This document shows, piece after piece, positions 1 to 64,000 of a stretch of DNA of 64,000 nucleotides. Every line of letters starts with the position of its first letter. The first letter of the stretch is position 1. The stretch is from Dysidea avara. Lineage: Eukaryota > Porifera > Demospongiae > Dictyoceratida > Dysideidae. The position numbers were made by a program, and so were the translations under genes. Location: the NCBI RefSeq assembly GCF_963678975.1, contig NC_089279.1, positions 34,663,297-34,727,296 on the forward strand, read 5' to 3'. Below the pieces are notes generated by a model. It was not told the DNA's origin. It searched no databases and worked only from the letters and a program-made list of their open reading frames with translations.

Positions 1-310
1 AGTAATGCCAAAATTGTGATACATATAAGTGTTTGCACTGTACGCTGTATACATGAACACCTCTCACCCCATAAGATGTATCTTAGGCAAAAGTACAAAG
101 ACTTCAAGAGCACTTCCATGGCTCTCCCAGCTAAGGCTGTTAACAAAATAAAGAAATATCTGTACGGTGTATCCAAAAAGCATCGGTACAAGCCTTGCAA
201 CACACACACACACATACACACACACACACACGCACGCACACACCTCCTCCTACTACTGCCATAAAATGGTCACACACACACACACACACACGCACGCACG
301 CACGCATACC
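1..310. repeat. Flank with CA/CGCA microsatellites
   Basis: No gene is visible. From about 199 to 310 the sequence is two CA and CGCA tracts separated by a short GC-containing segment (about 241-269). That segment is the reverse complement of the minisatellite core found at 897-1116, so this tract is an inverted copy of the one downstream. Short reading frames here encode only His-Thr or Cys-Val repeats and are not genes. Confidence 0.8.
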
Positions 311-602
311 TATGGTGGCCGAGAAGGACACTCCGCTGCGCCTTGTGAAAACCGCTGCTGTCCTTTGATATCCGCTGCGGTCCTTTGAAGCCGCTGCGGA
401 CTAGTGAGAGCCGCTGCGGATTTGTTGACTCACGTGATAATCTTAATCTGGCCACGTGCGATCTGTTTGTCACCTGAAAACTGACTCGTGAAGAACTATG
501 ATATTAACCAGTCTATGAATATAGAATTTATTGTTAAAGGAAGGATCTAGTCTAAGAAGAACTACAACTCGTTTGATGGTGGGCGTGTTCAAGAATTGAC
601 AC
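311..602 (+). repeat. Direct repeat unit, copy 1 (CCGCTGCGG boxes)
   Basis: First of three direct copies of a sequence starting TATGGTGGCCGAGAAGGAC. It carries several CCGCTGCGG boxes (one degraded), then two CACGTG E-box hexamers about 25 bp apart. The later part matches 1260-1380 and 2275-2390. There is no open frame of note. Confidence 0.75.
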
Positions 603-789
603 AACTTGCGATAAAATATATTTATAGCTATAAATTTTGCGATAAAATATATTAGATTATAAAATTATTTGTGATTTATAGCGGTGTGGCAGAAAGTCAA
701 GAATTCGTTCCTTACTACAAGGACATTGTGCAATCATCGTAAGTAATTAATCCAGTGAAGCTGTATGTGGTGTAGACTTGTACATAGAT

Positions 790-791
790 TG

Positions 792-887
<96 letters not shown>

Positions 888-1013
888 TGTGTGTGACCAT
901 TTTATGGCAGTGGTACAGAGGAGTAGGAGGAGGTGTGTGCGTGCGTGCGTGCGTGTGTGTGTGTGTGGGACCATTTTATGGCAGTGGTACAGAGGAGTAG
1001 GAGGAGGTGTGTG

Positions 1014-1065
<52 letters not shown>

Positions 1066-1116
1066 TGTGTGTGACCATTTTATGGCAGTGGTACAGAGGA
1101 GTAGGAGGAGGTATGT
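790..1116. repeat. GTGC microsatellite with a 39-bp minisatellite core
   Basis: Long (GCGT)n and (GT)n tracts alternate with three copies of a 39-bp core that begins ACCATTTTATGGCAGTGG and ends in GGAGGAGGT. The same mixture lies at 8440-8729 in the opposite orientation with different tract lengths. Confidence 0.9.
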
Positions 1117-1400
1117 ATGGTGGCCGAGAAGGACACTCCGCTGCGCCTTGTGAAAACCGCTGCGGTCCTTTGATATCCGCTGCGGACTAGTGAGAGCCGC
1201 TGCGGATTTGTTGACTCACGTGATAATCTTAATCTGGCCACGTGCGATCTGTTTGTCACCTGAAAACTGACTCGTGAAGAACTATGATATTAAAATATAG
1301 AATTTATTGTTAAAGGAAGGATCTAGTCTAAGAAGAACTACAACTCGCTTGATGGTGGGCGTGTTCAAGAATTGATACAACTTGACACAGTGAGAGCGTT
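1117..1400 (+). repeat. Direct repeat unit, copy 2
   Basis: Second copy of the TATGGTGGCCGAGAAGG repeat with three CCGCTGCGG boxes and two CACGTG hexamers. It runs into sequence (1380-1500) that is shared again with copy 3 at 2390-2510. Confidence 0.75.
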
Positions 1401-2157
1401 TGTCAACTGTTAAGAGAGGTGGAGTTTTGAAACGCGAATTTCAAGGCCAAGAACTCGAAAGCAGGCACTACTATAATGTATTTTAATCATTTCGAGACTG
1501 GCTGGTGTTGACATGCAGTGGTATTTAATAGTCTACTCATTTTCTGAGCATATCAGCATTATTTACAACTGTCTGTCAGGTTATACAGGGTTGTATGGAC
1601 TATACGCATGCTGTGATCATGAGGTTTTAAATGTCTGGTCATTGCAATGTCATCTGTATTCTATTGTCAAGACAGATTACTAAAGCAGTCTATGAGATTC
1701 TAAATCTTGTTCATGAAAAATCTAGCCTAAAAAGTATTTACAACTAAGTTGACTCGTTTGATGGTGGAGAAATGAGACAACAACTCAAACAATCGAGAGC
1801 ATTTGTCAGCTGAATGTGATTTTAAGGTGACAGGAAGCAGGATTATATAATGTATTCCAATTATTTGAGACTGGCTGGTGTTGACATGTATCAGTGAGCC
1901 ACTTGTATTATGTCATTTAATAATTGTTGACGTGGATAATACCATGAGGATATCAGGACTATGCTGTAATTCCCTGCTCACAAAATAATTGAATTTCTTG
2001 GTCAAGCATTGCGATGTCCAGTCCAGTTGAAGCTCCAGTAGGCAGTAGCCATTGTAAAAGAGAGAGAATGTATGATGTCTAGTCGTTTCTGTAACATAAC
2101 CTGATGGTATGCCAGAATTTGTGATATTTACTTTAATCATTTTTTCATAACCATAAT

Positions 2158-2740
2158 ATGGTGGCCAAGAAGGACACTCCGCTGCGGACTAGTGAGAGCT
2201 GCTGCGGATTTGTTGACTCACGTGATAATCTTAATCTGGCCACGTGCGATCTGTTTGTCACCTGACAAACTGACTCGTGAAGAACTATGATAATATAGAA
2301 TTGTTGTTAAAAAGAAGGATCTAGTCTAAGAAGTAATTACAACTAAGTTGACTCTTGATGGAGGGCGTGTTCAAGAACTGACACAGCAACTTGACAAACA
2401 ATTGAGAGCGTTTGTCAACTGTTAAACAGAGGTGGAGTTTTGAAACGCGAATTTCAAGGAATATAATGTGTTCTAATTAATTCGAGAGTGGCTGGTGTTG
2501 ACATGCAGTAGTGTCTACTCATCTGTCATTGTATCAGGATTGTTTCCAACTGTCAGTCAGATCTACAGGGTTGTATGGACAATACTCAAGCTGTGAAGTT
2601 TTAAATGTCTGCTCATTTCTGCAACATTCGTGGGTTGATAGTATGTCAAAATTTCTGAACGCCATCCATTATTTACTTCAGTCAGTTTTACACTTGGAAC
2701 ATCAACACACTAATTTTTTGACTGAAGAATAACACTGACA
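2158..2740 (+). repeat. Direct repeat unit, copy 3, outside the inverted repeat
   Basis: Third copy, more diverged and with fewer CCGCTGCGG boxes, beginning just inside the inner edge of inverted repeat 1. Similarity to copy 2 continues to about 2520. A 73-codon frame at 2511-2732 is not recognised and is probably fortuitous. From 2741 to 2950 I see nothing. Confidence 0.65.
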
Positions 2741-2952
2741 TGTTTTTGTAAATGGTATGTGATCGTGCGGTTTTATTTCTTGCAGTTATGTTGTGATGTC
2801 ATTTGTATTCTATTGTCAAGAAAAAGTATTGACAGGTTATTACTTTAGAAGCCTATTATACAGCTTGGAGTCATGACAATATTGATAGTGGTCATTACAG
2901 TGCAATTTGTCAAATCGAATGCCTTCAATCGACAGCCAACACTTATTCAGTA

Positions 2953-3139
2953 CAGTAGAATCTCTCTATTGCGAACATTTAGGACCCAGAATTTTTGAGC
3001 ACTTTTTGCTGAGGTTTTCCTCTTTCAGAGGTAAAAAAATGTATTAACCAGACTGTTGGGACCAAAATTTTGTCATTTTTACGGAGGTTTTTTCTATTGT
3101 GTTCTTAATTCAGGATGTTTGTCAAGAGAGGTTCCACTG
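2953..3139. mobile_element. Tigger/pogo-like MITE
   Basis: A 187-bp element with imperfect terminal inverted repeats: CAGTAGAATCTCTCTATTG at the left, and the right end reads CAGTGGAACCTCTCTTG on the other strand. It is flanked by TA on both sides. Ends of this form and the TA duplication are typical of mariner-superfamily (Tigger/pogo) elements. There is no coding capacity. Confidence 0.7.
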
Positions 3140-4010
3140 TATTCATGAATCTAGAGCTAGCCTGATTGCACCTTCAAATTTCCTACGCATTAAATATAAG
3201 GGGTCTTATGTGTGTTTTACTGGATCACTGAAGTAAAAGTAATAAATACCACAAGTAAACAAAAATTTTGAAGCTTCATTTGGTTTCATAACATTTGGAT
3301 GCCACCAAAGTTTCATTACTGTGGATACTAACAAGTTGCACTAGTATTGTCACTCCTTGTGGAAACTGCCATTTATATTTTTTTGGTTATAGTTCAAAAC
3401 TGGTTGTACTAGAGCTATAACAGTGTAGGAGTTTGTACTACAGTGTACACCCTAATTACCATTAACTGTTGACATGACATTTGTAACGAAGCTTCGGTAA
3501 CATTTTCAAAAGAAGCTTTGGAGGATGTATTTGTACATTCGTTCCAACCCAAATTTGTTGACATACCAAAACAAGGGAGCTTTGACTTTAAAAAGTAAAT
3601 TGATAAGTTTCGGAAGTATCTTATGTATATAGTACTTTGTTAGTTGTGCGAGACCCTAGATTTCACTCCAGTCTGTATAAAATATTTAATTGTATTATTA
3701 TGGCGAGTAACAGGTATGTGTGTGAACAGAACTTGGTCTTCATAAAGGATCTGGCTGCATCACAATCAGGACCACTTTTGTTTAACACCATTAATTCTTA
3801 TATTGCTGAATTCCAATAGAATAACAGAGTCTTAAAATGGTGGGTGCCATGAACCTGCACCATATTATCAGTTGTCAAAAGCAGTTTATCATACAGTAGT
3901 ACTGTGAGGGATAATGGAGGTTTGCATTTTCTCACAACAAACCAGCCTCACAATACCTTCATGGCACCTTTCTTAGTAGATATAATCAATCCAAGAGGTG
4001 CCTTTAACGT
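3140..4010. other. Intergenic, no gene seen
   Basis: AT-rich sequence. A 60-codon frame at 3637-3819 is not recognised. No repeat family or RNA gene is evident. Confidence 0.6.
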
Positions 4011-5295
4011 CAGGGGCAGAAAAATGGGGGGGGGGGGTGCCCCCTCAATGCCAGTTGCCAAAGAGTAGTCATTAGCTTACTTTTCCTCAATTTACTGGGA
4101 TTTGTGCTAAAGGTTATGCAAGAATGGAGTACTGCATGAATCAGTGCTGGGAGTGTACAACATCGATATACTCTAATAGAGCAGTCATCCAACTACTCTA
4201 ATAGAACATTCAGCGGAATCATAATTAGGCCACTACAATGAGATAACTTGTTTCTCATCAACTTCTCATAGAGTAACACATGCGGGCGTGCGGGTTATCT
4301 CATTATCTCATTATTGCACAAGCCATAGCATATTTGTACAAAACCAGTATAATAATCCTTTATTTTAGGCTATTGGCAGGATGCACACCAAGCACTGGTG
4401 CACACTGAGGGTAAAATTCCAAGTGCACATAAACTTCAACTTCAGTAACAAAGCATTCAAGTCCTTTACGAAAGTTCCACCAGTCTTGGAGTCATGTACC
4501 ATGCAGCAGCAGTGTTAGCACATGTAGGCTGGTCAGTCTTATTAGGGGGAGGGGCTGTGTAAGCTTGTGGCAGAAGTAGCAACACTAAAGCTACTATGTC
4601 TCTTAGATATGATGGCCCTGCACATAGGGCATGCAGGTCACGATACCAATGCTAGTGTATGGTCTAATGTACACTGTAGCACTCACTGTTGATGCCTTGG
4701 TGGTTGTTGATGCTCCAGAAAGCTCTCTAATCAACACAGAAGTAAAAAACACTCATAAATGGTGTCTGTATCTCAATGGGATTGCAGTTTTTCATGGAAA
4801 TAGTGCTTTTCTACGTGATAAACCCACTACCACAACACTCAAAAAAGCCATGCTGCCATCTTGTGCAATAATGAGTGCGCATGGGCAAAAGAAAATTTTG
4901 GTGCGGGCGGTTGATGAGAAACAAGTAATCTCATTGTAGTGGCCTTAAGTTGCAATTGATTCTGCTACACAATCAATTCAATATGTCTTCATTAACACAT
5001 ATATCTATATGTAATCAAGAGCATGAGTCGATCTGAAATGACTTCAATTACTGGTGTATCTAATTTTACAGTATCTGAATGATAGTCATTGCCATAATAC
5101 CATAGGATTATCCTATTCAAGTACATGTTTACCACTGACAATGCTCTCAGATTCAATCTTGAAGCATTCAAATCTCAAATTTTCTAGTGGGAGCATGCCC
5201 CCAGGCCCCCCTGGTATTGAAGATACAGTTGATGATTTTAAAACACTTTGTAACTTACAGCCGACTTGCCCCCCCCCCCCCCACTTTCACCCCTG
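4011..5295. mobile_element. CAGGGG-ended element, host of a nested transposon
   Basis: The left end reads CAGGGGCAGAAAAATGGGGG and the right end, reverse complemented, CAGGGGTGAAAGTGGGGG. Sequence at 4090-4215 is homologous to the interiors of the CAGGGG elements at 9976-11084 and 51915-53118, including two CTCTAATAGA motifs 25 bp apart. A clear target duplication is not visible here. The 4228-4944 element is nested inside. Confidence 0.55.
4228..4944. mobile_element. Non-autonomous DNA transposon, TTA duplication, 35-bp TIRs
   Basis: A 717-bp element with 35-bp terminal inverted repeats (one mismatch) starting GGCCACTACAATGAGAT, flanked by TTA at 4225-4227 and 4945-4947. The left end and about 100 bp of interior (4340-4445) match the terminus and the 3' coding end of the larger transposon at 62510-64000. 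It is therefore an internally deleted derivative mobilised by that family. The 3-bp TTA duplication and GG start resemble PIF/Harbinger elements, but the superfamily is not certain. A 102-codon frame at 4631-4939 runs into the TIR and is not a gene. Confidence 0.85.
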
Positions 5296-7399
5296 ACCTG
5301 ATCAAAATGCTTCCAATAGCTTTCTACAAAATTAACAATACTATCTGACTACTAATGCCTTATTACATGAATGCAATTGAAGGGGCCAGTGGCAAAAGGA
5401 GACAAGTACCATTTGAAAATTCAGGTGACCACATATATAGTAGGCATTAAACAGAATTTTGGGACATAATTGAATTATTTGCTAAAAGTTAATTTGAGAC
5501 TGCCATGGACTTTTAAATTCTGTTTATTGTGTCAACATTATTCATATGGCTAAAACAAGCCATTGAAAATGGAAAATCTAAAATGGCGTATGTCCCCTTT
5601 ATCCACTGACCCCCTCACAAATGAATGAGTAAGCTAGGTGACAGTATTGCTTCAGGTGCCTTTTGGCATATCGAAGTACACACAATGCACTCATCATGGA
5701 CTCACCTTTGTGATCTCTTGCATCACATTTCTTTTTGCTGACAACACAAGGTATCAATTCACAGCAGTGCATTATGGCTTTTATAGTAGTGCACACATTT
5801 ATATCATTTAGTGACCAGATTGCTCTTGGTTTGTAATGCTGTGTAATAGGCTGAACAAATAGCTGAAACTAAGTGTAATGTCTACTACTTGAGCACATGT
5901 TCACATCCAAAAAATAATTTTATGCTAAGTCTGGCACAAATTCTTTCTTTTGATCTAGCTGGATGTGGTATGCACAAGTTCAGTCATGCTTGTATAAAAG
6001 TGAAAAAGGAAATTAGGAACATTCAATAAGGACCATAGAAATAAAAAGTGAAGATAAGCAGATTCACCTACACCTGTAGATATACTAGTGGACACTTATC
6101 ATCCCTAATTATGGCTGGAATACTATGCCAACATAATGCTAGCATATTAGGTGGATATTTTAAACTATGAGGCTAATAGAGCAGTCAGTGTGGAAACTGC
6201 AAACTACAATATACAGCACGCAAAATTAATCCATTGTACATACTTTCTAATAGAACAGTCACTTCGTAGTGAAATACTCTAATAGAGCATTCACTGATTA
6301 AAATGTTCCAAAATATTTGTTGTTACCCAAGGAGCATAATGCAGGCATAATGGGAACACTGAACGAGGTGAAGGTTTTGGGAATTTCCTGAGAGCATTTT
6401 TGGCAAAATTTTGAGCATTTATTTGGCTCAGGCCTAGTCATGGCCATGACTGAAGTAGCGATTAAATGCCCACTTGTAGTGCAGATGTAAGTGACCTCTC
6501 TTGTTTCAGTACTTAATCTCAAAATTTAATTCCATTTTGCTTCAATGTCAAAGAATATTTTTAAACTTTACATTGTGCCTGAATAGTAACTGATCATCTA
6601 AATGATTTGGCTGAGAGTTCAAGTGTTGCACTACCATGGTATGTGCTAACTGATGGTTTCTTTACCAAGTATTACTGTGCAATCACCCCATGGCCAGTTT
6701 TGATCCTAGGATCAAGTAATTCTATTACAGCATGCAAATGCTGCTTGAAGTTATGTGCACCCTTAGGCCTAGTTTAGAGTAGGCCATGCACTTTCTAGGT
6801 CCAGTCTCCTTTTCTGTGTCCTCCCATCTGAATCATAACTCCAACTCATAACCTGCTCCCTCACTGGCTGCCATATCCTTTTCAGTTTCATTACTCATAT
6901 GTCACACATAACACATACATCATTTAGCTATGTCTTGATATAAACCGTGAATTCAATCTGTACTTATTATTGTTGACCACCATTACCTGATGCGGCTGTT
7001 CTGTCAGAATCAAGGGCTGTTCTACTAGAATATTTCAACTTCAACATCCCAACATGCTTTGCCTGATAGGAATAACAACTTGGATGGTACCAGTTATGAA
7101 TGGTACAGTATGTTGCACATTTTCCAACCATAAAATGTCACTTTCCCCAGAACCACAAGATTGTTTTCAAAATCTGCTATGTAGCTACCACTTATCCAAA
7201 AGTCCACCAGATATGGTATCTTTTAACAGCACACAACTTACCAGTAAACAAAACAAACAACTATATACAAACACAATATGTTTACATGGTGACACGTCAT
7301 AGAAAACTTAATATTTACAATGATAGCACTTAATCTTCATGACTACTAGATCGCTCATGTTCATGTGGACACCATAAACAGAACATTTTAAAAAAATAC
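5296..7399. other. Intergenic spacer of inverted repeat 1
   Basis: No recognisable gene. Copies of the dispersed CTCTAATAGA motif occur near 6174, 6246 and 6276. Short frames (5599-5796, 6298-6522, 7054-7333) show no family resemblance. Confidence 0.6.
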
Positions 7400-8482
7400 A
7401 TGAAAAAATGATTAAAGTAAATATCACAAATTCTGGCATACCATCAGGTTATGTTACAGAAACGACTAGACATCATACATTCTCTCTCTTTTACAATGGC
7501 TACTGCCTACTGGAGCTTCAACTGGACTGGACATCGCAATGCTTGACCAAGAAATTCAATTATTTTGTGAGCAGGGAATTACAGCATAGTCCTGATATCC
7601 TCATGGTATTATCCACGTCAACAATTATTAAATGACATAATACAAGTGGCTCACTGATACATGTCAACACCAGCCAGTCTCAAATAATTGGAATACATTA
7701 TATAATCCTGCTTCCTGTCACCTTAAAATCACATTCAGCTGACAAATGCTCTCGATTGTTTGAGTTGTTGTCTCATTTCTCCACCATCAAACGAGTCAAC
7801 TTAGTTGTAAATACTTTTTAGGCTAGATTTTTCATGAACAAGATTTAGAATCTCATAGACTGCTTTAGTAATCTGTCTTGACAATAGAATACAGATGACA
7901 TTGCAATGACCAGACATTTAAAACCTCATGATCACAGCATGCGTATAGTCCATACAACCCTGTATAACCTGACAGACAGTTGTAAATAATGCTGATATGC
8001 TCAGAAAATGAGTAGACTATTAAATACCACTGCATGTCAACACCAGCCAGTCTCGAAATGATTAAAATACATTATAGTAGTGCCTGCTTTCGAGTTCTTG
8101 GCCTTGAAATTCGCGTTTCAAAACTCCACCTCTCTTAACAGTTGACAAACGCTCTCACTGTGTCAAGTTGTATCAATTCTTGAACACGCCCACCATCAAG
8201 CGAGTTGTAGTTCTTCTTAGACTAGATCCTTCCTTTAACAATAAATTCTATATTTTAATATCATAGTTCTTCACGAGTCAGTTTTCAGGTGACAAACAGA
8301 TCGCACGTGGCCAGATTAAGATTATCACGTGAGTCAACAAATCCGCAGCGGCTCTCACTAGTCCGCAGCGGATATCAAAGGACCGCAGCGGTTTTCACAA
8401 GGCGCAGCGGAGTGTCCTTCTCGGCCACCATACATACCTCCTCCTACTCCTCTGTACCACTGCCATAAAATGGTCACACACA

Positions 8483-8538
<56 letters not shown>

Positions 8539-8668
8539 CACACACCTCCTCCTACTCCTCTGTACCACTGCCATAAAATGGTCCCACACACACACACACG
8601 CACGCACGCACGCACACACCTCCTCCTACTCCTCTGTACCACTGCCATAAAATGGTCACACACACACA

Positions 8669-8728
<60 letters not shown>

Positions 8729-8895
8729 CAATCTATGTACAAGTCTACACCACATACAGCTTCACTGGATTAATTACTTACGATGATTGCACAATGTCCT
8801 TGTAGTAAGGAACGAATTCTTGACTTTCTGCCACACCGCTATAAATCACAAATAATTTTATAATCTAATATATTTTATCGCAAAATTTATAGCTA
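7400..8895 (-). repeat. Large inverted repeat 1, right arm
   Basis: Reverse complement of 625-2148. It contains the 75-codon frame at 7408-7635, the CCGCAGCGG boxes and CACGTG sites at about 8305-8430, and the microsatellite at 8440-8729. Confidence 0.85.
8440..8729. repeat. CGCA microsatellite with a 39-bp minisatellite core
   Basis: Mirror of 790-1116: CGCA tracts interrupted by three copies of the core ending CTGCCATAAAATGGT. Overlapping frames of low complexity are artefacts. Confidence 0.9.
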
Positions 8896-9975
8896 GCTAC
8901 AAATGATGCGTCTACAGAATTATTGTGCCCTGTAAACATACCAGAAACCCACTGAACACGACGTCCACCAAACATTGCGAAAAATCAACGTTGATATCGC
9001 ACAAATTCGAGCACAAATTATAGAACTGCAATATCTTTCTCGCACAGAGAACACGCGCGCTATTGGAAACGCTTGTTGCACGTGATTAGTTGCTTGGAAA
9101 CAACAATGACGTATTTCTTTTGTTTCAAATATTAGTAGGTTCTTCAATAATATCTTACTGTTCGTCGATTGCACTTCTCTTCGGATCAAGTGCCCGTCAG
9201 TACGTAAAGAGCAAGCTTTCAAGACGTCTTGAAATAAAATTTGCGAGCAGAATTTTTCGCGATTAGCTGAACTTGTATACGAATTCAATGTGACACACCC
9301 GTGCATTATAATCTGCACTGATTGCTGTATAGTATAATAACAAGGCCACCAAACAGGAGGATGCCACACAGCTAGGGAGGGGGCTAATCTGGACATGCAA
9401 AAAAACTATAGTTGTAGCTACTTTACAGGGACAACTTGTGCTGCAGCCTTTGAGCTACCCAGCAACCTAACAAACAGATATTGGAGACTTTAGACAGGTA
9501 ACTAATAAGGTGAAACAGACAATTGCAATCTGAAGTGACTCAATGGAACATTCTTGTAAAGGCTATGATGCTGACGATGTGATTTTGATCTATTGTGAGC
9601 AGCTGATTTAGACTTACCTTTTAAACCTCCAAAGTGTGTTTCTTTCTGTTTTTATGACACCAAACGAGGTTATTCCACAAGGCCTATCTCTATCTAAAGG
9701 AACGACTAGATCCATCACAGAAAGATATACAATTTTTTTGGGAAAGATAATTGATGTCTCCTTAAGTGCTACAAAGAAGGCTGCAAGTAAATGCATGGTA
9801 TGCTGTCTGTCTGACTTGCATACTGCAACTGATTTGCTCCCCATTATAAGCTATGGATTTACAGAAACTATATAAATTCATTGCTATTTCACCTGTGTGT
9901 TGATACTGTCCCCTTCAAAGCTGGAATCTATTGCCACTCGTTTTCTATAATGGCAGAATTTCCCAGGAATTGTAC
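8896..9975. other. Intergenic, uncertain open frames
   Basis: A 158-codon frame (8920-9396, minus) and overlapping 76-79-codon frames on both strands at 9614-9875 are the longest here. None resembles a family I know, and codon content gives no support. A stretch at 9297-9345 is similar to 11550-11600, suggesting an old repeat. Confidence 0.4.
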
Positions 9976-11084
9976 CAGGGGTGGATCTAGGATTTATAAA
10001 AGGGGGAGGCTAATCTCTTGGGTAGAGGTAGTGAAGCACACTTCCCAGCATGCGAAGCATGCTGGAACTAGGGGGATCTGGGGGCATGCCCCCCCAGGAA
10101 AATTTTGAAAAATAGATGCTAAAACACTACAATTTGGAGACATTTCCACATAAAATTCATAATATTTTCTGCCTGTAGATATTTTATATACTGCCTTTAG
10201 ATTATATAGGTATGGCTCTCTGAAGCATTTTGCTAATGGAAAAGTTTGGGTAGGTACAGACAACCAAGTACATGATGCACCCCTCTCACAATTGCACAAC
10301 ACTGCATAGGTGCATGTTAGAATAATAATGTTGAAAGTGGAAAATTTTGAAATTTGAACAATACAAGATTGAATCTGAGAGCATTTTTCAATGGAAATTG
10401 TGAACCTGAATTAAGTATTGTCATACATATTAACTACACAAGTAGATGAATGAAGCCCTTTAAACAGACCAATTCATTTCATTGCATGTATACACTGCTT
10501 GAAGGTTCTTAGTTTACTAATTTGTTAAGATGCCTTGCTATAGATATACTGATAGTAAAGTGTCAGTAGACTTAAGTATATGGAACATAATTATTTTACT
10601 AAGTTTTAAACTCTCAGTAAAACATCAGTGAATGCGGGTTTACTGAAAAACTACTAAAATTACAAACAATTAACTGTTCCATGTACTGGGGATATGCCAC
10701 TGTAGTAAACTAAGATACTTCAAGCAGTGATAGGTGCAAGCAGATTTGGAAAAATTCCATAACAGAACCAACTACATGTTTCCAGTGAATGTTCTATTAG
10801 AGTAGTTAGCTGACTGCTCTATTAGAGTATCTCGATCTTGTAAACCTCCAATGCTGATTCGGGTCCTTGTTGCATAAATTTTAGTATAAATCCACTGATA
10901 ATACCTTGGAAAGACGTTTATAAGGTGGTTTTATGAGTATTTGTATTATTAGTGATCATATAATTATGCTAAGACAAAATTTCATTATAATACTCAGCAT
11001 ATTGATCAAGTAAGGCCTAAATATGAAGGGGGGGGCTTCAGCCCCCAAAGCCCCCCCCCCCCCCCCCCCCTGGATCCGCCCCTG
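9976..11084. mobile_element. CAGGGG-ended DNA element with 5-bp duplication TGTAC
   Basis: A 1,109-bp element with ends CAGGGGTGGATCTAGG and, on the other strand, CAGGGGCGGATCCAGGG, flanked by TGTAC at 9971-9975 and 11085-11089. Collinear in reverse orientation with 51915-53118. It contains a CTAGGGGGATCTGGGGGCAT block near the left end, two CTCTATTAGAG motifs at about 10790-10830, and a long C homopolymer near the right end. No transposase is present; the family is non-autonomous and its superfamily is unassigned. Confidence 0.85.
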
Positions 11085-11152
11085 TGTACTGTACTATACC
11101 CTGGGGTTTGTTGCCCAAGCATTACCCATGTCTCCAGAGAAGCAAAACTAAA

Positions 11153-11408
11153 AACTAGTGAAGGTCACAACTAATGTCTACCACAATACTCACTATTTTT
11201 GTGTGGTGATGTTCACTACTAATCTTGTAGTAACCCTCACTACCACGTAGTGACGTCCACTACATGGTAGTGAGTCTAGTGACGTGACCCTCACTACATG
11301 GCAGTCAGTGGTCACTACAAAAGTAGTGAACATCACTACTTAAAATAGTGAACGTCACTACTTAAAAATAGTAAGTATTGTGGCAGAAATTAGTAGTGGC
11401 CACTATCA
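11153..11408. mobile_element. Foldback element rich in CACTAC/GTAGTG
   Basis: A palindromic stretch of about 255 bp. Its two halves are imperfect reverse complements, and each contains many CACTAC or GTAGTG hexamers at short spacing (at least fifteen in all). The sharp symmetry suggests a foldback MITE. No target duplication was identified. Confidence 0.65.
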
Positions 11409-12514
11409 CCAACCAATGTCATTATGACACTGATTGAATTTTCCTTTTTCCCATCAACCATCAAATTATGGTACCAACTTCCTTGAAGTGTAATAAATTT
11501 CTCTACCCCTACTGAGTTTTGTAATAACTTGAGTAATTTTTATGATCACACCTCTGCATTATAATCTTTTTGATTGCTGCACAGTATAAAATGTCATTAT
11601 AATAAAATAAATTAAACGTGTGTCAATTAGTGTCTAAACTCTTGCAACTAAAAGTAGATATAAGTTGATCCATTTCAGAATCATGGCTGCCATGAGGACA
11701 AGTCAAGAGCTGTATTTATGAACATCAATTCTTGAAAATGGAATGGACAGCTTGCATTTATGACCTCTAGTAGTGCTGGTATTACAAGTAATGCAAATGT
11801 AATTCAACACATAACATCGTTAACTTTAATTATGTTCCTTCTGTGGTGTATATCACAATTCAGGTTGGATAACATAGTAATGACACTGCTATAAGTTGAA
11901 AAGTCTAACTGACTATAAATCTTGATGCTCGGCATTGGATGGCTTCACGTTTATTACTGTTATAGCATATACTCTAGGAAGAGTCTTGTATAAGTTTGAT
12001 AGGGATCTACATAGCTATAGGTTATTTCTAAGGAATGATAAAGCATTACAGTGAAACCTTGTTATTAGGCCACCTGGGACCCATGATAAGTAGCCCTATC
12101 TAAGGTGGCCCTATTACCAAAAACCTCATTAATGCAGCCATAAAACAAAACCAGCAACTGCCTAATTGCTGTAACAGCAATTTATACCATTGATCTGAAC
12201 ACACTATTTATCATAGAGAAAAGTAGGAATATTCACTGTATCAAAATCATTCCAGCAATTGCTTGAGACATAATGATAATAGTCAATTTATTAGTCATGC
12301 AGTTTTAATTGGATTTGTTCAACACAGGAAAGAACAGTTAAACATTATATAATATTAGTTGATGAAGCCATGCTATTCATAAACTTTATAATATGTAATA
12401 TACTTACCTTATTATGAAGTACACCACACTACAATGTCCTTATAAGGAAACACACTATTGTATATAAACGATACAGATCCAGCACACATCATCAATTAGT
12501 TGATCATCAACTCT
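11409..12514. other. Intergenic upstream of the fibrinogen pseudogene
   Basis: AT-rich, no gene seen. Near 12050 there is a single TACAGTGAAACCTTGTTAT end like those of mariner-type MITEs, without a matching partner. Confidence 0.5.
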
Positions 12515-13307
12515 ATGACTACTACTACTACTATTACATTGTTGTTGGTAGTGGCTGCTGTAGGATAGATAGCAGTAGTAGATGGGGAATGTCAAAGATA
12601 CAGCAGTGATCCTATTGAGAACTGTTATTGTCTTGGCTACAACAACTCTACCAGTTTCAACAAGAGAAGATCAGGTGTTTACACTCTGGTAAACTTTTGT
12701 GGAGTGAATTGTTTAGATGTAGAAGGATATTGTGATGGTACAAGTAGAGGTGGTGGGTGGCTGGTGGTACAGAGAAGAATACAATCATTACAACAAAAGA
12801 ATTACTTCCATAGAGACTGGGTTGAGTATGAAGATGGGTTTGGATCACTGACTGCAGAGTTTTGGTATGGTCTGAGGGCTCTGCATTGTTTGACTAGTCA
12901 AGGAGATTGGGAGATGAGGATAGACTTTCAACTTAGTAATGGAACAAGATCTTATATTTATTATGGACACTTTAGAGTAAGCTGAAGGTAACTATCAACT
13001 AAGTATTTCTGACTTTAAAGGAATTACACCTGAAGATCCATTTAGCGTAGACAGCAGGGGTTACAACTTGAACCTGATGAAATTTACCACTAGGGACAAT
13101 GACAACGACTTGTGGACAGGTGGTAATTGTGGGCTTAATGGACACAGTACTACAGCTCCAGGTGGATGATGGCACAACAATTGTTTCCTTATAAATCCCA
13201 ACCATAATTATGATAGACCACATGGGTTATTGTATATACAAGGTACCTGGTACCATCCACCATTTACACAAATGATGATATGTCCATTGAACTGCAACAT
13301 TTATTGA
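12515..13307 (+). pseudogene. Fibrinogen-related (FReD, ficolin-like) pseudogene
   Basis: A single-exon secreted lectin-like gene with at least three lesions. From the ATG at 12515 the frame encodes a Thr/Leu/Val-rich signal-peptide-like start, broken by TAG at 12566. A Cys-containing linker follows, then a fibrinogen C-terminal domain with GGGWLVVQRR, RDWVEYEDGFGSLTAEFWYG and a DNDND calcium-site-like segment. After codon HFRV (about 12979) the frame shifts, and downstream it contains TGA at 13167 inside the conserved PGG-WHNNC region. It ends naturally at TGA 13305. FReD proteins are secreted recognition molecules of invertebrate immunity, usually of this size. The lesions make it a probable pseudogene; sequencing error could explain one of them but hardly all. 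Confidence 0.85.
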
Positions 13308-13744
13308 CAGAGTGACCTATTTAGTGTGTGCACATGCATAACCGAAAATATGTGTTGTGAATCTGCTAGATACTGACATTAGCAATACATACGTATCATA
13401 TTGTATGCTGTCACTCTGTACCATAGTGCATGACACATGACAAGAACAATTATTGGTATCAGATGCCACAGTTTATTTGTAAGATAAAAATATTTAATAG
13501 TCCATAACAACAAAACTATGACAACTAACAATGGTATGGTTCATCATGTGCTCAGTTAAGACAATTGTGACAGATCTTCAAGAACCCAAAATGTTCGTAA
13601 AATTCCATGTTTCCTTTCCAAAGGAATGGGCGATCAATTAAACAGTAATAACTTACCAATTCACATATATTAGGTCTGCGCCAATTATACCAGTTGGGGC
13701 ATACTAGATAGGTAAAAACATTCAGCATATTTCCAGCATAATAG
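13308..13744. other. Intergenic, no gene seen
   Basis: AT-rich sequence between the fibrinogen pseudogene and the inverted-repeat arm. A 69-codon minus frame at 13552-13761 is not recognised. Confidence 0.6.
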
Positions 13745-15375
13745 ACATGCTTTTTGTACATTGGGTATCACAGAAGCTAAAATTTTATGGATTTTGCATG
13801 ATTCAGACTAAAAAATCAGGCAAACAGCAAAAAGTCTGATTTAGAGCTACATGTAAAGGGAAGAATGGCTAAAGATCAATATACTCTAATAGAACAGTCA
13901 CCACATGTTGAAATGTGTTCAAGAATACCTCTTGCCTTGGTGAACATGATGATGCCACAGTTTTTGTCTTAGTACTTTCCTTTATAATTACTGCAAAATC
14001 GGTCCTCAAAAATGATTTACTTTTTTTGACATTGCATTCAATGTATATAATTATACTGTACAATCAGGAATGTGTGAACTCTTGCAATCTGGTACAATTG
14101 TTGACTCAATAGATCAATCATTAACAACAGTACTGTACACATGACACAGTTATTATGGTATCATCACAGTTACTATGGTAACATGGCTTCATCAGCAGAT
14201 CCAGTACCAGACACAGTAAAGCTCACATGATCTCCTAACACACCCCTGATGTACACCCTCACAACATACTCCTGGACCAGCTTGTCACTACAACAAGGAG
14301 ATCATTGACTGATCACATGACCTGCTACTACTCACATTGGAGTGAACATCACTGTTATAATAGAAGAGTGATGTGGATAAGTGGTACAACAGGTTGGGCT
14401 GACACTGAACACTTGTCCTGAACAGTTAGCTCTTTCACTACTGCATTCCTCCACTGGTTCAACTGTATGATGTAGCAAACAGTGTAGCATGTACCACTAT
14501 AAATTCTAGAATAGGCATCTCTTACAATAGGTTAGTAGAAACTTAGTACTATATATACATGTTAGTATCACATGCCATACATACATTTCCCATTTGCACA
14601 TGCACAGCAATAAAATGATGCTGGGGTGCTAGAGTCTCAGCATTATAATTCTGTATTTCATATATTTCAAAGTGTAGTCCAAGGTATATATTTGAGTGCA
14701 AGGAATTTCAATTTCAATTAGGGATCATCGAACTAAAACAAGGGAGGTCACCTACAGCTGCATACAGTGGAACCTCAGTTATCTGAACCCCTGGGATCCA
14801 CCTGCAGTTCAGAAAAGTCCATAGTTTTGATATTTTGTGCAAAACCACCTTAAAACAATACATCTGGAACATGAAAACTATTAACTACTCTAATAGAACA
14901 CTCACTACAATCAGCTTTGGCCTCTGCTCAACTGAAAATTTGAATAAGATAACTGAGGTTCCACTGTATATATTAGTGGACATTTAAGGTGGTGCTGAAG
15001 TAATCATGTGAAGGCGTACAATGCCCATTTATCACAATTGAAATTAACCCACGCACTTAACAAGCTATTTCAGGGTGATGGAGAACTTCACTTGAGACCA
15101 TGCAGTCTACATTTAAAGGGTTTTTAAGATAGTCTGTATTGTTGCAGTTAACCATACCAATTGCAAGTTTCGTGGAACCGCCTGCTTTAATTTCATATCT
15201 ATGAAACTCTGAAATTAGAAGTCGATTTTAAAAACAACTCTCCTAAGACACAACCTAGCACTACACTACTTTGGCTCGTACGGTTTCTCAATACGTAGAA
15301 CAACTCTATGGATTCCTTTTATCAATAAAAGTTGTTAAAATGCTTACGCGTGTCCTTCAACATGGGCTAACCAGC
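13745..15375 (+). repeat. Large inverted repeat 2, left arm
   Basis: Reverse-complement match to 29568-32292, allowing for a LINE of about 1 kb and a local hairpin present only in the right arm. The arm holds the last two exons of the DLEC1-like gene, its 3' flank, and a Tigger-like MITE (14765-14966). Divergence between the arms is visible (scattered substitutions and small indels), so the duplication is older than inverted repeat 1. Confidence 0.85.
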
Positions 15376-18300
15376 CTGTCAAGTGCGAATCTCAAAAAAA
15401 TTGTTCAATAGATTTTTAAAGATGCATCTCTCTAGTGTCTTGAAGGGCTATGGTACACAAAAATGAAATTATTAGGCGAATTGTGACTAGCCAAGGTGTG
15501 CTCCGTAAAGAAGTGATCATGCAATGACAGCTGTTGCTGTTCACCACAAATTATCCAAAGTTTTTACAAGGTGATGATGTTAGAACGTGTTGTATCAACA
15601 ATAGTAGACTGACAGGTTAATAGAGCTGATTCGTTCAAATCTTTGTAGCGCTCCGCTTTGTTCTATAGTTTTTCGTGGTTTTTCATGCATGACCACAAAC
15701 AGGCTGTCCCATTAGCATTGTAAGGCTTCACATAATTACTTCAATGCTACCATAATTCCTACTTCAACCTATAGTCATGACTGAAATAGGGATTTTATGC
15801 CCACTAGTATATCTGCAGGTATAGGTGACCTCCTTTCCAAAGCATTAACTGCATGGCTTACTACCTTACCATAGCTATATAATGGCTTTCATCTATGCAT
15901 ACAAATAAATTTAGTTTGGTGTAAATCATACAAAAATATTTATTTCTAATACGATTTTTTTATAAAGTGAATCACGTAAGTAGCTACATTGATAGAAAAT
16001 GTAACATGCTTAGAAATTTAGTACCTGACAAGTTCTACTGACTAGTACAATTGGAATTGTTTTACACAGTAACTGGTAGAGATATTGACTGGTTCAGTAA
16101 AGTGGCACCAAATTTCACATGAACGACATCAACACCCAATGTTGGTAGGAACACTTGTGAAGTCAGTGATAACAACTATCAACACATCACCAGTAACTAC
16201 ATTATATCATTATCACTCTGCGTACTTGTTCTACTCCAGTGGAATACTTCACTGTGAGGTGCCCTGTGTTTGTGATGACCAGTGGATCATCTGGCTGGCT
16301 GTTGTGTCTTTTAGCTACTTCATCTAGTGTCAACTGATAGCCCAAACACACCTAAAAAATATTATGTATAGTATGGTACCACCTAAGTGCAACGTCATTT
16401 CTCACAAGTGTGTGCAATTAAAAACTCACTAATTAAAGGGTGTCGCAACCATTTCAATAGTGTGTAGTTACCCGAGTTTTTTAATCGTACACACTCACGA
16501 GAAACGACATGGTGCCGTAGCTCACATTACATTGTACAGATACCATACACAATGTACACAGTCACACCAATGAAACACTGAGTCACCTACACACTACTCA
16601 GGTGCTACATAAGAATTGGTGCAGGCATATCCCCATAGGGACAGGACTGATACCATGCACCACGTCTCATGAGTCTCCAACCTTAGTAACCCTTCTTGTT
16701 GTGAGATACAGACAAATGGTAGTTAATACCCAGGTGTCCAATAACACAGCTAAGTAGGATGGAGCAATGCAACTAGAGTTACAACAAACACATACTATAC
16801 TACACACACTTAACTACACTACCTGTGCAGTATAGTGAGGAGTGAGAGTTATTGGTAGTGGCACCGATGTATCACATGAGAATGGTGGGTGTGCCATCAG
16901 ATCAAAGGTCAACTTCATGTCAGTTACATTGTTCAAGTTGACGTTTCGTTTAGTAAAACATGATGACTTCACCTGTAAAGAAGAGAACTATGCACCAGCT
17001 GTATTACACAAAGATACCTGTATAAATCCAAACTGGCCACAACTGATCTTAACAGATCTCCACACTTAACAGGTTATTTTATACATACAGCAGAGATGAC
17101 AATAGAATATTTGTAAAGCCACTGACTAGTTTATTGTGTTACTACCTAACTAGTACACAGTCACATTGTTACATTGTTACATACTTCTCCATCAGTTCCC
17201 AATAACTGGTCAGCCATGAACTGGAAGATCACTTCATCTTCTTTACCATCATCACTATCAAACTCCATAATCAACCTGCATACATGGTACCCCATGGATA
17301 AAAAAATATGTAGAATACTGAAGAAGATCAAATACAAACCTATAACAATAAATTATCATACACGTACTTTTAAATTTGTCATTGATGGTCAATTGTGATT
17401 TGTGGCCAAATTGTGGGTACCTTATTTTGTGGGCAAATAGTTGCAGTTTACACACTAGCCATCTCAAAAATAAATTACACTTTAGCCTGCGTGCCAGTAA
17501 CATTCACATACAAATCACTTTGGTAGCGCAATGGTTGTATTTAAATTGTAGGGCAATCATCTGATGTAACCTGTCTACTTGAACTGATAGGGATCTATCT
17601 ATATTTCACCAGAGCGTTACCTTTTGCAAAGGGGTGGGCAGCACCAGACTAAGTATCCACATGCTTTTCCTTGTAATAGCTGCTGAAAGTTTAATGGTAA
17701 AAAACGGTGACCTATTCTCAGCACCAAACATTCACACTGTCCCCACCCATAATAATATTAAAGATGTGCACCACCTACATACAAACAGTGTTGAGAAAGT
17801 TACTTTGTCAATGTAACATATTACATATTACTCTTTACTTTTGGGCAATGTAATAAGTTACAGTTACATATTACTCCAAATGAAAAGTAACTTAATAATA
17901 TTACATTAAGTTACTTTTGCTCTGACCATACACCTTTCCTTTACACCTTGCATGTTAGTTACTGAGCTAGCATATAGTAAACACTCCTGTAGATATAGCT
18001 ACTGCCTTCTTGCACCTGTGTAGAGATGTTCATTGTTTTTACCACTTCAGCCATACCTAAACATTATTGGCTAATCATGTGACCAGTTGTCCGAAGTATG
18101 AACTAATACGGATAATTATATTATAGGGGATCAGGACAGTAGATTATTGCAGCCACTAAGCTGTTGAGTAGCACTAATTGGTTAATAATGGACCTGGTAA
18201 TGTGTTATGAACATCTTTACACGTCACTAACGAACTTTTGTTACTAATAAACGAACTGTGGGTTCCTTGAAAGTAACTTAAGTTATATTACTAGACTATG

Positions 18301-20276
18301 AATAGTAATGCTTTATATTACTTGAAATCACAAAATGTAATAACTATTACATAATGCATTACTTTAGTAACACGTTACTCCCAACAGTGCATACAAACAC
18401 CCACTCCCCTTCAATTGTTCTTATTATACTTTACTAATATTCTTTACTATGATCACCTTGGGTAGAGGCTCTTTCCAGTAAGGTCAATCCTCAATGGATC
18501 AATCTCATATCCTTCACCTCTCACTGCTCCATCATAGTGATCCTGTGGAAGTGATAACAGTGACCAGACAGTAGGGTGGTGTTGGTAATGTGAGATATAC
18601 CACTCATTATAGTATATTTCTCAATTAACTGGACCCCAATGATAAATGTATTAAGATAAATGAAATGTTTGGATAATTGAAGGTCATTTATTATATACAA
18701 AGTTTACTCAATCACGCAATAGAACATATTGTATACACTATAGACTCATGTTTGTATAGCCTTGCTACATTCCTAAATGGCTAGCCTTTTTTTCTACTCA
18801 GTATTGACTATTGAAAAGGCAGCCAAATTACTAGCCAAACATAGTTAAAAGGAGGAATGCAGCAAGGCTGAAAGTAGCCGGAACACAAGTCAATGATAGA
18901 GGTCCAACATTAAAACTTTTTTAATCATAGATAGTTGTACTTGACCGCTCCAGATATCAGTGTTAGTTACTTTTATCTTCATATTGTAAAGCAAAGAAAT
19001 TGTTATGGTATTGTCCCGTATGATCAAGTAATGCTACTAAATGGTTATTCCTTGTAGTTGTGAGGTATTTTTTATGTGGCTTCTTTTGATTTAATGCCAA
19101 CTATCATCTTCATCACAAAAGATTATTTGAAGAGGTCAAAACAAGTGAAAAAATCAATGGGATGAGATGGAACTGCTGCCTACATAATGCAATGATGCCA
19201 GCTTATCTCCAAACATATATAGTCCATCTTTCTGCCCAGGCCAAATTGTCCAAATATGTTGGGCAAAAGAGGGCTGAAACACTAGTATAGCTGACACTAT
19301 CAGAGGTGATGCTGACACGACCCAAAATATAAGAATATATAGATCCATCGCCAGTTTCCATAACAACAGGAGTAAATTTTACCTCAGCAGAGGCACTAGA
19401 ATGTCCCTTGATTACCTGTAAGTAATCAACAACCTCAATCACGATCAAATCAACCTTGACATACAATTTGATCAGGATGTATTCTAATGGGATGAGATGA
19501 GGCTACTCCTTCATGAGCCTTGATCATGACCTTCACCAGATCATGTGATCCCTTAATGACTTCATCAGGTATGACATCATCATCACATGATCCCTCATCA
19601 TCAGTGATATCAACAGGGAATGGTTTACCCACAGCCACAGTGAGGTCTATCAGTTGTTGATCACCAGGTATTTTATTGTACACCTCCCAGTCCACCGTCA
19701 GCTCTGTACAAAGGAACAAAAGTTGTAAAATTATCACACTATAAAGGCTAGACCGCAGGACAGTCATTCACACATAAATATGAATTTAAGCAAACCAAAA
19801 ATGTATGCATTGGATGGTGATCTGTTTGAATGTACAGCTCTATTCTGCAAAATGCATTTGCTGTTTCTGTTAGTATAGCTTAGCTAGAAGCCAGCTGTAC
19901 ATTTTTATTACTTTTTTGTATAACACTGTTTCCCTCTTTTTCTGATTAAGTAGCAAGACATATGTACATACTACAGTGGAACCTGTCTTATCGGTACATA
20001 GAAACACTATCTCTTTAAAACACACTTTATTTACTAATCTACCTGCCTAAAAGCAGTCATGACCAACAATTAATTTTGGTCCAGCTTTGACAAATTCTAA
20101 AAATACAAAGGAAAGCTCTACCAAGAATACAGTGACCAGGTGTGACTGTACAAGGATTGGTGTATATAGTGTGCTTGTACCACAAATTAATGCTTACTCA
20201 CTTACCACATGGACTGGCATTCTTTAGTTTAACAGTTCTTTTAACAGGTCCACTATCAGCTGGGTGAGAACCACAC
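14173..20276 (-). CDS. DLEC1-like ciliary protein (ASH/MSP domains), 3' exons
   Basis: Multi-exon gene reconstructed from open segments bounded by AG/GT sites. Exons (minus order): 20276-20206, 19703-19465, 19415 to about 19383 or further, 18542-18457, 17275-17185, 16972-16823, 16351-16226, a tentative one at about 16180-16070, then 14462-14336 and 14287-14173 (stop TAG). Phases agree from 20276 to 16226 and between the last two exons. The peptides resemble HYDIN/DLEC1-type ASH (MSP) repeats: VKRTVKLKNASPCELTVDW, RGEGYEIDPLRIDL, then an FTKRN..LTFDL strand pair, LTVKYSTGVEQ and a C-terminal YVVRVYIRGVLGDHVSFTV segment. The order fits the C-terminal third of DLEC1 (CFAP81), a motile-cilium protein. 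Upstream exons are not seen; they may lie beyond a very large repeat-filled intron, or the gene may be truncated. The link from 16070 to 14462 is unproven. Call by resemblance, moderately sure. Confidence 0.65.
14765..14966. mobile_element. Tigger-like MITE in inverted repeat 2, left arm
   Basis: A 202-bp element with ends CAGTGGAACCTCAGTTATCT on both strands and TA on both sides. It contains one CTCTAATAGA motif. The copy in the opposite arm (30059-31294) is the same element interrupted by a LINE, so this MITE predates the inverted duplication. Confidence 0.85.
15376..16069. other. Presumed intron of the DLEC1-like gene
   Basis: No exon or repeat family recognised. It lies just inside the inner edge of inverted repeat 2. 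Confidence 0.45.
16372..16540. mobile_element. Palindromic MITE in an intron
   Basis: Two arms of about 50 bp in inverted orientation, each containing a GTCATTTCTC-like block, a TGTGTGC/TGTGTAC block and AATTAAAAACTC, with a short central spacer. It sits between exons 16351-16226 and 16972-16823. Confidence 0.6.
17786..18389. mobile_element. hAT-like MITE with 8-bp duplication CATACAAA
   Basis: A 604-bp element with ends CAGTGTTGAGAAAGTTACTT and, reversed, CACTGTTGGGAGTAACGTGT, rich in GTTAC/GTAAT strings. It is flanked by CATACAAA at 17778-17785 and 18390-18397. An 8-bp duplication is the hallmark of hAT elements. A second family member is at 42027-45258. No transposase is present. Confidence 0.85.
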
Positions 20277-20743
20277 CTGAACAACACACACACCTAATCA
20301 CAACCATACCTTAATGTGACACATTACCATGATATAGATTGCAGTTTCTTTAGTGCAATAGGACAGTACAAAAAACTTGTAGAGTTTCAATAGTAACATT
20401 AATGACATGTGTTGCAATAGATTAACTAAGCAAGCACTAAATATTAAGTTTGTGTATTACAATTTGTAGATACTTTCTTAAGTAAACTCTACACAATAAG
20501 ATAGATGCAAGACTTCATCTCCCTTATGTATGGAACTTGCGCTTAATATGCATGAAGGCGTTGGGTGACAGTTTTTGTATTAAAGAGAGGTAATAAATGT
20601 CTGCCTTTTAGGCTAAAAAGTATTCATTTCTTGAGTAATAAACTTATAATTGCCCCTAACTGGCATTATCAAAGTGATAGCTACAGCTAGCTATTCTTCC
20701 TAAAAGGAAAGGGCAGTGGAGGATGGGGGGGTGGGGGGGAGCA
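20277..20743. other. Upstream of the last recognised DLEC1-like exon
   Basis: No further exon identified. A mariner-type TACAGTGGAACCTGTCTTAT end also occurs alone near 19974, within the intron between exons 20276-20206 and 19703-19465. Confidence 0.5.
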
Positions 20744-21058
20744 CAGGGGCGGATCCAGAGTTTGGAAAGAGGAGGGCACCTTGCTGAAAAAAAGTTGAAG
20801 AGCAAAAAAAAAAAAGATCACAACAATAATAGCTAGTTATCCTTTACCAATTATATTATATCACGTATGTTATGTAAAATAAAATCCTACTTATAGCTTC
20901 AAAAGTAAGCTGCACTGCCTCATGAACATTGTGACTGCTTTATTAGAGTAATTGACTGCTCTATTAGAGTATCTAGATCTTGTATTCAATTTCTTGAAGG
21001 GGGGGAGGGGGGGGGGGGGGGCATTTGTCCCAAATGCCCCATCCTGGATCCGCCATTG
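20744..21058. mobile_element. Short CAGGGG-family element
   Basis: Starts CAGGGGCGGATCCAGAG and ends, reversed, CAATGGCGGATCCAGGATGG. The interior has two CTCTATTAGAG-type motifs (20938-20975) followed by a G homopolymer, the same order as in the longer family members. The target duplication is unclear. A second partial end (ATCCGCCATTG) follows at about 21097-21108. Confidence 0.65.
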
Positions 21059-21112
21059 GGGCATTTGCCCCAAATGCCCCATCCTAGATCCTAGACTGAT
21101 CCGCCATTGATC

Positions 21113-21150
21113 ATAGATAATATATACCTCCGGAGGTATATACTATCTAT
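21113..21150. repeat. 38-bp hairpin centred on CCTCCGGAGG
   Basis: A 19-bp stem without a loop and with one mismatch, running from ATAGATAATATATA through CCTCCGGAGG to TATATACTATCTAT. Confidence 0.8.
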
Positions 21151-21187
21151 GCACTAATTACGTACAATAAACCATAGATAATATATA

Positions 21188-21516
21188 TCTAATCCAAAAC
21201 AGCCAAGCTGTAAAAAAAGTGTGCAGCCCTCAAAAAGGCTATGGTGAAAAAAGATGTGAAATCCAAGGTGGCGGCCAAGAAATGGCTGTGATGGTAGGTT
21301 AGTGGTAAAACTTTTAATAACGACAATTCAGGTGAATTTTTGTGCCGCTTGGTCTTGGCACAAAATTCACCTGAATTGTCATTATTAAAATTTTTACCAT
21401 TAACCTACCATCACAGCCATTTCTTGGCCGCCACCTTGGATTTCACATCTATTTTCACCATAGCCTTTTTGAGGGCCGCACACTTTTTTTTACAGCTTGG
21501 CTGTTTTGGATTAGAT
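21188..21516. mobile_element. Near-perfect 329-bp palindromic MITE
   Basis: Two arms of about 155 bp, almost exact reverse complements, surround a loop of roughly 15 bp near 21350. The outer ends are ATCTAATCCAAAACAGCC and its complement. The 98-codon frame at 21340-21636 that crosses it is a by-product. Confidence 0.85.
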
Positions 21517-21541
21517 TTCCTTTCTTTTTGTATTTGTATAC

Positions 21542-21570
21542 CCCAAAGCCGGCCTATGGCCGGCTTTGGG
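21542..21570. repeat. Perfect 13-bp GC-rich stem-loop followed by a T run
   Basis: CCCAAAGCCGGCC, loop TAT, GGCCGGCTTTGGG, then ACTTTTTT. It looks like a Rho-independent terminator, but the setting is a eukaryotic repeat region with no bacterial gene nearby. Confidence 0.8.
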
Positions 21571-21661
21571 ACTTTTTTAACCTATCTTTTTTTCTTTACC
21601 ACAGGAAGAAGAAAAGATGAAGTAGATGTACTTTAAATATTTTATCAGTAAATGTACAAAT

Positions 21662-23850
21662 TATATATATATATATATATATATATAATACATATATTGA
21701 TTACAGAAATCTCCATGGTGGTTTCTTTGTAACTGAACACTCTACAAGGTGACTTCTTCTAATTGCTCTCTCTACAGGGTGAATTGTTTGTAGCTGAACG
21801 ATCTACAAGGTAACTTCTTCTAGCTGATCTCTCTACAGGGTGATTTGTTTGTAGCTGAATTCTGTACATGTGATTTGTTTGCAGCTGAGCTCTTTACAGA
21901 ATGGTTTCTTTGTAGATGAACTCTCTACAAGGTAACTTCTTCTAACTGATCTTTCTACAGGGCAATTTGTTTGTGGCAGAATTTTATACAGGGTGATTTC
22001 TTTGCAGCTGAATTCTCTACATGGTGGTTTCTTTGTAGCTGAACTCTCTACAAGGTAACTTCTTCTAGCTGATCTTTCTACAGGGTGATTTGTTTGTAGC
22101 TGAATTCTGTACAGGTGATTTGTTTGCAGCTGAGCTCTTTACATATGGTTTCTTTGTAGCTGAACTCTCTAAAAGGTAACTTCTTCTAACTGATCTTTCT
22201 ACAGGGCAATTTGTTTGTGGCTGAATTTTCTACAGGGTGATTTCTTTGCAGCTGAACTCTCTACATGGTGGTTTCTTTGTAGCTGAACTCTTTACAAGGT
22301 AATTTCTTCTAGATGATCTCTCTACAGGGAGATTTGTTTGTAGCTGAATTATCTACAAGATAACTTATTCTAGCTGATCTCTCTACAGGGTGATTTGTTC
22401 GTAGCTGAATTCTGTACATGTGATTTGTTTGCAGCTGAGCTCTTTACAAAATGGTTTCTTTGTAGCTGAACTCTCTACAAGGTAACTTCTTCTAACTGAT
22501 CTTTCTACAGGGTGATTTGTTTGTAGCTGAACTATCTACAAAGTAATTTCTTCTAGCTGATCTCTCTACAGGGTGATTTGTTTGTAGCTGAATTCTGTAC
22601 AGGTGATTTGTTTGCAGCTGAGCTCTTTACAGAATGGTTTCTTTGTACCTTAATTCTCTACAAGGTAACTTTTCTAGCTGATGTCTCCACAAGGTCACTA
22701 GTTTGTAGCTGAACTCTCTACATGGTGGTTTCTTTGTAACTGAACTTTCTACAAGGTGACTTCTTCTAGCTGATCTTTCTACAGGGTGATTTGTTTGTAG
22801 CTGAACTCTCTACAAGGTAACTTTTTCTAGCTGATCTCTCTACAGGGAGATTTGTTTGTAGCTGAACTCTCCACAGGTGATTTGTTTGAAGCTGAACTCT
22901 CTAAATGATGGTTTCTTTGTAGCTGAACTCTCTACAAGGTAACTTCTTCTAGCTGATCTCTCTACAGGGTGATTTGTTTATAGCTCAATTCTGTATAGGT
23001 GATTTGTTTGCAGCTGAGCTCTTTACAGAATGGTTTCTTTGTAGCTGAACTCTCTACAAGGTAACTTCTTCTAGCTGATGTCTTTACAGGGTCACTAGTT
23101 TGTAGCTGAATTCTCTACATGGTCGTTTCTGTGTAACTGAACTCTCTACAAGGTAACTTCTTCTAGCTGATCTTTCTACAGGGTGATTTGTTTGTAGCTG
23201 AATTCTTTATAGGTGATTTGTTTGCAGCTGAGCTCTTTAAAGAATGGTTTCTTTGTAGCTGAACTCTCTACAAGGTAACTTCTTCTAGCTGATGTCTCTA
23301 CAAGGTCACTAGTTTGTAGCTGAGCTCTCTACATGGTCGTTTCTTTGTAACTGAACTCTCTACAAGGTGACTTCTTCTAGCTGATCTTTCTACAGGTTGA
23401 TTTGTTTGAAGCTGAACTCTCTACAAGGTAACTTCTTCTAGCTGATCTGTCTACAGGGAGATTTGTTTGTAGCTGAACTCCCTACATTATGGTTTCTTTG
23501 TAGCTGAACTCTCTACAAGGTAACTTCTTCTAGCTAAGCTCTCTACAGGGAGATTTGTTTGTAGTTGAACTCTCTACGTGATGGTTTCTTTGTAGCTGAA
23601 CTCTCTGCAAGGTAACTTCTTCTATTGATCTCTCTACAGGGCGATTTGTTTGTAACTGAAATCTCTACATGGTGGTTTCTTTGTAGCTGAACTCTATACA
23701 AGGTGATTTCTTCTAGTTGAACTATCTCTTTCCATAGTTGCATGAACTCCTACAAGGTAACTTCTTCTAGCTGATCTCTCTACAGGGTGACTTGTGTGTA
23801 GCTGATCTCTATACAGGTTTCTTGTTTCTAGCTGATCTCTTGAATTCTCT
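21662..23850 (+). repeat. Satellite of about 30-bp units with higher-order structure
   Basis: After a (TA)n tract (21662-21690), roughly seventy diverged units follow. Each contains a core like TAGCTGAACTCTCTACA followed by a variable spacer. Several unit types recur in order: the one leading to GGTAACTTCTTC, the one leading to GGGTGATTTGTTTG, the GCAGCTGAGCTCTTTACA type and the GGTTTCTTTG type. They give higher-order repeats of about 120 bp. No coding potential. Confidence 0.95.
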
Positions 23851-23889
23851 TCAGGGTGACTGCTCTATTAGGATGACTGCTCTATTAGA

Positions 23890-24567
23890 GTATCTCGATC
23901 TCGCACTTGCTGCACCAAGTTGGATTTCATGTTATAACTCCGTGGCTTTAAGTCTGATTCTTCTACACCATTGATGAGCCTTTCCATCAATGCTCTGGAA
24001 TCTGTTCAGCGTAGAGCTGCCCGTTGGGCTACCAATAGTAGGTGGATTCCTTCATCTCACTGTTGGAGTAAGTCTTCTGACGAATGCATCCAAGCATTTA
24101 AGTGGCCTACCATTCAACAGCGTCACAACTACTTTACTATTTGTTGCATTCATGATAGTCTCTACCACAGGAATTCCTTACCATTTAGTGAACATTTTCA
24201 GTTGTCCCAAGCTCCCACAAGGTGTCACCCTCTATCTCTCCGGCCTGTGACATCGTCTATCAATTCGTTTCGTTACTCTTTCTTTGTGAACAGCCCATTT
24301 CTGTGGAATACCATACCCCATACCATCCTGCGAATTAAACAGCCACCCTTGTTCCGTTTAGCCCTCCGTCGTTTTCTTTTTTGAATCTTCTGTATACTTA
24401 AATGTTCTTGTTTTGTTAGTATTTATTTTTGTTCTTGTAGTAGTTTTGTTTTACAGGTGTATTTGCTTATGTCATTGTTTTTGTAATTTCTGGTGTGTAT
24501 GTGCTTTTTGTGGGAAGTACGCCTACAGGCTTGTCCTTTTGTACAACCCGGTCTTTTGACAAAATTG

Positions 24568-24617
<50 letters not shown>
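23890..24617 (+). mobile_element. LINE 3' fragment (RT C-terminal end)
   Basis: Plus-strand remnant of a CR1/L2-like non-LTR retrotransposon. The frame 23971-24384 encodes the post-RT region (ALESVQRRAARW, then a FWNTIP-like FLWNTIPHTI block) and stops at TGA. A 3' untranslated region follows, ending in an (ATA)n tail at 24565-24617. It is 5'-truncated and adjoins the satellite. Confidence 0.8.
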
Positions 24618-24619
<2 letters not shown>

Positions 24620-24912
24620 TTACTCCATCTGTACAACGATTTTCAAAGCATTACCCCAAGCGGTTTATCTGGTAGGCGTGGCAAGCAGTCGTTTTTTTAT
24701 TAGCTAATCTCGATTGCATAATTGTTACATAGTGTTGGTTTTTTCGTTGTATCTTCCTGGTTTTTAGCTCGATTTCTTTCAAACCACAAAAGGTTTGAGG
24801 TTCAATAGTTAACCTATTCACCCATCGATTTTCAGCTTCTTCCCATACGCGGTTTAACCTGTAAGCGTGACAACATATTGGTGTTATGTTTCGTGAATAA
24901 TCGCTCATAACC

Positions 24913-24914
<2 letters not shown>
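24618..24914. repeat. Two diverged direct repeats between LINEs
   Basis: TTTTCAAAGCATTACCCCAAGCGGTTTATCTGG-type sequence at about 24640-24690 recurs in diverged form at 24830-24880 (TTTTCAGCTTCTTCCC followed by CGGTTTAACC). An 87-codon minus frame crosses both. No gene recognised. Confidence 0.45.
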
Positions 24915-24943
<29 letters not shown>

Positions 24944-25011
24944 GGGGGTACAGGTAAGGAGGCAAAGCCTGTAAAAACCTGATCTAAACAATCAAACTAC
25001 TACAAAAATAA

Positions 25012-27990
25012 CTATACAATATCATACTGGTAATCATAATAAAATCTATCGAGGTGTGTCTTAAACAAATTGGTTGAATGAACATTAACTGAGTCATATG
25101 GGAGTCCATTCCAATCATTTATAATTCTTACTGAATAAAAGTGACGGCGTGGCAAGCAGGTAGCGTGTGGTTTGTAGATCTTTAAATCATGACCTCTTGT
25201 TATAGAAGATGATCGAAGGGTAAATAAAGATGAGCTATCCATGTCCAGCATGTTATGAAATAGTCTGTATGTGTAAATTAAGTCCCCTCTACGACGTCAA
25301 TATCTGAGAGATGGTAAATTTAGGTGGTTTAATCTGTCAGCATATTGCAAGTCTTTAATTTCGCTCACTAACTTGGTAGCTCTTCTTTGAATTTTTTCAA
25401 CTGACTGCTGATCAAGTATGAACTGTGGACCCCATATAATATTTCCATATTCTAATATGGGACGAACAAAAGATTTGTACAGTTGGAGTAACACGTTGGT
25501 GCTCAAGTACTCAAACGATTTATTAATCACAGCTAGTATACGATTAGCTCTTGCAGTTACTATAGCAGTATGGTTATGAAACTTCAGAGAAGAGTCAACG
25601 ATGATTCCCAAATCTCTGACTGACTCAGTAGATGTTATAACATTACCGTCAATACAATAATTTCCATAGGAGTGGGTGAGACCTAAATGCAAAACATAAC
25701 ACTTGCTAATATTAAAATTAAGCAACCAGGTTCTCGACCATTCAAACAATATATCAATATCCCGTTGAAGTTGTAAGTAATCGGCTTCACATCTAATTGA
25801 TCGAAAGATCTTGGCATCATCAGCAAATAGTAAGATTGGGCTGTCCACAGATAACGGAATATCATTAACATATAACAGAAAGAGCAAGGGGCCAAGGACT
25901 GAACCTTGGGGAACCCCGCTAGAGACTGTGGACCAACCAGAGTGATCACCATTAAGCACAACTCGTTGCCTTCTACCAGAAAGAAAATTCTGTACCCATC
26001 TTAGTAGAGACCCGCCCATGCCATATGCCTTCAATTTCATCAGTAGTCGATTATGAGGGACAGAATCAAACGCCTTTCGGAAATCTAAATATATAACGTC
26101 AACAGGATAGCCATCATTAAGTGATTGGGTCCAGTAGTCCATTGCTGTAAGAAGCTGTGTTGTGCACGACCTGCCAGCAATGAAACCATGTTGGCTTGGA
26201 GAAAATAAACTGTTAGTGAGCATGTGGTGTGTGATATGATCTTTAATGATTGACTCCAATATTCGGACTATAGGTGACGTTAAACTTATTGGACGGTAGT
26301 TATCAGCAGCAGAACGATTTCCCTTCTTGTGAATTGGTGTGACATGGGCGTGTTTCCAACTACTAGGGAGACAGCTACTACTAAGTGACTTTTTAAACAG
26401 TATACACAATGGAACACTAAGTTGTAAAGCAGTTTCCTTTAATGAGAGTAGAGGCCAACCGTCAGGTCCTGATGATTTGTTTACATTGATTTTCTCTAAC
26501 CTGTCAAGTACAATGGATGGTGTTATATCGACATCATTAAGTGTTGGTACTGTGTGATCAAGATGAAATGAAGGTACTGAGGATATATCCTCTCTAGTAT
26601 ATACACTGGCAAAATGATTGTTGAAAACATTAGCCATCTCAGTGTTGGAGTGTGTCATGGAGCCATCAGCATGTTGTAAACAATTGATACTAGACTTTGA
26701 TTTTAATCTGGAGTTTACATATTTCCAAAATACTTTCTGGTTAGTTTTAATATTGGAGGCGATTTTCTCTTCATATGACTTGCGAAGAGACCTTGTCAAA
26801 CTACGCAGCTCATTTCTGGCTTTGCTATATAGTGAATAGCCTGTCTTTGTGCCAGATAGCTTATACTGTTTCCAAAGCTTACATTTTTTCTTCTTCATAC
26901 GAAATGCTTCACGTGTCATATAAATGTTTTTCTTCTTCATTTTAAGTGCATGGCAGGGTATACATTCCTTAAGAATTGACTCATAATGAGAGGCAAATAC
27001 ATCCCATGCTTGATGAATGTCTAAAGAACTTAATGTATCATCCCAGTCAATAGCCTCCAGCAAAGTCCGCATCCTGTCAAAATCAGCTTGATGAAGGTTG
27101 TACCTTGGCTTGTTATCATGGATGTACTTACCATAACATGTTAAAGCAAATTTGAGACAAACATGATCACTCAAACCGAGACCAGGGAGATGTTGTATAT
27201 CAGATATCATTCCTTCTTCATTTGTGAAAACAAGATCAAGTAAACTGGAAGAGGAGCTACGATGACGTGTTGGTTCCAGTACATGTTGAAATAGATATAT
27301 ATCTTGAACAGTATCAAGAAATAGCTGTTCACAACGAGCTGGTGCTGATGGTAATGACCAATCTATGTTAGGGTAATTAAAGTCTCCACATATTAGGACA
27401 TGAGAAAACTTGAGACTAGGAATTGACTTCAGAAGCTCACACAGGGAATTAGTACTACTTAATAACTCAGAAGATGGGCTTCGATAGATACACCCAACGA
27501 GTAAATTATCACAACCTTTGAGCGAAATTGAGATCCAAATATGTTCTTGAAAGCTGGAGCCTGTGAAATGATATTCCAAGACAGATATTCTTTTTGAAAT
27601 ATATATACCTACACCACGAGTGCTAGTGGTTGGTTGACAGCCATCAGGATCAAAATTAAAAAACATATTGTAACCATCCAAGGATAGTCTCGAAGAAGAA
27701 ATAGTGTTACAATGGCTCTTTGGCAGGATTTCACTGATCAGAATTATATCAGGTTCATTGCCAGCAATGAGCATCTGTAGTTCATCACGCTTATTAAGAA
27801 ACTGATCAGCATTAGTATAAAAGACTGTTAAGGATTGAAAGTCAAAGTCAGGTGACTCACTATCAGAGTTATCGTCACTGTCATAATCACTATCTGGGGT
27901 ATCAGATGTAGTGTAAATAGAGAGGTCAGGAGAAAAGTCACATTGGTCACTATAACTTAAATCAGATGTAATGGACATGGAATGGTTCAT
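25012..27990 (-). pseudogene. LINE ORF2: APE endonuclease plus reverse transcriptase, one premature stop
   Basis: ATG at 27990. An acidic N-terminus is followed by an apurinic-type endonuclease (FYTNADQFLNKRDEL near residue 58, E at ISEI, ICGDFNYPNIDW near 201-212, LSDHVCLKF near 274). The reverse transcriptase has NYRPISLTSPIVRILE (565-580), YLDFRKAFDSVPH (635-647), SSGVPQGSVLGPLL and the catalytic FADD (723-726). TGA at 25297-25299 cuts the frame after LPSLRY. The same frame then continues 94 codons to 25012 (RRRGDLIYTYRLF, RIINDWNGLP). The homologous copy at 49204-49839 has an Arg at the stop position, so a CGA-to-TGA change explains it. The enzyme performs target-primed reverse transcription. 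The loss of about 95 C-terminal residues probably impairs it. Confidence 0.9.
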
Positions 27991-28009
27991 CACACCAGTG
28001 CGAAAGTCG

Positions 28010-29029
28010 TCAGGAGTGTTGATTAGTAGTACCAGTGTTTGGCACTGAAGTGGTGTTACTTCTAGCAGTAGGTTTGGTGATTACAGCTCCGTTACGAATT
28101 ACAAGGTTGGTCTCACCTTGTGAACGTCTGCTTCTAAGTTCTGAAACTAATTTTCTGTGCTTTTCCCTCTCAAACTTGGTTCTGTCAGGGACTATGAATA
28201 CATTCTTATAAGAGTCATTATGGTGCAACAGGTAAGAGCGGGAGAGTAACATAAGTTTGTCCTGTTCATTCTCCAAGCACAATAACAATGGCCTATGTTT
28301 ATTCACTATTTTCTTTCCCAAACGTACTGACTTTGTGATAGTACATGCACAATTGTAGACAGAGGAACAAAGAGTTGCAAAAGCATCACCATCACTTTTA
28401 CCATTAGGAGCAGACTCAGGAAGGTTGTAAACAATTATATTCTTCTTCCTTCTGTCACGGTCAGCAAGCTCATCGATTATACTAAGAGCAGAGCTGGTAG
28501 GAGACACAGTTGTAGAAATAGTTTGACCTGGATTAAGAGAATCTGAGGTGGTTTCAATTTCCATATGAAGATTGTTGTTAGAAGTGGACAGAGCAGTAAT
28601 CTTTGATGATAAATCATCAATAGACTGTTGTAGCTTCTTGCATGTATCCTCCAGGGATACAACACTTGTTGCCTCAAAACATTTAGTAAGGTGCTGACCA
28701 ATTCCTTTATGCAACTTATTTTCCATGGATTGAAATCTGTTTTCAAATTCAATATCAAGTTTAGAGTAGGTCTTGTATAGGGAAAGAGCTTCTGAAACTT
28801 CAGGTAAGCAGCGACAACAGAAAAAGGCTACATTCTCATAATTACACAGCTCAAAATCCTTCTCATGAATTGAAGCACAAGATCTATGTTCCCATTCAGA
28901 GCACCAGTCACAGGAGATACAGTCCTCAACCACAGCTTCATCACATTTGACACAAAGATCAACTTTAGCTGACTTATCCGACGATTTATCTGGTGTACTA
29001 TTCGGTGATCTAGGTCTCTTGAACGGCAT
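28010..29029 (-). CDS. LINE ORF1: PHD-like zinc finger and coiled-coil protein
   Basis: 339 codons from ATG 29029. Residues 26-74 form a Cys/His cluster (CVKCDEAVVEDCISCDWC, then WEHRSCASI, CRC) with PHD-finger spacing. A helical, probably coiled-coil segment follows (about 85-165), then a region rich in basic residues (RDRRKKNIIVYNLPE near 193-207, resembling the RRM-like domain of LINE ORF1s). ORF1 products bind LINE RNA and chaperone its integration. Proteins of this layout are known in CR1/L2-type elements. The frame is intact. Confidence 0.85.
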   Translation of the reverse strand: MPFKRPRSPNSTPDKSSDKSAKVDLCVKCDEAVVEDCISCDWCSEWEHRSCASIHEKDFELCNYENVAFFCCRCLPEVSEALSLYKTYSKLDIEFENRFQSMENKLHKGIGQHLTKCFEATSVVSLEDTCKKLQQSIDDLSSKITALSTSNNNLHMEIETTSDSLNPGQTISTTVSPTSSALSIIDELADRDRRKKNIIVYNLPESAPNGKSDGDAFATLCSSVYNCACTITKSVRLGKKIVNKHRPLLLCLENEQDKLMLLSRSYLLHHNDSYKNVFIVPDRTKFEREKHRKLVSELRSRRSQGETNLVIRNGAVITKPTARSNTTSVPNTGTTNQHS

Positions 29030-29567
29030 CTCCGGTTAGTGCCCACCTTTCGTGGTACCGTTAAGTATGCCACGGTACAACAGCTTTTGGGAGTAAGGTG
29101 AGGTGTACCGTGGCGAGTGCAGAGGAGGTCGAATATTGTCACAACTCTCGAGATCACGTATTTGCCTGTTTATCGTATTCCAGCCAAAGTTGGTACAGAA
29201 ATTCGTCTTTATACCCCCCCTTCTGTGTGCCAAATTTCAAGGCAATCGGATATGGCGTTCGCAGCAGTTTTTGTAAGTGTGCGACAAGAGGAAGAAAAAT
29301 AAGAAGAAAAAAAACACGAAGAAACTAAGTCAATTTTTGAAGTGGCATATCTCGGAAACGCGTAAAGCGATTTCGCTCAAATTTGGAACGTGGAGTGTTG
29401 AAGTTTGAGGGAGTGTCCACAGCAAAAATCGTCTTGTTTCATCAAGGTAGCACAGAGCTACGGAGGTGCGAAAATTGCGTTTTCTTTCTTCCTGTCAATA
29501 TACTCACGGGTGTTACGCGCCGGCTTCTTGGGCCGCACGACACACTACCGTGTGTCTTGATACTTAT
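29030..29567 (-). other. 5' untranslated region of the LINE
   Basis: Non-coding leader, assigned by position between ORF1 and the edge of inverted repeat 2. It contains overlapping short frames on both strands that are not conserved. The exact 5' end is not determined. Confidence 0.5.
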
Positions 29568-29753
29568 CTATGGTTAGCCCATGTTGAAGGACACGGATGA
29601 GCATTTTAATAGCTTTCTGCATCGTTATTGATAAAAAGGAATCCATAGAGTTGTTCTACGTAGTGAGAAACCATAAGAGCCAAAGTAGTGTAGCACTAGG
29701 TTGTGTCTTAGGAGTTATTTTTAAAATCGGCTTGTAATTTCAGAGTTCTTATT

Positions 29754-29842
29754 TTTTAAAATCGGCTTGTAATTTCAGAGTTTCATAGATATGAAATTAT
29801 TTCATATCTATGAAACTCTGAAATTACAAGCCGATTTTAAAA
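29754..29842. repeat. Perfect 43-bp stem with a 3-nt loop
   Basis: TTTTAAAATCGGCTTGTAAT through TAGATATGAAA (29754-29796), loop TTA, then its exact complement (29800-29842). A partial third copy is at 29719-29745. The corresponding site in the left arm (about 15200-15240) has a single copy, so the hairpin formed after the arms separated. Confidence 0.9.
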
Positions 29843-30058
29843 GTGGGTGGATCCACGAAACTTGGTATGTTTATCTGCAACACTACAGACTATCTTAAAA
29901 ACCCTTTAAACGTAGACTGCATGGTCTCAAGTGAAGTTCTCCATCACCCCGAAATAGTTTGTTAAGTGCATGGGTTAATTTCAATTGCGACAAATGAGCA
30001 TTGTACAGCTTCACATGATTACTTCAGAGTGCCACCTTAAATGTCCACTAATATGATA

Positions 30059-31294
30059 CAGTGGAACCTCAATTATCTTATTAGAATCTTCAGTTAACCA
30101 GAGGCCAAAACTGATTGTAGTGCGTGTTCTATTAGAGTAGTTAATAGTTATCATGCTTCAGATGTATTGTTTTAAGGTGGATTTGCACAATATATATATA
30201 TTTTTTACTGTAACAAATACAGTGCACATAACATAATTATGATGGCTGAGTACAAAAAAATAATCAAATGTCAGTGAAATGTCTTTGAAATTGGTGTCGA
30301 AGGGTGGACCATCCCTCAGTTGTACCTCTCTCCCTTAAAGTTAACGGAATGGTAGTCCAGAGAGAGGGAATTATGCCCAGGAAACCATTAATAAATAAGT
30401 CCAATGAATTATATTTCGTCATTTGCCGCAACATCAAACTGTCATCCACAACATGACGAAAGGAGTAAGCATGGGTGACAGATGTTAGAGTGGGACAAAA
30501 ATCCTGGAGAGGTCCTCGACACTGTAGGTCCAACAACTTACACAGCAAACCAATGGAGCTAGCATAGTGACGAGAAGCTAGAGAGGAAAAGGTAACACCA
30601 CACAACCTCTCAGCCATTCTCTGAATTAAATCTAATTTATGTAAATGAGTAGCAGAAGCTCCCATAAAAACAACATTACTGTATTCACATATTGGACGGA
30701 CAAAAGATTTATAAGCAATAATAAGACCACTCTGGCCAAGATAATCTCCAACACGAAAAATAGCTCCTAATCTTTGGCGAGCACGAGTGGACAATTGGTC
30801 AATCATGTGGCTCCAGGTAAGCTTACAGTCATAATGAACTCCCAAGATCTTCAACACTTCAACCTCTGTGATAGAAAGAGCACCCATAAACAATGGTGGG
30901 TGTAACTCGACATCCCTTTTGAGTGACACACAAAGTGAATGGCACTTGTCAGGTTCAAAATTGATATTCCACTTCTGCCCCCATGAGTAAACCCTACCCA
31001 AATCAGCATTCAGCTCAGCAGCTGCAGCAATCCTATCATCCTTTGAAGGTATAACTTTAATAAGAGTTGAATCGTCAGCATATGAAAACAAGTCACAATG
31101 AAGAACCTGAGCCGAAAGATGACATGTATACAAATTAAACAATATAGGGGACCAAATGCCACCCTGAGGAACACTGGCTGTAAATGATCTCCGAGATGAA
31201 ATGTCACCATGTGCAACAACAAACAATGTCAAAGCTATGGAATTTTCTGAACTGCAGGTGGTCCCCAGGGGTTCAGATAACTGAGGTTCCACTG
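30059..31294. mobile_element. Tigger-like MITE split by a LINE
   Basis: Same element as 14765-14966, with ends CAGTGGAACCTCAATTATCT and, reversed, CAGTGGAACCTCAGTTATCT, and TA at 30057-30058 and 31295-31296. The LINE interrupts it after GGATTTGCACAA. Confidence 0.85.
30185..31230 (-). mobile_element. 5'-truncated LINE with RT C-terminal half
   Basis: The minus frame (30264-31292; its first codons are MITE sequence) encodes RT motifs SVPQGGIWSPILFNLY and FSYADDSTLIKV. A thumb region with KILGVHYDCKLTW and SFVRPICEYSNVVF follows. The frame is open to a stop at 30264, then an AT-rich tail. It belongs to a different LINE lineage from 24915-29567 (YADD rather than FADD context, no AAT tail). It is a dead 5'-truncated insertion. 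Confidence 0.85.
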
Positions 31295-31593
31295 TATGCA
31301 GCTGTGGGTGACCTCCCTTGTTTTAGTTCGATGTTCCCTAATTGAAATTGAAATTCCTTGCGCTCAGATATATACCTTGGCTTACAGTTGGAAATACATG
31401 AAATACAGAATTGTAATGCTGAGATTCTAGCACCCCAGCATCATTTTATTGCTGTGCATGTCACCTATGCATGTGTAAATGAAAAATATATGTATGGCAT
31501 GTGATACTAACATGTATACACTGTATATAGTTGTAAGAGATGCCTATTATAGAATTTATGGATACATGCTACAATGTTTGCTACATCATACAG

Positions 31594-31877
31594 TTGAACC
31601 AGTGGAGGAGTGCACTAGTGAGAGAGTTAACTGTTCATGTCAAGTGTTCAGTGTCAGCCCAACCTGTTCTAACACTGATCCACATCACTCTTCTATTATA
31701 ACAGTGATATTCACTCCAATGTGAGTAGTAGCAGGTAATGTGATCAGTCAATGATCTCCTTGTTGTAGTGATGAACTAGAGTATGTTGTGAAGGTGTACA
31801 TCAGGGGTGTGTTAGGGGATCATGTGAGCTTTACTGTGTCTAGTACTGGATCTGCTGATGAAGCCATGTTACCATAG
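31594..31877 (+). pseudogene. Duplicated last two exons of the DLEC1-like gene
   Basis: Exons 31594-31720 and 31769-31877, with donor GTGAGT and acceptor TTGTTGTAG conserved, match 14462-14336 and 14287-14173. Both stay open and end at the same TAG (31875). The second exon is 6 bp shorter than its counterpart, in frame, encoding DELEYVV in place of DKLVQEYVV. No upstream exons accompany it; the upstream sequence is MITE and LINE. It is a gene fragment, unless it is spliced to something not recognised. Confidence 0.7.
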
Positions 31878-32292
31878 TAACTGTGATGATACCATAATAA
31901 CTGTGTCATGTGTATAGTACTGTTGTTAACGATTGATGTATTGAGTCAACAATTGTACCAGATTTGCAAGAATCACATATTATGTTCACACATGCCTGAT
32001 TGTACAGTAATATGCATTGAATACAATGTCAAAAAAGTAAATTATTTTTGAGGACCGGTTTTGCAGTAATTATAAAGGAAAATACTAAAGACAAAAACTG
32101 TGGCATTATCATGTTCACCAAAGCAAGAGGTATTCTTGAGCACATTTCAATATGTGGTGACTGTTCTATTAGAGTATCTTGATCTTTAGCCATTCTTCCC
32201 TTCACAAGTAGCTCTAAATCAGACTTTTAGTCCGAATCATGTGAAATCCATTAAGTTTTAGCTTCTGTGATACCCAGTGCACAAACAGCATG

Positions 32293-32812
32293 CATTTAGA
32301 ACCTCAATTGATTCTCATACAGTAACTATAACATAACTCCTAGATTTATGTACAATTTTTCCAAAGCTAATTATAATGGTCTTAGTATCCACCTGTCAAG
32401 TTGTGACTTCACAGCCTGCTACAATTCCTCCGATGTTGAAGAAGTCTGGGCCAATATCCACTGCCATGTCACTATTCATTCCTAAAGTAAAACTTAAAGC
32501 TACGTACCCATCAGTACCCAAAGTGGTTTACTCCTTCAATATGTCATAACATCAATCACCTTATTATAATATGCCAGGGCCAGAAGAGGGAAAATTGAAT
32601 TGGTCAGGCCATTTTATATGTTGAAATTGCTACTATATACATGGTGCTACCAATGAGAGAGGAGTTGCTGCACAGTGTGCAAAGCACAAGCATTCTAGAG
32701 GGGTCTGGGGGCATGCTCCCACAGGAAATTTTTGAAAATTAGACACTGAGATATGAAATTATAGTGATATTTCACTGCTAGCTAGCTAAATAAATGTGCT
32801 CAACCCTATCTG
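32293..32812. other. Intergenic with remnant of a CAGGGG-family interior
   Basis: At 32690-32760 there is a GGGGTCTGGGGGCATGCTCC block followed by GGAAATTTTTGAAAATTAGA, the module found inside CAGGGG elements and in the 33872-34210 tandem. Otherwise nothing recognised. Confidence 0.5.
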
Positions 32813-32952
32813 TTGCTCCTCAGACTTTCTAGGTCGAGTTGTAGACCTGACATACACCAGAATGAGAGGAGACTGTTTCATGGCTGTCCCAAAGATGTCA
32901 CTGAACTGATCAGCCATCAAGGTTTTAACAGGAGCTTTGCTGGAAAGAATGG
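32813..32952 (+). pseudogene. PARP catalytic-domain exon fragment
   Basis: The plus-strand frame encodes RRLFHGCPKDVTELISHQGF, then NRSFAGKN. This matches the NAD-binding start of PARP/mono-ADP-ribosyltransferase catalytic domains (the LFHGT...GFDRSFAGKN block of PARP14/15-like enzymes, where the His contacts NAD). A GGTAATC donor-like site follows the KN codons, and a poly-pyrimidine AG lies near 32820. The usual next segment (glycine-rich, YFA) is not found downstream. It is a single exon or a gene relic; no other PARP exons were identified in the window. Confidence 0.6.
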
Positions 32953-33871
32953 TAATCATTTGGCATGTGGTATTTTTCAACAGTACATTTCTACTAGCCA
33001 ATTAATATATATGTATAGCTCCTACCATGATGTAAACTAATGCCAATTCTGATTCATGGGTTACTGTTAGTGACCAGCTGAGCAAAAACCTGTTGTTTTC
33101 ACACATTTTATTACTTTTCTGCTATCTATAGTAACAAAGAGGTGAAGAGTCAAAGTTTCAACCTTTTATTTTGGGGCTATAGTACTAGACAGTTGAAATG
33201 GCAGTGTGTATAGTAGCTATATGGCAAATAAATTACAGGCACTTAATTGATCATAACTCATGGCTGAAACAAGCCATGAAGACAGGATTTGTTCCTGTGA
33301 ACTGGCTTATCCATCAAGGTATAGTGCTTTTCCTGTATTTCTCCATGCGCACAGAAAAGAAAGCCATTCTGACAACAGTAAATTTATGTCTATTGCACGA
33401 TGGGTCTGCATTGTAAATAAGCGCCCATAAGTCATGGGCTGTTATTGTACAAACACAAGACAAAAATTTTCTTACTGTCCATGAACAGGCAAATCTGGTG
33501 GTGTAAAGGTTTTGTTGATTCGAGCCATATTTCACTACATACCAAAGTAATTAAAATGTGCATAAATTTTTATATGTGCATGGCATGCATATTTATACCC
33601 AGTTTACTGAATACATTTTTATAGCAGCGAACAACAGGGGTTTTGGCCTTACCTGAATTTATGCTGTTCTGCATTAAACTGATTAAATACCAATTCATAT
33701 GATACAGACTATCGTAATAAGAATCCAAGCACACACACCAAAGCTCTACTACTGGTGCAGTGGTAGTAGCCACAATTGAGTCATAGGACAGAGGCTCACT
33801 CTAGGCAGTCACCTAATATAACATACCATATTTTATTACAAGTATATCACTGCTGTTCTAGCTACAAAAAC
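32953..33871. other. Intergenic, no gene seen
   Basis: Short frames at 33198-33416 and 33570-33773 are not recognised and no continuation of the PARP exon is visible. Confidence 0.5.
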
Positions 33872-34210
33872 TAGGGGGAATGTCCCCTAGGAAATTTTTG
33901 AAAATTAGACTCTGAGATTGAATATGAGAGCAATTTTACAACATCAACCTTAGTTAATTAACTACTAGACTACAAACTACTAACTGATAAACTTATTGAC
34001 AGCTTTACCTAGGGGGATCTGGGGCCCCAGGACATTTTTGAAAATTAGACTCTGAGATTGAATATGAGAGTGATTTTACAAGAACAAGCTGACTACAACT
34101 AAAAGCAAACTGCTAGCTACTAACTGATAAACTTATTGACAGTTTTAGCATGCCAAGCCAGGGGATCTGGGGAATGCCCCCAGGACATCTTTGAAAATTA
34201 GACTCTTTGA
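33872..34210 (+). repeat. Three tandem copies of a 135-150-bp unit
   Basis: Each unit has a CTAGGGGGAT/TCTGGGG block, AGGA(A/C)ATTTTTGAAAATTAGA, CTCTGAGATTGAATATGAGA, and in two units CTAACTGATAAACTTATTGA. The module is shared with the interior of CAGGGG elements (10060-10130 and 53000-53050). Confidence 0.8.
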
Positions 34211-34261
34211 GATTAAATATAAGAGTGATTTTAATAATTTATCACAGCATAATTATGATCT

Positions 34262-34310
34262 ATTGGATTGCTGTATTACGGTAATTGCTGTATTACGGTA
34301 ATTGCTGTAT
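34262..34310 (+). repeat. Short tandem, about 18-bp unit, three copies
   Basis: GCTGTATTACGGTAATT repeated, with the last copy diverged to GCTGTATTAGGGCATCTC, which resembles the dispersed TATTAGAG motif. Confidence 0.8.
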
Positions 34311-34356
34311 TAGGGCATCTCAAGTTTGAATTTCACAGCAAGCTTTCTGCCAAATA

Positions 34357-34550
34357 CATACATTGGGTGACCTGCAGTTCGATTCCTGGGGTTGGAGGGA
34401 TTTTTTTCCTTGCTTTGGTCCCTTTTCTGTTACACCTTTTCAGCTATAAGTCACTAAGTCTAAGTCCTTGAAATTAGGTTAGGTAATCCTAAGGCTGCAG
34501 CACATGTTGCTGCAGACCTTCAGTGCTAGTCACTGTAAAGCATTAATACA
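34357..34550 (+). mobile_element. tRNA-derived SINE, 5'-truncated first monomer
   Basis: Begins in the tRNA-like part (TTGGGTGACCTGCAGTTCGA then TTCCTGG, a good Pol III B box GTTCGATTCC). It continues through a unique body (CACTAAGTCTAAGTCCTTGA) and ends in CTGTAAAGCATTAATACAATA. It is followed directly by a full monomer. Confidence 0.8.
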
Positions 34551-34817
34551 ATAAATACTTTAGGATTAAGGAAGAAAATCCATCCCTCCTGGAGGAGACT
34601 GAGTGTGGCCCCGACTAGACATTGGGTGACCTGCAGTTCGATTCCTGGGGTTGGAGGGATTTTTTTCCTTACTTTGGCCCCTTTTCTGTTACACCTTTTC
34701 AGCTATAAGTCACTAAGTCTAAGTCCTTGAAATTAGGTTAGGTAATCCTAAGACTGCAGCACATGTTGCTGTCAGACCTTCAGTGCTAGTCACTGTAAAG
34801 CATTAATACAATACAAT
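34551..34817 (+). mobile_element. tRNA-derived SINE, full-length second monomer
   Basis: Starts TTTAGGATTAAGGAAGAAAA, with the tRNA-like head including GAGTGTGGCCCCGACTAGAC and the B box near 34640, then the same body and tail as the first monomer. The junction between the monomers is the same as at the minus-strand locus 51294-51640. Confidence 0.8.
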
Positions 34818-35590
34818 ACCACCTAGGAAATTATGGCATGTAATTATATTTTGTTCAATGCCATAGCAGGGATTTTCCCACAGAGCTATGTTGTAATACC
34901 TTCATTCATCTCTTCTTTCACTACTTTTTATCGCTTGGATCTCTATTTCATTCTAAATTAATAATTTTTAATGTACTAGTTTGTTAAGTTATAGCTATAC
35001 AGCTATGATGTGCACATGCGACAGTTGTATTAGAATTTCGAACGTGGCTGTTGTATTAGGGTGACTGCTTTATTAGAGTATATGATATGATTTTGTAACC
35101 AACATAATTATGCTTACTTTAAGTACTATTTGTGCATTAAGTTGGCAACTAAAATGCCTTTGTTTTGTCTTTGAGGTCAATCTTATCAGTAGAACTCTCA
35201 GTATATGCAAATTTCCACTCATGTTTATGAGTGCATGGCTTAATTTTGTAAATTATCATGTACAATTGCAATTTCAAAATTAATGATTATACAATGAATA
35301 TTGATTGTACAAGTGCTCGTGATCATGGATAACATGCAGAGAATAGGAAAGCAAAGCTACCTTTATTTTAAGCTGTTCATGTGTGTTTTTTACACTTTCA
35401 TAATATTGAATGAAATAATTATTTAGTAGCCTAGGTTTTAAATACACTGGACCACTTAATTGTGTAGGTATTAACAATATAATTATGCCCAAAAAGCAAG
35501 GCCAAGAATGCACAAGTAACTGATCGTGCTATACTGTGACCAAAATGTGTGATATCAATTTCTAGCCAAGAAAGGATTAGATATGATGTA
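34818..35590. other. Intergenic, no gene seen
   Basis: AT-rich, with one TTATTAGAGTA motif near 35068. No family recognised. Confidence 0.5.
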
Positions 35591-35935
35591 CAGTGGCGGA
35601 TCTAGAATTTTTCAGAGAGGGGTTTCAGGTTGAGGAAGTTGTCAATAACTGTCAGGGGCAGATCCAGACTTTTTGAAAGGGGAGTTCCACTCTGGAATTG
35701 CAAGTTTTAAGTTGAAGACCAAATAAAAAAGGGTAACTACTTGCTGTTGAACATCGTAATGGTGATTTCAAAGGCAAAAGTATGAAGTTTAGCCAGTGGA
35801 ACAACTTACATAATACACTATGTATATCTCTTGGTGATGTTATTACCCACACGAATTGTAAATAAATTAGAGGCGTGTGCTATTTTAATAGGGGTTTCGG
35901 CTGAAACCATTGCAACCCCCCTGTATCCACCACTG
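35591..35935. mobile_element. CAGGGG-family MITE with 5-bp duplication ATGTA
   Basis: A 345-bp element with ends CAGTGGCGGATCTAGAATTT and, reversed, CAGTGGTGGATACAGGGGGG, flanked by ATGTA at 35586-35590 and 35936-35940. An internal CAGGGGCAGATCCAGACTTT suggests a second end nested inside. Confidence 0.85.
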
Positions 35936-36189
35936 ATGTATATGACTTGCACTCCTACTGTATATTTAATATATGGAGTATGTATCCTATATTATTTAAA
36001 TAGGCAACTAAGACTCATATATTATAGCATATATGCCATATTTCAAAGAAGCTATATAGTGAATACATCCTTAAGTATTAAATTGTTCAGGGATTTATGG
36101 CAATTCTATATACTAAATAGTATAATTACATCCCTTGTATAAATAAACCTTTTTTGTAAACACATTAAAAGTATTAATGTAGTGGTTTC

Positions 36190-37625
36190 CATTAATCAGT
36201 CTGTGGCTGCTTTTGTGGTCTGTTACAAACTTCTCAGAATTATGAATGTGGCCAATAGCATACTTTAACTATTACCTAAACTGAATGTGGCCAATAGTGT
36301 ACTTTAGCTTTTACCTTAAATGAAATGGCTAAGTCTTGTGATTTCAAGGAAATCTTGTGGCTGCTTTTGTGGTCTGTTACAAACTTCTCAGAATTATGAA
36401 TGTGGCCAATAGTGTACTTTAGCTACTACCTTAAATGAAATGGCTAAGTCTTGTGATTTCAAGGAAATCTTGAGGCTGCTTTTGTGGTCTGTTACAAACT
36501 TCTCAGAATTATGAGTGTGGCCAATAGTGTACTTTAGCTACTACCTTAAATGAAATGGCTAAGTCTTGTGGTTTCAAGGAAATCTTGTAGCTGCTTTTGT
36601 GGTCTGTTACAAACTTCTCAGAATTATGAATGTGGCCAATAGTGTACTTTAGCTACTACCTTAAATGAAATGGCTAAGTCTTGTGATTTCAAGGAAATCT
36701 TGAGGCTGCTTTTGTGGTCTGTTACAAACTTCTCAGAATTATGAGTGTGGCCAATAGTGTACTTTAGCTACTACCTTAAATGAAATGGCTAAGTCTTGTG
36801 GTTTCAAGGAAATCTTGTAGCTGCTTTTGTGGTCTGTTACAAACTTCTCAGAATTATGAATGTGGCCAATAGTGTACTTTAGCTACTACCTTAAATGAAA
36901 TGGCTAAGTCTTGTGATTTCAAGGAAATCTTGAGGCTGCTTTTGTGGTCTGTTACAAACTTCTCAGAATTATGAGTGTGGCCAATAGTGTACTTTAGCTA
37001 CTACCTTAAATGAAATGGCTAAGTCTTGTGGTTTCAAGGAAATCTTGTAGCTGCTTTTGTGGTCTGTTACAAACTTCTCAGAATTATGAATGTGGCCAAT
37101 AGTGTACTTTAGCTACTACCTTAAATGAAATGGCTAAGTCTTGTGATTTCAAGGAAATCTTGAGGCTGCTTTTGTGGTCTGTTACAAACTTCTCAGAATT
37201 ATGAATGTGGCCAATAGTGTACTTTAGCTACTACCTTAAATGAAATGGCTAAGTCTTGCGATTTCAAGGAAATCTTGAGGCTGCTTTTGTGGTCTGTTAC
37301 AAACTTCTCAGAATTATGAGTGTGGCCAATAGTGTACTTTAGCAGCTACCTTAAATGAAATGGCTAAGTCTTGTGATTTCAAGGAAATCTTGTGGCTGCT
37401 TTTGTGGTCTGTTACAAACTTCTCAGAATTATGAATGTGGCCAATATAGTGTACTTTAGCTACTACCTTAAATGAAATGGCTAAGTCTTGTGATTTCAAG
37501 GAAATCTTGAGGCTGCTTTTGTGGTCTGTTACAAACTTCTCAGAATTATGAGTGTGGCCAATAGTGTACTTTAGCTACTACCTTAAATGAAATGGCTAAG
37601 TCTTGTGATTTCAAGGAAATCAATT
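36190..37625 (+). repeat. 115-bp tandem satellite, about 12 copies
   Basis: Units start at CTGCTTTTGTGGTCTG (36361, 36476, 36591, 36706 and so on, every 115 bp). Two variants alternate in part of the array (ATGAATG with TTGTGATTTC against ATGAGTG with TTGTGGTTTC), giving a 230-bp dimer. The edges are more diverged. A 61-codon minus frame inside is a by-product. Confidence 0.95.
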
Positions 37626-38904
37626 ACTATATGCCTGATCACAAATAGTAGTCAGACTTATTTTGCTGATGAAAGCTCTGACTACTAAACTAGCTAAGCT
37701 ACTACCACACAATCAAGACTGATGGTGATGACTTGAGTGAAACAGAAACAAATGTTGTTGACAATAAAATGACATGACCACTAGTCCACTAATGTAAAGA
37801 TTTTACACAAGCAAACCATGCATAGGCACATCTGAAAAGGGCCAAGGGGACTTTGCCTCACTCTACCTTTGATATATAGGATGATATTGACACCAAAACG
37901 GGCAGGGAATTATTCACAGTGTATTAAAGTACTGAAAACCATTGGGCAAATAGAAGACAAGCAACAGTTTAATGCTAAAGGACAAGAACCATTGTCACAA
38001 GACAAATGCAAATATTCTATATAACCAACAAAGGTGCTCCCAATGCAAGATACAAATACGTATAAATATATACCAACACAAACACACATACAACACAGGA
38101 CATACAAACAATGTATCAACTTCTCCAGTGGCCCAGCAAGTCTCATGATGCAATGTCTGCATGGTGTCTTCTCCATTAAAGAACAAAACTTTTCTCATAT
38201 CCGAATGACACCACTAACAGCAGCAAACTGGTATCCATAATTTACCACAGTAACACTCTCGTACCTAAAGTACACCATTTCCTGACAATAATATATATTC
38301 CTATATTGTAAATGTACCACTGTATTGCACCTTACAGGTCAAGACAATCCTCATTTACTACCCTGTAACTCTGTAACCTTTAATTTGTATCCAGTTACTT
38401 CAGCAAGTTTCACAACTTTCACATACCTTGCTCATAATATAAATATATCCACATTTTGACCAATGTAAAAATGGTGAGCCATATCATGATAAAATATAGC
38501 TAACACTCTAATGAGGCACCAACAGTTACAACTGTGGTTACTAGCTATGTGGTTCAGTTTTAAACTGTAGTACTTCTGATCAAGCATGATCTGAAACCTA
38601 CACTGATAAAGATCCAATGGGCAAAAATTTAAAGTCATTTCATAGATCTGCTGACTTCTTTGTGTTTCCACATCGCAGATTACACTGCATGATGTGGGTA
38701 TACATATGTAGATTCTGCGAATTCATGGTGACCTGTACATGCATGTCTTCCAAGAAAAGTTGCATCATTATGTGGGTATTCATGTATTCTGGCTGATATA
38801 AAAAGCCTATTCTATGTCTCATCTGAATACATTTCTGCTTCTCAGTTGACTGAAGGAACTCAATAGGTCATAGCAGTCTAATATTAGTCATCACTTTGCA
38901 GCTA
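37626..38904. other. Intergenic upstream of the GTPase gene
   Basis: No gene recognised. Short frames on both strands are unsupported. Any promoter or leader exon of the downstream gene would lie here. TTTGCAG just before its ATG could be a splice acceptor. Confidence 0.5.
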
Positions 38905-40455
38905 ATGGAAACGGCACACAAAATTCTAGAATTTTTTCGTGGATCCCAGCCAGCACATCACTCTTACAAGTTGCTTCTAATTGGAGAAACTGGCTCAGGG
39001 AAGACATCATTTCTCAACCTTATTTGCAACTGTGCTGCCATAGAAGCTGCTGGCAAAGAAATAGATGATATTGGGTTAACAAATGTTCGTACATTTCATG
39101 ATGTTGCTCTTGAAAACCCAAAATCAAAACAAATGGAGAGTAAAACATTTGGTGCTAAGATGTACAACACAAAGTTGTCAGGTTTAGATGTAGGAGTAAT
39201 TGATACCCCTGGCTTCAATGATTCACGAGGATTTGACCAAGATGAACAGAACACAAAAGTTATTATCCAGTCACTTAAAGCAGTAGAACACATCAACTGT
39301 GTTTGTTTAGTAATTAATGGTCGAAATTCTCGTATTAGTGCACAACTAAAATACGTTTTTACTGCTATAACATCAATTTTGCCAAAAACAGTTGTAAACA
39401 ATATAATAGTAGTCTTCACTAACACTGTTGATGAAACGGAGTTGAACTTTGATGTTGACATGCTGCGACAGTACTTTGGGAAAAAAATCCCAGAGCAAAA
39501 TATTTTTTACGTTGAAAATCCTTGTTGCAAACTTGAAAAGGTAAGAGCAAAGAGTCAAACAAAGCCAATATCTGCTACTGCAGCTAAAAGCGTGGCTGGA
39601 TCATTTCAAATCACTGCCAGTGTTTTAAAAGAAATGCATGACACTATAAAAGATTTTCAAAAAATACACACTGTAGAATTTGTTAGTCTATATGATAAAA
39701 AACAGGCTATTGAGTTGAAAGTTGTCACCATTCTTACAAAATATACTGAACAACGTCAATTGGTCGTCAGCATTGAATCAGAAAAAGAAAAGGCCAAGGT
39801 TGCATTACAAAAAGAGCAACTTCATGCTGATTACAGATCTGAGCAGCAAATTGAAAGATGTAAAGTTGTTGAAATGCCAGAAAAACGTCATAATACATTA
39901 TGTGGAGCAGCAGGCTGTTATTCAAATTGTCATATTCCATGCCACCTTGACAAGACTTTTGATAAAGAGCCATTACGAAAATGCCGTGCCATGAATGGTA
40001 CAGAAAACTGTAAGGAATGTGGCCACTGCTATAATTTACACTACCACCAGAATGCTAAATTTGAGTATGAAACTTACACTAAGGAATTTATTGATGAAAA
40101 CATGAGAAGTGAATTTATAAAAGCTACAGACATGAAACAAAGAGCTGAATGTTTAATGGAAAATCTTGAGCAATCTTTAAGACAAGTAGAACTAGTTCAA
40201 CAATCTCTAACTGAAGAATTATATCGGGTCATAAGTGAATTTCAAAAGTATAGCATGAATCATAACTATGCATTACTCCTTCACTGTCAAATTGAGGTTA
40301 TTGAATTTGCAATAAAAAGCGAGAGAGGTAATCGATCTGGTCTTTTAAAGACAAAGGAGCGACTTGTCCAACAGCTTGAAATTGTAAAAAGAGCTATGCC
40401 TCGCACATATGGCAAAGCGCATACCAAACCTACCACTTATGGATACTATTCCTAA
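38905..40455 (+). CDS. AIG1/GIMAP-like P-loop GTPase with Cys/His-rich region
   Basis: 516 codons from ATG 38905 to TAA, intronless and intact. The GTPase domain (residues 22-220) has a G1 loop GETGSGKT (27-34), G3 DTPGFNDSRG (100-109) and a G4-like FTNTVDE (171-177). A helical, charged region follows (about 255-325). Next is a cluster of Cys and His (CGAAGCYSNCHIPCHLDKTF, then CKECGHCYNLHYH) that probably binds zinc. A second coiled-coil C-terminus ends it. The layout fits the large AIG1-type GTPases found in sponges, fungi and protists; vertebrate GIMAPs act at membranes in lymphocytes, but function here is unknown. TTTGCAG before the ATG may mark a splice acceptor. A possible AATAAA is at 40726. 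This is the clearest intact host-type gene in the window. Confidence 0.85.
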   Translation: METAHKILEFFRGSQPAHHSYKLLLIGETGSGKTSFLNLICNCAAIEAAGKEIDDIGLTNVRTFHDVALENPKSKQMESKTFGAKMYNTKLSGLDVGVIDTPGFNDSRGFDQDEQNTKVIIQSLKAVEHINCVCLVINGRNSRISAQLKYVFTAITSILPKTVVNNIIVVFTNTVDETELNFDVDMLRQYFGKKIPEQNIFYVENPCCKLEKVRAKSQTKPISATAAKSVAGSFQITASVLKEMHDTIKDFQKIHTVEFVSLYDKKQAIELKVVTILTKYTEQRQLVVSIESEKEKAKVALQKEQLHADYRSEQQIERCKVVEMPEKRHNTLCGAAGCYSNCHIPCHLDKTFDKEPLRKCRAMNGTENCKECGHCYNLHYHQNAKFEYETYTKEFIDENMRSEFIKATDMKQRAECLMENLEQSLRQVELVQQSLTEELYRVISEFQKYSMNHNYALLLHCQIEVIEFAIKSERGNRSGLLKTKERLVQQLEIVKRAMPRTYGKAHTKPTTYGYYS

Positions 40456-40667
40456 CACTTTATATAGTGCACATGTACACACATACATATTTTGTAATTT
40501 TATTTTAAATGATTGATGGTTTAATTTTATGATTGCATATTATTCAGATACAGACCGTCGTGCAACAAATCTTGAGCTGAAAGTCAGCTGAATAATACAA
40601 TGGTTGCATGTGCATGCAGTGAAGTATAGCAGCAGCAGCAGCAGCAGTAGCAGCAGCAGAGTTATAT

Positions 40668-40695
40668 GATGTGTTGCATGTACATGCAACACATC
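40668..40695. repeat. Perfect 28-bp palindrome
   Basis: GATGTGTTGCATG, TA, CATGCAACACATC with no loop, in the 3' flank of the GTPase gene. Confidence 0.85.
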
Positions 40696-40936
40696 AAACA
40701 CATCAGATGGTGACTGTCATGTTGAAATAAAGAACTGCTTATTAGGCTATAATTGCATTAGTTAAAGTGCTAGTGGTTCTACTGACTTTGTATTAAAGAC
40801 ATGGAGTTATCATTACTGGTAAAAATGACCGATTTTATAGTAGCATATAATTATTATAATGTATATAGATGCCTCAATACTTGTGTTAATGGAATGTGTG
40901 AGTAGGTAAATCATGCTATATTCTGCTGTAGTTGGT

Positions 40937-41037
40937 ATACCATGGTTGTGACGGATTTTGCTGATATATACACCCAAACCCCAAGGGCCGCAGGCAAGGG
41001 TGTGTATATCAGCAAAATCCTGATGCAGTCATGGTAT
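40937..41037. repeat. Hairpin of about 38-bp arms
   Basis: ATACCATGGTTGTGACGGAT through GCTGATATATACACCC pairs with GGGTGTGTATATCAGC through CATGGTAT, with a GC-rich loop. Probably a small MITE. Confidence 0.75.
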
Positions 41038-42026
41038 AAGTGATATAGTCTATATATCACTCAAGGCACACTCACCTGATAGGTGAAAAGAACTACATGA
41101 GCACTCACTCCATTTGTTTTATACACTAGCATCTGATGCATGATCGATTGTGGTTTCAATAGCATGGGCAAATAGCTCTCAGAATGTTATTCCTGCATAT
41201 TTACTTTGTATACTGAGTGAATTGCATGATATCATTTATGAACAACTCTTAACTAAACTCACTACATGTGTAACTATACTGTGTAGAGCTGTTATGTTCT
41301 GTGTATGTGCCTAGCCAGTAACTTGATGTTTTTTGAATGAGTAGCTATATATAGCCCTTCAGTACAAAGTTTAATGTTTAACTTTTTATCTCCACTTAGA
41401 GCAGGTATCAGTAGTAGTGTAAGCTTAGACTTATTGGTGGTTTTCTAACATCTGTACTAATTTAACATGTGCTAGTCAATCTTATCAGTAACTTTCAGGC
41501 TCTTGTCAGTGCCCATTCATGTTGTTGCTCAAAATGTTTGTGATATATGTATATATGTGCTCAGCAATATGAGAGCAAAGATTTCCTTAATCTTGAAGGC
41601 TTGGCCACTTGATGACTGTTGCAGTTGCACTTTCATAAGGTTAAAACTCTCTCTCATAATCAACTCACGTCTATAATATTGGTATATATAGCAGTACACA
41701 ATTCAGTGATCCACTATATTTAAAAACAAAGCTACCTAAATTTCATTTATAATATCCTTTCCCATGTTATTAACTCTTGCCAGAATATATTTTATAGTTA
41801 TACAAGGGACAAAGCTGCCCAGAGAAATTAGGGGGCCCAGTTAAACAGGGGCCCCAGGGGCAAGGAAGGGTTCCACTCTGAATCACAACTTCAGCCTAAC
41901 AAAGACCCAAAAAAGAAAGGTCATTACATGCTGACAATGACAATAGCTTCTCCCCACCAATCGTATCTCCTTATTTATAACTTGCTACACTACCTCTCTG
42001 AAGAATACTGTGACTACTCTATAGAC

Positions 42027-45000
42027 AGTGTTGGGCAAGTTACTTTGTAAAAGTAATTAGTTACATATTACATAATTATTACTTGCAACTGAACTATTTA
42101 GTTACAGTTACATATTACCCATAAAATAAAGTAACTATAATAATATTACATATTATATTACTTTGTGTCCACAGCCTTAAGCTGTCACGTGTGAAACTAC
42201 CACCTTATCACGTGACATGATTGCGTTGTTGGACAATGTGCAAATCTTGGTTATAAGTAAGAAGCTGGTGAATAAGCTTCATTCAGTAGGCTTCATTACT
42301 TCGTTGTGGCTAGGCGTTACTCAGCGGATTACTAACGAGATTAGTAACTTCGTTACTTGTAGTAATAATATTACGTAATATTAAATTCGTTACAGTAACT
42401 ATATTACTTAGGTAGGGTCCGCAAACCAAAAAATCTATACCTTCAAATCGACTTACAGACTATATAGTCATGTGTAGGAGTAGGTCTAATCAAGAAAACA
42501 CTAGAGCGGCAGAAAATTTTGTCCATGTCTTCTAGCGAAAATAACGCGAAATACCTTGAATTCGATCGATTTTTCGCCGTCGTAATTTACAATGTCATTC
42601 TTTTGGTCCAAAACTCTCTCTCAAGCTTTGAGAAGTTGTCCACTCTTACTTTGGAGTATAGGTAGTTTAATATAATTAATTAATATTTGGTAGTGGCGTC
42701 GCGCGCATCGTCGATCGGGGAAAAAAAAGACGTTTCGTGATCTGGAGCAGAGCAGACTTGCAGGAAATACTGCAACATTTACTGCAGTGATCACCTCCAA
42801 GTCAAGTACCTGTGTGCCGAATATGGTGTGGATTGAAGTTTGTTGACCATCTGGCTGAGACCAGCCTCGCCTGATTTAGCAAAAATTCCTCCGCGATCCA
42901 ACAAATATTGCAGTCTCGTGCACATAAGCACCTTTAAGTGTGTTGAATTATGGAAATGATTACTCAGTACAAGCACAAACTTCCAGCGAAGGCTAGATTA
43001 CGAACACTTTATTCAATTACGGCATGCGAAACGCGATTTATTGCACAAAACCAAGGCTCTCGTAACCAATATGTAATTTTACAAAAATATTGTGAAATAT
43101 ACTTGACAACTACTCTGAGTACAGTTAAATAAACATGTTTGTGATTGTTAATTAATTTCAGTGACATTATGTATAAAAAAACAATTTCTGACTGTTCTAT
43201 GGGAATATCTGACTGCTCTATTGGAGAGTTTCCTTCATGCAAGTTATACATATTATAGCTATGTAGCGTTGGTATAAATTGACCTATATAATTAATTTTA
43301 ATGCTGGCATATTGCATGCTATAGTAAAATCATTGTGCCTTTTTCTGAAAATCTTCTTCCTCATATATACTCAACATGGTTAAAGGTATAGTCTAGACAT
43401 AACATATAGCATTTTCATTTTGATATGCAATTTACTATTTGGTATGTATAATACTGATCCTATACTTATGCATGATGGGGGCAGTATTAGCAACAATTAT
43501 AGTAACTATCAAAAGCAGAAACCAAGGGTTTGCTCCAATTCCATAGTTGATGGTAGGGAAGAGTGGCTCTGCTGACTACTGTGAGGATATGTAAAATAAA
43601 ATCAAAAGTTGAGATATACGCCTAAAAGCAATCTACAAGACAACAGTTTAATGTACGTACATATTTGTATATCCTATCTGTGTGGGCCACTCTTATACAT
43701 TCCATGTAATGTTCCAAGCTACTAAAATTCTACCACAAAAACTTCAAAATCAGGACCCATGCAGTGCAGGACAAATTTTCAACTATTTGAATTTTGTGAA
43801 CAGATCTATATTAGTATGACAAAGTCATTGTGATAATTACTCTAAATTCAGTGACATGTGACTACATGCTCTTATTAAATGTTGATCTAATCCATTATAA
43901 CTATGTCAATTTTAAGTTCCAGTAAATCATCCAATGGGCATCTCATATAACAATTAAAATCAAAATTTCTTCCAAATCACAAATAACTAAACTTCATTTT
44001 TAGAGATTTTGTGTCATGGAAGTAACACTATGTTTTTAATGTCTTGCACAGGATAGACATGATTGAGACTGAATAAGTTGTAATTGGTACTTTGGTACAA
44101 AATTAGCTACCAGGAAACATCACGGCTTTGTATGATAGTTTTCCATGCAGATGTGATTTCAAGGCAATGAAAAACTTGTCTGGGGAGCATACCATTTGAC
44201 CTTGCATGCTACTGCATCTGAGTATCACATAAAAATAGATGATCAGATAATTATAAGCTCTAATTTAACTATCAAAAATTTAGGTGTGCATGATTATAAC
44301 TATGCTGCATGACCTGCATAGCTATAGCTATATAAATCTGGCCATGCACTCAAGCTAGACCTCTGGACTCCATCCTTGCTACAGGAATGATTATCTTACT
44401 GTCCTCACAGTGATTTATAATCATATCAAGTCAGTAACATTATGCTGAATTCCGTGAACTTTCATTACAAGAATTTTAGTTTTGCACCGGAAATAAATTG
44501 CATTATCGGCTAACTGTAAAATTTTCCGTCAGTAATCAAGCCATTGCTGTTAGTTTATACTTGCTCTGAGCAATCATTTCCATACTTCAGCACACCTAAA
44601 GGTGTTAATTAGCACGAAACTGCAGTATTTGTTGGATCGTGGAGGAAATTTTCGCTAAATCGGGCGAGGCTGAGACGGTCTCAGCCAGATGGTCAACAAA
44701 CTTCAATCCACACCATATTCGGCACACAGGTACTTGACTTGGAGGTGATCACTGCAGTAAATGTTGCAGTATTTCCTGTAAGTCTACTGTGCTCCAGATC
44801 ACGAAGCGTGTTTTTTTCCCGATCGGCGATGCGCGCGACGCCACTACCAAATATTAATTAATTATATTAAACTACCTATACTCCAAAGTAAGAGTGGACA
44901 ACTTCTCAAAGCTTGAGAGAGAGTTTTGGCTCAAAAGAATAACATTGTAAATTACGACGGCGAAAAATCGATCGAATTCAAGGTATTTCGCGTTATTTTC

Positions 45001-45258
45001 GCTAGAAGACATGGACGAAATTTGCTGCCACTCTAGTGTTTTCTTGATTAGACCTACCCCTACACATGACGTGACTATAGTTTGTAAGTCGATTTGAAGA
45101 TATCAATTTTTTGGTTTGCGGATCCTAACTTAGGTAACGCGTTACATTTGTAAGTAAAGTATCTTGAGTTATATTACCTGTTTTTATAGCGTATTTCGTT
45201 ATATTACTTAGTTACCACAAAAGTAATAATATTACGTAACGCGTTACTCCCAACACTG
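42027..45258. mobile_element. hAT-like element with 8-bp duplication, carrying a nested insertion
   Basis: Ends CAGTGTTGGGCAAGTTACTT and, reversed, CAGTGTTGGGAGTAACGCGT, flanked by TCTATAGA at 42019-42026 and 45259-45266. Without the nested element (42413-45127 and one copy of its 7-bp duplication) only about 510 bp remain, similar to the 604-bp family member at 17786-18389. No transposase. Confidence 0.85.
42413..45127. mobile_element. Long-inverted-repeat element, TAGGGTCCGC ends, 7-bp duplication
   Basis: A 2,715-bp element starting TAGGGTCCGCAAACC and ending GGTTTGCGGATCCTA, flanked by ACTTAGG at 42406-42412 and 45128-45134. The terminal arms are about 545 bp (42413-42961 and 44572-45127) and nearly identical. 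The centre (42962-44571) is AT-rich with CTCTATTGGAG-like motifs near 43200 and no recognisable protein. The ends and parts of the arms (CCATCTGGCTGAG) are shared with the foldback starting at 46575. Confidence 0.85.
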
Positions 45259-45329
45259 TCTATAGAGTATATCAATCTTTTAAACAGGTCCGGGCATCCT
45301 GGGGCCCCTTTCAGGCTGGGGCCCGGGGC

Positions 45330-45715
45330 AAAATTCTTTCCCTCCACCATCCGACTTTGGAACACCCTCCCAGAACATATTGTTACATCACCAGACTTCG
45401 ACAAATTCAAAGCACTTTTAGAAAATTACTTATTTAACTAATCACTTGCATGTTTACATGTACCACACTGTTAAAAAGCCTGAGTGCATTTCATACCAAA
45501 AATGTATGCATTTCATACTGAGCTCGTACACTAGAAGGGTATGAAACTAATCTGTGTGCATTGCATGCTTAAAATGTTAGCATATCACACGAATATGGTC
45601 ATTATGGTGGTATGAACCGCATTATTGTAATTGTGTTGCATGTATTTTGGGCAAATCTGAGCATACCAGCAGGGCTGATTGCTCAGTAATAATAATAATA
45701 ATAATAATGAAATAA
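45330..45715 (+). mobile_element. LINE 3' tail fragment
   Basis: The plus frame encodes FPSTIRLWNTLPEHIVTSPD through LENYLFN and a stop (45439), the conserved end of CR1-like ORF2. A 3' region follows, ending in (AATAAT)n at 45688-45709. Strongly 5'-truncated. Confidence 0.75.
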
Positions 45716-46432
45716 AACATACCTGTGAGCATATCGTGACACAATGGTGACGTCATATCCACAGGAATAAGCACCTCTTATCTGGAACATTTATGAATAG
45801 GCGCTTGCAAGAGCGCCAGCATCAGGGTGTGGGAGAGAAATACTCGAAGGAGTAAGGCTTAGTTAGAGACTGAAGGATCATAAAGAAACAAGTTGACTGA
45901 ATTGCACGCGGACTGGTATAGTAACAGGGTGAGTTTTTAGTATTCGATATCTGTGTAGAGAAAATCTATGGTAAAACCATAGATAAAAGGGATAGGAAAC
46001 GCAAGCGATTTCCGGTTTGATTTCCGTTACGCGTGACTTGAAAGGACAAGACAGTTTTGTGCTCAAGCATGGGAATCAGTGTTCTAAGCAGTGTAAATAG
46101 TAGGCTGTTGATATTTAGCCGGTCATTGCAATTTTAAAAAAACTTAGAAGAAATCGTGACGCAAAAAGGTTTAAGAAACGAAGAAAAAAAGTGTGTCGTG
46201 ACCTAGACTCGAACTCACACATTCAGGTTTACAGTACCAACGCTTTACCACTGTACCACCGGTGCTTGCTGGCTACTCCTTTTGTTTTTGTACTATTTAA
46301 TGTTACAAATATAAAATACTATATAGTCTAACTATACCAGTGAAAAAGAAACCAAAGCTGAACCCGACCCTAACCCTAACGCTAACCTGACGTTTGCCTG
46401 TTAAACGTAATGATGACTTTCACTGCCTGTGT
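45716..46432. other. Intergenic with tRNA-like and telomere-like strings
   Basis: No gene. It includes ATCTATGGT/ACCATAGAT as a 9-bp hairpin near 45967, the tRNA-like segment described separately, and ACCCTAACCCTAACGCTAACC near 46367-46387, which is too short to be a telomere. Confidence 0.5.
46185..46268 (-). ncRNA. tRNA-like Pol III segment (degenerate, probably SINE head)
   Basis: On the minus strand: GGTGGTACAGTGGTAAAGCG (A-box-like), then GAGTTCGAGTCTAGG (B-box-like), then CACGACACAC and a T run that could terminate Pol III. The acceptor and T stems do not pair well and position 33 is not U, so it is not a functional tRNA. Confidence 0.45.
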
Positions 46433-46540
46433 GAAGGTAAGTTTTTGGGTGAGTTCGAGGCGAGCTAGGGTTGGCCCGGCTTCGCCGGGACGCTCGCTCC
46501 AACCCTAGCTCGCCTCGAACTCACCCAAAAACTTACCTTC
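46433..46540. repeat. Perfect 42-bp stem hairpin with nested loop hairpin
   Basis: 46433-46474 is the exact complement of 46499-46540 (GAAGGTAAGTTTTTGGGTGA and onward). The 24-bp loop contains CCCGGCTTCGCCGGG, itself a hairpin. Confidence 0.9.
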
Positions 46541-46574
46541 ATACAACTAGTGTGTTTGATACTAGAGTTATAGG

Positions 46575-48776
46575 TAGGGTCCGCAACGTGAAATTTCGAC
46601 CTCTGAGAATCAACTACCAAACTACCCACAAATGCTAGGCTAGGTACCACTTAGAAAATGCCAGATTGGCGTTATTTTTCATTAATGTCTTGTCGTGTAA
46701 ATCGGTGAAAATGCTTACAAATTACGAGATTTTTTGCTATATCTTCAAGGAAATGTCTTTTAAAGCTACAATACGCACTCTCAATCTTTCTTACTAACTG
46801 TACTCTAAACTAAAACCATCAGTGGCTGCATTTTCTGGAGCAATTTCCAGCCGCAGCATCGCGAAAATGAAATTTCGGACTCAAAAAACGTTTCGATGCC
46901 ATTGGAGCACACAGTAGCGATGCCAAAGTAACCCTCCCAAGTCAAACTGGTCTGGCATGGGTCCAACTACTACCACACCAAATATTATCGAACTCCAAAA
47001 TTGTTTGCCATCTGGCTGAGCTCGACGGCTGTCAAAAATTCGTCAAAAATACCGATTTTATTAACTGACGGGAACTTTTGCTAGCCAGATGTGCTAGTTT
47101 ACTTCTCAAAAGCTTGCTAGACCCATAGCCAGTAGCTTTCATTTATAGGGTTGGTCTGGCAGCTCTTCTAGCGACCTCAAAAACTGCCAAATGCCGCTAT
47201 CCACGAATTTTGCCGATATCGATCAATTTACAATGCGTTAAAGAAATCTTGCACATCAAACATGATGCTTTTCCTCTCTAAAGTCATGTCGCATCCTTGT
47301 TTAGTTATATTCGTCCATAGGATGGCACTGGCGGCCTTCTTATCGAGGCCAAAATCCATCAAAATGCCCATCTCACCATTTGTCATCAGTTTTAGGAAGT
47401 TTTACAAGTCAAACATGCTGGTTTGCCTCTCTACATCTTTACTGGATGTTTCAATCACCTTCGTCTGTGTAGGCACCTTTCTTCAGTCTCTTGAAAATGT
47501 CAGAGCACGCCAATTGGGCAAAACCATCAACACTACTTACTGCTTATTTTGTTTCATTGATTCCACGAAAATACAGCAGAAATATTACATAACCCAACTG
47601 GAGTTAGTCTAGTTTTAAACATCCACCCTTCGGAACTCTACAAGAATGAAAACTTCAATTGTGGTTTTTGATAATCGGAATTTGCATTTCGGTAATCATT
47701 TGTATAAACCTGTAGAGTACAATATTTAGAGCTAGACTAACTCCATTTCCGTTCTATTACATTTCTGCTGGTTTTCCTGTCATTTTTCGTGGAACCAATG
47801 AAACAAAATAAGCATTAACTTGTATTGATGGTTGCGCCAAATTGGCATGCTGACGTTTTCAAGAGACTGAAGAAAGGTGCCTACACAGGCGAAGGTGATT
47901 GAATGGTCTAGCAAGGATGTAGAGAGGTAAACCAGCATGTTTGACATGTAAAACTTCCTAAAACTGATGACAAATGGTGAGATGGGCATTTTGATGGATT
48001 TTGGCCTCGATAAGAGAGCCTCCAGTGCCACCATGCCACCCCATGGACGAATATAACTAAACAAGGATGTAACATGACTTTAGAGAGGCAAAGCATCATG
48101 TTTGATGTGCAAGATTTCTTTACCACATTGTGAATTGGTCGATATCGGCAAAATTCATAGATAGCGGCATTTGGCAGTTTTTGAGGTCGCTAGAAGAGCT
48201 GCCAGACCAACCCTATGAATGAAAGCTACTGGTTATGGGTCTAGCAAGCTTTTGAGAAGTAAACTAACACATCTGGCTAGCAAAAGTTCCCGTCAGTGAA
48301 TAAAATTGGTATTTCGACGAATTTTTGACAGCCGTCGAGCTCAGCCAGATGGCAAACAATTTTGGAATTCGATGATATTTGGTGTGGTAGTAGTTGGACC
48401 CATGCCAGACCAGTTTGACCTGGGAGGGTTACTTTGGCATTGCTACTGTGTGCTCCAATGGCATCGAAACTTATTTCGAGTCCGAAAATTCATTTTCGCG
48501 ATGCTGCGGCTGGAAATTGCTCCAGAAAACACAGCCACTGATGGTTTTAGTTTAGAGTACAGTTAGTAAGAAAGGTTGAGAGTGCATATTGTAGCTTTAA
48601 AAGACATTTCCTTGAAGATATAGCAAAAAATCTCGTAATTTGTAAGTATATTCGCCGATTTGCACGACAAGACATTAATGAAAAATAACGCCAATCTGGC
48701 ATTTTCTAAGTGGTACCTAGCCTAGCATTTGTGGGTGGTTTGGTAGTTGATTCTTGGAGGTCGAAATTTCACGTTG
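46575..48776. mobile_element. Giant foldback, TAGGGTCCGC family, split at its right terminus
   Basis: Arms of about 1.04 kb (46575-47612 and 47727-48776) are near-identical reverse complements around a loop of about 115 bp. The left end is TAGGGTCCGCAACGTG, preceded by TTATAGG (46568-46574). The right arm stops at CACGTTG, lacking the last 10 bp. GCGGACCCTA followed by TTATAGG occurs at 61320-61336, so the element seems to have been opened by a 12.5-kb composite insertion. Frames at 47262-47612 and 47780-48064 encode similar peptides only because the arms mirror each other. Confidence 0.85.
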
Positions 48777-48912
48777 ATATATGTTTCCCCGGGTAACGTG
48801 TTTCCCACACACATATCCCTAGGGATCCGTGTTTCCCCGCACACATATCACTAACTCGCTAGCGACCTACAAGTCACAGTGATATGTGTTTCCCCGGGTA
48901 ATATGTTTCCCC
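48777..48912. repeat. GTTTCCCC repeat block, left
   Basis: Starts ATATATGTTTCCCCGGGTAA and contains CACATATCCCTAGGGATCCG type units. Reverse complement of the block at 53396-53606. From 48913 to about 49180 nothing is recognised. Confidence 0.8.
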
Positions 48913-49179
48913 TTTATAAAGTCATGTGCAACGTACGTAGTGTTAGCATAGGGCGCACATGCACTTTTAATAATCATAGCTAGCCATACCTATACAACTA
49001 GATAAATACTATAAGTATACATGTTGATGGAGGAAATTAAGCTATTCACTGGTATTCAACTATAACTGCTAAACTGTGCTGTGATTTGGCTATGTAGCTA
49101 TAGCATCAGTTTAATAAAACAGTAGCTACAAGTACCTGTATACAATAAAATACTATCTCTAGCTATATACAGCTTTGGA

Positions 49180-49945
49180 GGCTACTATCTTAATGGTGTC
49201 TCATTGGATTCAGTTAATTGTCATAAGGACTTGGGTATTATATTTGATGCGAATTTAAAGTTCCACCAACACGCTTCTGAAGTAGCTATGAAAGCGAACA
49301 GGGTATTGGTTTGTATGAAAAGAAGCTTTATCGATTTTAATGAATTTGTACTATCACGGTTGTACAAATCAATGGTTCGACCAATATTAGAATACGGAAA
49401 TGTAATTTGGGGACCCCATTATGTATTAGATCAACGTAAACTTGAGGGTGTGCAACGGCGTGCTACAAAACTAGTACCATCTTTAAGAGACAAGTCTTAC
49501 ATAGATCGACTGACATCAATGAATTTACCATCTCTTTTGTACAGGCACAGACGTGGTGACTTAATATTTCTTTTCAAGATGTTGAACAATTACTTCAATC
49601 TGGATCACTCCAACTTTTTTACTTTCTCCCACAATATACAAACTAGAGGTCACGCATATAAATTACTTAAGCCCCCTGCCCACATTTCATGTCGGGTCAA
49701 CTATTTTGGTACTAGAGTAATTAATGATTGGAACAATCTTACGAGTGATATTGTAGGAAATTCTTTATTAAATAATTTTAAATCAGCTATAGATAATTAC
49801 TTTTATGACTATAGATTTATTAATTATATTCATAGTTAATTTATGTTCATTGCATCTAATTTATGTATGTATATGTATGTAATTGAATGGGTGTACAGGC
49901 TTCTAAGTCTCAACCCAAATCAAATCATAATCATAATCATATAGA
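49180..49945 (+). mobile_element. 5'-truncated LINE, same family as 24915-29567
   Basis: The plus frame 49204-49839 encodes the end of ORF2: SVNCHKDLGIIFDANLKFHQ, RPILEYGNVIWGPHYVLDQ, LPSLLYRHRRGDLIFLF, RVINDWNNL. It shares these with the 25012-27990 ORF2. It keeps the Arg codon where that copy has a stop. A 3' region follows with an (ATA/ATC)n tail at 49919-49940. Confidence 0.85.
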
Positions 49946-50010
49946 GTAAATCATGTGGTTGCAGCTATGCATAACTAATCAATGTAGCTACAGCTTTGGC
50001 ATGCAGTCAG

Positions 50011-50200
50011 TCATTATCTACCCCCTTGCCGGTTCTATCTGGGGTTCCCCAAGGGAGTATTTTGGGACTCCTATACACTTCATTATTTACATGAATGATT
50101 TACCATCTTGTGTTACCATCAGTAAAACTTTACTATTCATTGACGACACCAAGATTCATAATACTGTTAGATATTTCACTGTTTCAAAATGATTTAGACT
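50011..50200 (+). pseudogene. Degenerate RT fragment
   Basis: In shifting frames the sequence reads LSGVPQGSILG-like, then FIIYMNDLPSCVTISKTLLF and a degraded catalytic IDDTK. It is a small relic of a LINE reverse transcriptase. Confidence 0.65.
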
Positions 50201-50257
50201 CAGCAACTTTGTGGAGTACGAGATAGAATATGTTCTTTAATCCAAAAAAGAGTGTCC

Positions 50258-51292
50258 ACCTATATTTATTATTATTATTATTATTATTATTGCTTTATGG
50301 TGTAAACACACCAAAGGTCTGTTGGTAACATGTACCAACAGCCGCGAAAGTACATTACATTACATTACTTATTTACCTACTTACTTACTTACTTATATAC
50401 ACACATACATACAGATTCTACAAGTAGTTCAGGTTTGAGGTGGGTGGACGTGACTGGTGGCATCTTGAGCAAGGACAGAGATAGTGCAATGAGCAATTGT
50501 TGTTATCTTCAAAGTTAGTTATAAAATGATCCCAGAGAAAAGTTTTTAGTTTTGATTTTAGCAGAGGAAACGTTAGATCCAAGTTAAGGATAGGCATGGC
50601 ATTCCAGAGAGTTGGTAATCTATGGAAATAAGAATGTCTAGATACGTTATTTAAATGATGAGGGATGATCAATTTGTTGCTGGTGCCGGATCTAGTATTA
50701 GCTGAGCTGAAGTTGATATGATCATGAATATTGAACTGTTTAGATTGTACCTTGATTGATTTGATTGCAAATAATATATCTTGTAACTCGAACAGGTACA
50801 TCAGAGGAAGGATCCTTAGTTTTACTAGACGGGTTTTGTAACTACTGGTGTAGTCATTTAATAGATACTTAGTGGCACGGCGCTGGATTTGCTCGAGAGT
50901 TAAAATGTCTTTCATCAGGTGTGGACGCCATAGTTGGGTGCAATAGAGCAGCTGAGATCGAACCATTGAAATATATAATGTGACCAATGTAGAAGTAGAA
51001 TGGGTAGAAGCAATAGTACGACGTATTAGTCCCAATACCTTGTATGCACGAGCAGAGATTGATTTGTAGTGTTTGTCCCAACTTAGATTCTCAGATAATA
51101 TGAGCCCTAAGTCCTTGTGTGAGTCATTATGTGGTATAGTAATTTCCGAAATGGTGTAGGTGGTTTCTAACTTGCATTTAAATGATAAATGTACGAATTT
51201 TTTTAGATTAAAATTCAGATCTGTCTCTCTGGACCAAGTAAATAAAGCGATGATATCTTCTTGCAGAGCGATGTAGTCGTTATTAACACTTT
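50258..51292 (-). mobile_element. 5'-truncated LINE, minus strand
   Basis: The minus strand encodes the end of ORF2 (TDLNFNLKKFVHLSFKCKLE and SHKDLGLILSENLSWDKHYK upstream, then frame 51035-50418 with LEQIQRRATKYLLNDYTSSY and RLPTLWNAM). A (TAAG)n and (AATAAT)n tail lies at 50258-50400. It is related to the LINE at 53607-54989. The 5' side abuts a SINE. Confidence 0.8.
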
Positions 51293-51293
51293 A

Positions 51294-51538
51294 CAGTGAC
51301 CAGCACTGAAGGTCTACAACAACATGTGCTGCAGCCTTAGGATTACCTAACCTAGTTTCAAGGACTTAGACTTAATGACTTATACAGTAGCTGGAAAGGT
51401 GTAACAGAAAAGGGGCCAAAGTAAGGAAAAAAATCCCTCCAACCCCAGGAATCGAACTGCAGGTCACCCAATGTCTAGTCGGGGCCGCACTCAGTCTTCC
51501 TCCAGGAGGGATGGATTTTCTTCCTTAATCCTAAGGTA
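51294..51538 (-). mobile_element. tRNA-derived SINE, full monomer, minus strand
   Basis: Minus-strand copy of the SINE at 34551-34817. The B box appears on the plus strand as GGAATCGAAC near 51450, the 5' head at 51538, and the tail TTACAGTGACCAGC at 51294. Confidence 0.8.
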
Positions 51539-51640
51539 TTTATTATTAACACTTTACAGTGACCAGCACTGAAGGTCTACAACAACATGTGCTGCAGCCT
51601 TAGGATTACCTAACCTAGTTTCAAGGACTTAGACTTTATA
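51539..51640 (-). mobile_element. tRNA-derived SINE, 3' part of adjoining monomer
   Basis: Repeats the 3' end of the SINE (TTACAGTGACCAGCACTGAA to CAAGGACTTAGACTT), joined tail to head with the full monomer exactly as at 34550. Confidence 0.75.
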
Positions 51641-51914
51641 TTAATGCAAAAGTCATCACTATAATTACAAAATAGCTGACACACAGGTTTTAACAAATAG
51701 TTCACATAAAAATCTCGGTATTATAATATCATCAGACCTATCTGGGGATCAACACTACAAAAACATAATCCCTAAGACCTACAGAATGCTAGAACTGCTC
51801 CATCGCAGCTTTAGCAAGCATCAAACAGTGACAGCCAAGAGAACTTTGTATATTTCCTTAGTGAGATCGCAAGTTATATACTGTTCAGTGATTTGGAAAC
51901 CTAACCATATCAAG
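51641..51914 (+). pseudogene. LINE RT fragment, left half
   Basis: The plus strand encodes NLGIIISSDLSGDQHYKNII, YRMLELLHRSF and LVRSQVIYCSVIWKPNHIK. It is interrupted at 51914 by the element 51915-53118 and resumes at 53119. Confidence 0.75.
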
Positions 51915-53118
51915 CAGGGGCGGATCCAGGGGGGGGGGGCTTTGGCCCCCCTTCATATTTAGGCTTTACTTGATCAATATGCTGAAAATTATAATGAAAT
52001 TTTGTCTTAGCATAATTATATGATCACTAATAATACAAATACTCATAGAACCACCTTATAAACATCTTTCCAAGGTATTATCAGTGGATTTATGCTAAAG
52101 TTTATGCGACAAGGACCTGGATCAGCATTGAAGGTGTACAAGATCGAGATACTCTAATAGAGCAGTCAGCTAACTACTCTAATAGAACATTCACTGGAAA
52201 CATGTAGTTGGTTCTGTTATGAAATTTTTCCAAATCTGCCTGCACCTATACATACAATGAAGTGCATTGGTCTGTTTAAAGGGCTTCATTCATTCACTTG
52301 TGTAGTTAATATGTGAGACAATACTTAATTCAGGTACACAATTTCCATTGAAAATGCTGCAGATTCAAACTTGTATTGTTCAAATTTCAAAATTTTCCAC
52401 TTTCAACATTATTCTAGCATGCACCTATTCAGTGTTGTGCAATTGTGGGAGGGGTGCATCATGTACTTGGTTGTCTGTACCTACCCAAACTTTTCCATTA
52501 GCAAAATACTTCAGAGAGCCATACCTATAATCTAAAGGCAGTTGTCATGAAGCCGAGTAGTTCTAGCTATTCGATGCGGCGCTTCAGTTCTCAATACTCA
52601 GTTTAGCACACTCAATTGCAGACTAAATTTTGCACACAGATAGAGTATTTATACAAGCTGTAGTGCTAAGGTCAGCAAAAGGTCAACTACACAAGCTTAC
52701 AAAGAGAGTTAATTACCTGTACAAAACTAGAACAATAAAGAGACAGAGATATGTCAAAACAACCTACTGATAACTTACAAAAATAACAACAAAGACAGGA
52801 TTAGGTAAAAACACCTGGCTAATTACACTAATAAGCTACAAAAAGTAATTATGTATGCATACAAAGAGATAATTAATGTTAATTAAGTATGAAGTCATAG
52901 CTGTTTACAGCCTGCTTCTTCACAGCAGTACATATAATCTACAAGCAGAAAATATTATGAATTTTATGTGGGAATGTCTCCAAATTGCAGTATTTTAGCA
53001 TCTATTTTTCAAAATTTCCTGGGGGGGCATGCCCCCAGACCCCCTAGTTCCAACACTCTACCCAAGAGATTAGTACCTTGAGTTAGTCCCCCTTTTATAA
53101 ATCCTATATCCGCCCCTG
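51915..53118. mobile_element. CAGGGG-ended element with 5-bp duplication TCAAG
   Basis: A 1,204-bp element with ends CAGGGGCGGATCCAGGGG and, reversed, CAGGGGCGGATATAGGATTT, flanked by TCAAG at 51910-51914 and 53119-53123. It is a reverse-orientation relative of 9976-11084, from which it differs by an extra segment of about 380 bp (roughly 52547-52935). It contains the CTCTAATAGAG motif pair near 52152-52185. Confidence 0.9.
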
Positions 53119-53200
53119 TCAAGGACATCACACTTATTGAGCAGGTCCAGAGAAGAGCAACAAAGTTTATTTTAAATGACTATAGTTCTGATTATTAGTA
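53119..53200 (+). pseudogene. LINE RT fragment, right half
   Basis: Continues the frame broken at 51914: KDITLIEQVQRRATKFILND then YSSDY and a stop. From 53201 to 53395 the sequence is AT-rich with repeated TAGCTA and nothing else. Confidence 0.75.
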
Positions 53201-53395
53201 TAGCTAGCTAGTATAATTATTGTATTAGCTTATATAGTAGCTATATAGCTAGTTAGCTAACTATAGCTAAATACATGCAATATGCGTGGTGTCTATTAGC
53301 TAGATAGCAATATATCTACTGAATGGTTGGATCGCGTACTGTTTGCAACTAGCCATATAGACCTTGGAGTTACTGCACGATGGCTATATCTGAGT

Positions 53396-53606
53396 GGGAA
53401 ACACGGATCCCTGGTGATATATGTGCGGGGAAACACGAATCCCTAGGGATATGTGTGTGCGGTGAAATATTTTAAAAATCGCTACGGGAAACACATCACT
53501 GACAGCTTTTGGTGGGAAACACGGATCCCTAGTGATATGTGTGCGGGGAAACACGGATCCCTAGGGATATGTGTGCGGGAAACATGTTACCCGGGGAAAC
53601 ATATAT
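53396..53606. repeat. GTTTCCC repeat block, right (33-bp units)
   Basis: Four 33-bp units of the type GGGAAACACGGATCCCTAGG then GATATGTGTGCGG, starting at about 53396, 53429, 53511 and 53544, ending GGGGAAACATATAT. Each unit carries the 12-bp palindrome ATCCCTAGGGAT or a variant. Inverted relative to 48777-48912. Confidence 0.8.
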
Positions 53607-54989
53607 AATAATAATAATTAACTTTACAGTGTACATATACCTATATACATACAAGTTGCAGATGTTGGTATGATAGAATTGGGACATATGGCAGCACACT
53701 GATGGTCCACTGACATCCTGTGTCAGTGGCCGGAAGCTAAATTGTAGTAGTGATTAGCTACAAAGTTTACTTACTAGTCTAAGATTACTTGAAGGGGGGG
53801 GAATTAACAGTTAAAGGGAGTTGAAGTTAGGTTGGTGAGGGATCTTTGAACACTTTGAGCATGGACATAGAAATGAAAAAGAGCAGGTGTTGTTGGAGGT
53901 GAAATTGGCAGTGAAAGATTCCACAGATAATCTAAGAGTTTAGCCTTTATCTTGAGTAGGTTGTCCTGGTAGTTGATAACCGGAAGGGCATTCCAGATGC
54001 GAGGAAGCCGGTTAAAATAAAAGTTACTAGTGGAATTGTCAGGTGATCTTGTTTGGAGTAGCTTGTTTCCAGAAGCTAGACGTGTGTGACCAGTTGCAAA
54101 TTTAATGAAATTGATGTCAAATCCATTGTGGGGGTTGTGGAGATTTTTAAGAAAGAACATCACATCATTTACATCAAGAATGTACATTAGGGGTAGCATA
54201 TGGAGATTAATAAGACGAGACTTGTAGTCAGTAGAGTAATCATTTAGAATGTATTTAGTTGCACGCCTCTGAACACGTTCGAGTTGCTGAATGTGCTTAA
54301 TTAGGTGGGGTTTCCAGATGACCGACCAGTAGAAAAACTGGGATCTAACAAGAGAGGTATATAGTCGAGATTTGGCTTGGACATAATTTTGTATGGAGAA
54401 AGATCTTCTTAGAAGTCCAAGTACCTGATAGGATTTGGAGATAATGTGGTTATAGTGAGCATCCCATGACAGGTCGCTTGATAACATAATTCCTAGATCT
54501 TTGTATGTATCAACACAAGAAATCTGGGAGGTGCCGATATTGTAAGATGTTGGAGATTTCCTTTTAAAAGATAGCAGAAAGATTTTTGATAGACCGAATA
54601 GAAGATTCCCCAAAAGTTTAAATTATTTAAGTCTTCTTGAAGTTTAAGTGAATCTAGTGGTAAGGAGATAGTTTTGATGCATTTGGTGTCGTCTGCAAAT
54701 AGAAACAATAGACAAAATTTAATGATGTCCGGAATATCATTAACATATATGAGAAATAGAAGTGGGCCAAGTATACTTCCCTGTGGGATTCCGGATAGAA
54801 CTGGGAGAAAGTGAGACAAAGAGTTGTTAATCTTCACACACTGATAACGATTAAGTAGGTGTGATTCAAACCATGACCAAAGCTTGCCAGAAATTCCAAG
54901 TGATCGAAGTTTGAATAACAGTTCCTTGTGGGGGACACTGTCAAAAGCCTTTTTGAAGTCAAGATAGACTACATCAGTTTGGTCATTAG
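53607..54989 (-). mobile_element. LINE, 3' part (broken by a BEL/Pao insertion)
   Basis: Minus-strand RT: DVVYLDFKKAFDSVPHKELL, SGIPQGSILGPLLFLIYVND and LFADDTKCI, in the frame that begins at the retrotransposon junction. A frameshift near 54620 follows; then 54613-53804 carries the thumb and C-terminal region (YKDLGIMLSSDLSWDAHY, RLPRIWNALPVI). The 3' tail is (AAT)n at 53607-53622. The upstream part of the same RT is at 61010-61319. Confidence 0.85.
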
Positions 54990-55206
54990 TATCATGGCTG
55001 ATCCACGTTACAGCAGATTCACAACAGCGGCAAGCAGGAGGGCCGACGATTGAACAGATAAAGGACAACGTGTCACACACTACTCATCGCGTACGAAAGA
55101 CATGGCATACAGAGACACATTACAGTATACGCATGCGCATAACCTAAGGCCTAAAATACAATAAGGAAATACAATAATGAATATACTATAAAGTCAGTTC
55201 ATGACA
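54990..55206 (-). repeat. BEL/Pao 3' LTR
   Basis: 217 bp, starting TGTCATGAACTGACTTTATA on the minus strand. It differs from the other LTR at two transitions (near 54993 and 55056). The polyprotein stop at 55194 lies inside it. Confidence 0.95.
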
Positions 55207-58200
55207 TCCTCCGGGCCACGCAAGATCTGGGCCCAATCTGAGACTTGTGCTCTAGCCTTAACTGCTGCTGACCGTTGAGGTCGTGAGGGCAATTGGGGTT
55301 CAGTATCATGAGGTACCGGTGTATCTGGAGTACTGTCATCCAATATATCTTGAGAGTCTGGCGTTTCTGTTTCTACATTCACTTCCAATGGATAAAGTTT
55401 GATGATAGGTCTATTCGTAATTCCATTTACAGTGCGAATAACAGCTGATCTTACTGCATTATCATGCCCTCGCTGTAGTTCCTTCACCACTGCCAATTGC
55501 CATTTCAATCTAGGAACATCATCATGTACAATGACTATATCGCCAACCTTGATTCTTTCCTTGTTTGTACCATTATTGACAGTGTGAGTTTCTCTGAGAG
55601 ATGTCAGGTATTCCCTCTTCCATCGATTCCAGAAATGTTGGATTATTAGTGCCTGGGCCTTTGCTTTCTTGCTGAGAGTGTTGTGTAACTTAGAGCCAAC
55701 TTCTTGGTAGTTCTCGTCAATCACTTCATCTTTGGCAGCGAGAGAGTGTGGCACAGTGTCAATAATCCTTCCATAGAGGAGATGGGAGGGCGTTAAGGGC
55801 TCTGGTTCATCTAAATCCGAACTAACATACGTCAGAGGTCGATTGTTGAGGTGAGCTTCAATTTCTACAACGATTGTTTGCAAGCTTGGTAGAGTAACGT
55901 AAGCACGACCAAGAGCTTTCTTGAGAACATTCTTTGTTAGTCCAATGAGGCGTTCCCAGTATCCACCATACCAGGGTGCACGACAAGGGATGAACTTCCA
56001 TTCTACTCCCTGTCTTCCTAAGCCTTCCTGTATGGTCCTGGATTCAAACAATGCTCTTAAATCCTCAGCGGCCGACATGAAGGTAGAAGCATTGTCAGAC
56101 ACAACAAGTTTTGGCAGGGACTTTCGGCTTGCAAATCGTCTGAAGGCTTGTAAAAATGTCTCTTCAGAGAGGTCAGTAACTACCTCTAGGTGCACTGCTC
56201 TACTACTTGCACAAGTGAACAAGCATATGTACACCTTAGATTCTCCTCCGGATGTTCGAACATACAGTGCTCCCGTAAAATCTATTCCGGTGACTGTGAA
56301 TGGGTTCATCATCTGCAACCTGTGCTTAGGAAGTGGAGGTGGGCTTGGAGCCTTGTAATGACTTCCAGACAATTTGTTACAAGTAACGCAGTGTCTCAAG
56401 ATACTTCTCACATGTCGCCTGGCTGCTGGTAGCCAATACATTTGTCTAAGGTATGTCACAGTGCTATTTGTGCCACTGTGGAAATGCCTTTGATGAATAT
56501 CTTGAATGATGAGTTCAGTGAGCCAGTGCTTCTGTGGCAACAGATAAGGGAACTTCACTTGTTGAGATACTGGGGCGTTATGTATCCTTCCCCCACAGCA
56601 GATAATGCCTTCGTTGTTTAGGTGAAGGCGTAGTTGACGTATTAGTGGCAAGCGAGATGCTTTGGACTGGAGATTGGCAATTTCATTACAGAAGGAATGT
56701 TGTTGGACAGACTTGATCAACAATACCTGTGCATAGCTGAGTTCAGTTGGAGTTAGATGTCCAGACAACTTTGGTAATGTTCGCTTAATGTTGGTTATGA
56801 AACGCAGTACGTAGGCTGTAATTCTAAGAAGTTTTGTCAGCTTGCTATATCTGGTGATGTCAATGATCTGGCCAAGTCCAGGCTTGAGAGTAGCAGGTGC
56901 ATCTGTAGCTGGGAGAGTTGGTTCGACTTCTTCATCATTGGTTTGGACATGGAGGACAGTGGTTGGAGACCATGTAGGCCAGTTAGATTGTGATGGTAAC
57001 CAAGGTGGACCATGGGACCATAATGTTGATGACTGTAACTGGGTTGAAGAGATTCCTCGGGTTAGGAGATCTGCAGCATTATCATCCGTATGACAATAAC
57101 CCCATACAGAAGTAGGAAATAAGAGGCAAATTTCTCTGACTCGATTGGCTACAAATGGCTTGAGCTGTTTCTTGCTAAAGATCCAATGCAGTGTGATTTG
57201 GCTGTCACTCCAAAGCTTGATCTTGATGGAGTCTAACTGGGGTTGTAGTGTAGAGTGAATGAATTCTGCAAGCTGCGCAGCTGTGACAGCTGCCTTCAAT
57301 TCAAGTCGAGGTAGTGTTGTGGTCTTCAGTGGTGAGACTCGTGATTTCGCCATAACAAAGTCAACTTGTCCTGCACTTTGCAGGTACGCTACAGCTCCAT
57401 ACGCTTTTGTACTCGCGTCAGCGAACACATGTAGGTAAACAGACTTGTTTGAAGACATGACAGAATACCTACGTGCCATTACCACACTTGCTGATTGTTC
57501 GACATCTGCTGCAACTTGAAACCATCTGTTGTTGAAGTCATCATCCAGGGGTTCGTCCCAGTTCACTTGCTTACGCCATAGTTCTTGTATCAGTAATTTA
57601 GCTCGTATGACTATTGGAGAGAGCCACCCAAGTGGGTCATATTGCTTTGATGCTGCTTGTAATATGTTGCGTTTGGTCATGACAGTGTTGTCATTTGTAA
57701 GTCGACGTTGTGAGAGTGCTAGAGTATCTGTGCAGGTGTTCCACTTCAGACCAAGAACACTAACTGTTGTGTCAGTGTCAAGTACTCCATCAGTTTGTGC
57801 TGTTGCTTGTAACTTGGGGCTATTGGATGCCCATGAACGCAAGTTGAAATGTGCAGTGGCCATGATGGATCTGGCATCAGTGTAGTAGCTTAAAATCTCT
57901 TCTTCTGTTTGGCATCCCGAGATTACATTGTCAACATATAGGTTGCGTTTAATGTCAGATGAAACTGGAGACTCGTACAGATCAAGATGACGGTGTAGAG
58001 TTGCACTTAACATGAACGGGGAGCTTGTGGACCCAAACAAGACTACCTTAAATCTGTATGTGGTGAACTGGCTCTCTGGATCATTAAGGTTTGATAACCA
58101 CAGAAATCTTGTGTAGTCTCTGTCCTGTTCGTCAAGTTTAACGTGGAGAAAAGCCTTTTCAATGTCGGTTGACAAGGCATACCGGTGTAAACGAAAGCGT

Positions 58201-60644
58201 AACAGTATCGCACACACATCAATTAAGGGTGTGTCACCAACCAATAGGCAATCATTGAGACTAGCATACTTTGGCGATTGACGACAACTGCAGTTGTATA
58301 CAATTCTCACCGGAGTTGTAGAGGAATTCTTGTACACCGGATGGTGCGGTATGTAATGAACTCCAGTGGTGGGTTGGTCACTCTCAGTAGGTGCACGCTC
58401 AATGAATTGACGTTGTTCTTGTTCAGTGATGATGTTACCGTAAAGCTGAAGCATAGTTGGATGGTATCCAAGCTTTCTAGCAAGTGCACGTGTTTGCCGT
58501 TCACAGATTGCCCGATTAGAAGGGAGGAAAGGATGGTTTGGTCTCCATGGGAAACGAACTACATAGTATCCATCCTTGTCATGTGATATATGGTCCCTCT
58601 GATACATTGCCATGAATGGTTCAGGTGATATGTCAGTAGAATGTTCCACAGGTGTGGGAGTGTCTGAGCTAGTGTCAGGAGATGAATCAGTACAATCACA
58701 AAACTCGAGATTAACTGCTAGAGTTGTGTAAGCATGAGTGACATGGGGTTCTGATTGCCTAGGAAGTGGCCCTGAAAGTAGATATCCAAGCTTGGATTCC
58801 ATGGCAGTTGGACCCGTACCCCTGACAATGTGATTGCCCATGATCTCCCAATAATGGTTAACACCAATTAACAATGAAATCTGAAATTTTTGTGTAAAGC
58901 CAATAGGATGGGCCAACTTCAAGTCCCGCAAATAAGGAAGGCTGTGTAAAGTTGAGTTAACAAAGTTTTGAACAGGTGCTGCTATCTGGGGTACAACTAA
59001 AGCTGAAATTGCGATGTCACCAACATTGGTTTCGAGCATGAACCTGATTGTGTCAACCTGGTACTTAGAGGTAGTTTCACCACCAAAGCATGATATACTC
59101 AAGTTTTCTCTATGGTGGGGGCGCAAGTCCAACTTATCAGCTAAAGTCTGTGTTACAAAGGACCGTTGAGCCCCTTCATCAAACAATATATTTGCGGATA
59201 CCCTGTGGTTGTCAGCTCTAACAAACGCTACAGCGGTTTTCAAAAGACAGGCTGGACTAGAATCTCGGTTGCCAATCAGGGGCTGTGTAGCTGTAGTAAG
59301 GCCAGCAACTGGCTGAGTTGGAACAAAACTCTGTGATGTTGGATTCAACGTACTTGGCAATGTCTGAGAGGATTGTGGGGGCTGTGGATTGTTCTGTGTG
59401 GTAGGGTTTGTTTGGGTTGCACTAGGTGTGCTTTCCATTCCACACAAGCTACTGTGGTGCTTCTTATGACATCCCCTGCACCTATTCTTTGAGTTGCAAT
59501 TAACAGCCTTGTGGTTTCCCAAACAATTAAAGCACAGCCGTTCCTTCTTCACTATATCCAATCGCACCTTTACATCAGTTACCACATTACAGTACACAGC
59601 ACTATGTTGTCCCTTACAATACACACATATTGGTTTTGCACTCACTGATCTCTTCTCGCCTGTTGAGTGTCCTTTTCGCACACCCATGAAAAAGGATCCA
59701 GTGACACTGGATTGACTATGATCATCACGACTTTCCTGACCAGATTCTAGAATAGTAATCTCTCGTTCAATTCCAGTACGAAGTTCATCAATATCCCACT
59801 GATCTGAGGTGTGATTCCGAGTGAGATTCCTGATTACAACTGGTGGCAGTTTCCCTAAAATCAGAGAGACTAACAAATCTCCATAGGTGTCCTTGCTCTT
59901 CCCCAATGATTCCAAACCTCTTATGTGGCTTTCGACAGTGTCATACAAGTGCCTTAGACTAGATGCAGTATTGGAAGTGTCGGGTAAATTCAATAACGCT
60001 TTCATGTGTGCATTTATGATTTTCTGTTTCTTTCCGAATCTGGCTTCCAGTAGAGAGATGGACTGTTCATAATTGGCACTGGTCAAAGTAAATCCGCTGA
60101 CAGTTCTGGATGCTTCACCCTCTAGTAATGATCGCAAGTAGTTAAATTTCTCAATGCCTGTGAGTTTGGGGTTTGAGTGGACAGCTGATTGGAAGGAGTC
60201 CCAAAATGTTTGCCATACAAGCGGGTCTCCAGAAAACTTCGGCAAGTCGAGCTTGGGTAATCGACTGGCGGGTGCAGATTGAACTATGGACTCTCTTGAT
60301 GCAGAGTTAAGGGGAGTGACTGGTGAGACAGCTGTGGTATTGTTCTTCTCTAAATATCGCTTCAAACGTGTCAACTTCTCTATTAAGGTGTCTTGGATTT
60401 CTATGGTCTCAAAGGTGTCTCGTTCTGAATCATCAGCTCCTTCAATCATGGACTGTATTTTCACATCGAGTTGCTGCAATGATTCAGCCTTGCGGTTCAA
60501 CTGGTCAATGTATGACATAACTAAACTAATAGTGTCTTCAGTAGCGGGTTGCGTCAGGTCTAGTTCTTCTATCTTGCCATAGATGCGCGTTAAGTGTGCG
60601 CGGTACGCTTTGCGGGATCCCTTTAACTTGTCCATTCCCTCCAT
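55194..60644 (-). CDS. BEL/Pao Gag-Pol polyprotein
   Basis: 1,816 codons from ATG 60644, uninterrupted. Domains in order: a DUF1759-type Gag core (about 128-300, LPKLDLPKFSGDPLVWQTFW); CCHC-type knuckles CVYCKGQHSAVYC (340-352), CFNCLGNHKAVNC (371-383) and a third Cys/His group to 401; an aspartic protease region (about 485-620) with FDEGAQRSF where DTG/DSG is usual; reverse transcriptase with STDIEKAF (825-832) and YVDN (903-906); RNase H (FADAS 1074, LELKA 1114, SDSQ 1146, ADLLTRG 1190); an HHCC finger (about 1384-1422); an integrase core with D1455, D1517 and E1564; and a DUF5641-like C-terminus (about 1660-1755, KVGDIVIVHDDVPRLKW). Products form particles and copy and insert the element. 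The YVDN and DEG variants are departures from the commonest motifs. Strong family call. Confidence 0.95.
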   Translation of the reverse strand: MEGMDKLKGSRKAYRAHLTRIYGKIEELDLTQPATEDTISLVMSYIDQLNRKAESLQQLDVKIQSMIEGADDSERDTFETIEIQDTLIEKLTRLKRYLEKNNTTAVSPVTPLNSASRESIVQSAPASRLPKLDLPKFSGDPLVWQTFWDSFQSAVHSNPKLTGIEKFNYLRSLLEGEASRTVSGFTLTSANYEQSISLLEARFGKKQKIINAHMKALLNLPDTSNTASSLRHLYDTVESHIRGLESLGKSKDTYGDLLVSLILGKLPPVVIRNLTRNHTSDQWDIDELRTGIEREITILESGQESRDDHSQSSVTGSFFMGVRKGHSTGEKRSVSAKPICVYCKGQHSAVYCNVVTDVKVRLDIVKKERLCFNCLGNHKAVNCNSKNRCRGCHKKHHSSLCGMESTPSATQTNPTTQNNPQPPQSSQTLPSTLNPTSQSFVPTQPVAGLTTATQPLIGNRDSSPACLLKTAVAFVRADNHRVSANILFDEGAQRSFVTQTLADKLDLRPHHRENLSISCFGGETTSKYQVDTIRFMLETNVGDIAISALVVPQIAAPVQNFVNSTLHSLPYLRDLKLAHPIGFTQKFQISLLIGVNHYWEIMGNHIVRGTGPTAMESKLGYLLSGPLPRQSEPHVTHAYTTLAVNLEFCDCTDSSPDTSSDTPTPVEHSTDISPEPFMAMYQRDHISHDKDGYYVVRFPWRPNHPFLPSNRAICERQTRALARKLGYHPTMLQLYGNIITEQEQRQFIERAPTESDQPTTGVHYIPHHPVYKNSSTTPVRIVYNCSCRQSPKYASLNDCLLVGDTPLIDVCAILLRFRLHRYALSTDIEKAFLHVKLDEQDRDYTRFLWLSNLNDPESQFTTYRFKVVLFGSTSSPFMLSATLHRHLDLYESPVSSDIKRNLYVDNVISGCQTEEEILSYYTDARSIMATAHFNLRSWASNSPKLQATAQTDGVLDTDTTVSVLGLKWNTCTDTLALSQRRLTNDNTVMTKRNILQAASKQYDPLGWLSPIVIRAKLLIQELWRKQVNWDEPLDDDFNNRWFQVAADVEQSASVVMARRYSVMSSNKSVYLHVFADASTKAYGAVAYLQSAGQVDFVMAKSRVSPLKTTTLPRLELKAAVTAAQLAEFIHSTLQPQLDSIKIKLWSDSQITLHWIFSKKQLKPFVANRVREICLLFPTSVWGYCHTDDNAADLLTRGISSTQLQSSTLWSHGPPWLPSQSNWPTWSPTTVLHVQTNDEEVEPTLPATDAPATLKPGLGQIIDITRYSKLTKLLRITAYVLRFITNIKRTLPKLSGHLTPTELSYAQVLLIKSVQQHSFCNEIANLQSKASRLPLIRQLRLHLNNEGIICCGGRIHNAPVSQQVKFPYLLPQKHWLTELIIQDIHQRHFHSGTNSTVTYLRQMYWLPAARRHVRSILRHCVTCNKLSGSHYKAPSPPPLPKHRLQMMNPFTVTGIDFTGALYVRTSGGESKVYICLFTCASSRAVHLEVVTDLSEETFLQAFRRFASRKSLPKLVVSDNASTFMSAAEDLRALFESRTIQEGLGRQGVEWKFIPCRAPWYGGYWERLIGLTKNVLKKALGRAYVTLPSLQTIVVEIEAHLNNRPLTYVSSDLDEPEPLTPSHLLYGRIIDTVPHSLAAKDEVIDENYQEVGSKLHNTLSKKAKAQALIIQHFWNRWKREYLTSLRETHTVNNGTNKERIKVGDIVIVHDDVPRLKWQLAVVKELQRGHDNAVRSAVIRTVNGITNRPIIKLYPLEVNVETETPDSQDILDDSTPDTPVPHDTEPQLPSRPQRSAAVKARAQVSDWAQILRGPEDVMN

Positions 60645-60775
60645 CCTGGTTTGCTGTAATAAAACACCAGAAAAGAAATGTTTACCAGTGAATTGGCTTG
60701 CCTTGACAGGTACCGTTATTCACTGCCACGGTACCACGACGTCTGCGGGGCGGGTTACAAAACAGCAAACCAATC

Positions 60776-60792
60776 CTGGTCACAGCACCAAA
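60776..60792 (-). promoter_or_regulatory. Primer-binding site of the BEL/Pao element
   Basis: On the minus strand, immediately inside the 5' LTR, the sequence reads ATTTGGTGCTGTGACCAGG. The TGG start fits pairing with a tRNA 3' CCA end. The primer tRNA was not identified. Confidence 0.7.
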
Positions 60793-61009
60793 TATCGTGG
60801 CTGATCCACGTTACAGCAGATTCACAACAGCGGCAAGCAGGAGGGCCGACGATTGAACGGATAAAGGACAACGTGTCACACACTACTCATCGCGTACGAA
60901 AGACATGGCATACAGAGACACATTACAGTATACGCATGCGCATAACCTAAGGCCTAAAATACAATAAGGAAATACAATAATGAATATACTATAAAGTCAG
61001 TTCATGACA
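60793..61009 (-). repeat. BEL/Pao 5' LTR
   Basis: 217 bp, identical to 54990-55206 apart from two transitions. It should contain the element promoter. Confidence 0.95.
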
Positions 61010-61319
61010 ATTAGTACTATGTATGGTGTTCAACATGAGAAGCAACTGTTGCACTATGGATCGATTTTTTAAGAAGCCAAACTGCTGAGGTGAGAGAAAA
61101 CTTGAAATGTAAGAAATGGTTTTGTTGTAAACTAGTTGTTCTAATACCTTAGATGTTATACAGAGTAGAGAAATTGGACGATAGTTAGTAACTTGAGTCT
61201 TGTCACCAGATTTATGTACAGGAACAATCGTGTGTATGCGCCATTCATAAGGTATGGAGCAACTATTTAAACTGATTGTAAACAAATGGTGCAATGGCTT
61301 AGTATATATCACTGTGACA
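61010..61319 (-). pseudogene. LINE RT, upstream part cut off by the BEL/Pao insertion
   Basis: The minus frame encodes HTIVPVHKSGDKTQVTNYRP, ISLLCITSKVLEQLVY and SPQQFGFLKNRS, the conserved front of the RT domain, running into the LTR at 61009. It joins the sequence at 54989. The LINE is 5'-truncated at about 61319, against the GCGGACCCTA terminus. Confidence 0.85.
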
Positions 61320-61336
61320 GCGGACCCTATTATAGG
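61320..61336. repeat. Orphan terminus and target duplication of the foldback at 46575
   Basis: GCGGACCCTA (61320-61329) is the exact complement of the foldback's first 10 bp. TTATAGG (61330-61336) repeats the 7 bp before 46575. Confidence 0.75.
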
Positions 61337-62509
61337 TGACACTTCCCAACAAACGACCGGCTAAATAAATATTTGAACCGTGACCGGTGACTGGCTAAAT
61401 ATCCACTTCGTAAATGGCTTAGTAACCCAACAGACTGCAGCAAGTATTTAGGCCTTTGTGAGAGATTTTGGCGAGAGAATTCAAACCGTAGATTTTGTAA
61501 CAAAGCATATCGCATTAACCGTAATTGTTACACGTTGTCATGCTTTCGCTCATAGTACCTTCATGCCTCGTACATACCGCTTTTTTTATATCCGGTTCCA
61601 CTTTCGAATCTTGTGGTAAGCTAGGCGTGTCACCAACACCTTACCTGACTTTATCATTTCAGCACCAACAGTTGCAACCTTCAAGCTGCGCTTGGATAAT
61701 TTTTGGAAGCAATCTAGATATCTGCACCTTCAAAGGTCTGCAGCCTAGCCTGGCAAGTTAGCTTGCCTGGGCATCTACAAGCCCATTATTATACAACCAA
61801 GTACTAAGAATAATACGAAACGCGGTTAAAATTACGTCATAAATAAATAAATAATTAATAATTAATGTTTGAGAAAACTACGAGGCCTAGAGACATGAAC
61901 TAACCGGGGATAGATTCGCCTGTGAATGAAGGCACAAACGTATAATCGTTGCTCCTGTTTGTGCTGATGACTTGACCATACGTGTAATTCTATATAACGC
62001 CCAGTACCACACCCTTGCTTAATTAGTTACATATTGCGCGAAGAAGATTAGTGATGCCCGTGCAGGAGAGCCAGAAGCCACTTGTGTAAACAAGAAGATT
62101 ACAAGTAAGTTTTTATGTTTGTAACATCTCAAGTCTCCATGCCAGCTGCCAGTGGATTCATTCACGTAAATAAACAATACAAGAAAACATTAAACTGACA
62201 TATGCCATGCTCTTTACAATAAGCTTACAGTTACATATAAAATACAAGTAAACAATTTTGTCTTGTGCAGCTGGCATGGCGAACTTTCTTTGTGTTGGTG
62301 TCTGGCAATTCAATACGTGCTTAATCTTTTTTGCCTTCACCTGGCGTAGCTACTAGGCTCTAGTGGCTTGGCTGTCTTCCTTTATCTGGTTCATCTGGCT
62401 TGCATACGCCTACAGCATTGTGTAGCTATCTCCTGAAAGTTGTGTATGCATAACTATAGTGTGTCACCCATCACTGTGCCATTGCTACATCACTGATGAA
62501 CCTTACTTA
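61337..62509. other. Intergenic, possible non-recognised exon
   Basis: No recognised gene. At 62040-62103 an open segment on the plus strand (ISDARAGEPEATCVNKKIT) ends at a good AAGTAAGT donor and could be a first or internal exon. Frames at 61330-61515 and 61525-61761 are unsupported. Confidence 0.35.
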
Positions 62510-62670
62510 GGCCACTGCAATGAGATAACTTGTTTCTCATCAGCTTCTCATAGAATAACAGATGCGGGCGGGCAGGTTATCTCATTATTTGTAAGTCACA
62601 TAAAAACTTCATACAGTAGCTGACACATAAAGAAAAATTGTATAATACACTATTACAAAAGCAGTATGAT

Positions 62671-63105
62671 CTATTTTTTTATTTTAGGTTTTTGGCAGTG
62701 TGCACATTGAGGGTAAAACACTGAGTCCACATCAACTTCAACTTCTTCAGCACAGTAAATACATATTGGAGTATAGCCTGCTGAATAGTACAGCTTCTCA
62801 ATAGGGTCATAGCAATTGATATTGCGCACATATACTTCTGAAAAGGGCTCTGGAAGTTCCATATCCTGTAATGAAGAGCCACATGTATAAGAATAGTTGT
62901 CAAGCAATGACTCCAGTGATGTGCGTTGTGTTTTCTTTAACTTTGTTTTACAGTACAACAGACGCCACATATCACATTCCTCACACAACATCATCATGTC
63001 AACATTCTTTACGTTACATGTTGCACACTTGCAGAAAATGGTAGTGTTTTTTAGGTGTCTTGACATGGAGAGATGGTCGATGTTCTTCAGTGGTAACTTG
63101 ACCAA
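62671..63105 (-). pseudogene. Transposase C-terminal Cys-rich region, shifted frame
   Basis: Continues the protein of 63014-64000 after a frame change in the overlap around 63050. It has Cys pairs suited to zinc binding: FCKCATC, LCEECDMW, then ICIYC and QCAHC at the end, separated by about 50 and 17 residues. The intervening YYSAGYTPICIYCAEE is typical of a protein family I recall from sponge and cnidarian genomes. The frameshift may be a lesion or a sequence error. Confidence 0.75.
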
Positions 63106-64000
63106 ATATCTGGCTGAAACTTAAATAATGGTTGTCACTTCCAGGTGTAGGATCTGGCAATGAATTAAGTTGCTTAAATATTTCTTCAGATAATCGAGGT
63201 GGCTTACATATATTACATTCTAAAGAGCCACATTTACGGATCTCAAAAAAGTAATGCCGCTTCCTGCAGCAATGTTGCATGAACTCTTTCAAGTTTGGGT
63301 GATCAGGCAGGGATTTTTTGTTAATAGATGTATTTATTATTGTGTCATCAATTTGCTTTAGCACAGTCAAAGACTGGTCCATAGCTTCTGCAGTAGCAGC
63401 ATTAAAAACATTAAAACTTTCTTGTTTTAGTTGAAGTCTTGATAGGACTTGTGCAAGACAGAGTTTTGGACCAGCAACTGAATCAATTATGGCCTCTCTC
63501 AGTGTGGGATGCTTAGCAGCTGCAGCTCTAATTTCCTTCATATTTCCAGCTTTTCCCAATAACTGTTCGCTGTCATCATCCATTCCATTCCGTGTGAGTC
63601 CAACACATTGCAGTCCCAGGTTGATGACTGACATAATGCGCTCCACTGGATTTCTCCATGAATGGTAAGGGGCTGTCCTGGCTGCACAAAGATAATCTAG
63701 ATCTAATTGTAGAAATAATGAAATCAGAGATAACTGAACTGCAATAAAAGTAAGCCGGTGGTCAGGACCCCCATCAGTATATAAAAACAAAATAGGCTTT
63801 GACTGAACATCTGTTTCGATCAAAGAAATAAGTTCAGAAGCATGCCTTATTGGACTGGATGGCTCAAAAGTACCTTCTTTTAAACTAATATGGACTTTAC
63901 CTGAATACCAAGAGCCAGAAATATCATCTGGGATAGCAACTTTAAAAAAGACTGATGGTATAAAGCTGAACTTTGTAAAGTCATGATCAGCCACCAAAAA
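63014..64000 (-). CDS. Putative DDE-type transposase, C-terminal portion
   Basis: Open for about 328 codons to the window edge, so the N-terminus is missing. The visible part has FLYTDGGPDH (Asp at residue 75 of the segment) and PYHSWRNPVERIMS (Glu near 119). The spacing and character fit the second Asp and the Glu of a DDE catalytic core. A helical region follows, then a C-terminal Cys-rich part after a frameshift. It lies inside an element with TTA target duplications and 35-bp TIRs, which supports a transposase. I could not place it in a named superfamily; Harbinger-like target sites make that the first candidate. Confidence 0.7.
   Translation of the reverse strand, partial: FLVADHDFTKFSFIPSVFFKVAIPDDISGSWYSGKVHISLKEGTFEPSSPIRHASELISLIETDVQSKPILFLYTDGGPDHRLTFIAVQLSLISLFLQLDLDYLCAARTAPYHSWRNPVERIMSVINLGLQCVGLTRNGMDDDSEQLLGKAGNMKEIRAAAAKHPTLREAIIDSVAGPKLCLAQVLSRLQLKQESFNVFNAATAEAMDQSLTVLKQIDDTIINTSINKKSLPDHPNLKEFMQHCCRKRHYFFEIRKCGSLECNICKPPRLSEEIFKQLNSLPDPTPGSDNHYLSFSQIFGQVTTEEHRPSLHVKTPKKHYHFLQVCNM

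Follow-up and report, generated by a model that had tools for sequence, protein, structure and literature searches.

Galileo, a P-superfamily transposon of Drosophila, is characterized by long inverted terminal repeats, a foldback form and 7-bp target duplications. The passages cited here give GTAGTAC as its duplication consensus and describe two insertions nested in one GalileoN copy, one of them LINE-like (PMC2775673). The foldbacks of Dysidea avara studied here agree in repeats, form and duplication length, whereas their target preference is WTAGG-like (23 flanks); they are likened to Galileo by form and duplication length, and no P transposase was found in the ORFs scanned. Tm1, a Mutator/Foldback element of Meloidogyne, shares composite long inverted repeats and has nested insertions in some copies, but in the text cited its duplications are mostly 9 bp (PMC3169594), as opposed to 7 bp here. 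Ginger1, in the sections cited, has TGTNR termini, inverted repeats of 40-270 bp and a 4-bp duplication that is mostly CCGG, with CCGT/ACGG as the minority target (PMC2836005). The second DNA transposon of this locus, the GTTTCCC element, has inverted repeats of at least 77 bp and TGTCA at 20/20 ends, and the 4-mer adjoining these ends is CCGG in 13, CCGC in 3, GCGC in 2, and CCAG and CAGG in one each. It thus shows the TGTNR termini and CCGG-type duplication of Ginger1 but differs in the minority targets. The BEL/Pao copy at the locus has the domains, LTRs and 5-bp duplication of its class, with no notable difference.

The locus lies in a window of 64,000 nucleotides, and its features are collected in Table 1. 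FB1, a foldback DNA transposon of 2,211 bp, duplicated 7 bp of its target on insertion. Its split near the right-hand tip by another mobile element carrying older passengers is real; the evidence comes from the assembled window and from genome copies in one assembly. The structure is one of ordinary nested transposons that are unusually well resolved. We assign a probability of about 94% to the whole account, in which the GTTTCCC element opened FB1, a LINE entered the GTTTCCC element and a BEL/Pao retrotransposon entered the LINE.

Table 1. Features of the split foldback locus, in window positions
Feature	Positions	Strand	Remarks
FB2, intact related foldback	42413..45127		ACTTAGG duplication on both sides; control for FB1 ends
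Left target duplication of FB1, TTATAGG, 7 bp	46568..46574		exact direct repeat with 61330-61336
FB1 body, foldback	46575..48776		inverted arms of ~1.05 kb and short loop; right arm 9 bp short of tip
GTTTCCC element with inserts	48777..53606		Ginger1-like ends; on the left, terminal 10 bp and duplication gone
LINE 3' fragment	49173..49938	+	in none of 22 GTTTCCC loci compared
LINE 3' fragment and SINE-like repeat	50270..51636	-	in none of 22 GTTTCCC loci compared
CAGGGG element, cargo	51915..53118		5-bp duplication TCAAG at 51910-51914 / 53119-53123
382-bp insert in CAGGGG element	52543..52924		TG...CA ends, GCAGT on both sides
LINE, 5'-truncated, interrupted by BEL/Pao	53607..61302	-	(TTA)n tail on left; flanked by ATATAT, with one base of play at 61303
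BEL/Pao retrotransposon	54990..61009	-	217-bp LTRs, 2 mismatches; ATTAG duplication 54985-54989 / 61010-61014
GTTTCCC right terminus, TGTCACAGTGATATAT on the - strand	61304..61319	-	cut off by LINE; non-LINE sequence
Right tip of FB1, GCGGACCCTA	61320..61329		first four bases are the retained copy of the putative GCGG duplication
Right target duplication of FB1, TTATAGG, 7 bp	61330..61336		exact copy of 46568-46574

The window letters bear out the original prediction that FB1 stops at 48776 and that its missing tip stands with a matching TTATAGG at 61320-61336. At the left edge, GAGTTATAGG gives way to TAGGGTCCGCAACGTG at 46575; the right arm breaks off with TTTCACGTTG, and the tip is followed directly by TTATAGG. 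The 17-mer of tip and duplication, GCGGACCCTATTATAGG, is expected 7.8e-7 times per window under a third-order Markov model. Twelve positions on both strands match the tip in at least 8 of 10 bases, and only at 61320 do all seven bases of TTATAGG come next. Seven genome copies, intact and in one piece (L022, L023, L026, L028, L034, L038 and L039), could be aligned to the body of FB1, which stopped exactly 9 bp before the end in each; this answers the concern that intact copies might end differently. The left-hand part of FB1 lacks 9 bp rather than the predicted 10 bp, with a G on both sides of the insert.

The tip occurs 387 + 387 times in the window's own 550.8-Mb genome, compared with 0 + 0 for the reversed control. 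From 100 of the 774 tip places, 28 pairs of +/- neighbours within 8 kb were compared; one tip pair 14.3 kb apart and single ends fall outside this set. The 7-bp duplication was exact in 20 pairs, had one mismatch in 3 and two to five mismatches in 5 (L013, L014, L020, L022 and L037). These five pairs suggest that foldback ends may have changed partners in this genome, which we count against our explanation, as we do the mismatched flanks of L022, one of the copies used for length. The strongest rival, though an improbable one, starts from this observation: 61320-61336 would be the end of a different or chimeric foldback that a deletion or ectopic recombination moved close to FB1. Hundreds of such ends exist in the genome, and the passages cited report chimeric Galileo copies whose 7-bp flanks differ (PMC3573991). 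The biased foldback target also makes an identical 7-mer less surprising than at random. Even so, the flanks of FB1 agree in all seven bases, which two unrelated insertions would do in ~0.35% of cases (a hand calculation from the position counts of the 23 flanks), and a different foldback would also need a cut within one base of where the FB1 body stops.

The neighbouring FB2 has an arm whose first ~215 bp are related to the FB1 arm (best E 2.8e-11), and both elements show the exact 7-bp duplication characteristic of the P superfamily. No P-type transposase was found in 8 ORFs of FB2, where three weak matches lay below the cut-off, or, at eight foldback loci, in the 10 ORFs scanned out of 20 listed. 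When viral contigs were scanned with a 16-base pattern of the tip, three stretches matched, each only once, and so no inverted pair was seen (201 bases of one stretch were read).

FB1 was opened by one GTTTCCC element, which entered as a single unit and is a DNA transposon whose ends resemble those of Ginger1. Its inverted arms (48777-48853 and 53530-53606) are 97% identical, and genome copies end in TGTCACAGTG...CACTGTGACA with a 4-bp duplication, which was exact in 6 of 7 end pairs. The right terminus was proposed from the inner repeat, and genome copies then showed TGTCACAGT directly before GATATATG in all 20 ends fetched out of 258 places. For this terminus, a likeness of 9 of 10 bases is seen in 10 of 127,991 ten-mers, a count that includes the two places compared; the later genome copies, rather than this statistic, are the real evidence for the terminus. 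The left junction has no clean terminus and requires a later deletion, which counts against our explanation. The TTTCACGTTG stretch of FB1 resembles TGTCACAGTG in 7 of 10 bases, a level reached by 0.48% of window 10-mers, and this likeness was not used. No integrase-like (Gypsy-integrase-like) transposase was found in 7 ORFs of two GTTTCCC copies (L080 and L081), and the ORFs scanned held no transposase for either the foldbacks or the GTTTCCC element. Scans with the GTTTCCC repeat (viral) and of prokaryote genome contigs gave 0 matches, as did Rfam (gathering thresholds) and ARAGORN.

The terminal LINE carries RVT_1 in two pieces, is 5'-truncated at 61302 and ends in a simple-repeat tail; a viral scan with it gave 2 stretches, none confirmed. 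A 315-base query that begins with the tip and extends into the LINE had its one full-length match at this locus, among the 40 places scored out of 116 candidates. The other 39 places all start past the tip (query bases 1-10), which answers the concern that 61320-61336 is part of the LINE: 37 start at query base 28, exactly 61302, one at base 26 and one at base 36. Nineteen LINE copies were fetched and 18 printed (L077, whose anchor had no exact match, was left out), and in all 18 the sequence just upstream is mutually shared and differs from that here. These data also bear on a second, still less probable rival, in which the LINE opened FB1 and the GTTTCCC element entered the LINE tail later at ATATAT. 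The palindromic ATATAT on both sides of GTTTCCC...GGGAAAC could indeed be read as a GTTTCCC duplication. However, 61303-61319 is not LINE sequence but the GTTTCCC terminus seen in the 20 fetched ends, which end outside ATATAT with 4-bp, GC-rich duplications. ATATAT as a GTTTCCC duplication was accordingly dropped, since the genome copies end in TGTCACAGTG. One point against our explanation is that the ATATAT flanking the LINE is short and falls in an AT-rich stretch. Against chance resemblance or assembly error, the least probable of the rivals, stand the very low expectation of the 17-mer and the agreement of the junctions, as read in the assembly, with element ends known from other copies.

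The BEL/Pao retrotransposon sits within the LINE as predicted: 16 of 19 LINE copies have an empty site there, with a 5-bp overlap. Five pieces searched separately in Pfam matched a Pao-type peptidase, RT, integrase, DUF1759 and DUF5641, with peptidase, RT and integrase lying between the LTRs.

The original prediction that everything between the two parts of FB1 had accumulated inside it is not supported. Four segments of the GTTTCCC element are common to other copies (48777-49172, 49939-50269, 51637-51914 and 53119-53606) and hold reverse-transcriptase relics (tblastn) at the same sites. Of the 11 informative GTTTCCC elements, 10 (14 loci) have the CAGGGG site filled, and one (2 loci, L058/L081) has it empty, with a 5-bp overlap. 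The relics and CAGGGG therefore predate the GTTTCCC spread and arrived as cargo of one unit. Part of the content did come later: the terminal LINE and its BEL/Pao are missing from all 20 fetched ends. The two LINE/SINE blocks and the 382-bp insert, which may be older or younger than the jump into FB1, were absent from the 22 loci compared. Empty sites were seen in 9 loci (7 elements) for the first block and in 8 loci (6 elements) for the second; for the 382-bp insert, 6 loci have an empty site, and the overlap is 5 bp. Three loci have both flanks present with other sequence between: ~370 bp at the first block (L057), ~635 bp at the second (L054) and ~3.7 kb at the 382-bp insert (L080). A partial order of insertions can thus be given, rather than a full history. 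The contents of an insertion may predate that insertion; comparison with genome copies, unlike nesting by itself, could tell what came as cargo from what is peculiar to this copy.

In the order that we favor, FB1 inserted first, with its 7-bp duplication; an unfilled FB1 would read CACGTTGCGGACCCTA-TTATAGG in one piece, with 46575-48776 continued by CGGACCCTA and TTATAGG. A composite GTTTCCC element, already with LINE relics and CAGGGG, would then have entered the right tip at GCGG. We infer a GCGG duplication of which the right copy alone remains; the GTTTCCC ends themselves are seen in the genome copies. The left GTTTCCC terminus and the left GCGG copy would have been lost when 13 bp were deleted, perhaps between two TG dinucleotides. 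The LINE then entered the AT run in the right terminus, presumably via target-primed reverse transcription, and BEL/Pao entered that LINE; this nesting is observed. The two LINE/SINE blocks and the 382-bp insert may have entered this copy before or after its jump into FB1. The far tip with its target duplication is what makes such a split transposon recognizable. A broader reading is possible but doubtful: the TAGGGTCCGC foldbacks might form a large Galileo-like P-superfamily lineage outside flies, and GTTTCCC might be related to Ginger1 but non-autonomous, having multiplied while it carried another transposon, CAGGGG, and LINE relics as locked-in cargo.

The 382-bp insert is perhaps a solo LTR. 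TATAATCTA, found near both of its sides, was dropped as its duplication, as the empty sites give the 5-bp overlap GCAGT. The repeat of the 50270-51636 block has another copy at 34360-34820.

FB1 was originally predicted to lack the last 10 bp of its right arm, with the missing tip and the matching 7-bp duplication standing 12.5 kb away, and the letters at both places were confirmed. For the 17-mer that joins tip and duplication (GCGGACCCTATTATAGG), a third-order Markov model predicts 7.8e-7 occurrences across the window. The two strands together offer 12 positions that match the tip at 8 or more of its 10 bases, and 61320 alone is followed directly by all of TTATAGG. Furthermore, the prediction had looked to the ends of intact genome copies for its check, and seven of them (2,160-2,220 bp) aligned with the entire FB1 body and then extended exactly 9 bp further. 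The missing stretch is thus 9 bp long rather than 10, with one G doubled. The likeness between the FB1 arms falls from 95-97% in the first bins at the tips to 79% at the centre, and the arms of a short palindrome immediately to its left are 93% complementary.

Positions of the elements and repeats in the window
Feature	Position	Ends, flanks or structure
FB1, split foldback (body)	46575-48776	left duplication TTATAGG, 46568-46574
FB1, displaced right tip	61320-61329	TTATAGG, 61330-61336
Short palindrome	46421-46552	
FB2, intact foldback	42413-45127	ends TAGGGTCCGC and GCGGATCCTA; 7-bp duplication ACTTAGG
Element around FB2, presumably hAT-like	42026-45258	ends CAGTGTTGGG...CCCAACACTG; 8-bp duplication TCTATAGA
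GTTTCCC element	48777-53606	inverted GTTTCCC arms
GTTTCCC element, right terminus	61304-61319	
Segments recurring in other GTTTCCC loci	48777-49172, 49939-50269, 51637-51914, 53119-53606	
CAGGGG element	51915-53118	
382-bp insert	52543-52924	TG...CA ends; GCAGT on either side
Terminal LINE (- strand)	53607-61302	5'-truncated; (TTA)n tail; ATATAT on each flank
BEL/Pao element (- strand)	54990-61009	target duplication ATTAG
Second CAGGGG element	9976-11084	5-bp duplication TGTAC
Large inverted repeat	391-8895	arms 1007-2148 and 7400-8541
Inverted pairs of long repeats	13830-15160, 29862-32228	

FB2, which sits intact inside an element that we take to be hAT-like from its ends, has an arm related to that of FB1 across ~215 bp from base 1. 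In the window's own genome (550.8 Mb, 108 contigs), TAGGGTCCGCAACG occurred 387 times per strand and its reversed control 0 times. We fetched 28 plus/minus neighbour pairs within 8 kb out of 100 tip places listed. All of them end in CGTTGCGGACCCTA by selection, so the informative tests are the flanking duplication and the alignment with FB1. The 7-bp duplication was exact in 20 of the 28 pairs and had one mismatch in 3. These 23 flanks showed a preference for WTAGG-like sequence, and a hand calculation from their position counts gives ~0.35% as the chance that two unrelated insertions agree at every one of the seven positions; L039 also carries TTATAGG, by coincidence. The other five pairs (L013, L014, L020, L022 and L037) had two to five mismatches, for which ectopic recombination is a possible cause; they resemble the chimeric Galileo copies with unlike 7-bp flanks described in PMC3573991.

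In form, the foldback resembles Galileo of Drosophila, both having long inverted repeats and 7-bp duplications (PMC2775673), and the P superfamily is a candidate placement only. That paper also reports a Galileo copy holding nested insertions, one of them LINE-like. No transposase was found in the 8 ORFs of FB2. Eight other foldback loci have 20 listed ORFs, and the 10 of these that were scanned (from L013, L020, L024, L033 and L037) likewise gave none. Reverse-transcriptase stretches lie inside three other copies (L020, L024 and L037), and LINE-holding foldbacks are therefore not unique to the FB1 locus.

The inner repeat GTCACAGTGATATGTGTTTCCCC of the GTTTCCC element suggested that TGTCACAGTGATATAT (minus strand), adjoining the foldback tip, is the element's outer end, severed by the LINE. 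The genome copies bore this out: GATATATGTTTCCCCGGGTAAC occurred 120+138 times (reversed control, 0), and TGTCACAGT directly preceded it in 20 of 20 fetched ends. The 4-mers adjoining these ends were CCGG (13), CCGC (3), GCGC (2), CCAG (1) and CAGG (1), and six of seven end pairs, all except L048/L049, had an exact 4-bp duplication. Termini and target duplication are of the Ginger1 type, as characterized in PMC2836005; no transposase was found in 7 ORFs of two GTTTCCC copies. The right junction in FB1 reads ACTGTGACA|GCGG|ACCCTA, which would make GCGG the duplicated target, and the left junction would then be expected as CACGTTGCGG|TGTCACAGTGATATATG. The observed left junction, CACGTTGATATATG, is 13 bp shorter, with TG at either edge of the gap, and a later deletion would account for the shortfall.

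With a 315-base query that starts at the tip and extends into the LINE, this locus gave the only full-length match among 40 scored of 116 candidates. At the 39 other scored places, the match started at query base 28 (61302) in 37, at base 26 in one and at base 36 in one, and a different upstream sequence was common to 18 of 18 LINE copies compared (19 fetched). Hence the tip and the GTTTCCC terminus both lie outside the LINE, which removes the concern that the tip might be part of the LINE consensus. The BEL/Pao element within the LINE, its pieces searched separately, gave Pfam matches to Pao peptidase, reverse transcriptase, integrase, DUF1759 and DUF5641. Of 19 LINE copies, 16 lack the BEL/Pao element and show a 5-bp overlap at the empty site; the overlap is 3 bp in L078, and L065 and L076 had no clean alignment there.

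The body of the GTTTCCC element was compared with 22 GTTTCCC loci; pairing neighbouring opposite ends into single elements would reduce these to ~13. The reverse-transcriptase relics lie within its recurring segments. The CAGGGG element occupied the same site in 14 loci (10 elements) and was thus present in the family before this copy moved; the site was empty, with the 5-bp overlap TCAAG, in two loci representing one element (L058/L081). Three stretches, 49173-49938, 50270-51636 and the 382-bp insert, matched none of the 22 loci. Their sites were empty in 9, 8 and 6 loci, respectively, and the flanks were present with other sequence at or next to the insert site in L057 (~370 bp), L054 (~635 bp) and L080 (~3.7 kb), respectively. 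Their arrival may predate or postdate the insertion of this copy into FB1; the 382-bp insert is perhaps a solo LTR.

The original proposal that everything between the FB1 body and its displaced tip accumulated inside FB1 is not supported for the CAGGGG element and the reverse-transcriptase relics, which travelled in as cargo; that the BEL/Pao element lies in the LINE is confirmed. The order of FB1 followed by the GTTTCCC element with its cargo is secure, as is, separately, that of the LINE before BEL/Pao. The terminal LINE would have arrived after the jump into FB1, since it lies across the terminal repeat of the GTTTCCC element itself. Sequence divergence fits this order but is no clock: identity was 90.6-93.3% between FB1 and its seven intact relatives, 83.4-97.6% in GTTTCCC alignments of at least 300 bp, 96.5-99.7% among LINE pieces and 99.1% between the BEL/Pao LTRs (2 mismatches in 217). 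The nesting at FB1 is real, well resolved and of a common kind, and its instructive point is that part of the inner elements are passengers. Elsewhere in the window, the large inverted repeat has arms with 100% complementarity along 1,142 nt, and the inverted pairs of long repeats are 91-95% complementary.
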